In this document: positions 1 to 64,000 of the stretch, in pieces
Layout of the letters: each line of letters begins with the position of its first letter
Numbering within the stretch: the first letter of the stretch is position 1
NCBI RefSeq assembly: GCF_029227915.1
Contig: NC_079881.1
Coordinates: forward strand, 19,317,501-19,381,500
Direction of reading: 5' to 3'
DNA: 64,000 bases
Source of the DNA: Hydractinia symbiolongicarpus
Taxonomy: Eukaryota; Cnidaria; Hydrozoa; Anthoathecata; Hydractiniidae
Notes under the pieces: generated by a model
What the model saw: the letters and a program-made list of their open reading frames with translations, nothing else
What the model was told of the DNA's origin: nothing
Databases searched by the model: none
Made by a program: the position numbers and the translations under genes

Positions 1-863
1 ATTTACAATTTTAGAAATATATATTAAAGAAAAACATAAAAATAGCATCTATTTAATCGTAAAGAGAAATGTCGCAGAAAAATAAGAAATACCTCTGCTC
101 TTGTGCCCATCCCAACCACGTTTTAAAAAAAGATTGCGTCTATTTCCGTTTTAGTTGTGGTTCATTGTCTCTGGAGAAAACTTTCGAATGCGAAAAAGGA
201 AATCGCATAGTGTAAGAATAAAATGTTGCAGATAGTTTGAATGAATAAAACGAGCAGTGCAAACAGTGTATCAATTTTTTTGAATATTTAAAAAAGAGAA
301 CTGAAGATGTCTGACTCCCGCCAGCAATCTTTAGCCGAAGAGAAAGGTTACACGTATCAAGCATATGCTGAAGTAAATTATTAACCGAAGTGAATTTTAC
401 CTCACCTATGCAGAAAGCCTATTTTTCCCATTATACATTTGGGAAGAAAAAAAAGTTGTGTTTACACGTAATTTGTTGCTATTTTTACGCTGGCGTGAAC
501 TTTCACTTCGCCTAGAACGCGTCAGAAGTATCATAAGGGACGAAGGGAAGTGCACTTCAGCAAATAAAATTTTACGCCGGCGTACGATTCACGTCATTTT
601 TTTGGAACAGAAAAGAATACACAAAATTAAGACGAATTGAGCCGAATTTAGCCGATTTATAACGTTCCAATTGAGAAGATTGTTAAACGAATTGAAATTT
701 TTAGATCAAAAAAAATTAGACGAATTAGCGACGAATTAAATTCGATTTCAGCCGATTTTTTCTATGTCGTCTCGTATGAAATCAAACAGACGAATGTTAT
801 TCAACTACAGGAGACGATCTTTGACGAGCCGAATTGGCGCAGAATTTGTAGATGATCCCTTTG
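1..863. other. AT-rich stretch, no gene seen
   Basis: No open frame here shows a recognisable domain, and I saw no splice structure or repeat family. Short GC-richer patches occur around 490-590 without coding character. Confidence 0.5.
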
Positions 864-983
864 CACGATTGCATGGTATCAAATTTCCAAGTTTGAATGA
901 ATAAAGTCCAGACTCATGAAGCATAGTACTATCATGTCGTCTTCCTTCATTTAAACTTGGAAATTTGATGCCATGCAATCGTG
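864..983 (+). repeat. 37-bp inverted repeat (hairpin)
   Basis: Arms 864-900 and 947-983 are inverted copies of each other over 37 nt, with a 46-nt loop. They differ at two positions. In a plus-strand transcript both become G-U wobble pairs, so the RNA stem has no mismatch; in a minus-strand transcript they would be A-C mismatches. It could be a small-RNA precursor, a folded-back MITE remnant or a chance inversion. Function is unknown. Confidence 0.75.
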
Positions 984-1389
984 TGTGGCCATTACAAACA
1001 ATTCTTTGATCAGAAATAGGTCAAATTGAGAGCACTGTACCAGCTATAAACACGAAGCAATTTTCTAGCGGTACTCCGTTCTAAAAACAGCATCTGCATA
1101 AACAAGTTCGCAGGCCGTAGAAAGTTAAAATTACGAGATTGCAATAAATGGTTGTGGGTATAGTGATTGTAATCTAGTAAGGTGTTGAAAATTACACAGT
1201 TCTGTAGGATTTCGACCAAATAATGGGACCATGTCTGTAAATTTACATGGGTATGGATTTTGAGGAATCAAGAAAGCGCGTCGCCTTGGTAAAACTCCCT
1301 AATGATAATGGAACACGGAGAATGAAGGAAAACTTTACAAATCTACCTGTTTCCTTAAATTATCTTTAAAGCTTCAATAAGAGGGAATG
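984..1389. other. no feature seen
   Basis: AT-rich sequence without a convincing frame, repeat or splice signal. Confidence 0.4.
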
Positions 1390-3062
1390 CTACTAAGTGA
1401 GGAAGATAATCAGAATAAAGATCCACTACCACCACTGAATAACTTCCTGATACCATTTGATGAAAGTGGTTTTAATTTCAGTCACCCTTCTAGTTTGTTC
1501 TATCGCCACACCTTTCGAAATTAATAATTTAAAAGTATTTTCCAGTTTTGTGCCAAGTGATGGTGTTTCAGAAAGAAAAATCTGTGAAATTTGCTGCTCT
1601 TTTTATACGAATGAATGCCTGAGATGTGTGCAAAACAGAGCTTTAAATGATTCTCTTGAAGAGGATCAATTGAACGCAGGATATCTTCTGCTGATCATGA
1701 AAATACTGCATATCAATGTGAATAGTCATTACCATCTACAGCAGGTCTTTGCTTAGCAGGAATTGAACATTTTGAGAGAGTGAAAATTCCTACTGTGAGG
1801 TGCAGACATTCGATTGGTTGTCCAAGTTTGACATATTCAGACGATGTTTGTGAAACTCAAGATACACTGTTGAGCAATTGCGTAGAGAGCAATTTATATA
1901 GTCAGAAAAACATGGTATGATTTTCGTACTTTATGTGATATAGAATAACCTTTCTTTATCCTGATGTTTATTCACAAAAGTGCGTATAAATACAGTTGGT
2001 ATGTTAGTGATTGTCCAATTTGCCAGTTAAAATTTAGCAGAATTATAATTTTAGACATTTACTGATTTATAGGGGTCTAATAAATTTTAATAATCTTAGC
2101 ATATTGTTTTAAGGAACAATTTCCTTTTGGTGCGAAGCTTCAGAAATTTGTGGTTCATCGAATGGGAGTGAAGCCAGATTCATTAGACATGTTTTTTATC
2201 TAATGTGAGGAATACTTTATACCCTCTATTATTCATTGTATAGTATCTAATACAGTACTTCAGTTTAAATTTAAAATTTTGTTTATTTTATTTATAGATT
2301 CGTCCAGGTGATATTCTCAGTTATACATGGACTGATGCCAGAGGAAACAGCGAGAACGGGGCAGATTCTGGTGCAGCACGTGATATTCCATCTTCATTTT
2401 TGAAAGAAGCATTCGATGCTTACTTTGTGGGCGAGGAAGGAACATGTTCCGTATTTAAACGCGATTTTTACAAACGTGAACAGAGAGCAATGGTTAAATT
2501 TACTATAAAAGCATATATAGATACAGGATACTTTCCAACTTTGTTGTGTATAGCTTTCTTACGGTATTGTGTGTTTGGTGAAGTTTCAAATAAAGACTTA
2601 AATTTATTATTTTTGCGATTTTAATCAAATCAAAAGTAAAATTATTTCATTGATATTCAAAGGACATAATGTAAGAGAATTCGTTGATTTTTTGGTGCAA
2701 TTCAAATGCAGGTGTCATGCTACTAGTGTCGAATCTATTGTTACTGAGATGTGCAGAGGCCGTTGCAGAAGGTTTTCGAGGACTTAAAAAAAATAAACTT
2801 TCAAATGTACAAACAAGAACTTTCTTTTATAGGAACATGGAATCAAGCACAAAAAAGTTGTTTAATTTTTAAAGACGCCAATACAACTGATAACGTGAAT
2901 CTTTTAGTTATTTGAAAAGATACATTTACAGTTTGGAAAAAGATTTGTTAAAGCGATTGATGAAGTATTTAACTTGGTCAGATAACATGGTTGTAGATAA
3001 TATAGATGCAACGTTCACAAAACCTGAGTCAGTTGTGGCACAGAGACAGATTGGGACATAGA
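1390..3062 (+). pseudogene. decayed multi-exon HECT/G2E3-like ubiquitin-ligase-family gene
   Basis: Discontinuous plus-strand segments resemble the multi-copy G2/M-phase-specific E3 ubiquitin ligase-like (HECT-related) proteins of corals and other cnidarians. The best block is 2400-2600 (RAMVKFTIKAYIDTGYFPT, then LRYCVFGEVSN). A second lies near 2680-2760, and a third near 2935-3060 contains MKYLTWSDNMVVDN and TFTKPESVVA. A cysteine-rich segment at 1590-1640 (KICEICCSF) may be the N-terminal zinc finger. The block at 2299 follows a possible splice acceptor (ttatttatag), and a possible donor follows 1915, so the relic was probably spliced. Frameshifts and stops separate the blocks and no HECT catalytic region is visible. 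Family assignment is from recalled sequence resemblance. Confidence 0.4.
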
Positions 3063-3607
3063 TATCATATAAAGTAAAAGGCATTTTTTAAACATTTGGT
3101 TTGTTTTATTTGGTATATTATTTTAAAATTTTATCGATGGCAATAACCTTGGTCCATTAGAAATTTTTAGTTTTTGTCCGAATGTTTTTAAAACTTCATC
3201 CCTGCAAAAATTAATTACCTTGACGTAGGGAAGATTATATATAATCTTGAAATAAAGTGGTCAAGGTGGCCATTCCTACTTAAGAAGCTGAAGTATAGTT
3301 GACTGCCCACGAAACATTTGAGTCGTTGAGAAGTCTACTTTTTTAACGTATAGTCTACTTTTTTAACGTATGTAATATAGGGATATCTGCATTTTATTCT
3401 TCGAGTATACTGCCATGTTTAAGATATTGTATATAAATATAGGTCTAATGCATTATAATAGTCGCTTGGTATTTTGCGATTATGAATTGCGCAATAACAA
3501 CCAATGAACATTTTGATCTTTGTATACTGGGTGCGTGTCTACCCCTACTACATCTCGAGCAACATCGATGTCTTTAGTGTCAACTTTGATTCCTTGTTTA
3601 GTGGATC
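3063..3607. other. no gene; one 20-bp tandem duplication
   Basis: No recognisable coding sequence. The 20-bp unit at 3332-3351 is repeated exactly at 3352-3371 (agtctacttttttaacgtat). Confidence 0.5.
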
Positions 3608-4313
3608 CTACAACTGAAGACACGTGAAATAACATGTCTGGTCTGGTGCAACTGATGACTGCCTAACATATCTAGAGTTCAAGGCTTTTGTAAACATGTT
3701 CAACTCGACCTGTAACACGGGCATAAAGTAAAAATCTAAAACTTCCTGATGTACCTTATTATGCAGGCGAATTATCCCTAACCATAGTTGAAAAAAGAAA
3801 TCCACTAACATAGATTATACCTATTTAAGCTCGCCAGAGAAACCTTTTTACGGCGCTGATTACGTGTAGAAGCGGCGTAAATGAAGCTGTTATCTCGACC
3901 AGAAAAATTGTTTGGAAGTCTTCACAGTAGATTTTCTCTGTTTCTGTATCAACTCTCAATATTTTTGGGCATAAATGATAAGTAGCCACAACAACAACAA
4001 CAACAAAAATAGCAATCATTGTTGCTTGTACTTATGTGAAGCCACAAAATTCGCCTGCTGAAACCGTCAACAAACCCATGAATAGAAAATCTAAAGTGTT
4101 TATCTTTCATTGCCGTCGATGTGGTAAATGTTGCCGCGACCATCAGTATCATATACTTGACGTCTGATTACGTGTCTGCGTCTTTCTAAAACACCATTCC
4201 GGTCGAATGATTTAAGCACTCTTCGAACAGCTCCCTTTGAAATATTAATTTCAAATTTTATGCCAAGGTGCATCGTCAGTTGACGGTATCCGTAAGAACA
4301 CGCAAATGTTTCT
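3608..4313 (-). pseudogene. integrase-core (rve-type DDE) relic
   Basis: Read on the minus strand, fragments in several frames resemble the stand-alone integrase-core proteins common in cnidarian and fish genomes. The 5' part (4310-4100) has a helical DNA-binding-like segment with GVLERRRHVIRR, followed by YHIDGNER, which carries the first catalytic Asp. The C-terminal part (3811-3608) contains VELNMFTKALNSRYVR, typical of the end of that family. The middle is shifted between frames and includes a (CAA)n-derived run near 3990-4005. At least three frame changes make it non-functional. A Ginger-type or retrotransposon integrase is the alternative. Confidence 0.45.
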
Positions 4314-5036
4314 AATTCTGTTGAAACCTCTTAACTCGTTGTCACTGACATTTAATATACCAGTGAGACAATTTTTTTCAAGTCTATTTCAAAGTTCTCA
4401 TTGTCAGATCGATGTCATGATGTTTGTTAATAATTATGCATTTCACTGTATATTTTTGCTATGGCTTAACCCTATGGTAGCTGCCTCTAATCAGGTGCGA
4501 CAGAGCCAGCTATTTGTTATTTCTTAATATTATCTTTTCCTGACTATATGAGTTCAGTAAAATGTGAATTTACAAGTATTGTTTATGCTTTTTAACCACG
4601 GCTGTTTAATCGCGGCAAACACGACTGCTGAAGCGCTGGTTAGCTTGTTGGAGGCGCAAAATGGCGGCCGAGAATAAAAACAATTCAGATAAATAAGTAG
4701 AGATAATTTGCATATCGTTTTTGCGCACATTAAAGGAGAACTTGATTGATAACAAGTTGTGCTTAAAATGTCCACAATAATGTTAATATAAAACGTGTTT
4801 TTTTATATTTGTGAGCTTTAGTTCCCAAGATATTTAAGGTCAAAGTAGTCTTACGGTCGCCGCCATGACAGTCTCGATTATCAATTTCTGTTCGGTAAAA
4901 TACTAACTCGGTAAAATACTAACTTGTTTGACGTAGTTCCGCGGGGATGTAAAACAAACGTGAATGAACAAAGCGAGGAAATGCTGCACTGTGCCTCCTG
5001 TGATTGTATGAGAGCAATTTTATTTATCATATTTTG
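4314..5036. other. no feature seen
   Basis: Short frames without recognisable domains. No terminal repeats or splice sites could be linked to the flanking elements. Confidence 0.4.
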
Positions 5037-5039
5037 AAA

Positions 5040-6155
5040 TAAGAAAATAAAATAATTTAAGAGGTGGCTAGCCACCCCAATGATGAACTCAACCTGCTAG
5101 GTCTTTGGAAATAAGCTAGAGGTTGTACTCCTCTAGAGAAAATGCCTCAAAACCACAATTTTCCCTTTTTTCAAGGAGTTAATTTAAAAAAATGAAAAAT
5201 AAAAAAATAAAAAGGACACAACACATTTGAAAAGATGAACAGAACTTTAACTAAGGGCAGATAGGTTTCGACCCATATTTCTGAACCTTAGTACCCTGGA
5301 TGTCTAGCTGGGTCACCTCGACGATGTCGGCGGACGGTCATCAGCAGAAACCAGCCATCCCATCTTTCTAAAGTAAACTTTAACATCTTTCTGTTAAACT
5401 GTGCTATTTTTTGTTTTTGTACCTCAGGTAATAAGTGGAGCCGTTACTTTCCAAAGACAAGATCATGTGTGATCTAAACCCCCTGCTAATATTTTTTTGA
5501 CTGGGGTAATAAGTGGAGTTGTCATTCTCCAAAGACAAGACTGAGTGTAGTCAAGCCCCCTTGCTGACTCATTCTGGTTAAAATGTTCTTACCTCAGCTC
5601 TTCTAAAAAGAAAAAATATGACTCGAGACTGTTAATAAGGCGGTCATCACAGAAAATTACTGCTCTATCGTTGCAATGTATCCACCTGTGAACCTTTTGG
5701 TCGAAGGCTATGGTTGTGTAGTGACTATTATTAAAGTTGCCGCAATGGTTGATAATAGCTCTTAATTGAAGCTTTTTATGAAATTTCACTTCTCCATCTA
5801 CGGTAAAAGGTAATGGTACCAGGGTAAGCAGTAATACGAGAGGCAATTTTTGACAGAAGGCCGTTGGCACTGGCAAAACGTTTTAGCTGTAAAATGAGAT
5901 GGGAACCGCACGACACTACCTTTTTTTCAACTAGAGCAGTTTGACGAGCGTTGCAAGCAAGGCAAAAGTAGGCATAAGTGTCTGACAACTCCTCGCTTTT
6001 AAAGAAATTATCTAAGGAAGATGGTAACGTAGGGTGCAGAAAAAGTTGGATGCATGGTGCTATAACTTCTGAGGAGCTGGTAATATGACATGAATTGCAA
6101 GTTGTGGATATCTTGATGCCACTACTAAAAAGACTTCCAAGAAAAATAATGTTTC
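5040..6155 (-). mobile_element. USP2-type retroelement copy, 5'-truncated
   Basis: A minus-strand copy whose 5' end is cut inside the USP domain at about 6155, with the remaining domain (to 5589) followed by the USP2-type 3' region (5588 to about 5040). The 3' region matches those at 14443-14803, 45514-45956 and, more weakly, 63320-63835. It has two copies of the ~85-nt module containing an 'aactccacttattacc'-type core, the long stem block near 5290-5360, and a terminal palindrome (5063-5076). A ragged 5' end with a fixed 3' end is what target-primed reverse transcription leaves. The TSD was not resolved. Confidence 0.65.
5589..6155 (-). pseudogene. ubiquitin-specific protease (C19) C-terminal half
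   Basis: This is the C-terminal half of a USP deubiquitinase domain (cleaves ubiquitin from proteins through a Cys-His-Asp/Asn triad). Zinc-binding CxxC pairs are visible (TTCNSC, CLACNA), then HLILQLKRF, a block typical of USPs, and the His box SHYTTIAF, with Gly before the catalytic His replaced by Ser. HCNDRAV supplies the third triad region. The N-terminal Cys box is missing through 5' truncation, and one frame change lies near 5800. The closest relatives in this window are at 37567-38530 and 62330-63280. It is non-functional as an enzyme. Confidence 0.75.
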
Positions 6156-6519
6156 ACCGTTATAAATATGGTTTTCATCCTTAGAAAAAATAAATATAAC
6201 GCGTATTTAACTTTATTATGAAATCTTTCTTATGTTATTTTTGTACAAAAAATCTTGAAAGACAACAGGTGCTTCATTTAATTTGCTAGAAAAACTTCAA
6301 GTGATTATGATTCCAGTACACAATAAAGTGTACCTGGAAGTGATTTTGTTATAGCAAAATGAACCAAAAATAGCAAAGTTTTTCTTTGTTAACCTACATT
6401 CGCATGTTGTTAAATTGTCGCAAAATATTTTTTCTGCGATGATGTTGTTCCACTGGAATTTAACTTGTCTTCTACATCGCTTAAACTCCGCGATAAATCA
6501 TAATCTCTCTTAAAAGACG
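6156..6519. other. AT-rich spacer, no gene seen
   Basis: Lies between the truncated USP element and the 5'-truncated LINE that follows. No domain or repeat family recognised. Confidence 0.4.
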
Positions 6520-7251
6520 AAGAAGTGAATGCATCCTCACAAGTCCTGGCTAAACTATGTACACCACCACCTTACATGGATACTCAAAAAAGAAGAGTTA
6601 TTATGAAGGCTTTTGTTACCTCTCAATTCAGTTACTGTCCTTTGATATGGATGTTCCACAATAGAACATTGAATAACAGAATTAATAATCTGCATGTAAG
6701 AGCACTTCGAATAATCTATTGTGACCATACATCAACATTTAAGGAACTGTTACATAGAGATAAATCAAAAACGATACACGAAAAAAATCTTGAAACACTA
6801 GCTATAGAAATATATAAAGCTAAAAACAAACTCTCACCTGATATAATAAGTGATAATTTTCTGTTCCGTAGTAGCACTTATAATTTGAGAAATGAAAGAG
6901 AACTTTGCTATCGCACAGCAAAAACGTCTACTTATGGCACTGAAACTATCTCAAATTTTGCGCCAAAATTGTGGCAGATGATACCATCAAATATAAAAAC
7001 ATCTGAAACGTTACAAGAGTTTAAGTCAAAAATTAAGAAATGGAATCCAGAAAGTTGCCCTTGTAGGTTGTGCAAACTGTATATTAATGGATTAGGTTTT
7101 ATTTGACAGGCAGACTTTTATTTAGTATTTATAGCATTTTGCGATTTGTTTTTGTTGTGTTTTTTTTTCCCCGAAGCCCGAGAAGCTAGAATTTTTTTTA
7201 TTTTTTTTACACGTCAATGTAAAAGAAATTGTTAATAATAATAATAATAAC
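6520..7251 (+). mobile_element. 5'-truncated APE-type LINE, RT C-terminus and 3' end (LINE D)
   Basis: The frame 6525-7106 encodes the last ~190 residues of a LINE reverse transcriptase: the thumb region SQFSYCPLIWMFHNRTLNNR, then LHVRALRIIY, and near the C-terminus ESCPCRLCKLYINGLGF, a tail shared by many jockey/CR1-group animal LINEs. The catalytic YxDD part is missing, so the copy is 5'-truncated at about 6520. The 3' UTR runs to about 7251 and ends in a short (TAA)n run, a usual tail for these elements. The C-terminal frame has no stop, so this is a fairly recent insertion. The frame's first codon is GTG and is not a real start. Confidence 0.75.
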
Positions 7252-7429
7252 TAGCTGTTTCCCGTGGAAGAATCCACTGTATTCCATTTAATTTATGTAG
7301 CAGATATATGTCCATCAAAAAACAAACAATACAGCAGTGCACATCTTACATCTGCATTATTATATAAATGACCAAAAAAATTAAAGGTTTTCAACAACTG
7401 CAGTATTTATGTGACATTTAAAATCTAAA

Positions 7430-9120
7430 TCTACTAAAATTACTTGCTCTGACCATCTGACAAATGCGAAAATTATTCGGAAAGAAGTTTCCAAAAGCAT
7501 TTCAACATACATCTCACCCATAAAATTTAAATCACTTAAAACGCCACATATATACAAAAAAGCTGATCAATGTCAAACACAAATCTCTCATTGTATATGT
7601 TAAAATCAGTTAGTTTATTGCAAACCCTGCCAAAGGTTGACACACAATGTGAAAAATAAACAATAAATTGTGCCTCTGACAGAATTTTTTATCTAAGTTG
7701 TAAAAAAAGGGATTTGCAAGGACAAATTATAATGCAATAAAACATTATTTGATATATTGCATACAGTCCCTCCTCACCAAACTTTAGACAAAATGCCAAC
7801 AAAATAACGGTGTTTAAACCTAAAATTAATAAAGTCCTTTTAGCAATTTGCATGCTGTTTTACCATCAATAAAGTAAACAAAATTTCAAATCTCACATAG
7901 TATTCTGTCACAAATTTTCATAAAATATATATATAAGTCATAATGAGTCATGTTAAACAACAGCAATCAATCTGTATATAAGTTCATTTTATGTCAATTT
8001 TTGCACCAATTTTGCAACACAAAATACAAATTCTAAATAATACTAAAATCTCTTATTTTGGTCCTTCGCATACCGACGGTCTCCCACAAAAGTTTAATCA
8101 AAATGTAAAAAATGAGAGGTAACGACAAAATCAAAGTTTGCAAAATTTCACTATTTCAGTACATATATCTACTGCATATGCCCTCTAAAACAATATTTTA
8201 ATCCAAAATGCCAAAGAAAAACAGTTTGCAACAAAAATCAGTTATTTCGATAATATTGCATACACTCTTTCCTCACAAAAGCTTCACAAACTGTAAAAAA
8301 AAAGAATGGTTGTAGGGAGTGCTTCTGATTCAACAAAAAAAGTTTTTTTGACACATTGCATCTAGCCCTTACCCATTAAATCTTACACAAAATTTCCAAA
8401 ACTATATACGATTTAGAACACATCAAATTTAAATCGAGAAGGATCAGTCATTTCGATATATTGCACGGAGTCCTCCCCAGTAAGAATTTATACGAAATAT
8501 AGAAAAACAAAGCTTGCAAGGTGTAAAATTGAATTCTTCTTCTGTGTATATATATATGGTCCTTCCTCGCAAAATTAACATAAAATGTCAAAAAGGTTCA
8601 GATATAACATCTAACACAACAAAAATCAGTTCTATCAGTATATGTCATGCCATTGTCTTCAACCAAATGTTCCCCTTAAAGTTTCACAGACACAGCCTGT
8701 AAATTAAAAACAACTAAGATCAGGTATTTTGGTCTATTTCATACCATTCTGTTCCAAATAACTTATAAAATGTAAAAATTGAGTGGTAAAACAGAAATTT
8801 GCAAAATTCTATTTTTTTATATGCATGTATATTATATGCCTTCTACAACAATAAGTTAATTCAAAATGTCAAAAAGAAGAAAAAAATAGCTTACAAAGAG
8901 TATAAAATTGAAATCAACAAAGTAGCTCTTTTGGTGTATTAAATATAAGCCATACGCACAAAAGTTTACACTAAATGTAAGAAAATGGTTGTGTTTAGTA
9001 ATTCTAAATTAAGAAAAGTCAGTTCTTTTAGCATGCTGATTAAGGGGTTTGCCCACAAATTCTTACATGAAAATGTCAAAACCACAATTTGAAAGAAATT
9101 AAATTTACATTTTAAAAATA
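7430..9120. repeat. degenerate tandem array of ~100-bp units
   Basis: A recurring phrase, roughly 'AAAATCAGTTATTTYGRTATATTGCATAC' in type (an A-rich run, a TTTT/TTTCG block and an 'ATTGCAT'-like block) followed by 'CTCCCCACAAAAGTTTACAC' and an A-rich spacer, starts near 7601, 7738, 7830, 8043, 8236, 8335, 8441, 8620, 8718, 8922 and 9013. Spacings cluster near 92-107 bp or twice that. Units are strongly diverged, with no coding capacity. It looks like an old minisatellite or the internal array of an unrecognised element. Confidence 0.55.
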
Positions 9121-9990
9121 AGTAATTTCTGAACTTTATTTTCAGAATATTTGGAGGAAAAGAACTTCGCAAACCAAAAAAACCAGGAAAATGTTTAAAA
9201 TCTTCAGGGTTAATAACGTTTGATGGGTTTTGTGGGAATATATATACTGGGAATCTTTAGTTTAAAGCTAGCATTAGCTAGCTACAGCAGCTAATAGCTA
9301 GTCACTTAAATATAAACTGGAGACTTAGCTAGGTATAAAGAACATGGCTACATATATATATATTCCTAGCTAGCTAGCTAGTTGTTGGTGGTGGTTGGCT
9401 TTTATGATGCTAGCTATAAAACATGTCTGGCAACAATAATATAATCAAAACTGAAAATAAAACATGAAAAAACCTTACAGAACCTTGCTATGATTAGTTT
9501 ATAAAACCATGCTCTTCTTCAAATGTTTTTTTAAAGATTTATTTTGAATGAAAGAGTAGAGAATACTCAAAAAGAACAGCCATCTTTTTCGTAAACACAA
9601 TTTCCGTTTTATGCTAGGAACTTCATTTAACAGTCCGTATGCTTTGTGAATATCTAATACCGTTTCATATGTAGCGATACCTATATATATATGCTAACAT
9701 AGAGTTTTTTGGCATAAGGGTATATATATTTATATCGTTATTAGCAGCGGGTTATATATTTACACCTTATGTGCGATTTCTATGAAGTACATCCCTAATC
9801 TTTTTAGTTAAATTTTAGCGTACAGCCACGTCATAAAAAAGTGACCCGTGATTTCCGTGTCGTGGACTCACAGTTTTACTCACGCAAGGGAATTAATATA
9901 TAAGATACGCCGTCTGACGTCAAAAATCAACAAAATATGTACGAACCAAGTTAGCTTTTGTCCGATAATAGCGCTGGCCGTTATTGTAAG
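9121..9990. other. non-coding stretch with AGCT-rich palindromes
   Basis: No gene recognised. At about 9265-9390 the tetramer AGCT/GCTAGC recurs many times (gctagcattagctagctac; agctagctagctagttg), forming overlapping short palindromes. A (TA)n-rich patch lies near 9680-9740. Confidence 0.5.
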
Positions 9991-10028
9991 TAGCGAGTTT
10001 CCGAAAACAAGACCGCAACGGCAACGGC
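9991..10028 (+). repeat. left Harbinger TIR
   Basis: Starts TAGCGAGTTTCCGAA and continues into a CGCAACGGCAACGG block. It pairs imperfectly with the right TIR. Confidence 0.55.
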
Positions 10029-10151
10029 AGAACAATGTTTTTCGTGATGTACGCATGTGCATAGCAAAGGAATCCCCAATTTGGCGTTCTGTTCCGCAAA
10101 AACCGACTTCATTTCTATGAATTTGAAGTTGTGGTGAAAACGTCAAAGAAA

Positions 10152-10855
10152 ATGGCTGCCAAAGCGTAAGTTTATAATCATAACATACATAGCCATGAGA
10201 CTTTTTATGCTCTGAAAGAGTCTCTTTTCTTATTTCACTGGGGGAATAAGTCAGGTATAAGAGAGCTTGATGTGTTTTTCAAAGTTAACTTTTTATTGTT
10301 TAAGCATAATTTTTTTGGCTGATCAGTTGGGAATCAAATTGAATAAATTTTTTTTATCATTATAGGAAGCCAATGTGCTGGACCCCAGGACATGATGTTC
10401 TTCTCATTCGAGAAATGCTTCTTTTCCAACCATGGCAACAAAAAAGAGGGTCACCAGAGCGTGGTCTCGTGGTATGGAAACGAATTGCAGAGAGTTTAAA
10501 TCAAATAGCTGATAGTAGACTATCGATCAGTAAGAGAACATTTTAAATTGTTGGAAAAAAATACTTGAAAAAAAAAGCAGACGAAAACAAAGCATCTGGT
10601 ATAGCGCCAGAAGAAGAAACAGAATGGGAGAAAGGAATAGCAGACATCATATGTCAATTTAAAGACAATGATGAGCTTCACGAAAAACAAAAATAAAAAC
10701 AAAAGGAGACTGAAGAGTTGGAGATGAATCAAGCTGAAGAGTTTCGACTTCAATCCCTTCAGACGCTCGGTGAAACAAAGAAACGAGCCAACACAGATGA
10801 AGAAGTACCACGGAAAAGAAGAAGATCAGAGCCTGAAACTTTAAACTACTTGAGA
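10152..10855 (+). pseudogene. Harbinger accessory Myb/SANT-like DNA-binding protein, one intron
   Basis: Partner protein of PIF/Harbinger transposase, thought to bind element DNA and carry the transposase to the nucleus. ATG at 10152 opens a 14-nt first exon. A GT-AG intron at 10166-10365 (donor GTAAGT, acceptor TTATAG) joins in frame to exon 2. Exon 2 holds the trihelix-like domain: CWTPGHDVLLIREML, then a Lys/Arg-rich KRGSPERG loop and VVWKRIAESLN. A coiled, charged tail follows to about 10855, ending in a Lys/Arg-rich putative NLS (PRKRRRSEP). A frameshift near 10530 and an in-frame stop near 10694 disrupt it. The domain order and the intron make the assignment firm. Confidence 0.7.
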
Positions 10856-11074
10856 AAAAAAACAAAGAGGAATTTATCTATATCTATATATATATACTGT
10901 ATAAATTTATATTTTGTTTGGATATTTTTACACTTTTCCGCAATCCATTTTTACTGAAAATACTCGTCAATTATTGGTGGGGGACAGTCAAAGAATTCTG
11001 ATGTTGTTGATCCATAAAAGCATGACCGTGCATTTTGTAGTAAAGCACACACAATGTACATTTTTCCAACTGCA

Positions 11075-11993
11075 CTATGTTTTTTTCAAGTTTTTATAGA
11101 AGTCAAGAAATTTGAAATAATTTATGATGTCTCCAAAGACCCATTCTACTGCAGTCCGGACGGGGGTTACGCGAGCTCCTCTAAAAGGTGCTTGTAGTTG
11201 CTGTCTAAGAGGATAAGCAGGATCACCGTAAATACACAGCAATGCCCCATTTAGAGTTCTGGAACGTTGTTGAAGCAATTGTAATAGACCAGATCTTGCT
11301 AGCATGGTGGCATCATGTCGTCTGCCTTCCACTGGCCCATATAGATTAGCTATGAGTCCATTCGGTGCAAGTACTGATTGGAACTTTATTGCACGCACCT
11401 TTTTGTGTCCATTGTATAAAATTCGCTGATTCCTGTTAGGTCTGCAAACTCTTCTGACAGTTCCATTCTATAAATCCCCAACAATTTTGTAATAGGGCGC
11501 CTCTAGCATGAATAACCTGGGCAAATTTCTCTAAATTCTGTGGAGAAAGCCAATCTTGATTGAATGTTGACAATAAGTGACCCCAACGATTATACACGAA
11601 GTTCATTGAATTCTTGAATATCATACACATTTGAGGTATAGATAATGCAAACTGATGGATCATGTCCAAATATCGGCAAGGATGAGAAAATATTTTTAAT
11701 AAGATACACAATGCCGTAATTCAAAAAAGTCTGAAACCATTCTTACATGTAATTTCATCTGGAAACAATAGTTTTTCGCTCAGTTTGTAAATATCATTTC
11801 TCAGAAATCGAAATTCAGCTTCGCATTCGTCGTCTGAAAGTAAGTCAAGGTCAAAACTTGGAAAATCCCAGTAAGGCAAATCTAAGTTTTTTGATCTGTT
11901 TAAATCATAAAGAAGTAAAAAATCTTCATCGCTTAGTAGGTTAGAACTATAAGCCTCGAAAATAGCAAATCTATTTTCTCGAAAACAAGGCAT
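11075..11993 (-). pseudogene. PIF/Harbinger transposase (DDE_Tnp_4 type), frameshifted
   Basis: Three consecutive minus-strand frames give one Harbinger transposase. 11993-11721 is the acidic N-terminal region. 11711-11436 is the middle, ending in the first DDE block (CWGFIEWN; family usually CWGFVDGT, so the first catalytic Asp appears lost or shifted). 11398-11075 begins with IKFQSVLAPNGLIANLYGP and contains GRRHDATML and the second Asp in YGDPAYPL. The C-terminal block VEWVFGDIINYFKFLDF includes the last acidic position region. Breaks near 11720 and 11400 plus the altered first motif make it inactive. Orientation is opposite to the Myb-like gene, as usual for the superfamily. Confidence 0.8.
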
Positions 11994-12027
11994 CTTCCAC
12001 TTTTGTTTTTACCGCCACTAAATGAGC

Positions 12028-12127
12028 GCCGTTGGAACTTCGGAAACTCCCTATTCAGCCAACAGGAACGGGGACGAAGACCGCTACTACTACGTTGCCG
12101 TCGCCGTTGGAACTTCGGAACTCCCTA
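12028..12127 (-). repeat. right Harbinger terminus, internally duplicated
   Basis: The terminal motif occurs twice in direct order: near 12029-12054 (GCCGTTGGAACTTCGGAAAC then TCCCTATT) and near 12103-12129 (GCCGTTGGAACTTCGGAACT then CCCTATTA). The outer copy is taken as the real TIR. The inner copy may be a subterminal duplication or a second element end. Confidence 0.55.
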
Positions 12128-13121
12128 TTATCGATTTTGGGGGACGAAATTTTGAACAAAATAAAATGCGAAAATTTAAAAAAAATTATGCCATGTTGTT
12201 TTTGTGATATATAAGAATGTTTTTATATTACATTGTTAGTTCTCTTTTAAATCAATTTCAGCGGATTTACTTTAGTTTTTCCAAATCTTAGAATCGATGG
12301 CGGGCAATTATGTGCATCACCACATAAACAAGCTGAAAGAAAAATTTGGTCCAATTTAGCCATACTTTTTTAATTAAAATTAGGACAATGAAGGTTACAC
12401 TAAATTAATTTGAATTTGTGTGCAGTGCGAAGTTATATAGCTAGTGTGGCATACCTTTTTAGAAAGCTGAAAGAACCATCTAACCGGTTATTAAAAAATT
12501 AAGTTTGTATCAGTGCTTCTGAAAAATTACTGTGTTGACCAACTTTTGTTAAAAAACTGTGCTGAAAGTGTGAAAAATTGCTTATTTTTTCTTGGCATGT
12601 AGTTAATTCCTAATTAAGATATAACTTTAGTTTTGATACAGAAAATTTTTTATTTTTAGTTAATCTTTTTCTGCAAAATATATGTTTGCAATGCTTTGAT
12701 ACTTTACGCAATCCCTCTTTTAGATAATCATGTGCGTAGCTGCTGCGCTGAATGGACAATATACAAAAAAGTGCAAATATAGACAAACATGGATGGAACA
12801 GATACCTTAATATACATCTAGTAAGTAGACATAGCTTGTTACATACTGAAATTGGAACCAACATGTCTGGTTAAAAAAAGTTCCCAAGATTAACATTAAT
12901 TTTTTTTAAGAAAAATAAAATAAGAAAAAAAAATACAAAAAAAATACAACTGATATTCCTTATATTGAAATATTTAGAAAGTAATCAATTCTTGCCCTGG
13001 AATTGTTGCCGTGAAATTTAGATAGATTTAGATATAATATTTACATGTTTAGCAAATAGCAGTTTCCTTTTCCTTCCGGTACCATAAATACCATAAATGC
13101 ATAAGTAAAGACTCCCCTGTC
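12128..13121. other. no feature seen
   Basis: AT-rich, with short frames lacking recognisable domains. It ends where the 3' terminus of a minus-strand USP1 copy begins. Confidence 0.4.
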
Positions 13122-14260
13122 ATGATTATGAGATAAAAAGACAGCAAGCTGTGTTGATGGAACTGGTCTAACGACCCTTGAAGTTAAATTGTAGAGGTAA
13201 CACCCTCTAAAGATCAAAACGCAGTGTAAGATCTCCCTTTTTGCAAGAATAGTCTGTAGATTCAAGGTAAATGAACCAAACAACCCTCTCTACACAATAA
13301 AATACGTACAACTAACGATCGTTACACAAAAACAGACAACATCAAAACAGAAGACAGATATCATGACAACAATACAACAGAACAGAATTTACTATAGATA
13401 AATATAAAACTATATATATGAGCAGAAAACCACCCAAGCGCCAGGACTTGTGAACCTGGCAGTAGCTTTCCACATGTGTTAGGCGATCCCAACACTCAGT
13501 CTTACATGGGTAGTTGTGGCTTTGGACCGGCCTGAAGACAGTGGAGTAATCTTCGTGGATGTAAAGTCACGGAAACAAGAAATATAGAAATGAAAACCCC
13601 TTATATAGCTTCTTCCTAACATCAGGTATAGCAAGATCGTTAACCCTTAGCCTCCCTACAGAACCGGGTTTATAAGAAGGGTCTTTACACCCAAAGACAA
13701 GGCCATTGCCAAGCCCCCTTGCTAAGCTTCTTATAATTGCGTTCTAGATAAGCAGCGAGTGAGGCAACTTATAAATTAACGGTAAACTGCATCTGAAACA
13801 AACAGCAGGGGTAATTTAAAACCGCTAGGAAAAAAAGATCCCTCCCCTTTTGGTATAATGTACTCCACTATTTAAATGTTGGCAAAAAATAACACATACA
13901 TTGTGGAATTATTTAGATCAGATGGCTGGACACTAATCACTAGCCTATCACTACACCCTGATTTCTTATGTAAGGCCAATAGTGACACGCCGCCAGTGTG
14001 CCTGAATGATAAATAGTGCCGGTTAATTTATCAGAGAAAGGCGGAAGAGTCTAAAACTGTGGTGGATTTAGACAACAGAGACATTATCAGCAAGACGGAC
14101 TTGGCCATGGGGGAGAACAAGACCAAAGTGCAGGAGTTACAGATAATGCTTGCAGGATAGAATTAGCATAGCATTTATTCCCTTTAACAATCAGGCCAGC
14201 ATTAGTTGATTTGGCTGGAGTGCTGTTGGTAGGCGGTTCTGAGCATTCTTTTGTTTCCTT
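13122..14260 (-). mobile_element. USP1-type copy with internal deletion
   Basis: Minus-strand copy of the USP1 element. Its 5' portion (about 14260-14040) encodes the proline/threonine linker EPPTNSTPAKS and the USP Cys box, read as GNKCYANSILQ; the usual GNTCYANS has Thr changed to Lys before the catalytic Cys. The sequence then jumps, near 14035, to the His-box region (HSGTLAA..HYW), so the whole zinc-finger and palm part is missing relative to 27850-28480. The 3' region (13960-13122) matches 28650-29495 closely, including the CUUG hairpin at 13141-13152. It is non-coding as a protease and shows that the 3' region persists without the enzyme. Confidence 0.7.
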
Positions 14261-14442
14261 TATAGCATTTTTTTTCACGTAAGTAAAAGTTTAAAGTTTC
14301 AGCCAAAAAAGAAATCATAGGGTGATTGGCATATTTAATCATATATTATATACTAATAGAGAATTTTTTCATAAAATATTTTCATTCATAACTACTTGCA
14401 ATGCGTTTAAGTATAAATCGATTCCATGAGCATTTGAAGAGA

Positions 14443-14803
14443 GAAAATAATTTACAAAGAGATGGCAAGCCACCGCAATGATGAACTCAACCTGTTAGGT
14501 CTTTGTAAATAAGTTAGAGGTTGTACTCCTTTAGAGAAGATGCCTCTAAAAGCACAATTCTCCCTTTTTACAAAGAATTAATTTGAAAAAGAAATATTAA
14601 AAAATAAAAAGGACACAACATATTGAAAAGATGAACAGAACTTTAACCAAGGGCAGGTAAGTTTCGACCCATATTTCTGAACCTAAGTACCCTGGATGTC
14701 TAGCTGGGTCACCTCGAATAGGTCCGCGGACGGTCATCAGCAGAAACTAGACATCCCTATCTTCCTAAAGTAAACTTTGACCACTTTCTGTTTAACTGAT
14801 TTT
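14443..14803 (-). mobile_element. USP2-type 3' end, solo remnant
   Basis: About 360 bp equal to the 3' region seen at 5040-5400 and 45590-45956, with no protease sequence left. It contains the 10-bp-arm stem block (arms 14694-14703 and 14747-14756) and the terminal CUUG hairpin (14462-14473). An extreme 5' truncation fits non-LTR retrotransposition. Confidence 0.7.
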
Positions 14804-15004
14804 TCGTATAAACTAATGGAAAAATGAGGGTTTTCCATGTCAACTGATTGAAATTATTTATGACATCGTGGAATAAAAAGAGAGAAGTATTATGATATAT
14901 TTAACCTTTGAACATCATCACTAAAAAAGAATATAGGTGGATTGGATGAATCAATGGTTAAGAAGCCGTGAATCTATGTCAGCAATGTCTTGCACAGATT
15001 CTGA
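14804..15004. other. short spacer, no gene seen
   Basis: AT-rich sequence between the USP2 remnant and a dispersed repeat. Confidence 0.35.
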
Positions 15005-15345
15005 ATGTAACATGAGCATAGGAGTAACTATATCGCAATGCAGATATAACTTAACTAGCCTTTTAAGACAGAGATGTTAATGAAAAAAGCAGGTTTTTCT
15101 CCGAAGAAAAAAAGCAACTGGAGAACTTCTGTATTCTACTCTTTACAGGGATGGTCGAAGAGCTAATGGATTTCGACTGCAATGAAACAAACACCTATGA
15201 ATGTGGAAACATGAGGATTGGTGAGATTCACTTATGCTTGGGACCTGGTGCGGCCCCTTGAGTAAGCACCCCCTGCCTCCTGCAAGACACCAGCCACATT
15301 CATTGACACCATCCGCCAAACCAATAACTTTTGTTAAAACGTTGG
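15005..15345 (-). repeat. dispersed repeat R1, copy 1
   Basis: About 340 bp on minus matching 49190-49545 on plus. Shared landmarks are a start reading ttattggttt followed by a gtcaatgaatgtggctggtg block, a cttgcaggaggcaggggatg block, and an end near a tctgcattgcgat block. A frame gives VNECGWCLAGGRGCLLKGPH in both copies, but the rest is not conserved as protein. It is probably a non-autonomous element or an exon-sized fragment of one; the family is unknown. Confidence 0.6.
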
Positions 15346-15628
15346 AAAAAGAACAGTCAACAACTACATCCATAGCAGCAATCGGTTCCGCGGGCAGTCG
15401 AGGCATTGAATTGGGTGCAGTGATTGAGAGCAGACGTGTTTTTTGAGCTGAAGAATTTTTCTAGTAAAACTAAAAAATATTTTTGTTGTAATCGTTAGTT
15501 TAATTTAATTTAAATTTTTTAATCATAATGGCATCAATTGAATAGATAACCGAACTCATGAAAGAAAAGTTTGAGATTCAAGAACAGTAATTGTTAAACA
15601 TAATTGCAGGCAACCTTTTTCAAATAAC

Positions 15629-18485
15629 ATGCACAAAATTTGGGAGGGTGTTCGTAGCATTATTTCTACGAAACCGTCGAAATCTAATATTCCTACCTCC
15701 ATTCACGTTGACGGTAAACTTGAGACAAACCGTATTGAGATTGCCAATAGTTTTAATGACTTTTTTACATCCATAGCAAATTCTATTAGGAACAAAATTC
15801 CACCTACATCCAAGAGGTACTCTGACTACCTCAAAAACCCAAGCCCAGACTCAATTTTCTTATCACCTGTTACCGAAGAAGAAATCATCAGGATTATTGG
15901 CAACATCTCTCCAGGAAAATCTTCTGGACCAAACAGTATTCCAATCAAAATTCTAAGATTGTTGGAAAATGATATTTCCAAACCTATATCAATTTTGATC
16001 AATCTTTTGTTTGAATCTGGTATCTTTCCTAGATCTTTAAAAACATCCAGAGTGGTGCCTGTTTACAAAAACAAAGGTTCTTCTATAGATGTGTCAAATT
16101 ACAGACCAATCTCATTATTGTCAAACATTGAGAAAATCTATGAAAAGGTTATGTACAACGGAATCATAGGCTTTCTCAACAACCATGATATCCTATATCC
16201 CAAACAGTTTGGATTCAGAAAACAGCATTCAACATCACAGGCTGTGCTTGAAAAAGGTTTACAATACAGCAAGCTGCACTGAAGTATCTTGTCTACAGGG
16301 ACGGTGGATGTAAATAAAATTGGGATTAGGCTCCCAGAAGAAGGTGCTGAATACACTTTCTTGCTTATTACAAGCATGAGTACTGTCCAACTTGGACCTA
16401 TAACTATTCACTGAGAAAATCTTAAAGAGAAAAAACAATCCTTCAATCACAAACAATACGACACAAGACAGATCTAACAACATAAACGGACTGGTTACAG
16501 AACAAACACAAATGGAAAAAATGTATATGTCAAAAATATATAATATAAAAAAAGAATTATATAAAACCCTCCTGTGCGCCAGAACTTGTGACTCTGGCTG
16601 TAGCTTTCCACATGTGTTACAGGGCCCCAACACTCAGCCTTACACAGGAGGTTGTCATGACAGGACCAGCCTGTACATATTTTGACTAAGGACAGCAGGG
16701 TTGTCAAGCCTGAAGACCAAGTTAGTAAACTTGGGCACCTTACTGAACTGGGGTAAAAAGTGGGGTCGTTACACCCAAAGACAAGCTGAAAGCAAACCCC
16801 CTTGCTAAGCTTCTTTTAAGTTACCAGAGAAGAGTGAGCTGAACTCTTTACCCTCTGGGTATTGACGGCAAACTGGTTCGAATGAACGAGCTGGGGTAAT
16901 ATAAAACCGCTCGGATTTACATTTTCCTCCCCCATGACCCTGGAAGTACAGGTTTTATAAACGTAATGATAAATGTATCAGAAAGAAAGAAAAAGCGGAT
17001 CAACAGCGAACGTAACAAAGAATATAACATGAATTGTTGTTGAGAATAGGTGGAGAGCATTTGCAAACCGCTCTATCATTGCAGTGGTACCAAGAATTTG
17101 TGGCAGGATCCTTAACATAAGCCCAATAATGACCTGCGGTTAATGTACCGGAGTGATTAATTGTTGCTAACAATGAGTAGTTCTGATTAAACATTGTGTC
17201 CGTATCACTGACGAGAGGTAGTTGCAGGAGAGAGTCACGTAAAGAAACACATTCAACAACTCTGTTGTCTTTTACCAGATGTTCACCATGTTTTAAAAAC
17301 CTTTTAAGATGCAGGAATAAGATTTTACTACTCCTGCTGATTTGCGTTTCTCTAGTATAGTTGAACGCATTAGACATTGCCTTGACAAAGGTGAGCTTGC
17401 CTGTGGAGTGTTTGTTGACTTACAAAAAGCTTTTGATACTGTTGACCACAAAATCCTTCTATCCAAGCTAAATCACTATGGTATTCGGGGAAAAGCAAAT
17501 GATTGGTTCAGGTCTTATTTAACTGGTCGTCTCCAGTATGTCTCAATCGGTGAATTCAAATCTCAACTTAAAGCCATTCTACATGGTGTGCCTCAAGGCT
17601 CTGTTCTTGGTCCGCTGCTGTTCTTGTTGTATATTAATGATCTGCATAATTGTATCAAATCGTCAGAGACCTATCATTTTGCTGACGACACTCATCTGCT
17701 GAAATTCTCAAAATCACTAGAATCCCTTTGTAGAGGGATGAATGCTGATCTTAAACGCCTTGTGTGTTGGCTTAACGCCAACAAAATATCACTGAACTCC
17801 AGCAAAACAGAGTTTCTTGTATTTAGATCCCAATCTCGTAGGCTTGAATTTTTACCTTTTTTGATTCTACCCGGTAGCGCTTACCTAGCGGGATCCTAGC
17901 AAAAGTGTGAAATACCTGGGTGTTCATGTTGATGAACATCTTTCCTGGAAGTATCATGTCTCATCTGTAGCTACTAAACTTCAAAGAGCCAATGTGATGT
18001 TATCTAAAATTCGTCACTATGTTCCCCTAAAATCCCTGCTAAACATTTACCATGCTATCTTTAGTTCTCACTTAAGCTATGCTTGCCAAGTATGGGGCAC
18101 TCGAGACACCACAGTAGCCCACAGAATAATTACCCTCTAAAAGGCTGCCCTTAGGCTGATCACCTTCAGTGAACCAAGATCCCCATCTTTGCCTATATTT
18201 GCAGAACTTGGAATTCTTAAATTCTTCGACCAAGTTAAAGTCCTTAACATTCAATTTATCCACAAATTCCTAAACTCTAACCTCCCATCTGACACACTTA
18301 CCTCACTCAAATTTGATCGAATCTCACACTCTCATAAACTAGATGTAACACAATTGGTTTGCTTATTGAACCAACAGTTAACACATCGACGTTTGGATCT
18401 TTTTCATTCTCTAGAATCTCCACATTACAGTGGAACAATCTGCAAAGAAATTATCCTGATACTAACCTCACAAACTGTAAATTAA
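15629..18485 (+). pseudogene. LINE E reverse transcriptase, interrupted
   Basis: The frame 15629-16250 has the pre-RT region, then GKSSGPNSIPIKIL, YRPISLLSNIEKIYEKVM and FGFRKQHSTSQAVL. It resumes after the USP1 insertion at about 17349 with SIVERIRHCLDKG, motif A VDLQKAFDTVDH, GVPQGSVLGPLLFLLYINDL and catalytic FADD. A frameshift near 17880 leads to VKYLGVHVDEHLSW. Further frames (17907-18140, 18189-18485) give the thumb and C-terminus, with a stop near 18140. The pieces together make an otherwise complete CR1/L2-like RT. It is inactive because of the insertion and at least two later lesions. Confidence 0.8.
16251..17345 (-). mobile_element. USP1-type copy, 5'-truncated, inserted in LINE E
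   Basis: Minus-strand insertion interrupting the LINE E RT between QAVL and SIVERI. Its 5' end (17345) is inside the USP domain and its 3' end (about 16251) coincides with the USP1 3' terminus. The coding part (17377-17000 frame) has LFLHLKRF, the His box GTLTAGHYWAYV and HCNDRAV, ending in a stop near 17000. The 3' region matches 28650-29495, and the CUUG hairpin lies at 16266-16277. Insertion into another element, with a random 5' and a fixed 3' end, is direct evidence that the USP unit moves by itself. Confidence 0.8.
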
Positions 18486-19479
18486 GCACAATCAAATCCC
18501 TAGCTTCAAGTTTCTACATGAGTCAATACATCAACTAGCTTTCTTCTTCATTATTTTGTCTCATTACTTTTTTCTATTTGACTATATGGTACTGAATTTT
18601 CATTTATACTAATTATAATCAATAATGCTTTTTCATTTTAATCTTTGTAAACTTACATTATTTACTGACATGAATATATTTCACATTTTTCTTGGTGGCT
18701 TTCTCCTTTTAGCCTTGGCTATCGGGAAAGTCTCCTTCCTAATTGCTAATTTATTCTTTTAGTAATGTAAATTGTCATTTCTTAGGTAAATAAATGTTTA
18801 CTTACTTTACTTACTTACTTACTAGGCAACGCAAAAATTGTAACTGAAAAAATTGAAAAACTGACAGAGCAAGTAAAAAGTTTTAATGAAAGAATCGAAC
18901 TAATAGAAAACAAACAAAAGGAATTGGAATGATCAACGGTTGGTGAATTTAAAACAAGCCTTGAATTTACGCAAGGGTTAATTGATGACAAAATAAAGAA
19001 CATGGATAAAGCATTAAACGAAAAGATTGAAGAGATTAAACAAACGAACGAACAGCAACGAGTAACAAAAGAAAAAATATACGTAGAAAAACAAACAGAA
19101 CTGAAACACAAAATACGAACACTAGAAGACAGAAATCGTCGAAACAATCCTCGTATAGATGGGATTTGTGAAACAGAGGGAGAGAATTCAGAGGAAATCG
19201 AAGACAAGGTACAGAGGTTGTTTAAAAATCGATTAATCATCACAAAAGACATAGGCATTGAAAAAATCCATATATACCACAAGATAACGCCAGACCACGG
19301 ACAATAATATTTAAATTACTGAATTACAAAGACAAACTCCGAATATTAAAAAATGCTAACAGATTAAAGGACACGAACATCAACATTAATAAGGATTTTT
19401 CGGATGCAACAAACGAAATAAGAAAGGAATTGAGAGTACAAATGAAAAAAGACAGGGAAAACGGAAAATTCTCGTGAAT

Positions 19480-19620
19480 TGTTTATGATAGACTGATCAC
19501 AAGAGAATTCAAAGAGAAAAATACAGGTGATACTACCTCACTTTTTTATTTTTTTATTTTAGGAAATAAGAAAATATTATACAGAGGTGGCAAGCCATTG
19601 TATAACAACTTAACATAAAA
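19480..19620. other. LINE A ORF1-ORF2 junction
   Basis: Contains a pyrimidine-rich tract and, near 19575-19600, a short stretch (agaggtggcaagccat) resembling the reverse complement of the USP2 3' terminal hairpin. Too short to call as an insertion. Confidence 0.3.
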
Positions 19621-19984
19621 ATGGATAATAACGCATCTTTTTTCGACATATTTAACTCTAACTTAACATTGAACGACATGACTGATCCAGACTTGAATTA
19701 TTTTAAAAATCTAAAAATTGAAACTACTAACTTTTCTCCGATTGAAGCAAAAACTCATCTTGCGAAATGTAAAAACAAATTTTCGTTGCTTAACATTAAC
19801 ACAAGAAGTATAAGTAAAAACTTCGAAAATCTGAAAACATTGTTATGCAACCTTTTAGTTTTCGCTTCACATACTTGAATAAATCGCTGCTTTGCACACA
19901 AAAAGTACTCAAAAAGTTGCTCAAAGGTGAGGTGCATATATTGTGAAATTCTGGCATCAATTCGTCCAACGGTTCCAGAGAAAA

Positions 19985-22900
19985 ATGAGAAAAACGTCAG
20001 AAAACAGACCATCCTTGAGATTGACGCTACTCTCTACAATCTTCCTCTCGCAACTTCTAATCCGTAAGTGTCAGTTTATCACTTCAAATGGTATCGAATC
20101 TCACGAAACCACTTACGGGAGCATCCGAGAAACATTTACCGTAACTTTATTATGGGCTCAAGGTACGAAACTGCAAACGAGAAAGTTAAACAATAAACAC
20201 TTACTTCATCTACTCCTCTACCTCTCTGCCGATATTGAACCAAACCCAGGTCCTTCACCCTGTCAATACTGCTTCAAAACTGTTCGTTGCAATCAAAAGA
20301 GACTCCGGTGTACTTCCTGCATGAACATCTGTCACGCTTCATGTACAACAGTCAACTGCAAACCACTACCATCCAGAGAGGAAACACCCTGGATCTGTTC
20401 AAAATGCACGCATTCAGAACTACCCTTCCAAAATATATCCACTGATCAGAATCCACCTGTTGAAGTAGAACCTACTGCAGACTGGAAAGTTTCAAGCGAA
20501 CACATCAAAGCTCTTCGTGATAATCGAAATCACACATCAATAGCGACCATCAACACACAAAGTCTTCTTTCATCTCTCACCGAATTCAAACAAATGATTG
20601 AAGACTACAATTTCGATATCGTCTGCGTAACAGAAACATGGCTCCAGAACAAAACTCAAGAAAAATATGTTCAAATCCCAGACTATGTATTCAAAGGTAA
20701 CCATCGAGGAAGTAAGGGTGGAGGTGTAGGAATATACTTAAAAGAATCAATAACCTTTAAAGAACGAACTGATATTCCGAAAATTGATCCTTCCATCGAA
20801 CAATTCTGGGTTGAAGTCAACGGTAAGAACAAAAACTCTCACTATCTCGTCGGATGCATATACCAACCAAGCTCCAAAGAAGGCGAGAAAAGAGAATGGT
20901 GTGACAAATTCGAACATCTCCTGAGTCAAGTTTACGCAAAATGGCACGGTCCAATCGTCATTTGTGGTGACTTTAATATCGACCTTCTCACTAAATCGGT
21001 CAGTCAAGAAACATATATGAACATTTTGAATACGTTTGACTTATCGCAGCATGTTACAAAACCAACAAGAAAAGATAAGACCTTAATCGACCATATCTCG
21101 ACGAACCTACCTGAGAAAATCATCCACCAGAACGTCATCAAAACCGACGAAATAAGTGATCATGACCTCGGTTACGTCATTATAAACATTCGCAAACAGC
21201 GGTTCGAACCAAGATACAAAGTCATTCGCGATGAAAAACGTTTTTCGCTAAATGACTACATTACTGACTTTTCGCAACTACCGTTTAACATCGTTTACGC
21301 AGTAGACGATCCGAACGACAAAGTATCAATGCTAAACCATCTGATTACTGAATGTTTATCACGACACGCTCCATTGAAACGTACCAGATTCACAAGACCT
21401 CCTGCTCCCTGGATGCAAGACCCTATAATCAACAACTCCAAAAATGCTCTCGAAGAGATACGAAAAACCAAATCTAGAGACAACAGTGAATACGTTAAGC
21501 TCCGAAACAACCACAAAAAAATTATCAGAAAAGTCAAGTCAAAATTCATTCTAAAATCGTTATCATCGAGTAATCCTAAGGAAGTATGGAAAACTATCCA
21601 CAGGATTCTCAAACCACCAACCGCTAGAATAAAGTTTGATCCTGATAAACTGAATGATCACTATACCACACTCGCATCTCGTCTTTGCGAGAAAGAAAAC
21701 GTTCCCTTGAATCACAAACAGCTCATATCTGCACTACCACTTGATACCGAACAGTTACTACAAATGCACGAAACAACCTATGAAGAGGCAAACAAGATCA
21801 TTCGAAATCTTCGGAGTGACTGCTCGAGCGGCCATGATAACATCCCTGTCAAATTCCTGAAGCCAGTCCATGACTACATCACATCCCCACTTGTTCACAT
21901 CATAAACAGTTGCATCACCACAAGATCATTCCCTGATCTATGGAAACTGACACGCGTCTGTCCAATTCCAAAAGTTGCGAATCCAACAGTGGCAAAAGAC
22001 TTCCGTCCAGTCTCCATCTTACCAATCCTATCAAAAATCTTCGAGAGAGTAATCTTGAACCAAATACTAACCTTCGTCGAATCCAAAGTATACAACACGA
22101 CACAATCAGGATTCCGAAAAGGACATTCCACCACCACTCTTCTCTTGAAACTGCGTGACGATATTGTAAAAGCAATGAACAAAAATGACATAACCATCGC
22201 AGTAATGATCGATTATTCCAAAGCGTTCGATACCATCGACCATTCAATATTGGTACGCAAACTGAGCCGATTAGGATTTGGACAATCAATTATTTCACTT
22301 ATCGTCAGTTATCTGTCGAACAGAAAACAATATGTACAGGTCGATGACCGAAAATCCCAAACCAAAAATATTTTCTTCGGAGTGCCGCAAGGAAGTATCC
22401 TTGGCCCGATTTTATTCAACATATACGTTACCGACCTACCAAATGAAATCCAAACACCCTCCATCCAATATGCCGATGATACGACCCTTTGCAAATCATG
22501 TCCCAAACAAAACCTTTTCGAATCCATCAAGGCAATTGAACTAGACCTAACATCACTATGCAACTGGTCGAGAGATAATGGTCTGATTTTCAACAGCGAC
22601 AAATTACAAATGATGGTTATTCGAAAACCCAGATCACTGCCATCAGATCGATCCTACCTCCTACGTTCAGAAGGCCGATCAGTAAGACAAGAACTGTATG
22701 TCAAGATACTCTGTATCCAAATGGACGAAAACCTCTCCTGGTTACCTCAAGTGAATTATGCAACAAAGTCAGCTTACGCAAATTTACAAACGATAAAAAG
22801 GTTTAAGAGATTCACCCTGTATAGAGTTCGGAAAACACTCGCGGAATCTCTTGTCCTCTCCAAACTGAGTTATTGCAATACCGTGTACGCTCAAATTCCG

Positions 22901-23137
22901 CAATACTTGAAAAAGCGCATCCAACGTGTACAGTCGTGTGCAGCCGGGTACGTTCTCCGTCGCTACTGCACCCTGAAAGATGTGACAAGTTTGGGTTGGC
23001 TTCTTGTTGAGCAACGTTGTGAATTGGACCTCTCGATCGCAGGTTTCAAAGCTTTAAACGATGAAAAGTGGCCGGACTACTTGTCTATGAAAAAGCTCAA
23101 GTTCAAAAGGATCTCCGATCTATTGATAATGGAATAA
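19985..23137 (+). CDS. LINE B ORF: 2A - PHD-like finger - APE endonuclease - reverse transcriptase
   Basis: The first ATG in frame is 19985 (the open frame extends upstream to a GTG at 19943), giving 1050 residues. Residues about 83-90 are a canonical 2A site. It is followed by a PHD-like Cys/His finger (CQYC, CTSC, CHASC, WICSKC). The APE endonuclease contains INTQSL, CVTETWL, GGGVGIYL, GDFNIDLL and SDHD. The RT has FRPVSILPILSKIFERVIL, FRKGHSTTTLLL, motif A VMIDYSKAFDTIDH, GVPQGSILGPILFN and catalytic YADD. The protein nicks target DNA and reverse transcribes its own RNA. A frameshift near 23090 displaces the last ~70 residues into the frame 23068-23304, so this copy probably makes a protein with an altered C-terminus. 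Confidence 0.85.
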   Translation: MRKTSENRPSLRLTLLSTIFLSQLLIRKCQFITSNGIESHETTYGSIRETFTVTLLWAQGTKLQTRKLNNKHLLHLLLYLSADIEPNPGPSPCQYCFKTVRCNQKRLRCTSCMNICHASCTTVNCKPLPSREETPWICSKCTHSELPFQNISTDQNPPVEVEPTADWKVSSEHIKALRDNRNHTSIATINTQSLLSSLTEFKQMIEDYNFDIVCVTETWLQNKTQEKYVQIPDYVFKGNHRGSKGGGVGIYLKESITFKERTDIPKIDPSIEQFWVEVNGKNKNSHYLVGCIYQPSSKEGEKREWCDKFEHLLSQVYAKWHGPIVICGDFNIDLLTKSVSQETYMNILNTFDLSQHVTKPTRKDKTLIDHISTNLPEKIIHQNVIKTDEISDHDLGYVIINIRKQRFEPRYKVIRDEKRFSLNDYITDFSQLPFNIVYAVDDPNDKVSMLNHLITECLSRHAPLKRTRFTRPPAPWMQDPIINNSKNALEEIRKTKSRDNSEYVKLRNNHKKIIRKVKSKFILKSLSSSNPKEVWKTIHRILKPPTARIKFDPDKLNDHYTTLASRLCEKENVPLNHKQLISALPLDTEQLLQMHETTYEEANKIIRNLRSDCSSGHDNIPVKFLKPVHDYITSPLVHIINSCITTRSFPDLWKLTRVCPIPKVANPTVAKDFRPVSILPILSKIFERVILNQILTFVESKVYNTTQSGFRKGHSTTTLLLKLRDDIVKAMNKNDITIAVMIDYSKAFDTIDHSILVRKLSRLGFGQSIISLIVSYLSNRKQYVQVDDRKSQTKNIFFGVPQGSILGPILFNIYVTDLPNEIQTPSIQYADDTTLCKSCPKQNLFESIKAIELDLTSLCNWSRDNGLIFNSDKLQMMVIRKPRSLPSDRSYLLRSEGRSVRQELYVKILCIQMDENLSWLPQVNYATKSAYANLQTIKRFKRFTLYRVRKTLAESLVLSKLSYCNTVYAQIPQYLKKRIQRVQSCAAGYVLRRYCTLKDVTSLGWLLVEQRCELDLSIAGFKALNDEKWPDYLSMKKLKFKRISDLLIME
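20231..20254 (+). other. 2A ribosome-skipping site (DIEPNPGP)
   Basis: Codons 20231-20254 encode DIEPNPGP, an exact match to the 2A consensus D-(V/I)-E-x-N-P-G-P, preceded by the hydrophobic LLHLLLYLSA. Ribosome skipping is expected between the Gly codon (20249) and the Pro codon (20252), releasing an ~89-residue leader from the rest. 2A sequences in this position of CR1/L2-type LINEs are known from several animals. Confidence 0.85.
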
Positions 23138-23745
23138 TGATTGAACCTGGTGAAAATGGCACTTTCAACAACCAAGTGTCTAAAGTTTTTAATGATTTGC
23201 CAAAAAATATACGTAACCTAGATTCAATTTCAACATTTTACAGTCAAACGAAAAAATATTTTTTAGATAAATCAATCGCCATTGCCTTAGCAAGGGAAGG
23301 CTAGGTTCTCCGATTGTATAAGTATTTCCTTATCAATTTCTGCTAAACCAACTCTATCAAGCGCGGGTCCGAGTTTCCATATTTTTCAACCTCCACCAAG
23401 TTACCAAGATTTTCTTATTTCCAAATCTCGTTTAGACATATCGAAACATATGATAATCCCTGAGCCTCCACAGTGAGCCTTCCTATGCTTGGGTTTTATA
23501 TAGTATACGAAGTCTTTCAGAGTCGAAGGAGACCTTCCGCCGATATACAACTATAGCCTATGCTTTTCCTCTATTTAATCTATCAACAACCATTTAACAA
23601 AACCTAAATCTACAACTCTTATTGAAACCTAGATCTCCATGCTTCTTGTATCATTTTTGTTCTAAACTTTTTATTCTTATTGTTGTTATTATTATGTTAT
23701 TATAGGGATAAGAACCATTGTATAATGGAACCCAAATAAATGTCA

Positions 23746-23776
<31 letters not shown>

Positions 23777-24785
23777 TTCAAAATCATTTGTGTAACAGAA
23801 ACCTGGCTAAAGGAACACATGGTTACGAATTCAAATTTTAACATTCCGGGTTATAAGTCAATACATCAACCACGTTCAGGAAATATGAGTGGTGGTGGCA
23901 CATGTCTCTTTATACACAACTCTATTACTTATAAATTAAGACTGTGACTGTGAATCATTAACCGTTAAACTTATAAACAAAAACACTAGAAATATAATTG
24001 TGACTGTTATGTATAGAAAACCTGCTTCAAAGAATTTAAACGACACTTTAAATCACACCTTACTAAACTAATCACTTAAATAAGCACATTTACATTGCCG
24101 GAGATCTAAATTTAAACATTCTTGAATATACATCAAATAATGAAGTAAAAACCTTTGTAGATACGCTCCTTCAACATAATCTTATTTCAACAATAACCAA
24201 ACCTAGGAGAGTGACTTTGACTTCTGCTACCATAATTGATAACATAATCACAAATAATTTCAGTATTGCTCGCATCCTGCGAAATATTCTTTTTTAATTA
24301 TTAGTTCAATTTTATAAAACTGAATTCAACGATCTGGGGGTTACGCCAGTAGGTCATAAATATAACACAAAAGTCTCGCCCTCGTAAATCCTCAAATTTG
24401 CTCGCAAGAGAAGCCCGTACAGCAGTCACCTATAAAGTATAGTTTTGCTACACGATTTGTTTAATCGATATATAAGACGGCCCTAGAGGTGTCATATTCA
24501 CGACAGAGTTCTTTTTCCGTTCTCGTTTTCTGTAAACAATGCTGGTTTACCAAAAATAATTTGGTACAGTCATCGTTTTTGTTGTCAACCCACTGGGATT
24601 TGATTTCTTTAAAGCATATTGAGACAAGATGTCATGGAATATGATAAATGTGTTGTTAACTTGATATTTTAATGAGGATTGTAGTCACATTGCTTATCTG
24701 AATGTGGTCCATAAATAAGTATAAGCTTGTCAACTGTTAACTGTGGCATAGTTCGTTATGTTTAAAAAATCAATGTTTCAACGTA

Positions 24786-27436
24786 GAACAACTGCCTGTA
24801 CCATTATATACTGCCGAAGTTCAAAAGTTTGACGATCCTGCATTTTTAAAAATAAGCCAAGACAGTATAGAACACTCTATTAATTTAATAAATTTAAAAA
24901 ACTCTCTTGTGACTCAAGTTTTATTTGCCGTAGAGGTTGCTCAAAAGTTAGCTCTGCAGCAGCTGCTTGCCGAAACAAGGGAAAAAATCAAGGTAATACG
25001 TCGGGCAGAGAGACGTCTAAGGAAGAAGGTTAGGTTCAAGAAGGCACAGTCTGCTTTCAGGACAAACCTGTTTGCAGCTGGTAAAGCCTTGCTTGATCCT
25101 AAGTGTGCAGCCACACTGCGTGTCGATCAACAGACATTACACAATTATAAATCTTTGGTTGTCAAGGATGAATTGTATGACGTTCCCTTGTGTAATCTAG
25201 AAGGTCTTCCTGCTGCCCCTTCTATAACGAAAATTTTTCCCTCACATTCTCTTAAATACAAAGACTTTTTAACGCTTTTAGCAACCAGAAGGAATGCGTC
25301 ATCTCCTGGTTTAAACGCTATTCCCTATAAAGTTTATAAAAAGTGTCCCAAAATAAATACCCTCTTGTTCAATGTTTTTAAATCTTGTATAAAAAATTGT
25401 GTCGTCCCTGTTCAATGGCGTAATGCTCGTGAAATTTATATTCCAAAAACCAAAACTCCTATGGAGTCAAACATAAAAGACTTTCGACCAATTGCACTTC
25501 TAAATGTCGAAGGTAAGCTTCTTTTCAGCCTCGTATCAAGGCGTTTAGAAACTCATATGATAACAAATAACAAATTTATCAATACATCTGTTCAGAAGGG
25601 ATGTGTGGAAAAGGTTCCAGGCTGCTGGGAACACATGTCGATGGTTTGGTCAGCACTTAAAGATGCCCGCTCTTCTAAGTCGGATCTAGCTACCATCTGG
25701 CTAGATATAGCAAGTGCTTACCCTTGAATTCCTCATTGACTTATCTTTTTTGCCAGCGCTATGGTGTTCCTCCACAGTGGATTTCTTTTATTAGAGATTA
25801 TTACATTGGCATCTACAGCAAATCATTCTCTTCCCTTGCACCAAGTAATTGGCATAAACATTCGCGGGGAGTTTTTGCAGGCTGTACACTATCCATTATC
25901 CTTTTTCTTGCAGGCATCAATATTATTCTTGAGTATACATTACTGGCTTCCGCTCCCAGGTTTATCACATCAAGCAAAGTGTCACTCCCCTTAATTAGAG
26001 CCTTTATGGACGATATCAACCTGATGTCTTCATCAGTGTCTGGTACCCAAACGCTTTTGTCCAGGTGTGCTGCAGCACTAAAACGGGCTGGCATGGATTT
26101 TCGTGCCAACAAATCACGCAGCATCGTGATCATAAAAGGTAAGTCCCTCAATTCAACTCCTTTTGCTCTCCAAAAGCCTGCTGACCCCACAGACTTCTCT
26201 TCCTACATTCCTTCTATCCATTCCATGCCTGTGCGATTTCTAGGCCGTATTATGGATGGTTCTATCTCCGATAGGAAGGCTACTGACGAACTTGAGAAGT
26301 TATCTGCAGGGGTTTCTATTATTGACAAGTCGTTTTATAAAGGCCCTCAGAAGCTGTGGATTTTACAACATCTATTAATCCCGCGCATTCAGTGGCCACT
26401 GCTGATATACGAAGTCTCAATGTCTTGTGTCGGCACCCTTGTCAGTAATGTGTCAGTATTTATAAGGAAATGGCTCAATCTTCACCATTCTACCACTAAT
26501 TTATGTCTTTATGATTCCAGCTCACCTTGCTCTCTACCGATAAAAAGCCTAACTTCCATACTCAAGTCCGCTAAGATCAGTGGACACTTGCTGCTAAGGG
26601 ATTCTAAAGATCCATTGGTTTCGGCAGCTGTATCAATATTAAAGGCTGGTAGATGGAGCGTGTCCAATTCAGTCAGAATTGCTGAAGCAGAATTAAAGAT
26701 TAAAGAAATTATAGGTTTAGGTCTCTGTCCTAAGCCTAAGGGAACTTCTCTTAGACAGTCTCATTCTTTCAGGAAATTAGTATCGGTGACTGCAAAAGAA
26801 ATTGATGGTGAAAAGGATATAAGCAGAGCTTTGCAACTACAGGTACAAGGAAGTTGGACCAGATGGGACAACTACATTAAGAACGACCTCTCCTGGAAGT
26901 CCTTGCTTGCCATGCCACCAAACCTGTTGTCGTTCTGTTTAAGCTCCACCTATGATGTTCTTCCTTTTCCGAGTAATTTAAGGCATTGGCGTATATGTAC
27001 CGAATCCTTCTGTTTCTTGTGTGGAAAACAAGTCTGCACTACAGCTCACATTTTAGGGGCCTGCAAAACGGCTTTAACACAGGGTAGATTTACGTTTCGT
27101 CACGACTCTGTCTTGCGCGAACTTTCACAGTTGATCACCACGTTTTCCAAATCTATTTCCTCTCCTGTAAAGCACCTAAATAATGTAAAATTTGTTAAAG
27201 CAGGTGGTCACTCATCTAGCAAAAAATCAAAACCGGTAGGCCTTTTGCATCTTGCCACTGACTGGTTATTTCTTTCAGATTTAAATGGTGAACTTATTTT
27301 TCCTGGTCATATTGCCATAACATCGCTTAGACCAGATCTTGTCCTGTATTCCAACAACAGCAAACGTGTTATTTTAATTGAACTTACATGCCCTTGTGAG
27401 GAAAACATGGAAACCTGGCACTCCAAAACGCTCTAA
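24786..27436 (+). pseudogene. RT - CCHC finger - restriction-like endonuclease part of polyprotein
   Basis: The coding frame is open from at least 24786. N-terminal region: FAVEVAQKLALQQLLAETRE and a basic RRAERRLRKKVRFKKAQ block. RT motifs: SSPGLNAIPYKVYKKCP, DFRPIALLNVEGKLLFSLVS, motif A IWLDIASAYP, RGVFAGCTLSIILF, and motif C AFMDDINLM (26002-26013). A CCHC knuckle (CFLCGKQVCTTAHILGAC, about 27011-27064) follows. The RLE of the PD-(D/E)XK type has RPDLVLYS, then VILIELTCPCEENMETWHSK. This order (RT, CCHC, RLE) is that of the R2/R4/NeSL/HERO grade of non-LTR elements. One frameshift lies at about 25720, and another just after 27430. The clade is not settled. Confidence 0.8.
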
Positions 27437-27477
27437 ATACATCCCTTTGATAAAATATCATCGAGCATAATGGATGG

Positions 27478-28650
27478 CACGTAAATCTGTTCGAGATCGA
27501 AGTGGGTGCACGTGGATATTGCTCTCTGTCAGCCGTCAGGAAATTAGGCGACATTTGTTTAAAAACATCCTGCATTTGGCTATCCAGGAACTCAATTACG
27601 TTGAACCAAGGCAGCTGCAATCTTGTGCCAGGCTCTACATCTGTGCCTACCCCTCTATTGCCAAAGGTTACAAGCCCGCAGCAACAACAACAGCATCAAC
27701 AACGAAGGCCAACTGTGGATAAAAGTCACTCACACCCGGACCCAGAACCGCCTACCAACAGCACTCCAGCAAAACCAACTCATGCTGGTCTGATTAATAA
27801 AGGGAATACATGCTATGCTAATTCTATCCTGCAAGCATTATCTGTAACTCCTGCACTTTGGTCACAAAGTGCATCGGAGTCCTCTTTTGTTTCCCCCCTG
27901 GCCAAGTCCGTCTTGCTGACTATGTCTCTGTTGTCTAAATCCACCTCAGTTGTAGACCCTTCCGCCTTTCTCCAAGCGTTACAACGTAAGATGTCCAATG
28001 CTAGGAACAACCCATTCAATATTAACACACAGCGGATGTTCCTGAGATTCTACCTCATGTATTAAACGAGTTGACAGGGCCATCAGTTATCGCTAACAAT
28101 ATTATTACCAACAAAGTAACTACAACAATATCTTGTAATTCATGCCTCTTGTCTTCCAGTAGGGAGGAAAGTATGTCCATTCTGCCACTCCCTGTTTCAA
28201 ACAACATAACAGGCTCCATTAAAGCTTTTTTGCAACCAGAATATATGTCTGGAAATGACAGATGGATGTGCCCACAGTGCTCTTCCCTTCAAGACAGTAC
28301 CCGGGAAACTGTCTTCAACCAGTGTGGAGATATACTGATCATCCAACTGAAAAGGTTTAACTGTATCCAAGGAAGATCTGTGAAAAATAATAAATTTGTT
28401 TCTTGCCTCGCCCAAGGTCACGACTCCCTAAAAGTTTATTCCCATCCTGCGGAGAATATATCATTCACAAACCAATATAAATTAACCGCCACTGTTAATC
28501 ATTCAGGCACACTGGCGGCTGGTCACTACTGGGCTTTCATAAAAGATCAGGGTGTTAATACATGGTTAAAATGTGATGATAGGGCAGTGATTAGTGTCAA
28601 ACCATCTGATCTAGATAACTCCACAGTGTATGTGTTATTTTTTGTCAAAA
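27478..28650 (+). pseudogene. end of RLE domain fused to USP (C19) deubiquitinase
   Basis: The frame from 27478 begins with HVNLFEIEVGARGYC and IWLSRN, the usual C-terminal end of the RLE domain in this grade. With no stop it runs through a Gln/Pro-rich linker (PQQQQQHQQRRP, EPPTNSTPAKP) into a USP domain. The Cys box is GLINKGNTCYANSILQAL with the catalytic Cys codon at 27811-27813. A 1-nt lesion near 28035-28065 shifts the frame at the Q-D box. In the next frame (28071 on) come zinc pairs CNSC and CPQC, IIQLKRF, the His box GTLAAGHYWAF (His 28524-28526), and CDDRAV (Asp near 28575). All triad residues are present, so the enzyme decayed recently. The frame runs to 28829, but sister copies stop near 28650. 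Predicted role: removal of ubiquitin from the element's own or host proteins. Confidence 0.8.
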
Positions 28651-29495
28651 GTACATTATATCAAAAGGGGGAGGGATCTCTTTTTCCTAGCAGTTTGAAA
28701 TTACCCCTGCTGTGTGTTTTACATACAGTTTACCGTTATTCACGAGTTCGCTCACTCGCCGCTTTCCTAGAAAGCAATTATAAGAAGCTTAGCAAGGGGG
28801 CTTGGCAATTGCCTTGTCTTTGGGTGTAACGACCCCAGTTATAACCCCAGTTCCGTAGGGAGGCTAAGTTGGCTCACTTAGTCTACAGGGTTAACGATCC
28901 TGCTATACCTGATGTTTCGAAGAAGCTATATAAGGGGTTTTCATTTCTATCTTTCTTGTTTCCGTGACTTTACATCAACGTTCATTACTCCACTGTCTTC
29001 AGGCTGGTCCTGACTTACGGCTGGTCCTGACTTACGGCTGGTCCTGACTTACGGCTGGTCCGAAGCAAATGGCTGGTCCAAAGCGACAACTACCCGTGTA
29101 AGGCTGAGTGTTGGGATCCCGTAACACATGTGGAAAGCTACTGCCAGGTTCACAAGTCCTGGCGCTCGGGTGGTTGTCTACTCATATTTATAGTTTTATA
29201 TTTATTTATTTATTTTTATAGTAAATTCTTTGTTGTATTGTTGTCGTTATGTCTGTCTTCTGTTTTCATGTTGTCAGTTTTTGTGTACCGACCGTTAGTT
29301 GTACGTATTGTATTGTGTAGAGAGGGTTGTTTGGTTCAATTACCTTGAATCTACAGATTATCCTTGCAAAAAGGGAGATCTTGCATTGCGTTTTGAACTT
29401 TAGAGGGTGTAACCTCTACAGTTTTAACTTCAAGGGTCGTTAGACCAGTTCCATCATCACAGCTTGCTGTCTTGTTATCTCAAAATCATCGTACG
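28651..29495 (+). repeat. USP1-type 3' region with conserved hairpins
   Basis: Shared with 13122-13960 and 16251-17000 (minus) and 55200-55925 (plus). Landmarks in order: a GGGGGAGG tract, an AGCAAGGGGGCTTG module with hairpin GGGT/ACCC (28822-28835), a GGGTTAACGATCCTGCTATACC block, a CCAGG/CCTGG hairpin (29144-29162) and the terminal ACAG-CTTG-CTGT hairpin (29459-29470). At 29018-29066 a 17-bp unit (ggctggtcctgacttac) is repeated in tandem about three times, only in this copy. Likely role: recognition of element RNA by its RT. Confidence 0.7.
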
Positions 29496-29660
29496 TTATA
29501 AAGTTAATTCTTTAGATTAGAATTGAGTTATAAGTTGAGGGCAAAAAATTTACCAAAAGTCGTAAATTCATTCAACCTTTGTAAATCATGCATGAAACAA
29601 TACTTGTTTTCACTTCCATATAACAGTTTTCCAGCACAGCTTTCATAGAAAAGGGTTACC
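29496..29660. other. flank between USP element and BEL insertion
   Basis: A short frame (FNLCKSCMKQYLFSLPYNSF) has LINE-like flavour, but I cannot assign it. It should join the sequence after 37293 if the BEL element is removed. Confidence 0.3.
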
Positions 29661-29973
29661 TGTTACTGCGCGTTGTTGTTCGGTTCACATAAAAAGACAG
29701 AATTTTGTAAGATTCAACAGTTTCTTTCCAATAATAATGTACAAATCCTCAAAATCCGTAGTAAACTGTTCTCGCTGTTCACAACGCTAAGCAATTGTTT
29801 TACACAGAAATACAACTCTTTTTATACACAAAAGTGACACAAAAACATAACAATTACTGCACAGCTACGATACGCACGACTAACACACACAATGACATTA
29901 GCGCACCACAAGGGACAACTCAAACACACAAACTATAATTGTCTCTAAACGAAATCCCATAGGGGCCATTTCA
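29661..29973 (-). repeat. 3' LTR of BEL element
   Basis: 313 bp; differs from 36981-37293 at four bases. On the minus strand a purine-rich tract (CTTGAGGGGAGCC) at about 29977-29989 lies directly upstream and is the likely polypurine tract. Confidence 0.92.
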
Positions 29974-29990
29974 TATGGCTCCCCTCAAGT

Positions 29991-32900
29991 TCATCTTGAA
30001 AATTGTGGCTCCTCGTCGGGGATTCGATATTCTAACAATTGTATCAATTTCGTGATTGGTCGATCCAATATTGTACCAGCACGGCTACCAAGCTTCACGC
30101 TACAACTCCGAACCTTTCCATCTGCACCCGTTTTTACAGCCACCACTCTTGCCAGTGGCCACCGTCCTCTTTCACAATCCTCATTTTGCACCATCACTAT
30201 ATCACCGGCAGCAAAATTTCGTTCGTTTTTATTCCACTTTGTTCGTGTCTGTAGTGAACACAGATATTCGCATTTCCATCGTCTCCAGAACATATCCAAC
30301 ACATACTGAGCTCTTTTCCACTGTTTCCTGCAATATAACGACGCTTCTTCAAAATTACCAGGAGGCGGTAAAACTACCTTTGATTTCATCGTTAGAAGAG
30401 CAGGTGGTAAAATTGGTGTTGCACTGTTTGCATCGCTGATTGCTTCGACGCATAAAGCTCTAGAGTTAACGATACTTTTTGCTTCTGTTAAAATAGTGTG
30501 CAGCGATTCTTCACTCAAACGCGAGCCATTATGATTGAAAAGATCTTTTAATATTGCGCGCACAGATCGAATCTGGCGCTCCCATACTCCACCCATGTGC
30601 GAAGCAGCAGGTGTATTCCTCTTCCAGAGAATCCAATCACAACCAACACTTTGAAGGAATTGTTTAACTTTCGCGTTGTCCATTTGTTTTAATGCCTTTA
30701 TGAACTCGGTCTTGGTGCCGACAAAGTTAGTGCCGTTGTCGCTTCTCATCGTTCGAATGTTTCCTCTTCTAGCAACAAACTGTCGCAAAGCTAGAATGAA
30801 GGAGTCAGTTTCCAAGGTGTTGACAACTTCAATATGGATGGCTCTGCTCGCCAAACAGGTAAAGAGGCAGCCATATCTTTTTACAAACTTTCGATATGGT
30901 TTTATGACCAATGGCCCAAAGAGATCCACTGCGCAGTATGTGAAAGGTGGGCATGCGTCTACTCGATCTTTAAGTAAATCAGCCATGACTTGCTGGCCAG
31001 CTCTTCCCCTCAATATTCTACATCGTACGCAATGATGAATCAACTGTCGTACTGCTGAGTTGATGTGTATGATCCAATATCCACGTTGCCGAATTTCTTG
31101 CAATGTTATTCCTCTCCCCGAATGGTGAGTGTTTTCGTGGCACCATCGGAGCACAAGTTCGGAAAACCAACTTTCTTTGGGAAGAATAGCAGGATATTTG
31201 AATTGATACGCTTCATCCATGTTGCACAATCTTCCACCAACTCTGAGAATTCCATCATCGTCAATGAAAGGACTCAATTTGTATAATTTGCTGCATTCTT
31301 TCAAAGCAGACTTCTTAATTTTGTCGTTTCGTCGATCTTGTCTCCATTCCTTTGAAGCAAGAGCTTTAATTTCAGAGGCAAAGTGTTGTTGTTGTACTAA
31401 TTTTATTAAACATTTTTCGGCTCGTTGAAGATCTTCAACGCACAGCACTGGGGGACTCGCCTTCTGGCTTCTTCTTGTCATACCATGACTTGGGGCTTTT
31501 ATTTTCATCTTCAGAATGTCGATAAATCGACCGACCAAGGCCATGACCCGTATGCATTTCTGTAGCCTGGAAATTCTTCTCTCGAATGTACATAAGATTC
31601 CAGAATCAGTTGCTGAAACAAATACTGAAACGCTACGTTTAAATTCGGGATCATCAGTGACACTGTTTTTCGCTGGATCGTAGGCAGCTGGCCATGCTTC
31701 CCTTTCTTCCCAGAGAAACTGAGGTCCCTTGAACCATCTACTACTCTTCTCTACATGTTTCAAACTTATGCCTCTCGAGGCATCATCGGCTGGGTTTTCA
31801 TGGGAAGGAACGTGATTCCATTGATCCAACGAAGTATTTTCTTGAATTTGTTGAATTCTATTTGCCACAAAAATATGAAAACGTCTTGATTCGTTATTAA
31901 TATAACCCAGTACTACGTTGCTGTCTGTCCAATAACATTCGTAGTCTACGACAGGCATTTCTTGCTTCAACATTACTCCGACCTTTACGGCCACAGTTGC
32001 TGCTGTCAACTCCAACCTTGGTATTGAAACCATCTTTATTGGAGCTACTCTCGATTTTCCAAGGAGTAAGCAGCAGTTGACGTTTCCTTCTACATCTCTG
32101 ATGCGAAGATACGTAGCAGTTCCGTAACTTTCATTGGATGCGTCTGAAAAATGATGGAGGGACGTTGACTCGATCTCTTTGAAATGAAGTGGTTTGACGC
32201 ATCGGTTAACTTCCAGTTTTTCAAGAAGGACGATATCTAATCGCCATCTTTCCCAAGCGATTCAAAGAGGTTCAGAGATCTCTTCGTCCCATGATGTTTT
32301 TTCTTTGCAAAGATTTTGCATAATTTTTCTACCCTTCAACAAGAACGGCGCTGCTAATCCAAGCGGGTCATAAATTGAGCTTATGGTAGCCAACACCCCT
32401 CTCTTCGACAGAGGTTTGTCTTGCATGGTTATGCCAAAACCTAGTTTGTCGTCCTCTATCGACCAATGAACACCGAGGGCCCTTTCGATCGGCAGCGATT
32501 CGTTTTTCAAGTCCAGGGACTTTATGTTCTTTGCGCGTTCTTCAGTAGGAATGGAATTGATAACCTCTCTGCTATTTGATATGAACTTTGTGAGGCGGAA
32601 GCCACCTTTGCTGCAAATTTGTATCGTTGATTTGATGATTTTGATGGCTTCTTCGATACTTTTCACGGATTTCAAAAGATCGTCGACATAAAAATCCTTC
32701 ATAATAACTTTCACAGCCTCCACACCAAATTCACTTTCGTTGTCTGTTCCACTTCTTTTCAGGGCATAGTTGAAACAACTTGGGGAGGAATTTCCACCGA
32801 ATATATGGACAGTCATGCGATGATCTACCAAATCTTTAGAGGTATCCCCATCAGGCCACCAAAGGTATCGCAAATAATCCCGTTGATTCGGCGGCACCTT

Positions 32901-33878
32901 AATCTGATAGAACATGGACTCGATATCCGCCATAAACGCTACTGGTTCCAACCGGAATCTACACAGAATTCCAACTAGCAGATTTGTCATATCTGGGTCT
33001 TGCATGAGTCGTCCGTTCAGGAAGACGCCTTTGTATGTAGCAGTACAATCAAATACTACTCTGATCTTCACAGGCTTACGCGGATGATAAACTCCATGGT
33101 GGATAATATACCACACATGACCAGGTTCCCTTTCAACTTCCTGCTCTGGAACCATCTCCGCGAAACCTTGGGTCGTCAGGTTGTTCATGAACGTGAGGTA
33201 ATCCTCTTTGAAGATCGAATTACTTTCAAGCTTCTTCTTGATCCATTTCAGCCTTGCCAAGGCCTGACATTAATTATTTGGAAATGGAAGTTGGTTTATT
33301 AAAGGCAGCGGTAGTTGATATTTTCCATTTACAAATTTTACTTCCTTTTCCATTAGTGATAAAAATTTTTGGTCGTGAATGGATACGTAATCACTTTTAA
33401 TATTCTTGAATGCGTTCATTTCTGAAAAATCAGCATCGTACATTCTTTTCAGCATCCCCTCAATTGTTACATCCCGTAATTCATCTTGTTGAATTAGGTG
33501 AAGTGCAGCAACTTTGTCAGTGGAGGAATCTTTCACAGCAATTCTGTTGCATCGAATTTTCTGCTTCTCCCCTTTGCGACGAAGCACAGGTCCGACAAGA
33601 CTCCATCCCAACCTTGTTTTTAACCCATATGGTCCATTTCCATCGGATGGAATTACCTTTATCGGTTCTAGCGCTTGTGGGCAATTGGCTCCAATAAGCA
33701 AACCAATCGGTATTCCAGGATCGTATTTGTGAAAGGAATGCTTTATATGTCGCAAATGAGGCCATTCAGCAACTTTCTCGGGAGTAGGTATTTCCATGGG
33801 ATCTATTGGAAGATGTCTTCTACTGTAACAACTCTGTATTGTTACTTTGAAATCTCGTGTAATGGGCTCTACCATCAA
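29991..33878 (-). pseudogene. BEL pol: protease C-part, RT, RNase H, integrase
   Basis: Read downwards. 33878-33270 is the region after the aspartic protease (peptidase A17 type: PIGLLIGANCPQALEP, GPYGLKTRLGWSLVGPV). 33260-32262 is the RT with catalytic YVDDLL. The RNase H-like region begins in the gap 32261-32034 and continues with SIPRLELTAATVAVK and CYWTDSNVVLGYI. The integrase has an HHCC finger (HENTHHSGRG, then HHCVRC), the first Asp in AVDLFGPL, the second in RSDNGTNFVG and the Glu in HMGGVWERQIRSVR. In-frame stops are TAA at 33270-33272 and TGA at 32262-32264; the frames on both sides agree, so these are simple nonsense changes. The Gag-protease part is frameshifted relative to this near 33850. 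Confidence 0.88.
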
Positions 33879-36148
33879 GCCGGTTATTAGACAAAGTCTT
33901 CACGACGATCGTCGACGAAATACCGGTTAAATTCAAGCGATGAACGATTTCATCGGTTATGAACGTACCCTGACTGCAATTATCCAACATAGCATAGGTG
34001 GTGATTAACTCATCAGACTTTGGATGCGACAACACCACAGGCACTACAGACATGCTGATGATTTCTACGTTGTTATCTGTCTTGCAACAAACAGATTTCT
34101 TCGTTCTTGCAAATGCATCTGAGATTTCAGGCTCCTCATCTTCCTTTTTATCATTATTTTCCTTGTCGTTCTTGTTGGTCCTCTTTGGTCGGATGAAACC
34201 ATGCAAAATGGTTGGGTGCCTCTTTTTGCACGTCTTGCAAGACAATTTGTTTTTGCAATTTCTTGCTTGGTGATTGCTGGTAATTGGTTCCAAACACGCG
34301 AAACAAAGCTTCTTCTCCCAAACAAATTTGTTTCTTTCCTCTACGTCTATTTTCATTATTTTTCGACAATCTTCCAATTTTTTCGAACAGTAGAGACAAT
34401 CTCTGGTAACGCCCGTCAGGTTTGTTTTAAGTTTGGGTGGATCTTTCTTGTTTTTCACGTCATTATCCTTTCTATTCTTCAATTCACTGATGGCTTCTCT
34501 AGAGTAGAGGGGATCATTTTCAAGCGTTGTCTCCTGCTCCATGAAGTCAACAAAATCCCTCAGCTCCGCTTCGTGATGGTTTTTCCGACGGACGTTGAGA
34601 ACCGTCCGATTCCATCTTTGTTGCAAGGCTTGTGGGAGCTTTGATTGAAGTTGTCTGAGGACTTCTGGAGAGTTTAGTTCGCTTTTTATTTGTCTCTCCA
34701 TAACAAAGTAGCATTTTATGAGGAACGTATAGAACTTTCTGAACGCTTCAGAATCACCAGCACGGAGAGTGGGCCATTCTCTGAGCTCCTTTCTGTAGGC
34801 ATTTGCAATTCTGAATTGATCACCGTAGGTTTTCTTCAGAAGATCCTTTGCTCTTGAGTAGCAATGTTCTGATGTATCATATATACAGCTTTTGATCAAT
34901 TCTTTTGGCTCACCAGTTGTGTAATTGATCAGGCGAGTCAATCGACCTTTATTACTTTTGATCTTGGTCTCAACAACTGCTTCAAATGTGGTCATGAAGT
35001 ATTGGAAATGAAGCACATTTCCATCAAATGGGTCAATTTTGATGTCTGGTGCACTTTGCTGTAGCAGTAATTCGCATAACACCCTTTCTGTGTTATTTCC
35101 AAATGGGTTTGGAGATTCCTGCTCATTGTTAATGTTCCAGTCTTTGTTAACATCAACTGAATTATCGACCACTTGCGATTGCGCGGTGTTTTGTGGCACA
35201 TCAGGAAGAAATTTGGGAATTTTCTTTACCAACTTTGGATGACTTCTAGCGCCTTCGTAACCGGAGCCAATGACACCTATACAACCATTATTCACCCTTA
35301 TCAAGATTGGCACTTCGCATATGAGCGGATTTGTTCATCATCCGTGTCCAATGGTCTTGAGAAATGACTTTTTTCATCTTCGTCCTTGGCTTCATATATG
35401 CTGAGTTTTGCTTCTGCCAAAGCAACCTGCTCTTTAAGCTCCAATGTTTTCATGCTTGCTTCAGCTTCCAGTTTTGCTTCTAAAAATGACGCCTTTGTCT
35501 TCAGTTGCGCTAACTCAGCCTTTTGATCCGCAGCACGACTACGCAAGGAAGATACTTGCGAACGACCTGAAGGTCTTGTCTCTTTCGAACGTGTCGAGGG
35601 CGATCTGTGCGATCTATGCGACTTTCCAACTGACTTCGGGTGAATAATAACATCAGCTTTTAGGCTGGTAGTTGCCCGATCAACAACGGGGAACTTTGAT
35701 GATTTGGAGTTGTGAATCCAAGAGCGTCATCTCTCAACAGAGCATTTGTGTTTTCGTCAGCATGAAGCTTTGATTTTTCATACTGGTTCCACGCCCATTC
35801 ATTTCTTTTTAGCCAATCATTACAATGATGCTGAAAGAGTCGAACCCTATCCTCAAGTCTAGTCAATTCTGCATTTAAATCTTCCTTCAGTTCTTCTGAA
35901 TTCGCTAATGCCATACATTCATGGCTGTAAGCTTTAAATTCAGACAGTTTTACGCCAAGGATGTCCACGTTGTTAAAGATGAAGGCATAATTTTCATCCG
36001 ATAAGGCAATATCCATTTCTGCAATCAGTCGATCAATCTCAAGAAGCACCTTTCGCTTGAATGATTCCTTCAAGGAAAATATATATTCCTTTCCCTTGCT
36101 AGTCATTTTCTTGGTCCGAGCAAGTGGGAGAGTATCTGAATAAGACAT
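33820..36148 (-). pseudogene. BEL Gag and aspartic protease
   Basis: ATG 36148 opens the Gag N-terminal coiled region (stop at 35660). A second frame (35546-35301) has a long Ala/Glu-rich coiled coil. The main frame (35313-33820) contains the DUF1759-like Gag core (FDGNVLHFQYFMTTFEAVV), cysteine-rich zinc knuckles (CLYCSKKLEDC, CFACLEP, CKTCKKRHPTILHGF) and the protease active-site area AMLDNCSQGTFITDE; BEL proteases commonly have LLDxGS there, here DNCS. At least three frame changes interrupt the sequence. Gag packages element RNA into particles; the protease processes the polyprotein. Confidence 0.82.
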
Positions 36149-36744
36149 GATATGACGGAAATAACGTCACCAAGACTACAGCAGCTTGAACCAAGCAGAA
36201 CCAAATGAACGTTGGTTGGAGAACACGAGACAAAGAATTGCCTCACAACAGCACAGGACGACGGGAATACCAAGATTGCAGCACGTCGAAATGTGGATAT
36301 GACGGAGATAACGTCACCAAGACTACAGCAGCTTGAACCAAGCAAAACCAAATGAACGTTGGTTGAAGAACACGAGACAAACAAATTGCCTCACTACAGC
36401 ACAGGACGACGGGAATACCAAGATTGCAGGACGTCGAAATGTGGATATGACGGAGATAACGTCACCAACACTACAGCAGCTTGAACCAATCAGAACCAAA
36501 TAAACGTTGGTTGGAGAACACGAGACAGACAAATTGCCTCACTACAGCACAGGACGACGGGAATACCAAGATTGCAGCACGTCGAAATGTGGATATGACG
36601 GAGATAACGTCACCAAGACTAAAGCAGCCTGAACCAAGCAGAACCAAATGAACGTTGGTTGAAGAACACGAGACAAACAAATTGCCTCACTACAGCACAG
36701 GACGACGGGAATACCAAGATTACAGCACGTCGAAATGTGGATAT
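36149..36744 (-). repeat. four tandem ~148-bp repeats in the BEL leader
   Basis: Unit starts (at gatat) lie at 36149, 36296, 36444, 36592 and 36740, spacings 147-148 bp, with few differences among units. The array sits between the 5' LTR and the Gag start codon. Each unit has an ATAACGTCACC block and a GAACGTTGGTTG block. It could hold promoter or packaging elements. Confidence 0.9.
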
Positions 36745-36980
36745 GATGGAGATAAGGTGACGTCAGGGGTTTGGTGACCAGGCGTGAAATAAAAACGAAG
36801 GATGTTTTAGTCGCTGACTTCTGTTTCGGATAAACTAAAAGAAAATTGTTGTATTTGCTCACCGAAATATCTTTCTGCTTTCTTTGATGATCATCTTTTT
36901 GTCGAGAGTAAATTCTTCTTATCACGTCCTGTACCACGTATAAATTTTCTCGAACCACTACTACAGCAAGTTTACTACTA
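36745..36980. other. BEL 5' leader between repeats and LTR
   Basis: Non-coding. A TGACGTCA octamer lies at 36757-36764. A possible primer-binding site on the minus strand begins TGGTTCGAG about 24 nt from the LTR; its matching tRNA is not identified. Confidence 0.4.
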
Positions 36981-37293
36981 TGTTACTGTGCGTTGTTGTT
37001 CGGTTCACATAAAAAGACAGAATTTTGTAAGATTCAACAGTCTCTTTCCAATAATAAAGTACAAATCCTCAAAATCCGTAGTAAACTGTTCTCGCTGTTC
37101 ACAACGCTAAGCAACTGTTTTACACAGAAATACAACTCTTTTTATACACAAAAGTGACACAAAAACATAACAATTACTGCACAGCTACGATACGCACGAC
37201 TAACACACACAATGACATTAGCGCACCACAAGGGACAACTCAAACACACAAACTATAATTGTCTCTAAACGAAATCCCATAGGGGCCATTTCA
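36981..37293 (-). repeat. 5' LTR of BEL element
   Basis: 313 bp, the promoter-bearing LTR for the minus-strand transcript; near-identical to 29661-29973. Confidence 0.92.
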
Positions 37294-37566
37294 TTATCAT
37301 TTGCCGACCTGGTCCTCCTGTATCAAGTCCAGTATCAGGCTTCATTAGCATTCAAGCTCGAAAATACAACTTTCACTGCACAGTTTATTTTTTTCCAAAA
37401 AAAATCTCCATATTCTTCAATACTCTCCATAAACTTTTTTTCACCTAACGTTGAAAGTGACATGAATATTGAAGTGACTAGGAGCACTACTCAATAATTC
37501 TGAAAATAATGGTACAAATGCTTTAACTCTTGTTTTCCGTAATTAAACATTGCTCCATGCAGAAGA

Positions 37567-38590
37567 ATGTTGAGGAGCAGCATCTTGCAGAATATTCAGC
37601 CCTTGGAAGCACCTGAGACATTCTTTGATGTCAAAAAACCCGAAAAACTTGCTACAAGGTCTATTAAAACAACGGTTGCATTGCCATCTAACACTGATGT
37701 TAGGAATAGCGGTCTAAAAAACTTGGGAAACACATGTTGTGCAAATGTTTTTATAACCTTCCAAAAGTTAAAAAAGCCATTTCTGTCAGCCAAACAACCT
37801 CAAAGTTAGGCGAAGCATTCGTAGGTGTTCTTTAAAGTTTGGCTGTTTCTAGAAGTCCAGTTGATCTCTCCCATTTTCTGCTTGCTGTGAAATATATCTC
37901 AGCTGCGAAGGGAAGTGCGTTAAATATCTTTGCTCAGCACGACGTCCTTGAGGTTCTTGACTATCTCCTACCTGGTCTGTCATTAGACTTTCCATTTCTT
38001 GGAAGTCTTTTAAGTATTGGCATCAGGACACCAACCACTTGCAATTCATGTCATAGTACCAGCTCCTCAGAAGTTATAACACCATGCATTAAACTTTCTC
38101 TGCACCCTACGTTATAATCTTCTTTGGATAATTTCTTTGAAAGCGAGGAGTTGTCAGAGACTAATGCCTATTTTTGCCATGTTTGCAACGCTCATCAACT
38201 GCTCTAGTTGAAAAAGAGGTAGTGTTGTGTGGTTGTCATCTCATTTTACACCTAAAACGTTTTGCCAGTGCCAATGGCCTTGTGTCAAAATTCGTCTCCC
38301 GTATTACTGCTTACCCTGGTACCATTTCCATACCTTTTACCGTAGATGGAGAAGTGAAATTTTGTTAAAGGTTTCAATTAAGGGCTATTATCAACCATTG
38401 CGGCAACTTAAATAATGGTCACTAGACAACAATAGCCTTTCACTAAATGGTTCACAGGTGGTTACATTGCAACGATCGAGCGGTAATCTTCTGTGATGAC
38501 TGCCTTATTAACAGGAGTCATATGTTTTCTTTTTAGAAGAGCTCAGGTAGGAATATTTTAACCAGAATGGGTCAGCAAGGGAGCTTGAGA
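37567..38590 (+). pseudogene. USP2-type deubiquitinase domain, multiply frameshifted
   Basis: Plus-strand USP domain with the Cys box GLKNLGNTCCANVF, the Q-D box AQHDVLEVLDYLLPGLS, zinc pair CNSCHSTSSSE, LILHLKRFASANG, then HCGNLNN and the His box region with a stop inside it, and HCNDRAV at about 38456. Lesions lie near 37808, 38118, 38365 and 38424. The 3' region is cut off about 30 bp after the module start (agcaagggagcttgag, near 38573). The relative at 5589-6155 is very close in sequence. No RT is attached within the sequence available. Confidence 0.75.
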
Positions 38591-38786
38591 AATATAATTT
38601 ATAATTTGTTACGTTTCTACAGGTGGTGGAAAGGGTCTGCGAACCACTAGTTCTTCTTCATCCTCCAGTTCTCGTTATTTCCATCACGACAGGACTCTTC
38701 CTCGTCTTCATGTTCAGTGCGACTAGTGGCACTGAACATGTGGCCTTCATTTAATCCTTGCACATCACCGATATCTCTATAAATTC

Positions 38787-39793
38787 ATGCATGACATTGT
38801 TGTTAAACGAGGCATGGAGTTACATTTTCCAGATGCGCTACGAAAGATAGGCTGTGGTTTTCTTGGATATCAAGTCGATCAATACTTCAAGAGGTCAGCA
38901 ATATTCTTACAAAAATGCTTTATTTTCTGTAAATCAAACATGTATACAAACAGTTTAAAATATATACAAAAAAGTGTAATATATGTACAAAAATCTTCAT
39001 AAACATAATAATAGTATAATGTACATACTGTAAAATGCTATTGCTTAATTCGTAGCAAAAAAAAGACCTATGATAGCTCAGAAACATTAAAAATGATTGG
39101 AAACGATTGCAAAATAATAGAAGACAATATTGACACATTTCTTTATCAGTTCCTTAAACCTGGTGAAGTTTGGGAATCCGAAAGTTGTTTAAAATTAAGA
39201 CAAGTATTAGATTTGTACAAAGTATTGAAAGACTTAGCACTGTGAGTTGTATTTTTGAATGTACTTTTGAGGAAAAAACTTTTGCAGCCGGACGTAAAAA
39301 ATTAATCTAAAAAATTAATCTCAAACAAGAAAACATAATACTTTTAAAAATACTTTTTAGGGACATCAGATCAACAACACCGAATACTGAACGAGCAAGA
39401 ACATTTGAAGCTAGAGCAGAACGCTTTTTCACAAAATTTATTTTCGTTGCTGGAACAACTGCAATCAAAGGACTCCCATATCTACATTATTTACGAGATC
39501 ATGTTGGAGGCCTAATGATACTATATGCAGATTTATTCAAATGGGGATATGGAATGTTTTGTTGTAATGCTGGCGAGCATCTCAATAAACGTATCAAATT
39601 TTCTGAGATAAGCGAGACAAATATGAACAAGTCAAGATTTCTTATGGTTATGTACATGATGCGGTTGAAACAGTTCTCCTTCACAGATTGCATAATAGTT
39701 GGACATAATAAAAAGAACAAAAGCTGTCCTATGCATCCAAGCCATCCATCAATCCAATTTGACGAATCAGATGATGAAAAACTTGATGATTGA
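38787..39793 (+). pseudogene. three-exon fragment of an uncharacterised multi-copy gene
   Basis: Three plus-strand blocks join in frame through GT-AG introns: to 38893, 39056-39241, and 39361-39793 (donors gtcagc and gtgagt; acceptors ttcgtag and tttttag). The last exon contains LPYLHYLRDHVGGLMILYAD, CNAGEHLNKRIKFSEISETN and near the end GHNKKNKSCPMHPSHPS, with an acidic C-terminus and stop at 39791-39793. I recall similar proteins as repeated, unnamed genes in cnidarians but cannot name a function. The retained splice sites and open last exon suggest recent decay or a surviving gene whose 5' exons lie outside the recognisable part. Transposon origin is possible. Confidence 0.5.
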
Positions 39794-40065
39794 ACAACCT
39801 TTTTTTTCGTGGCATAAATTTTTAAATCCTAAGTGTTAAGATGTTAGTTAAGACATTTATATAGTCATTTTGTTTTTACACAACTTAATGTTTTTTTATT
39901 ATATACATGAAAAGGAAAACAGTAGGTGATCATATAGATACCATATCCATACTATATTTTAAAAAATTTCCAGAATTGGAAAAAAAACATTTTGACTGAA
40001 GTTTAAAATACGATTAATTTTTGTACGAATATGGATAAAGTATTTACATGATACTAACAAAGTGT
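39794..40065. other. 3' flank of the spliced fragment
   Basis: AT-rich; no feature assigned. Confidence 0.35.
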
Positions 40066-40488
40066 TTAAATATGAACAGCCGTATCGTGTGTCAAAAAAC
40101 CTAAAGTGTTAAAGCAAGCGTTTCTAAAAGAAATATTCAGTGTTCCAATATCATCAACATCAATTTTTTGTAATGCAATGGACACAAGTTTTTCAGGTAC
40201 AATATATTCGTTTCGCAAATCTGTTATTAAACCATAAATTTTTAGTGCACGCGCTATATTAAACTTTTGCTTGTTTACGTTACATTTTAAATCCTCTGTA
40301 AATCGAACAACATTCCTAAAATCCGAATTAAAATCTGTCGCCACAGCATACACTTTTAGATATTGTCCACGAACTTGAACGTAATCACCTTCATTGATTT
40401 GATTATTTTTTATAATCGTATAATCTTGTTTTTTGATGGCACTCATTGTGCCATCAGCTTGTCTATATTGTAGTTGATGTGCTTTCAC
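40066..40488 (-). pseudogene. uncharacterised ORF fragment
   Basis: An open minus-strand frame of 140 codons without an ATG at its upstream end (the first is internal, in DGTMSAIKK). It contains NEGDYVQVRGQYLKVYAVA and FNIARALKIYGLI. Such segments, a small beta-rich domain with 'VxxxGxYxKV', occur near the C-terminus of some cnidarian transposase-like proteins, but I cannot confirm a link with the transposase relic at 42969-44555. Length and composition make chance unlikely. Confidence 0.4.
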
Positions 40489-40808
40489 ATTTATTATGTT
40501 AGAAATATCGTATAGTTTTCACCAACTTGGAATTTCATCTGTGTCTGGATCTGGTCCTCCACAGGGAATAAACACTGTAGTAGAATTTTCATTCTCTTTC
40601 AGAGGTATAAGAAGTCTTCCAGGTTGCAATATACTGTCTTCTGTTCTTGCATTCAATTCCAAAGGTAGCTTCAAGATCTATATAATAATACGCCAGTTCT
40701 GTCTGTCTGTGACTTTTGCAAAGTGGATAAAATTTCTTTGATAAAGTCTATAAAACATCGGCTATAAATATGTTCTGTAAATTACCAAACTTTGACGTTG
40801 AAGCAATA

Positions 40809-41329
40809 TTGACGTCAAAGGAAAGTATATTAAGATTAGTGAAGCCATTGCATTGCACTTTTAAAATTAAGGCTAAATAACTTAGAAACGGGTGTAAATA
40901 ACTGACGTCACCTCCTGCGTAGGTAACTAGGGACCACCTGGGACCAATTTGGGTAAGTTTCCCAAACATGGGTCCCCGAATCCGTTTCGGGAATGGACGG
41001 GTTGATGACGTCACGAAAAACCTTTAAACCTTAATATCTCTGCAACCGTTTGTCAAAAATACGCGATCCTATACATTTTCTTGATCAGCGTTTCAAGACC
41101 TATACAATGAAGGCAGCAGGTATACAAATTTCTAAAAAAAAATTTGGGGGGTTTGACTGACCATTGCTGACGTCAGCAAAATATTAAAACCCTTCTATCT
41201 CATTAACCGCCTATCAAAAAGACATGATCGTATACATTTTCTTGGTCAGCGTTTTAACCTCTGCACAGTAGAGGCAACGAATCAACTAAATTTCGCCAAA
41301 AAATTTTGTAATTGCACTAACTGACGTCA
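40809..41329. promoter_or_regulatory. cluster of TGACGTCA palindromes in a diverged duplication
   Basis: Full CRE-type octamers TGACGTCA lie at 40903-40910, 41006-41013, 41168-41175 and 41322-41329; TTGACGTCAA lies at 40809-40818. The stretch around 41025-41175 and that at 41190-41330 are diverged copies of one ~155-bp unit (shared tatacattttcttg and cagcgttt blocks). The octamer is the binding site of CREB/ATF bZIP factors; here it may simply be part of a repeat family. Confidence 0.6.
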
Positions 41330-41395
41330 GCAAAAAATCGAAAACAACCTATTTTTTCAATTGTCCTTTTGCCTAAGTGGATTTTTTCACGGGCC

Positions 41396-41744
41396 TTATC
41401 GACTAGTTAGCCAGCTAGTTATAATGGATATGTCGCCTCCATGATGAAATTTTATCAGACATTCACTACTAAGTATTTTTTCCAATCTTGCTAGGGATCT
41501 TAGTGAAAATGTTGGAGAACTTTTAGCAGTTGCTTGAACAGTTTTCTCTTGTGGCAAAAATAAGTCTTGGTACATTTCCAATTTGAACTGTTCTGTTGTG
41601 TGGGTTAGAAACTTTAGACTTTAACGTGCTGGCATCTTTCATCTTTCTTGTAATACTTTTTTTCAAGTTGTTACACATATCATCGTACAGCATTTTCAGT
41701 AAAGAATTATGAGGATACACTCGTGCGTTCTCTGAGGTAGCCAT
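41396..41744 (-). pseudogene. small uncharacterised ORF pair
   Basis: ATG 41744 in good context (AAAATGG) opens a frame starting MATSENARVYPHNSLLKMLY; an overlapping frame (41581-41396) continues with YQDLFLPQEKTVQATAKSSP. A 1-nt lesion near 41570 or a short intron could join them. No domain recognised. Confidence 0.3.
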
Positions 41745-42968
41745 TTTTATTATGGAAAAAGTTTTCAGCGCAAATTTGCAGAATCTAGGTTTTACTTAAC
41801 GGACGCATGGTTAAAAATACAGACCAGCCCGAAAATTTATTCTTAGAAGATCCAACTCAAGATCGCCGTGACTGTCAATTGCAGCACAATTTTTTCGACT
41901 TCCTTTAAAAACCTGACATATGTTGCACATGTCACTAGAAAATAATTTTTTTCAAAAACAGTTACTTTTTTTAAGTGACCATGAAAGAATGCACGTGACC
42001 ACTGGTTAAAAATTGAAAAAGAGCTGAAAATAACAAAAATGCATGTACCACGTATTATGCAAAAGAAAGAAGAGTTCAATTTTAAATAAATTTAAAAAAA
42101 TTGAGATACTTTGTGGTACAAATTACCTAATAAAGAATTTGATGATGATATATACGCGCATTGAAAAGAAATATGCGATGTTGAAAAAACACAGTAAATG
42201 GTAGATACCTTATACAACTTAAATTTATCAGTCACAATAATGAAGGGTAGCATCAATTAAATTAATGGTGTACAAAATTGTACAGCCGTCAATTTGAAGC
42301 CAGTCTTCGTTGGGGGAGGGGGTGCTCTTTCTCTGAACCACTGTGGTCTTTTTATGGATTTTGTGGCCAGTAAAGCGTACCAGAGGTTACCCAATTCGGT
42401 AATTCGGTAGACAACTGTTTCATTCCATTCTCAAAATAAGCCACACAACAATACGACATTTTTCTAAAAATAATTTTAACAACAACATCTATTATTCTAT
42501 TTAAAAATTAAAATACAGGTTGGGTAATACAAACCGAGAGCTTTTTTATTACAACATGAGGTAAAGGTTATAACAAAGTGGAACAGGGATTATAAAGTGA
42601 GGCAATTATTATTCCCACATGAAGAAAAGATCAAAGAAAAATACACACTTTCATAAAATAGCCAATGCATAACTTAGAACTTATTTCCCTTAATGCTATG
42701 TAACAAATAAAAAAACGTGTCTATTTTTGTATGGTAACATCAATAGTTTTTTCAACCTTTTAGTGACAGATTATCTTTGTGTTTTTGTGTTAACAGTTTC
42801 TATTTCTCACAAAATAAATCCCCAATCTTTTCGAATTGACAGGTTTATCATAAAAGGGCTCCGACAAACTAGTTTTGACGTTGTCACATATTTCTCGTCA
42901 TGAAGGATCTTCTTTATTTCACACAAGCTACCATCTGTTGATATAAAGAATGTATTTTTCCCATTCTC
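41745..42968. other. no gene seen
   Basis: AT-rich. It may hold the eroded C-terminal part of the transposase relic that starts at 44555, but I could not read it. Confidence 0.35.
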
Positions 42969-44555
42969 TTAAAAGAGTTTTGAATGTTCTGCTGAAAGAC
43001 TTGAAGAACGTTTCTCTGAAAGTCGTTTGACAACTTGTGCAATGGGGTTGTTAATGTTCCTTACCATTTTTGTTAAACTTTGCATGTTGTTTTCAAACTT
43101 AAATGCTAAACCGTCATTAAGAGAACAACCATGGTTAATAGCATCATCAGCTAAATGGATAAGGCCATGCACATTATACACTGTGAAAGTATTTCCATAA
43201 ACAATAACAGTATTACGAACAGACCACAACAACAACTCCTTTGCATAACATACCAGCTCACGATTTATATTATCACTTAACAAAATAGACAAATGTTCAT
43301 AAACTTTCTCATCAACAATACCTTTTAAAACAGCTGGTCTAAGATAAAGCAAGATTTACCTAAACTCTGTCGCTTTCCAGTAGCATAGAACATCCAATTT
43401 TCTTAGTTGACGATTAAAATTAGAGGTCACACTTCCCTGGTAACTGATTAATCTCTGAGAAATAACAGATGATAGATTTTGTGATAACCGACATATTGTA
43501 TTACCCTTTAGTAAAAAAGTTAACATTCACTTCAATACGCCAAGTAAAAGAGGGTGCATATATTCCAATGGAAAATCGTTAATATAGTCAAATTCAACAA
43601 TACAAGTCAAGGAGGGGAATTTCCTTTTGATAATTTTCTTTATAATCAAATTGGTTAAAATTCTGCTTCGTTCTCATTTCGTAATTTTCATATTTATCAA
43701 AAATTATCCTATTTTCTTTTCTTTTGCCTTTTAATACAGCATCGTTCGCAAGAGTAATATTTGGTATGCCCAAGTGTGCATTTTAGAAAAGGCCTTGGTG
43801 GTGCATCACATACCAAAGCTTTTAAAGAAAAATCATGATGATCATCTTTGAAATTGACACCATCTGCGGTCAGCTTTTCAATTTCAGTAATAAAATCAGA
43901 TAGGAAATCATTAAAAGACAAGGGGCTTACTAGTTCCATAAAATAATGCAATAGGAAAAACATGGTGAGAGTTGTTTATTGACCCTAGTATAGGCCAAAA
44001 CTGGGAGTTTGTTGACTTGCATAACGGAATCAATCAATCAATATGTATAGGGTTTTAAGAGATGATTGAATGCCTCGTCGAGAGATATGGCTATACCTAG
44101 ATAACAGTAACTAATATTTTCGTCACAGATTATGTTTTCAACTGATGAAGGTGGTTTTAGTAAAGTGCGACTGTCCTTTGGAACATTCAAGCCAGACTTT
44201 TTTTTAAAATAGATAGAAGATCATTGATTGAATCTCTGCTTAATTGGTACTTAGTTGCCCAATTTGCTAAATCTTGTTGCAAGTTAACAACACTTTCATC
44301 TTCACTGTATAATGTAGTATCTACGCTACTACCATCGACACTCATTTCTTCAAAAAGCTCCTGTTCTACGTCACTATCTAAATGTTCAAAGTGTTGATCA
44401 TAACTATTATGTTTAGCTTCACTTTCTGTATTAGATGATAATTCTTCATTGTTATCATCATCTTGTGTAAGAAATAGCTTTAACTTTTTCTGCAACTTTC
44501 GCCTCACATTCCTTTTCTTTGCCTGATCCATGTCTACAAAAGATAACAATCTCAA
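42969..44555 (-). pseudogene. large transposase-domain protein relic (TNP2/Plavaka-like)
   Basis: Three separated minus-strand blocks in the right order. 44555-44187 is an acidic N-terminal region ending in LANWATKYQLSRDSINDLLS. 43963-43709 contains LKALVCDAPPRPFLKCTLGH and YYSCERC, a Cys-rich block typical of the CACTA-related TNP2/Plavaka-like transposases common in cnidarians. 43352-42969 is the later part, with FTVYNVHGLIHLADDAI and NNPIAQVVKRLSEK. Stretches between blocks (44000-44180, 43360-43700) are shifted or lost. The DDE core is not readable. Recalled family resemblance is good; element ends were not found. Confidence 0.6.
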
Positions 44556-45513
44556 ACAAGTTTAAGTGTGTGCTTTAATTTTTCTCAAAATTCCATCAGC
44601 GCGAACGAAAGTAAATTTTATATTACTCTAGACTGGTAGTATAATTAAACTGTGCTATCACTACACCCACGAAAACATCACCCGCCATTTTTGGCTCAGT
44701 GGATCCAAAATAAACTATACTGCCGTCACTACTACACCAACAGGAAAACATCATCCGCAGCTAGCTAATACAGTCAGAAAGTCAGTTTTTGGACACTGTG
44801 TATAGTGTGATCTCAGTGGTAATTTTACTTAAATATATATATACCCACAAATTAAAACACCTCCCTAGCTAGCCCAATAAATTTTTTAAATTCATGTGAA
44901 TTTAAACTAACAATGTCAAAAAAGTCTGTTTTTTACATTTTACTATTGAGGTGGTCTTCTGCATTTAAAATTACACCAGTCGACATCCCTTTCCATACTG
45001 CTGGCGCAGCAAGTACGCTATTTAGTTTGCACTCAACTCACGAACAAAATTGTAAACAAACAAATATACAATTAAATAACTCACTGTGTCTTGTGTATAG
45101 TTATGTCTGGTTTCTATCTCTCTTTCTTTGTGTTTGATGACTTCAAAAATTGTCGCCGATAGATTATCTCGTGCAAGATAAAACTTGTAACGGGGGTTAT
45201 ATTGTTTCAGCTAAAACAAAGAATTCAAACAAGAATAGCTTTTTAACTTTAAATTAAAGTTAGCCAATAAAAATAAATAATTTTCCCAAATATTTTAGTA
45301 TTGTTTTATTGCATGAGTTAATTAACTAAAGCAACCTTATTATAAGTAATAAAAAACGTTACCCCCATTACGAAATTATAGTGAAAACGTCAGTAAAGAG
45401 AAACCAGTCTTTTTTTTATCTTTTTGTAGTCTTATACAAGCGTGAAATAAAAATGCGGGGAAAAGACGTCTTCAAGACGTATTTATAATGCTGAAGAAAC
45501 GCGCGCTTTTTAT
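44556..45513. other. non-coding, with two CACTACACC-type motifs
   Basis: CACTACACCCACGAAAACAT (from 44661) and a similar CACTACACCAACAGGAAAAC (from 44732) lie 71 bp apart in the same direction. CACTA ends look like this, but the orientation is wrong for the transposase to the left. No gene. Confidence 0.35.
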
Positions 45514-45956
45514 GGCAGGGGGTTTGATCACACATGATCTTGTCTTTGGAGAGTATGGGCTCCACTTATTACCTGAGTTAAAAACAAAGAATAGCACAGT
45601 TGAACAGAAAGTGGAAAGTGGATAGGGATGTCTAGTTTCTGCTGGTGACCGTCCGCGGACCTCTTCGAGGTGACCCAGCTAGACATCCAGGGTACTTAGG
45701 TTCAGAAATATGGGTCGAAACGTACCTGCCCTTAGTTAAAGTTCTGTTCATCTTTTCAAATGTGTTGTGTCCTTTATATTTTTTTATATTTTTTTTTAAT
45801 TAATTCCTTGTAAAAAGGGAGAATTGTGCTTTTAGAGGCATTTTCTCTAGAGGAGTACAACCTCTAGCTTATTTCCAAAGACCTAACAGGTTGAGTTCAT
45901 CATTGCGTGGCTTGCCACCTCTTTGTAAATTATTTTCCTTCTATCCATATTCACAA
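45514..45956 (+). mobile_element. USP2-type 3' end, solo remnant
   Basis: Plus-strand 3' region only: the module with GGAG/CTCC (near 45550-45575), the long stem block (arms 45626-45635 and 45679-45688), the pyrimidine/A-rich part, a ctctagaggagtacaacctc block, and the terminal hairpin GTGG-CTTG-CCAC (45907-45918) about 35 nt before the end. The 5' truncation removed all coding sequence. It is the best preserved USP2 3' end in the window. Confidence 0.75.
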
Positions 45957-46260
45957 ATAGAATCAACTGACAAGGCTTCATTGAGTAGTCACTGCTCTTT
46001 TTTATTACGACATTCTCCAGTTAAATTCCTTCTATCCTAGCAGCAATTTTAACCATTGTGCGATGGAAAATCTCAACAACACTTTATGCCTCTTCCCTTT
46101 CGTCCTATTTCAGGACTTGTAAAAGTGATGCAAAGAAAGTTTAATGCGCAGATTTTACCCACAAAAATAAACATTGCGTAATAGCTTGAAAGATCATGGA
46201 CACCATTAAAGTTATTAATATTTTTACATTTTACTTCAGAAGGTGAAAACAACAGTAAAA
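45957..46260 (-). pseudogene. uncharacterised coding fragment, paralogue of 52856-53200
   Basis: The minus strand carries, in shifted frames, the same segment as 52856-53200: an AMFIFVGK-like start, a basic stretch, a segment matching ISHRTM, and an end matching SMKPCQL. The sequence is more decayed here. Two copies in one window suggest a repeated gene or element; the family is unknown. Confidence 0.4.
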
Positions 46261-46553
46261 GCAAACGTGGTAACCGTAAAAACTTTTCCTTTTCAGAAAA
46301 TAAAGAAACTAAAACTATATTCACATGTAAAAGATATCAATCATAGAGTGCGCTTGAGAGCGCTTGATGAAAACATACGAATAAAATCAGTAGATCTCCA
46401 ACTTAGTTCTACTCAAGTTTAACAACGGAGAATTATAATAGAATATCCTCCCTAAAAAATTAAAACAATGACATAACAAAAAAGACAGTCCACCTAAGAA
46501 TTAAGTTGACATAATCTTTTACCTAATTATTGTAACATTCATATATAACAGGC

Positions 46554-47110
46554 TTAGATAACAAGAATACAACAGAAGACTGCAGTCAAAAAGTACCATA
46601 ATATATATCTGGGATGGTTTATAACCCTTTTGTTAACACGCTGATTGAAAATAACAGTTATGTTAGCAACATTTATAATTTGCGCACGTAATTGTGAATT
46701 ATTGGTTACCAATGTAATTTGACCAACCAAATCTTGCAACTGCTTGATATCTACTTTGTAAAATCGATCCTCCAAAATCTCCCCTTGAGCAATAGATGGG
46801 CTGAAGCTTTTTAGATTTTGTTGTAGTATTGCAATGCTGACAGTGAATGCCACTACTGGATCTCAGCTTTGTTAATTTTCCACATTTAAAACAACGGTAC
46901 CCAAAATTTATTAAAGTAATAGAGTTAATCTCTGGTACAAGTCCTTCTTCTGATCTGACCTCTATCTCTAGAGATATTTCATCACATAAGATATGACATT
47001 CGGTATCCGAACATGTTTAAAGAAGACTTTTACCATTAAACTCGTGCACAAGGTTGTTCACAAAAGTTAGTATACTACCCGAATCATTGACTAAGAGGCA
47101 TTTATTTCGT
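46554..47110 (-). pseudogene. zinc-ribbon-like ORF fragment
   Basis: Around 46950-46850 the minus strand encodes YRCFKCGKLTKL and GIHCQHCNTTT, two CxxC pairs of a zinc ribbon, followed after a frame change by the block 46853-46554 (LQDLVGQITLVTNNSQLRAQ, FNQRVNKRVI). OB-fold proteins of the RPA/Helitron kind have such ribbons, but this is a guess. It is frameshifted. Confidence 0.3.
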
Positions 47111-48189
47111 GTTGTGGAACATCTTCAGCTCATTTTTAAACATGATTTCGCTTAAAAAGATAATGACAAGCTCATTTGATATGGCATTTTCTTAGCAAAT
47201 GCGCATGTTTTGAAGGAATTAATTTGCTAAATAAATTGTACCTATATTTTTTTATTTCGTCAATATAAATCATTTTCTTATGGCCCTTAAAATGCCTAAA
47301 TTTTGTCACTCAGGAAGTATAGCTATTACAAAACTTTTTTGTGCTTATTCCTCTACATTGGTCTAAAAGCACCCATCACAATTTTCACGCCAATAATCAT
47401 CTTTCTACTTGAGTTATTTCATTTTTGGTAGTCCCGACTTGTGAGTAAAATCTTATTTCATAGAAAAGAAAATAGCAAACAAAATGGTAGAAAAACATTC
47501 ATTCAGTAGTGATGCATCCCATGTTTCACGCCAGGTCTCGTCTAGTCTATATTATAACGTTTGCTGTTGGTTGGTCTATGAGGCAAAGATCGCTGCCAGT
47601 AGCAAAAGCCGAATTTATTATTATTATTATATAGCGTATGAAATTATAATGGTCCGTGATTCTATGTGCGATTATCTTACCCGCTAAACACATTAAATAC
47701 TTTACATGTTCCTATTTTTTTAAAAAGAACTATTTTTAAGGAAATTGGTGTTCTTTAACAACTTATTAAAACATTGTTGTAGAAGTGGAATGTATTGTTC
47801 TATTGTTACTCACAAGACAAGAACGTGTCGTTCACATAGGAAATTTGATGGAATTTATGTGACGGTATATATCGTTCCACTCTGTTTGTTCCGTTGAATT
47901 CTTTTATATATCATAACGATAATATATGCAAAATGTTTATCTTGAGGAATAGTTATTCAATTATGAATACTCTGCAGTCTAATTTATATTGTGCCACTTG
48001 AAAATAATTCCGTTTTCGCTGCTACCTTAACTGTGCTATAGAGAGCGTCCTTCATTATAAAAAGGAATTGTTTTAATGAGAAGTTTCTCAAATAGTAAAT
48101 AGGATTCTTTTTTTATCCTAATTTCTATGCTTTGTTAAAAACTAATATTGTTATAAACTTTCTATAAATTTTGTTTCTAGAGAGCTTTA
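47111..48189. other. no feature seen
   Basis: AT-rich sequence with a short (TTA)n patch near 47618-47632. No gene or repeat family recognised. Confidence 0.4.
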
Positions 48190-48472
48190 AAGAAATCGGA
48201 ATGACAAAACGAGTCTTGCAAAAGCCTGCATGGAAAGAGGCAATATTCGGTCTCTTATCGAAATAATAAAATCATCCATGACGGTTATAGACATGTTTCC
48301 TACACCCCCTTCTACTCCCATACGACTCGCTGTCACAATCAGCCACAGGACAACAAAAGCGCTTATCTTTATCAGGCATTAACTTAAGCCTTTTCTTGAG
48401 GCTCCCAACAAACTACTTCCCCACTTCAGTACGAGAAATTGCATAAAAAATCCACAAAGAAATCGCGCCTCT

Positions 48473-49920
48473 ATGTTTTCAATGCCGTCTTTTGCTAAAA
48501 CATGTAATTTGGCAGTTGCATTTACGACATGGTTAAAAAGTTCAGGTGGTGGTGGTAGAGATCATTCTCAGGCCGATCAAATAACTTGTAAAGTTTTAAA
48601 GTATCCCAAATTTTGCTGCGAGGATTCTCCTTTGGTATTGGAAGTACCATTCCCTGTTATCGACTACTGTGTTGGCTCTATTAATATGCTTTCTGATTTC
48701 GTAGATTTTTTGAGAGACCAATGGAAGGTTGGCTTCTCAGGAATAATCGGCTACATGAATCCTATTAGGCACATGCTTCATTACAGAAGGAGCACAGGTA
48801 CGACTAAAAAAATTTTGTCAGCATTTGTTGCTGCAGAGATTTAAAAAAAGAAAGCTGAATGGAAGTGTATCTTAAGTTTTAAATATCTAAACAGTATAGA
48901 CTGTTGGGCGACACTATATGATTTACAAAAGGTGATACCATAGCATAGTGACAAATATAATCAAATTGTGTTAAATGCTAAAAACGCAAGTGCATGTGTC
49001 GAAGCACACGATTTATCATTTTCGACTTCCTTTATAGTAGCTGTATTGTTTTTGATAGTGAAGGCTTCAAGACTCATGGCGTATCAAACTCTTACAGTAA
49101 CAATGATAAAAGGCGTGAAAGAGGATGGTTTTATAGATCAGAATGTCTTTAAAACTGCAGAGAAATACGGATTTGACACTCTATTTTTAAAAGTTATTGG
49201 TTTTGGCGAACGTTGTCAATGAATGTGGCTGGTGTCTTGCAGGAGGCAGGGGATGCTTACTCAAGGGCCCGCACCAGATCCCAAGCATGAGTGAATTTCA
49301 CCAATCCTCGTGTTTCCCCATTCATAGGTGTTTGTTTCAGTACAGTCTAAATCTATTAACTTTCCAATTACCCTGTAAAAGGGAGAATGCAGAAGTTCTC
49401 CAGCAGCTTCTTATTCTTTGGAGAGAAACCTCCTTTTTTTGACTAAACTTTCCGTCTTAAAAGACTAGTTTTATCTGCATTGCGATGTAGTTACTCCTAT
49501 TCTCTATAGATGTACTCACACTAATAAACGAATGCATTTACAATTTACGACGAAGATTGAACCCCACCAACGATTATCTACTAGTGTGTCGAAATGGTAA
49601 GCAGTTGACGCGTATTTCGGACTTATTCGGTAGAATTGTTCATCAAGTAATTGGTAAGTATGTAAATCCTACACGATATAGGCAAATCATCGAAACCAAA
49701 AGTGTTGCACACTTAGAAACAAAAGAACAAGCAATTCTTTCTTAAGATCAAAAACACACGTCGCAGTTTTAGTGCCATGGAGGACAAGTTTATACAAGCT
49801 GGGCTACAAAAATATGGCAATGCAAAATGGACTTCCATTCTCGCAGATCCTAACTACTCCTTTCATTGTAGCTGTAAAGCTAGTACATTGGCGGTTAGAG
49901 CGAAGACAAAAAAATTTATA
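48473..49920 (+). pseudogene. tyrosine-recombinase-like protein with C-terminal SANT/Myb domain (Crypton-like?)
   Basis: Plus-strand blocks in order: 48473-48844 (ADQITCKVLKYPKFCCEDS, WKVGFSGIIGYMNPIRHML), 48968-49190 (FSTSFIVAVLFLIVKASRL, KYGFDTL), then, after a 350-bp insertion of repeat R1, 49545-49745 (LLVCRNGKQLTRISDLFGRI, NPTRYRQIIETKSV). The NPTRYRQ block and the following DQKHTS resemble box II of tyrosine recombinases (R..H). Finally 49777-49920 (ATG 49777) encodes FIQAGLQKYGNAKWTSIL and ASTLAVRAKTKKF, a SANT/Myb-like fold. Cryptons combine a tyrosine recombinase with a DNA-binding domain, which fits. There are stops at 48842, near 48960 and at 49743. Confidence 0.45.
49190..49545 (+). 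repeat. dispersed repeat R1, copy 2
   Basis: Interrupts the recombinase-like gene between KYGFDTL and the LLVCRNG block; matches 15005-15345 in inverse orientation. See copy 1. Confidence 0.6.
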
Positions 49921-49984
49921 TAAGTTTAAATTGTATTTATAATAAAAAGAACTTTGTAAATTTACAAAGACTTTTTGAAAACCA

Positions 49985-50035
49985 GAATGTTCAAGTGGTG
50001 GCTTGCCACCTCTTTGTAAATTATTTTCTTTTAAC
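49985..50035 (+). repeat. USP2-type terminal ~50 bp
   Basis: ggtggcttgccacctctttg and the following taaattattttc are identical to the last bases of 45514-45956, with the hairpin at 49998-50009. Either an extreme 5' truncation or a shared terminal motif. Confidence 0.6.
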
Positions 50036-50449
50036 TTTGTTACAGTCAAAACTGGCGTACACATAAGGCTTTTTTTCTCTTACGATTTGGCCAATAGTCT
50101 GGTGTATTAAGTACCCTCGTGTGTGAAGGCAGTTCGCGAAAACTTGGTTCTCCCTTCAAAGCTGCTATCGGTATAGTTAGGAAAACTTCATTATCTGATA
50201 GGCAAACGATATTTTTTCCACGGAAATTGCCAGTGTTGAACAGGAATGTGACAACGGTAAAACCTCCTTAGATTCTGAGCATTCGTTGTTCGAAACGTTT
50301 ACCACAACTGCCTGTTCATTCACCATTTTAACGTACACATAAGCGTCCACACAATTTAAGTGAAACCCACACGCTGTAAACCTTTAAGTATGGAAATAAT
50401 GGCGCAAATGTGACATCCCCATTCCTATTTAAAATGGCTAGAGTGATTC
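50036..50449. other. no feature seen
   Basis: Short frames only, no domain recognised. Confidence 0.35.
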
Positions 50450-50518
50450 TTGTGACGCCTTGTAACGCATGGACATGCTGATTGTAACACCTTGCAACAC
50501 GTTGTAACGCTTTGTAAC
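50450..50518 (+). repeat. left iteron array, TTGYAAC at 10-bp pitch
   Basis: TTGTGAC at 50450, then TTGTAAC at 50460, 50482, 50502 and 50512, and TTGCAAC at 50492. Four consecutive units are spaced exactly 10 bp. Between 50460 and 50482 lies GCATGGACATGC, a 5-bp-arm inverted repeat. The array is inverted relative to the one at 52211-52247. Confidence 0.8.
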
Positions 50519-50698
50519 CTATTTCTGTAGAGAAAACCGCTTTTCAAATGTCACTTTAGAAAAGGAGTATGTGGTGGGATATGAGGGAAAGAAAAGGCAA
50601 AAAAGTTTATTTTTAATTGTCTTTTTCGTACGAACTTATGCAGATAATATCACAATCGAGCGAAGTCGTTGAATTATCTGCGGAAAATAGCTCTAATT

Positions 50699-52200
50699 TT
50701 ACTGGAGAAATTTCAGGAACACATACATCATCTGACACGAGGTCGATAAAAGCAGTACTGTTATTTGCTGGACAAAACGGCATATATTCCTGCTTAACAG
50801 TGGAAACAAGTTTTGTCGGCTGGGCATTGATTTCATGTTCTTCTTCCCTATGACCTTCCTCCTTTTCGTTTGTTTCTGTTCTTCTTCCTCGTTTTCTTTG
50901 CTGTCATGGCTACTATCTTCTCCTTCGTCTTCGTCTTGCTCAATTAGTTGTCCCCAATCGAGGTAGAGCTCCTTGATTTCTTTCGTCGGGAAGCAATCGC
51001 GGCAGGAGTTTGCATCAAGCAACCACGTGTCGTAGAACGTGTCACTACCCTGCCAGTTGATCCTTTTTCCGGCGTTTGAATGCTACCAAGGTCTCATCGT
51101 AATTAATTAAGGGGCAGATTTCCTTCCATGCCCCAGCGGCTATCTCGTACATTTTGCGCATATATTCAGCACTGTCTAACTTGTTTTCTATGTTAAACAG
51201 TTCGTGATCCAAGGTAAGCGCATGGTACAAAATGCCATTCCTATCGTCTGCCGCAATAATGGCATAGTCGATAGCCTCTTGCGGAACTGCATTCTTAATC
51301 TGAACTCGTGTGCTTAGACCACTGCTAGATGCTTCCAAAGTTTGATCTTCGTCCAAGAAGACCGAGGGATTGCAATCAGCGTCGTTGTACACAGCGCCTA
51401 CTTGATTTTTCTTCGCAAAATTGGTTTGGCTGATGAAAAGCGAGATGTCTTTCAACTGGTTGGCAACGTACACAAATATTTCCATGCAGTGCATTCTCAT
51501 CTTCTCTACGGGTAAGAAGTCACTACTTATTTTTATGCATATTGATTTACACCATTGTAATCATTTATTCTCATGAGGTACTTACTTGTTATGCTATTGT
51601 CCTTCACTCAAAGTGTCTTAGTTTCAAAAACTTATAGACGACGCAGGATAGCCTCGCCATCTACACCATTTCCGAAGTCCGGCATTATGTTAGTTGTTAT
51701 AAAAAAACCTGAATTCTATTGGAAACAGGCCAGTTTTTTGTGTTTTTGCAGATCATAACCAAGCCACCTAGAAGAGAAAATGGTATCCCATCTGCAAATT
51801 GCCGCATTTTATTCGAAGTAAATGTTCATGTACTGCGTCGACATCGACTTACCTTGCAATATTCTTTTTGCATCTTCACAACATAGACTGTCGCTGGTCC
51901 ATTCATCCATAAATACCACTTGTGTATTTTTATTTATCAGGTGGCCTTAATATCGACTATCCCGAACCACGCCAGCAATGTACATTTCGGGAATAATCCC
52001 TAAATGGACAAATGTATGTCAGTAAGTGCCGTCTAAAAGTCAGACGTTTTCACGAACTTTATTTAATTACCTTGAAATTGAGCAAACCAACTAGTCTTTC
52101 CACTATCGGGAGGACCTACCAGCAACAATTTCTTAATTTTTTGATAGAAGCACAACCGCACATTTCTATCTGGGAAGCTATTTTTGATGGAGTTCAGTGC
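50699..52200 (-). pseudogene. SF3-helicase (NS1/Rep-type) relic with introns
   Basis: Read on minus from about 52200. A Walker A motif GPPDSGKTS lies near 52100-52130. Walker B follows near 51900-51925 (FMDEW), and motif C near 51660-51700 (ITTN followed by PDFG). The order and spacing are those of superfamily 3 helicases, the replicative motors of small DNA viruses and Rep-bearing elements. GT-AG junctions appear between Walker A and B and between B and C. The C-terminal region is 51500-51045 (contains LFNIENKLDSAEYMRKMYEI) and a very acidic tail, 51022-50699. Several stops are present, and no N-terminal nuclease domain is recognised. It may be a captured small DNA-virus gene or a transposon gene; the lineage is not decided. 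Confidence 0.6.
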
Positions 52201-52210
52201 GCACTCCTTC

Positions 52211-52247
52211 GTTGCAACAAGTTACAATACGTTACAACACGTTACAA
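52211..52247 (-). repeat. right iteron array, GTTRCAA at 10-bp pitch
   Basis: GTTGCAA at 52211 and GTTACAA at 52221, 52231 and 52241, exactly 10 bp apart: the reverse complement of the left array. The palindrome AGTGCGCACT lies just outside the helicase coding part at 52196-52205. Confidence 0.8.
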
Positions 52248-52289
52248 CTACCACCTTGATATGTTCAACGCGTTAAAAGAAAATTGAAA

Positions 52290-52855
52290 AAAAATTACCT
52301 CCTTTAAATGGCTTTGGTTCGGGATTTTTCCCCTCACGATGAAGGTACCGTACGAATGCTCGGGGAGATCCCTTCAAATTTGACTTGACTTTGAAGCATT
52401 TTTTGGTGATGTTATAACAAACTCCATTTGACAATCATTTAATGTAATTGTAATTCAGAGTTATTTGATCAATTATTTGACACTCGCCGTCTGACAGCAA
52501 AAATACCAACTCTCGTAAATTTGGCGTAAAATTGGCGATTGCCTTGTTTTTCAACGAGCGATAGAGACAGTTTTTCACCGAACAACAGTAAACGTATGTG
52601 TATCTGCTTTCTCCTATTTTTTTTATATACACCTCCATTGCACAGTCCAAAGCTATTCCTCTTCATCATCCTTTGAACTATATCCACAGATTTTGAAAGT
52701 TTGTTAGTTGGCTTAACTGGAATAGTTACGTGCCTATGCGTATAACAATATAAAAACGTGTTTTAACTTCTACAAAAAACTTAGTCGTATTATTGGAGAA
52801 GGTAAGTAAATTTGTTCGTGGCAACTTACCTTTCGATTTATCAATTACTTTTAAA
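52290..52855. other. unassigned stretch
   Basis: Overlapping minus-strand frames at 52435-52690 (for example NFTPNLRELVFLLSDGEC) have no recognised domain. They may be upstream exons of the helicase relic. A 7-bp inverted repeat (GGTAAGT/ACTTACC) lies at 52801-52830. Confidence 0.3.
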
Positions 52856-53200
52856 TCAAGATGTAAATCTGATTTCGGATAAACCACGAATTACATCTTG
52901 ATTTACCTCTTTATCAATATTTTTTGTTAGAATTAGCTGACAGGGTTTCATCGAGTACTGTTCGCTTTCCATAACAGCAGCGTGGCCAAGTGGAACACCT
53001 TCAGCCCTAGCTGCACTCCTAATCATTGTGCGATGGGATATCTCAACTATCCGTTTTGGTTCTTCCCTATTGTGGTCTTTCAAGACTTGTATAACGATCC
53101 TGAGGATGCTTGCAATGCAGTGGTTTTGCCTACAAATATCAAATGTGGCGTAAAAGATTCGAAGAACATTGACAGTATTTCAAGTACTAAAAGGTTCAAG
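52856..53200 (-). pseudogene. uncharacterised coding fragment, paralogue of 45957-46260
   Basis: Minus-strand frame with KRIVEISHRTMIRSAARAEG and YSMKPCQLILTKNID, preceded by HLIFVGK. The reading frame 53083-52856 is open. The same segment recurs, more decayed, at 45957-46260. At its 3' side (52852-52905) a 15-bp perfect inverted repeat with a 24-nt loop is centred on the coding end. Family unknown. Confidence 0.4.
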
Positions 53201-53702
53201 TATTTACCTCTTGTCTATATAGCATTGCACGAAAACTTAATACAGAAGATAATGGTTTCACAAAGTGCGAGCCATAAGTTGCCATCATTCTGATAACATC
53301 AGCAATTTTATCATATAGAATTTCTTAAGACTTCAGTTCTACAATCAACCTAAGTATTGTAAAAACTTAACCAATTCTTCTGGTTTTAGGGTGTTGTTAT
53401 TATTAGCCCATTGCCTAACGTCATCATTGCATGTCATTTTATTCTCATTTTTGTATATTTTAGTGGTTATATTTTCAATATATTTAGTTTAAGAACTTGT
53501 GTAAAGTATTTCCAATTATCCTTGCCATTTTAATGCTCCTTTGAGGTTGGAATGTTATTTGTAGTGGATGTTCGTGGTATCTTCCTTGCTTTTCTTGAAA
53601 TGCTTGGAAAAATATCCACCATTTCCTTTGCAACCAAATTTTGTGCCAGCGTTTCTTATTCTTAAAACTAAATGCACTTTAAAACGGCAGATGTCAAACT
53701 AT
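53201..53702. other. no feature seen
   Basis: No domain or repeat family recognised. Confidence 0.35.
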
Positions 53703-53993
53703 TTACAGCATGTGATATTTGATCAGTGATGCACCACCAACCGAATAAGTTTCCGTTGTTGGATTTAATACATCCCTGAGATGGTCGACATAGTAATTCA
53801 AACAGCTAAAAACATTTTTAGAGTACAATTTTAACATAAATCCTAAAAGGCTTGTACCGTCAATCAGCAAAAATAATAAAACTGGATAATTCGGATCGGT
53901 GTGAGCTTTCTGTACATTCGTTATTCTTAGTGTAATTATATTTGATGCCCCAAGCCCGTTCACCCTTGAAAGTAAGTAAGTCTTATATTTCAC
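53703..53993 (-). pseudogene. uncharacterised ORF fragment
   Basis: Open minus frame of 96 codons with GASNIITLRITNVQKAHTD and TETYSVGGASLIKYHML. Even composition suggests real coding sequence. No function recognised. Confidence 0.35.
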
Positions 53994-54229
53994 CTACACA
54001 ACAAGCTTTGTACATCTGTGTTGAAAATACTATGTAAACATATTTAAATATACCTTTTACAATATGTCTAGTTAAGTTACTTTCTTTTTTCTAGATATTA
54101 CATGCATAAATATCAGTACAAGGTATAATTAATTGTTTTGTAGGAAGGAAGGCTATGAAAATTTGACATAATTTAGACACTTCTTATGCAGTGGTTGGTG
54201 AAAAGAATATTGATGTTGAACTAGAATTA

Positions 54230-54960
54230 TTCAAATAATATTTATAAGATATAGTCGTGTTAACAATCTTGGATTTAATTTTACTGGCTATGGAACCAAA
54301 GTAAAGAGGTTCGCGAGGTCTGAGAGTTCGGACACTATTTCCCCATCTTTTAGTAGTGACTTAAGTTCATTATCTTGACTAGATTTGATATTAATTAAGA
54401 ACTTGATAACTGCCCAGAATTTTTTTAAGTTGTGTTTGTGCTCAGTAAAAAAGTTTTTAAAATAATCTCTTTACTATTACGGAGTAGTTTATTTAAAGTG
54501 TTCCTATAACTTTTTAACTTTTCATGAATTTCTTTTTTCTGGTCAGGTTTTTTCCTTTACATATTTAACATAGAGTTTGTTTTTTCTATTTATTGAAACT
54601 AGTAATCCATGGTAACCCAATTTTACGTCTTATCCGTTTTGGGTTTTTTTAACTAAGGAAGCATGTTTGTCAATTAGTTGATTTACGTGCTTTATTAGTA
54701 GCGATGTACATAGTTCCCGATCAGAGCTGTTGAGACAAATGCGATGGTCCCTATTTTTTGAAGCAATTTCCAGTTGAAAATTTTGCCTATCAAAATTTTT
54801 AAAATTTCTTGTGTATTTCACTTTGCATGGAGTATGGGACATTTTATCTAGGTTAAAAAGACTTAACTGAGCAAGATGGGCTGATATCGACAGCATTAGA
54901 TTTCCAGAAGTTAGAGGCGTTTGTATTAGATTGGTAGAAATATTATCAAAGTGTTTTTGA
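54230..54960 (-). mobile_element. LINE fragment: end of endonuclease to pre-RT linker (LINE F)
   Basis: Minus-strand frames give the end of an APE endonuclease (LMLSISAHLAQLSLFNL), the linker (RNFKNFDRQNFQLEI, LLIKHVNQLIDKHASLVK), then shifted NLKKFWAVIKFLINIKSS and LANLFT near 54290. This is the stretch between endonuclease and RT in APE-type LINEs, similar in style to LINE A. Both ends are truncated. Confidence 0.6.
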
Positions 54961-55044
54961 ATGTGATGTAAGTCTTGTTAGTCTAAATATTGTTGGTGTT
55001 ACCCCATAAGATGTGACCAGACCACAAATAGCATTGCTAACATC

Positions 55045-55925
55045 AAACAAGACACTATTGGGCATTCATTAAAGATCGCAGCTGTGGCTCATGGTTAAGA
55101 TGTGACGATAAAGCAGTTGTTAGAGTTGCACCTTCCGATTTTAATAATTCTTCTGTGTATACACATATTTTTTGTGAAAATGTAAAAATTGTCTGATTAA
55201 CATTCACATAAAAGGGGGAGGGTTATCTTTCCCTAGCGGTTTTGTATTACCCCGGTTGTTTCTGTCACAAGCAGTCTACAATGAACCTAGAGTTTGCTCA
55301 CTCTTCACTCTCTTATAGAGTAATCATAATAAGCATAGCAAGGGGGTTCGACTATGTCTTGTCTTTTGGTGCGACGACCCCACTTTTTACCCCAGTCCAG
55401 TAGGGAGGCCAAGTTTCCTCACTTGGTCTACAGGGTTAACGATCCTGCTGTACCCATAGTTATTCTTGTAAGAAGCTCTGCAAGGGGTGTGAAATTTCTC
55501 TTTCATGTCTTCGTGGTTTTACGCCCACGCATATCAATCACCCCAGCAACTTCAGGCTGGTCCTGACCAAGGCTGGTCCTAAGCATCAATCACCTGTGTA
55601 AGGCTGAGTGTTGGGATCCCGTAACATGTGTAAAGCTGCAACCAGGTTCACAAGTCCTGGCGCATAGGTAGTTGTTTGCACCCTTTTTATAGTTTTTATA
55701 TATTTGTATATATATACGTTTTATGTCAATATATGTTTTTTTGTTTTGTTTTGTTGTTACAATATTTGTATTGTCCAGAGGGTTGCTTTTTCAATTAACT
55801 TGGTTGTACAGACCATCCTTGTAAAAAGGAGATCTTGCTTTGCATAGAGAATTTTAGAGGGTTTAACCTCTACCACTTAAAATAAGAGTCATTAGACTAG
55901 TCGAATCACTACAGCTTGTTATGTC
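55045..55925 (+). mobile_element. USP1-type copy, 5'-truncated at the His box
   Basis: Begins at HYWAFIKD (the catalytic His region), continues with SWLRCDDKAVVRVAPSDFNN and stops near 55197, then the USP1 3' region to 55925. The last hairpin (55911-55922) is degraded on its right arm. The copy ends where the 3' terminus of the oppositely oriented LINE C begins. Confidence 0.75.
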
Positions 55926-56244
55926 AAATTTATTGACATAAATTTGACATAAACAATTATATAACACAAAACATATAATAAGTAACAACAAGTAGTATTA
56001 GAAATAGAAAGTGTAATAATAATAATAATAATAATCAATATTTAAAGTGGCTAGCCCAGAAAATCACAAAAACCTATAGTTAGTGAATTGTTTCCACTGG
56101 GGGCCACTAGAACAAAAAAGAAACAAAAAATGATAAACCTTAGACTGCCTCAGCTCAATCAAACATAGTAACATTTATAATCTGTGAAAATTGAAAAAAA
56201 AAAGAATAAAAAACAAAAATTAAAAAGTTAAAAAGTGATCTCCA

Positions 56245-57640
56245 TTAGAATTTGCCAAATACATTAGAGATGGAAGTCTTAAACGAAAGCAGACTTCCAT
56301 CACAGGTCACTTGGTCTAGAAGATTATTCCACACTTTTGCAGCTCTAAATGGGAAGGCTTTTTTGCCAAATTCCGTGTTGACCAAGGGAAGTGTGAACCT
56401 GTTTTTTGAAGCTCCTCTTGTTTGATGATTATGACAGTTTTTTGTCAAAAGGAATTTTGAGCGCATGTAATCAGGAGCAATGTGATTCATGGCTTTGAAG
56501 ACTAATATGGCATCGTTTTTGATGAGTAAATTATTCATTGAATATTCCCTCTCTTTCCCAAGAAAGGTACGGACAGATTTTAATCGTTTTTCTAGTTTTC
56601 CCAATCTACCTTGGGTGGCACAAGCCCATGCCGAGGAGCAGTAGTTGAAATATGGCATGACAAGTGCATTAATTAAAAGGTTTTTTGTGTGAGGTGTTAA
56701 ACAGGATGCAATGGTTCTAACTTTAGAATATTTAATTAGTATTTTTCTATTTATGTCATTAATGTGCTTTTCCCATTGCATTTTTTGATCAAATGTTACC
56801 CCAAGATATTTAACTTTTTTGCTCCTCTTAAAAGGAATACCCATATAGTTGATAGTTTTGTTCTCAACTTTTTTTAACTGGCTGTGGTTGCCGAAAAAGA
56901 TTGTTTCAGTTTTGTCCGTATTAATAGTCATTTTGTTATTATTCAGCCAGAGGTCGACTTGCGAAAGTTCTAACTCGACCTGGGAGACAAGGGTATCCAA
57001 GTTTTTATGAGACGAAATAATTATTGTATCATCTGCATATAGATGGTGGTAGTTTGAATTGATGACAGATTTTAAGTCATCAATATACAAAAGAAAGAGC
57101 AGGGGCCCCAACACAGATCCCTGCGGCACCCCAAAAGCGTCTTCATGAAGCAGATCTGATCCTGTGTCCTTTACAAGAGTCAGCTGCATTCGGCCCGTTA
57201 AGTAGGACTCGAACCAGTCAAAGGCAGCATCTCTGATGCCAAAACACCATAGTTTTTTTAACAAAAAAATTGAATGTGTTAGAAATTTCTTTTGGGTGAG
57301 AAGTTTCTGTACCATCGTTTTGGACTACTTGTTTTATCGAGGTAGTATTGCCTGACTTATCAGGAACCAGTTTTTTTAAGGTTTTCCAAAGTTGTTTTGG
57401 CCGTTTTTGAAAGTCCTGCAAAACGTCATTATAGTACTCGTTTTTAAGTCGATTTTTGAGACCTATTACCTGGTTCCTTTTTTGTTTGAAAGCTTCCCAG
57501 TCTATGATGGATTTTGTTTTTGATGCTTTCCGTTTCAAGAAGTCTCTTTCTTTGATGGCTATTATTAATTCATCAGTGACCCATGCCTCAACACGGCCAG
57601 AAAATCTATGTGTTTTGAAAGGGGCATGTTTGTCAGCCAC
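56245..57640 (-). pseudogene. LINE C ORF2 C-terminal part: linker and RT with core deletion
   Basis: 57640-57250 is the linker (AWVTDELIIAIKERDFLKRK, KQLWKTLKKLVPDKSGN, EISNTFNFFVKK). At about 57250 the sequence jumps to LLKKLWCFGIRDAAFDWFES, so the RT fingers and motif A (roughly 150-200 codons by comparison with LINE E) are missing. The rest is intact: GVPQGSVLGPLLFLLYIDDL, catalytic YADD, VKYLGVTFDQKMQWEKHI, PYFNYCSSAWACAT, ending in a stop at 56245. The deletion crosses an A/T-rich junction. Confidence 0.8.
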
Positions 57641-57757
57641 TGTTTTAACATTTTTATTCAGTTTCTCACATGCTTCATCAAGGTCATCATAATTATTAAA
57701 ATATGACCAGTCTAAATTCCTGAGGTCCTTCAGAAAAGCCTCTTCACTGAAGTTCTT

Positions 57758-59065
57758 CTAGCTACGAACCTTGCATGTTTTAGGTTCAAATTTTGGCCTT
57801 TTGAATTTTCTGATCACATAAACTAAATTGTGATCACTGATGCCTAAATCCATGACACCAGTTTTAGAAATACAAGAACTGTTAGAAAGTATCAAGTCTA
57901 TAAGAGTGCTACTATTTTCAGTAACACGAGTTGGCTCCGTAATATGTTGTTTTAGGAAAACAGTGGAGCATAATTCCTTTATTTTGGAGGAAAGAGCATA
58001 TTTTGAAAGCATGTTACAGTTAAAATCTCCCAAGATAAAAACTTCTTTTTCCTTTAGGAGCTTGTTAAAACACTGTTTAAAATGAGTACACAGGTTTTCG
58101 GTACTCTGCAAATCACTACCTCCAGGTGGCCTGTAAACCCCCCACACGTAAATAGGTTTAGTTTTTTTCAGGCACACTTTCACCCATAGTGATTCAACAT
58201 TTTCGAAGTAAAGGTGTTTCAAAAGGTGGCTATCCAAGTTTTCATTAACAAAAATTAGAACACCCCCACCTCGTCTATTCCGATCATTCCTATAACAAAC
58301 ATAGCCATCAATTTTAACGTCATTGTCAGTGATGGTGTCATCAATTTTGGTTTCACAGATGGAGAATACATCAAGTTTTGTTTGATGTAGCAGAAGTTTA
58401 ACATAGTCTAGTTTGGATGACAGACCATTAATGTTGAGATGGGCCATTTTTAAGCCCTTCCCATTTCTGATTGCCTCAAAATCAAAGTTTTCATCAATAG
58501 TAATATTGATGTTGTCTGGAATTTCGTCACCAAATGACTCCTCATTAGCAAAGGGCAAATTACGAGAAAGACAGGGACTGCAAACGAAAAACAGTTTATC
58601 TTCAGGAGTCTTCATAAATTGTTGATATTTTTTATCAGAAATACGCTCACATTTTTTATGAGCCCATAATACACACTTGTCACAAGAAAGTGCTTTGTGT
58701 GTTTTTGCCACAGGTTTTAAGCATGAAGAACAGGGATACTTAACAGGACCTGGGTTGAGGCAGATGTCCCCTGACAAGAGGATTAAAAAATAGAAATACT
58801 TGTGCCTGCTTGGCTTAAGTTTTGATAAAGCCATTAATTTTAATTGGAGAGTGAGCTGGCTTTCAGAAACTCTATTGCAGGCATCAAGTGAAGAGATAGA
58901 AAAGAAACTCCTATCTAGTCGACTCATTTCGTTGTTGTTGGGTGAGCTACTTTTGAATGAAGGTTTTGTATTGCTCAAAAATACAACGAACACAAAAATC
59001 AGTTTTAGCGTAAATGTGGGGTTTCCTACCTGAGTAAAGTTATTTTTAAGTCGTAGAGAGATCAT
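57758..59065 (-). pseudogene. LINE C ORF2 N-terminal part: 2A-like, PHD-like finger, APE endonuclease
   Basis: The open frame extends up to 59242, but the first ATG is at 59065. After a hydrophobic stretch come LLSGDICLNPGP (2A-like), Cys/His finger CSSCLKP, CDKCVLWAHKKC and CSPC, and the endonuclease blocks HLNINGLSSKLDYVKLLL, SICETKIDD (Glu), RGGGVLIFV, YRPPGGS, GDFNCNML (Asp/Asn) and ISDHNLVYV (His). The frame stops at 57758 and the linker resumes in another frame at 57640. Confidence 0.8.
58745..58771 (-). other. 2A-like site with Cys in place of Glu (GDICLNPGP)
   Basis: Same place relative to the zinc finger as the 2A site of LINE B. Consensus Glu is Cys here (DICLNPGP). The Gly-Pro skip point is at codons 58748-58750/58745-58747. 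Activity of this variant cannot be judged from sequence. Confidence 0.65.
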
Positions 59066-59242
59066 TCTACGGTTATGTGCTCTTTCAAAAAAACTATGTT
59101 TGAAGGATCTGAGGCAAGCCCATTTCCTTACGATGTTACACAGAAGGAGCAGCAGGAACCCACAACACAGCAAAGCTACTATATTAGATGATAGATGGAT
59201 AAAAAACTGACTGGGATAAAAACAATTTATTAACAAAAACAA

Positions 59243-59848
59243 TAATTTAAAAACTTACAAAACAACAAATTAAAGAAATGAAAAGATATAAATGAAGTAA
59301 AGAAGGCAGTACAATATATAATAAATCAAAAAGGACTTAGCTGTCAAAGCAGGAGCTCTTCAAGCTTTAGTCTTCTTTTTTCTTATCTTTAAGGGGCTAC
59401 AGAAGCCGGTTTAAGGGTCTACAGAAGCCGGTGTAAAGAGTCTTAGCAGATAGTTTAGTTGCAAGGAGTCGCTTTTGAGAGGTACCGCTCAGTTAGATGA
59501 CTTTCACAGGTATTGTTTTTCAAATAAGATAAACAATAGGTAAAAGGTCCTATGCATAACTATTAATTGTTTCTTGCTGCTGAATTATACAACTATTACA
59601 AAATAAGGCGAAGTATCATAAAAAAACAAAAAACCATAAAAAACAAGAACAAAAGAAATTGAATATGTCCAAAACAAACTTATAAGAAGGTAATAGCTTT
59701 AATTTCAACTAAAACTCTTGGAACACACTGTGTCCCTTTTCACCAGGTTTCTTACAGAATAGCCTGGCTGGATGAGTTTAGTATATCGACCAATCTGAAT
59801 GTTCTTTTTGTACTTTTCTGTGTTTTAGTGCTTCATCTGTTCTTATCT
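59243..59848. other. LINE C ORF1-ORF2 spacer
   Basis: Non-coding; includes a short direct duplication ctacagaagccggt at about 59397 and 59420. Confidence 0.45.
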
Positions 59849-60423
59849 TCAGTTATTTTGTTTGCAACTGTTCAACATATATTTTTGAGGGATCCCTCGG
59901 TTTCTTTTAATGAATTTTCTTTTTATACGCTCGCAGACTTTCCATGATGTCATTTTGGCAACAATGTTTCTTGGTTTTGTGTTATTAGTCTCTTTACTTG
60001 ACATCCTATGGGCCCTATCAATCCAATTATTAATTTCTGTGAGCGTGATATCATTCTCAACTGCACTGATGACGCCAGCCAGTACCTCACTCGTTTTTGT
60101 CCAGTTTGGTTCATTGCCATTCACTCCTTTAAAGACTAGAGTGCTCTAACTTCTTATCTTGTTTTGTCAAAGAACCGATTATTTCATCCTTTATAGCTTC
60201 CTCCATTTGTTTTGTTAGTTCTGTTATTTTCCTTTCATTCTCCTTAATTCTGGTAAGAAGCCACTTCTTTCACATTTGCTAGCTCTGTATTTAGTGCTTC
60301 AAGTTTTCCATATAGCCGGTCCACCAACTTTTTTTCCAGACTGTTAAATCTAGCAATAAAACCTTTCTTTAAATCTTCAATTTGCTCACTCTCTATACTT
60401 TGTCTTTGCATTTTGTAATTGAT
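59849..60423 (-). pseudogene. LINE C ORF1 remains (coiled coil, RRM-like)
   Basis: Minus strand: coiled coil FIARFNSLEKKLVDRLYG (about 60400-60250), then the frame 60124-59849 with LTEINNWIDRAHRMSSKE and KPRNIVAKMTSWKVCERIK, resembling the RRM-like part of L1-type ORF1 proteins. The frame breaks near 60240 and 60125. The coiled coil is cut at its start by the HIRAN transposon at a TA. Confidence 0.55.
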
Positions 60424-60425
60424 TA

Positions 60426-60464
60426 CTTTAAAGGAAGAAATTTTCGCGGAAGAAATTTTCGCGA
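60426..60464 (+). repeat. left TIR of HIRAN transposon
   Basis: 39 bp, perfect inverse match to 62097-62135; followed by subterminal TCGCGA-rich repeats to about 60600. Confidence 0.9.
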
Positions 60465-60670
60465 TTTCGCGAATTTTGGCCAAAATCGCGAAAATAAAGT
60501 CCCGCGAAAAAAACCAAAAGGGGTCGTTCGCGAAAATAAATTCCCGCGAAATTTTTAAGTATGCTTGATTCGCGAAAATAAATTCCCGCGAAAAAAATTT
60601 TTTTGCAACATAACAAATACCTTATTGGGGAAAGTTTGAGAAAAATGAAGCAATTTTCTTTCTGTTTTGT

Positions 60671-61285
60671 TTAATCTATTACAATTACTGTTTCGGCTTT
60701 GGCGTCGTCCCTGTTTTGTTTATTGTGATTTTTTTGTTGGCGACGGAACATAACCCTTATGTCCGGGATATTCTCATTGACGTTTGTTGTGGTTTTTTTC
60801 TTCTTTCTTTTCGGAGCAGTTTCTTTTTCTGGTGGAGAAGCATTAGTAGTTGAAAGTGCTAGAAAATTTCCGAGAATTTCTTCATCTTTTGGTTCGATAT
60901 AATAATCATTCAGCAATTCTTTATAACGATCCAAAATCATGTGGTTTTTTATTGTAGCTGGCATTCTCACAGTGACTTCACATGCGATTTCCAATCCTCC
61001 TTGAACCAATGGAGATCGACGATAATTTGTTGACGTTAGAGTAGCCGTAATCCTTGCACCCCTGTCTAGAATAAACTTTGTTATCCTAGAAATTTCTCTG
61101 GGTAAGTGTCCCACTGTTGTTCCAGAATCGCACTGTTCGGTTTTTATAGCAAACAGATCAAATGCGTTGTCTTGTTCATAATAGCAATTAAGTGTTTCTT
61201 CTTCTCTTGGGAACCATAATCTCTGATAATAATGGAAACCTCTTACAGCTGAAGAAAATTTTAAAATCTTTTCTGTCGAAGACAT
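60671..61285 (-). CDS. HIRAN-domain protein
   Basis: Intact 204-residue single-exon frame with ATG at 61285. Residues about 10-110 are a HIRAN domain, a small beta-barrel that in HLTF and related proteins binds DNA ends: SSAVRGFHYYQRLWFPREEE, DNAFDLFAIKTE, VGHLPREISRITKFIL, and VQGGLEIACEVTVR. A basic NLS-like patch (APKRKKKKTTT) follows near residue 155, and the C-terminus is AETVIVID, which fits a SUMO-interacting motif (hydrophobic core VIVI with acidic neighbours). It is the sole gene in the transposon; the TCGCGA subterminal repeats are a plausible DNA target. Similar stand-alone HIRAN proteins are repeated in cnidarian genomes. Confidence 0.75.
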   Translation of the reverse strand: MSSTEKILKFSSAVRGFHYYQRLWFPREEETLNCYYEQDNAFDLFAIKTEQCDSGTTVGHLPREISRITKFILDRGARITATLTSTNYRRSPLVQGGLEIACEVTVRMPATIKNHMILDRYKELLNDYYIEPKDEEILGNFLALSTTNASPPEKETAPKRKKKKTTTNVNENIPDIRVMFRRQQKNHNKQNRDDAKAETVIVID

Positions 61286-62096
61286 GATGCAAGAAAGTTG
61301 TACACATAAGTGATGACAAAGATGATTTGTCGTTCGATTTTGTCTAAAAGAGGTGTCTGCTAAATTCGAAACCGTCTAGACTGATTCGATCCAAACACAA
61401 AAGAAGAGGCGTATTCGAATACACACAAGGATAAGTCAATTTATGCCGGGGGTTATGTTGTTCTAAATCTTAATTCTTTAGAATATAAACATCAAAGACG
61501 TTTTTTTTTACCAAAATACATGTTTTTTTTTTAAATTTAGTTTCGAAATGTTTTTGTGAGCTTTTCTTCTTTTTTATTAAGATAAGAGATGCAAACTATA
61601 TTTTCAAAAGAGATTTTCACTCTATCAATACCCCTGGTTTGCAATCGAAAAAGTATTTCACATAATTTTTTTTGTTGTGTTTTGTTTCTGTGTGATTTGA
61701 AAAAGGAAACAAACAGTTTTTTGGATGAGAAGGATCAACCATGTCTTTCCTTCGAAAAAGTCAAAAGCTTAAAAAAGCTTTAGACTTCGTTATTACGAAA
61801 AGCTTTACCCTGCAAAACTTGTTTATATATAGTTTATTTTGTGTTTTGAAAAAGTGCAAACGAAAGAAAAACTTACATTCTCAAATCAGCTGTCATTTAT
61901 ATAACTGCTTTTTGTATAAAAAACACGTTTTTTATAAATTAGGTACGTATAAAAAAAACAAAAATAGGCCATTCGCGAAAATTTTTTCTCGCGAAAAATT
62001 TTGAAAGTGTTCATTCGCGAAAATATTTTCCCGCGAAAAATCTTAGGAGAGGCTATTCGCGAAAATAAATTCCAAAAATTTTGCGATTTTTTTGCC
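61286..62096. other. rest of HIRAN transposon
   Basis: T-rich non-coding sequence, then from about 61970 the right subterminal TTCGCGAA repeats. Frames here have no recognisable domain. Confidence 0.5.
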
Positions 62097-62135
62097 TCGC
62101 GAAAATTTCTTCCGCGAAAATTTCTTCCTTTAAAG
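62097..62135 (-). repeat. right TIR of HIRAN transposon
   Basis: 39 bp, perfect inverse match to 60426-60464. Confidence 0.9.
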
Positions 62136-62299
62136 TAGGTTGGTCCCATCCGAAGAGAACATAGAGACTTAGAATCTGCCTCTGTCGCCTATGCTTTTCT
62201 AACATGTCTGTGCGTTCCATTCTGAGATCTCTTACTGAGTCATCTATGCGATCGTCGTTTTTCATCTGGTTATCTCGAGATTCTTTGTCTTGGATTCAT

Positions 62300-63835
62300 C
62301 CTGGTAGGGACCCATAGCATACCGCTCAATTGATACCAACTGTTTTAAAGAAATCATCTAAGTCACAAGCAACTTCGACCTCTAGCTTTAAGGACACGAA
62401 TCCCCAAGGCGTAACAAAGAGCTCCACTAACTTGCCTGCACAAGAATCATTAGGCAGCAACAGCGACTTGCTAAATTTGGGTAACACATGTTACATCCAT
62501 TCCATTTTGCAATGTTTTTATGTATTACCCGCAGTCGCCACAGTCATCTCTGCAAATAATACCAATATGGCGATAGGTAGAACTTTTGTAAGTATTCTAC
62601 GTAAATTATCCTCCTTCAAGGTTCCAGTGAACCCTTCTTCATTTCTAAATACAATAAAAGGCCATGTTTTTAATAATAAGAGGAGCACTGCTTTTAATCT
62701 GTTCTCTCAGCAAGATGCCCTAGAGATTCTTGAGTATCTCATACCAGAGTTGTCCTTAGCCTTTTCTTTCTTTGGTAGATTCTTCAACACTCGTGTGAAA
62801 ATCTGTACTACTTGCAACACTTGCAATAAAATTAGCACCTCTGAGCAAGTAAGTCCATTTCTTCAAATTCCATTGACATCAACTGTACAATCTTCAATAG
62901 ATAACTTTTTGGAGAGGGAAGAATTGTCAGGTGTTAATTCGTACTTCTGTCACTACTGCAAAAGTTACCAAACTGCAACAGTTAAAAGAGGTCGCAGAGT
63001 GCAGTTCAATTTTGATTCTGCAATTAAAGCGCTTTACCTATAACAAAGGTCTTCTGTTTAAGGTTTGTTCTCCTGTCATATCTTACCCGAGCGCTGTTTT
63101 TTATACCTATCACTGTAGAAAGTAAAGTCTTGTGTTGCAAGCACTACAACTTAAGGGCTGTAGTTAACCACTCTGGAAATTTGAACAATGGCCATTACAC
63201 TACTGTTGCTTATAACCAATCGCTTCGTAAGTGGTTTCATTGCAACCACAGAGCAGTGGTCCCTCGCAAACAAAGCTGTCTTTGGAGAGTGACGACTCCA
63301 CTTATTATACCCCAGTCAAAATAAAAGCGAAAAAGTAATTACGCCGGTAAGGGAGCTTGACTGTACGAGGTCCTATCTTTGAAGAGTGACGACTCCACTA
63401 ATTACCCCAGTCGAGAAAAAAAATTATGTCAGCAAAGGGTTTTGACTGCACTGGTCTTATCTTTGGAGAGTGACGACTCCACTTCTTACCCCAGTCACAA
63501 AAGATTCTACAGAGTAGGACAGATAAAAAGAAATGATGAAAGAAATGTCTAGTTCCTGCTGAAGACTGTTCGCAGACCTCTTTTAAGGTGGCTCAGCTAG
63601 ACATTTTGGGTACCTTGGTTCAGGAATATGAATCGAAACCCTTGTACCCTTTACAGAAGTCTTTTCCTACTCTCTCTGTTTGTTTGTCCACTTTTTTTGC
63701 CAATTATCTCCTTGCAAAAAGGAAGAATTGTGTTCTTTTATATGAGCATATTCTTTAAAGTAGCAAAACCTCTAGAATTGAAATTTTAATACTTAACTGG
63801 TCGAGCTTATCAATGTGCGTGCACTTTGTACTTTT
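62300..63835 (+). mobile_element. USP2-type copy with nearly complete protease and 3' region
   Basis: Plus strand. Coding part 62330-63280, then a diverged USP2 3' region to about 63835 with three successive ~75-110-bp modules ending in 'ccactt(a/c)ttaccccagtc' (near 63284, 63393 and 63471) and the 10-bp stem block (arms 63543-63552 and 63597-63606). The terminal hairpin is degraded. The upstream limit is not defined; no RT is recognisable before the USP within the window. Confidence 0.65.
62330..63280 (+). pseudogene. USP2-type deubiquitinase domain, near complete
   Basis: Ser/Thr-rich linker, then the Cys box LLNLGNTCYIHSILQCFYVL, the Q-D box FSQQDALEILEYLIPEL, zinc pairs CTTCNTC and CHYCKS, and LILQLKRFTYNKG after a frame change near 62985. 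A further change near 63115 leads to LRAVVNHSGNLNNGHYTTVA (His box) and HCNHRAVV (the usual Asp after Asn replaced by His). The domain is about 310 residues, at the short end for USPs. Cys and His are present, and only two or three small lesions separate the parts. It is similar to 37567-38530 and more distant from the USP1 type at 27775. Confidence 0.75.
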
Positions 63836-64000
63836 CGTTCTTCCTAATGTTGGTTTATTAAATAAGAGGAGATTGTGCAGATAACAGCAGATTTATAGAT
63901 ATTTAGTTTATGCAGCTATGCTACAAAGCGTCTACACTATTCCGCTACCGCTACGAAACGCTTTGTTGGCTTCAATCTTTCCTTTTTTTAAAGCGTTTTT
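63836..64000. other. right edge, no feature seen
   Basis: Short terminal stretch without recognisable features. Confidence 0.35.

Follow-up and report, generated by a model that had tools for sequence, protein, structure and literature searches.

A C19 ubiquitin-specific protease closes the polyprotein of an RLE-class retrotransposon lineage in Hydractinia

Results

An RLE-class element copy ending in a USP domain

The window, the whole 64-kb stretch of DNA that we analysed, comes from the hydroid Hydractinia symbiolongicarpus. Positions 24861-29489 hold a dead copy of an RLE-class (R2-group) LINE, which is 5′-truncated and broken in frame and ends in a complete C19 ubiquitin-specific protease (USP) domain and a 3′ UTR. 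On the + strand the parts follow one another as reverse transcriptase (RT), CCHC knuckle, end of the RLE nuclease, linker and USP, the order in which a sequence-only reading of this DNA had already described RT, knuckle and endonuclease as running into a USP. The features are as follows.

24861..29489, + strand: element copy; 5′-truncated coding part, then 3′ UTR
24861..26600, + strand: reverse transcriptase region, in two frames; 3′ limit approximate
26003-26020, + strand: FMDD box of the RT
27011..27064, + strand: CCHC zinc knuckle between RT and nuclease, a sequence motif
27329..27570, + strand: PD-(D/E)XK (RLE) nuclease, placed by motifs; 3′ limit approximate
27571..27780, + strand: Gln/Pro-rich linker, sharing one frame with the end of the nuclease and the Cys box of the USP; approximate limits
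27781..28652, + strand: C19 USP domain, from Pfam UCH, motifs and the fold of relative P0002
27787-27825, + strand: USP Cys box GLINKGNTCYANS
28134-28145 and 28269-28280, + strand: USP CxxC pairs
28521-28541, + strand: USP His box GHYWAFI
28569-28589, + strand: USP Asp box KCDDRAV
28653..29489, + strand: 3′ UTR, ending ...CTTGTTATCTCAAAATCAT, without poly(A)

These limits replace the extent of 24786-28650 first given for the element. Protein homology starts at about 24861-24879 and DNA copies at other loci of the same genome reach as far as 24872, while downstream the element runs on as 3′ UTR to 29489, with a 3′ end that is common to nine of the 14 sampled same-genome loci (at 29487-29492). 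The surroundings in the window are crowded with other transposons, and six further USP-like fragments lie elsewhere in it. Rfam gave no match to the window at gathering scores and none to the copies L042, L026 and L044 at E<=1, thus no catalogued ribozyme was seen; a tRNA scan was empty.

The coding part of the window copy falls into four frame pieces (24744-25727, 25682-27436, 27457-28065 and 28026-28829). In Pfam searches of these pieces, UCH scored over the curated cut-off (3.7e-07 and 1.8e-22); RVT_1 (0.019 and 5.7e-06) and zf-RVT (1.5e-04) scored under it. The RT region is interrupted by a stop and a frameshift near 25727-25757. The end of the endonuclease (EVGARGYC block, 27493-27522) and the USP Cys box share the stop-to-stop frame 27454-28065, in agreement with the sequence-only reading; the nuclease PD...E motif (RPD...E, 27329-27406) lies in another frame. 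All residues of the catalytic triad are present, as had been stated, but a frameshift near 28030 parts the Cys from the His and Asp. The last frame stays open to 28829; most relatives listed stop near 28650.

Over 380 columns the window RT is 79% identical to that of P0003; in the tree it clusters with P0003, P0005 and P0006. The RT of P0005, a relative, has R2 proteins as matches in the PDB (3.9e-28 at best). Among 50 relatives, the Cys and His columns of the knuckle and the P, D, E, K and EVGARG columns of the nuclease are invariant or nearly so. In the structure model of P0002, residues 278-365 are predicted to form helix-strand-strand-strand-helix-strand, which, compared by eye, is the topology given for R2 in the accessible text of PMC3636483, and the linker (residues 426-470) is predicted to be disordered.

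The USP belongs to the transposed unit

The four broken frames of the window copy, together with the other transposons all around it, could be read as a truncated RLE element that came to lie beside a host USP gene or pseudogene. Against this, independent insertions have nuclease, linker, USP and 3′ UTR in common. At 10 of 14 sampled same-genome loci the alignment continues without a break from the nuclease through the linker into the USP. In a young family of the same genome (L042-L044; three copies, 99.75% identity) a single open frame encodes RT, RLE and USP, an ORF such as the sequence-only reading had proposed to look for in intact copies. Moreover, RT and/or RLE are fused to a USP in 99 public proteins. 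Because same-genome loci align unbroken and share their 3′ end, the young frame is open and 99 public fusions exist, the fusion is no artefact: the unbroken loci and young one-frame copies rule out adjacent insertion of an RLE element and a USP, as originally argued, and the genome copies exclude a USP owned by an unrelated neighbour. A host USP pseudogene is ruled out as well, since the 3′ UTR past the USP is common to separate insertions, and we consider any artefact of this kind extremely improbable. Thus, the USP is transposed together with the rest of the element, and the polyprotein is almost certainly laid out as N-terminal region, RT, CCHC, PD-(D/E)XK nuclease, flexible linker and USP. 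At E<=0.01, Pfam found only RVT_1, zf-RVT and UCH in L042 and L044 (plus UCH_1 in L042).

Terminal repeats and target

The RLE-class traits of 5′ truncation and a fixed 3′ end were seen and L042-L044 have a single ORF, yet full-length copies bear LTR-like terminal direct repeats, an unexpected arrangement that is head-to-tail and of varying length. A Penelope-like element, considered on account of these repeats, was rejected: Pfam (E<=0.01) found no GIY-YIG domain in L042 or L044, and the RT matches R2. By eye, the 3′ flanks are unrelated among the 12 copies listed, two of which share one flank. A search for target-site duplications in 11 copies gave longest shared end words of 5-7 bases, which is within shuffle range, with copy ends that are defined by blast and approximate.

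Probable origin, inheritance and loss of the USP

The RT tree comprised 105 rows, after removal of those whose nuclease part was too short to tell whether a USP follows. Twelve cellular USP proteins were excluded from the USP tree by hand, as were element rows short of a near-complete RT or USP. The element USPs form a group apart from the 26 sampled cellular USPs, and they follow the RT tree; this agreement of the two trees answers a comparison that had been proposed from the sequence. P0161 is placed differently in the two, so some swapping of USPs is possible. A more careful USP tree, built from 39 of 63 element rows and 20 of 26 cellular rows, gives moderate support to a single element group (91/89), with long branches.

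The USP is absent from all 17 outgroup rows; the nearest relatives without it include fish proteins (Astyanax, Maylandia and others), which we take to be HERO elements. Within the clade, 18 rows stop 0-46 residues past the nuclease and so have no USP, which indicates that the domain is dispensable. With P0085 (branch 3.15) taken out, the fewest USP changes on the tree are five, or three if P0121 and P0123 (short ORF, gene model) are disregarded, and a single common loss was not rejected (p-AU 0.0695). The best supported history is a single, old event in which a lineage without a USP acquired one of cellular origin, followed by inheritance with the RT and loss in at least one sub-lineage.

Catalytic residues, fold and selection

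The catalytic Cys-His-Asp/Asn is kept in 90 of the 91 rows that cover all three boxes, the window included; P0001 is without the catalytic His. A USP fold is found in the predicted structure of P0002, and, among the matches listed, VIA and Foldseek paired this model with USPs or USP-fold entries only. By sequence, the best PDB match of the element USP is USP36 (5.2e-21 for P0005, 3.6e-13 for P0071).

DNA relatives in viral contigs (four loci) and genome contigs (nine loci) have 23-30% identity and do not match over the nuclease, and we therefore tested selection between two families of one genome. Over 60 pairs, which leave out the degenerate L033-L035, L025 (same flanks as L022) and L032, the USP has a dN/dS of 0.13-0.18. 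For L033-L035, the USP values are 0.67-0.86 in pairs with copies of the window family or among themselves, and 0.16-0.38 in pairs with the second family. Comparisons with L042 of the young family were kept out of the dN/dS counts because synonymous sites are saturated; uncorrected pN/pS against L042, read with that saturation, is ~0.47 for the USP, ~0.34 for the RT and ~0.23 for the nuclease. The USP coding sequence is thus under purifying selection, and its faster evolution points to weaker constraint than on RT and nuclease.

Discussion

A domain kept intact by selection suggests that the element acts on the host ubiquitin system. We propose that the USP has deubiquitinase activity and, through its link to RT and nuclease, sits on the element RNP and at the nicked target. 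There it would strip off ubiquitin in cis, with the element's own protein and its bound partners as the most likely substrates, and would thereby keep ubiquitin-dependent restriction from ending target-primed reverse transcription (TPRT). Candidate substrates would be the element protein itself, histones, repair factors or another ubiquitin-like modifier. Taken whole, the statement that this is an RT-RLE-USP retrotransposon whose USP serves self-protection is, in our judgement, evenly balanced. Weighing against it are the USP-less rows inside the clade, the weaker constraint on the USP, the missing His of P0001, the differing placement of P0161 and the moderate support for one USP group. More tentatively, we picture an old LINE lineage, active until recently, with a captured deubiquitinase as a functional part of its mobility protein, acting in cis at the TPRT complex; the lineage might spread as head-to-tail cDNA, its LTR-like repeats made anew at each insertion.

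Proteases of other elements cut the polyproteins that contain them, and the USP might be such a processing enzyme. USPs, however, cleave after ubiquitin-type Gly-Gly ends. Pfam (E<=0.01) found no ubiquitin-like domain in L042 or L044, and any GG occurs in just 11 of 97 linkers; self-processing is disfavoured on both counts and we hold it to be very improbable.

Alternatively, the USP may act on chromatin or repair proteins of the insertion site (e.g. ubiquitinated histones, PCNA or FANCD2) instead of the element's own protein, and would then open the target or steer repair and second-strand synthesis. Its place directly after the nuclease, on a linker predicted to be flexible, would suit this role, as would two analogies: the accessible text of PMC2836005 proposes a repair role after transposition for the C-terminal OTU/Ulp1 of Ginger1, and that of PMC4067079 suggests a chromatin role for the Helentron OTU. 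No result points to a substrate, however, and structures of USPs with very different roles (USP2, USP11, USP46 and USP35) match the model about equally well. We regard this as possible but somewhat unlikely.

Removal of another modifier (SUMO, Fubi or an ISG15-like protein) in place of ubiquitin would fit USP36 as the best PDB sequence match, since one USP36 entry (8bs3) is a Fubi complex, and nematode RLE elements carry an Ulp1-like protease (PMC4640811, accessible text). Yet several ubiquitin-bound USPs outrank USP36 by structure in comparisons with the model, and Ulp1 belongs to another family, which leaves this reading improbable. The element allows a concrete test of whether retrotransposition is limited by ubiquitin and whether elements bring an antidote.

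In open-licence PMC literature we found no RLE retrotransposon with a C19 USP, and a Repbase or Dfam entry may exist; in the accessible text of PMC7599744, 'deubiquit' occurs in a cited title on a Helitron2. With this element, the accessory enzymes of non-LTR retrotransposons would come to include a ubiquitin-specific protease; its lineage has many members, and young intact copies are present in Hydractinia. For annotation, USP-like fragments in such genomes can be retrotransposon ends and not host USP genes.

The HERO clade has the same RT, CCHC and RLE order, but the Hydractinia element adds a C-terminal USP that none of the 17 outgroup rows possesses. Its copies show no shared target, as in fish HERO elements, described as inserting without target specificity (PMC3636483, accessible text).

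NeSL and Utopia are likewise RLE elements that bear a cysteine protease of the ubiquitin/SUMO world. Theirs is Ulp1-like and N-terminal in nematode members, according to the accessible text of PMC4640811; we found no paper supporting the OTU proteases that the sequence-only reading had ascribed to NeSL-like elements. Its contrast with a C-terminal C19 USP is borne out, as Pfam (E<=0.01) shows L042 and L044 to end in UCH and finds no Ulp1 in them. NeSL and Utopia also target U2 or spliced-leader genes, per the same text, whereas the Hydractinia element shows no shared target. R2 (PDB 9nl3 and 9dou) is homologous to P0005 at 3.9e-28 and 6.4e-28, a match confined to the RT, and R2 proteins lack a USP.

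Cellular USPs (USP36 by sequence, USP2 by structure) share the fold, catalytic triad and zinc Cys pairs, but the element USPs have 18-30% identity to solved USP structures in structure alignments and group separately from those sampled. Deubiquitinase-type proteases at the C-terminus of mobility proteins also occur in Ginger1 (OTU or Ulp1) and in a Trichomonas transposase_11-Peptidase C19 fusion of the very same family, described as one protein and not a family in the accessible text of PMC2836005; these are DNA transposons with DDE transposases and without RT. With Ulp1, OTU and C19 proteases already known in other transposons, the RT-RLE-USP layout is a variation on that theme, and, alongside the Ulp1 of NeSL/Utopia, the OTU and Ulp1 of Ginger1 and the OTU of Helentrons, it would suggest that unrelated mobile elements have recruited ubiquitin/SUMO proteases more than once.

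Structure of the window copy

In this hydrozoan sequence, window positions 24861–29489 on the forward strand are occupied by a non-LTR retrotransposon copy that is broken, its coding sequence being distributed over four frame pieces:

24744–25727, + strand, coding piece 1
25682–27436, + strand, coding piece 2
27457–28065, + strand, coding piece 3
28026–28829, + strand, coding piece 4

Pfam searches of these pieces placed UCH, the C19 ubiquitin-specific protease (USP), above its curated cut-off and RVT_1 and zf-RVT each below theirs. The sequence-only reading had put the end of the PD-(D/E)XK nuclease (RLE) and the USP Cys box in one frame, and this was borne out, as the EVGARGYC block, the Gln/Pro-rich linker and the Cys box all lie in the open stretch 27454–28065. 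The remainder of the USP is in the following piece, which has two CxxC pairs and the His and Asp boxes. The interval proposed in that reading, 24786–28650, requires adjustment at both ends; its first ~75 bases are not element sequence and the 3′ UTR runs on to 29489.

Also in the window are six USP-side fragments of further RLE-USP elements, from several families, together with other retrotransposons:

5601–6132, − strand, USP-side fragment
13884–14203, − strand, USP-side fragment
17003–17455, − strand, USP-side fragment; 17003–17356 is 98% identical to the young-family copy L042
19931–23134, + strand, APE-type LINE, 1068 aa in one long frame with Exo_endo_phos and RVT_1; an A run follows at ~23744–23770
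29994–35334, − strand, BEL/Pao-type LTR retrotransposon remnant (Peptidase_A17, RVT_1, Integrase_H2C2, DUF5641, DUF1759), immediately downstream of the element copy
37630–38527, + strand, USP-side fragment; 37630–38009 is 73–85% identical to the Hydractinia protein P0064
55053–55175, + strand, USP-side fragment
56248–59254, − strand, second broken LINE (PHD-finger-like, endonuclease and RT pieces)
62168–63273, + strand, USP-side fragment

The USP belongs to the transposed unit

H. symbiolongicarpus is described as having 15 chromosome pairs and an estimated genome size of 514 Mb (PMC11067881); the assembly searched here comprises 480.9 Mb in 76 contigs. The nuclease-USP stretch gave at least 66 DNA matches in it (40 of 117 candidates scored), and 14 of the 20 regions retrieved (L022–L035) belong to the window family or lie close to it. 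In nine of these 14 loci the 3′ end falls at the equivalent of window 29487–29492, beyond which the DNA is unrelated and lacks poly(A), and the 5′ ends vary. The nuclease, linker and USP align without a break in ten of the 14. Copy L026 retains a frame of 473 residues that starts with the PD motif of the nuclease and extends to the final USP strand. L022 and L025, which have identical flanks, represent a single insertion.

A young family preserves the complete architecture. With the relative protein P0020 as query, the assembly gave at least 38 matches (34 of 3723 candidates scored), at least 13 of which cover residues 70–1360 or more, ten of these 13 having no internal stop. The three young-family copies that were read share 99.75% DNA identity and have frames of 1426 residues (1421 from the first Met), and RVT_1, zf-RVT and UCH are all present on the two scanned with Pfam. 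Thus, the USP belongs to the element.

Conservation and selection of the USP

Of 7986 scored candidates, 113 proteins matched the nuclease-USP portion of the joined peptide; with the RT of protein P0005 as query there were 562 matches at E ≤ 1e-40, the best 120 of which were used. Profiles built from 50 relatives were run on 185 proteins and gave the order RT, nuclease, USP wherever two or three of these co-occur. An RT and/or nuclease is joined to a USP match in at least 99 proteins plus the window, among which P0064, P0114 and P0123 are named as Hydractinia. The catalytic Cys is present in all 100 of these USP rows. Ninety-one rows extend over the whole triad, and 90 of them retain it (in the exception, P0001, Tyr replaces His); 89 of 91 have all four zinc Cys.

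Two RT-RLE-USP proteins, P0034 and P0053, are filed under Pseudomonadales MAGs and are probably eukaryotic contamination. In a predicted protein of 1508 residues, P0080 (ena), UCH occurs alongside DDE_1/DDE_3, and CENP-B_N matches weakly; this protein is a possible fusion of a USP with a pogo-like transposase, and the combination may also be a gene-prediction join. USP-like coding stretches with 23–30% identity to the element USP were found at 13 loci (L001–L013); the contigs concerned come from IMG/VR or are labelled as bacterial (Dependentiae, Holosporales, Cardinium and others).

Within the assembly, USP dN/dS was 0.13–0.18 in 60 of 60 pairs between ten window-family and six second-family copies (248–283 codons, dS 1.17–1.53). 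As changes after insertion raise this ratio, it is if anything lower in active lineages. The young family is more distant, and in comparisons with it synonymous sites are saturated; uncorrected pN/pS was 0.46–0.50 for the USP, 0.34–0.36 for the nuclease and 0.23–0.24 for the RT, and the USP therefore changes fastest of the three.

Possible role of the USP

The USP looks catalytically competent and is held behind the nuclease by a flexible tether in one chain, from which it follows naturally that the predicted deubiquitinase would act in cis, either on the RNP or at the target once nicked. Our first choice is that it would protect from ubiquitin-dependent restriction; a putative role on chromatin or repair proteins is our second. 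Self-cleavage of the element polyprotein is unlikely, since no ubiquitin-like domain is listed by Pfam on the two young-family copies and GG occurs in only 11 of 97 linkers.

Terminal repeats and arrays

In the young family, the 3′-terminal part of the element is present again immediately 5′ of the unit start. This repeat spans at least 288 and at least 244 bp at 100% identity in two copies (both to the edge of the stretch) and 208 bp at 99.5% in the third. In four more copies (L045–L048), compared with the L042 unit, the repeat is 99.1–99.9% identical and measures 111 bp in one and at least 699, 665 and 628 bp in the others, where it reaches the edge; the window-family copy L026 carries an upstream repeat of 560 bp at 99.1%. 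With a 300-bp junction query (40 of 570 candidates scored), 17 of 17 scored matches that enter the unit start also hold 3′-end sequence, while 23 hold the 3′ end alone. Head-to-tail arrays are present on contig C11 (27.11 Mb; spacing 5367, unit 5368 bp) and contig C13 (23.68–23.70 Mb; five junctions at intervals of 5296–5305 bp). The upstream repeat of full-length RT-RLE-USP copies is LTR-like and resembles the pLTR of Penelope. That its length varies while near identity is maintained suggests that it is generated at insertion. The pLTRs of Penelope-like elements and the end-to-end template jumping of the R2 RT provide parallels.

History of the RT and USP

The RT tree contained 105 rows, 63 with a USP, four with a cut USP and 38 without, and was rooted on an outgroup of our choosing (17 rows without USP, including fish proteins). 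One clade of 88 rows takes in every USP row (SH-aLRT 99). Inside it are 18 USP-less rows, in groups of 14 and four, that end 0–46 residues past the nuclease. With P0085 removed, the minimum number of USP changes is three with P0121 and P0123 uncounted and five if they are counted. The best reading of the three changes is a single gain followed by two losses; the test of one common loss gave a p-AU of 0.0695 and did not reject it.

In the USP tree a branch separates the element USPs from 26 cellular USPs (SH-aLRT 95), a small sample drawn from the same search. A more careful tree of 39 element and 20 cellular rows recovered the split (91/89; 90% of 200 bootstrap trees), with long-branch warnings. 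For the same 39 rows, the RT and USP trees have 22 of 36 splits in common, compared to a mean of 0.14 and a maximum of 2 in 500 label shuffles, and path lengths in the two are correlated (0.80, a value reached in none of 5000 permutations). The position of P0161 differs between the two trees.

Comparison with known systems

In the literature searched, we found no report of a non-LTR retrotransposon with a C19 USP at its C-terminus. The precedents, as described in the sources consulted, are the N-terminal Ulp1-like protease of NeSL and Utopia (PMC4640811), the OTU of Helentrons (PMC4067079), the C-terminal OTU or Ulp1 of Ginger1 and a Trichomonas transposase that itself bears a C19 domain (both PMC2836005).
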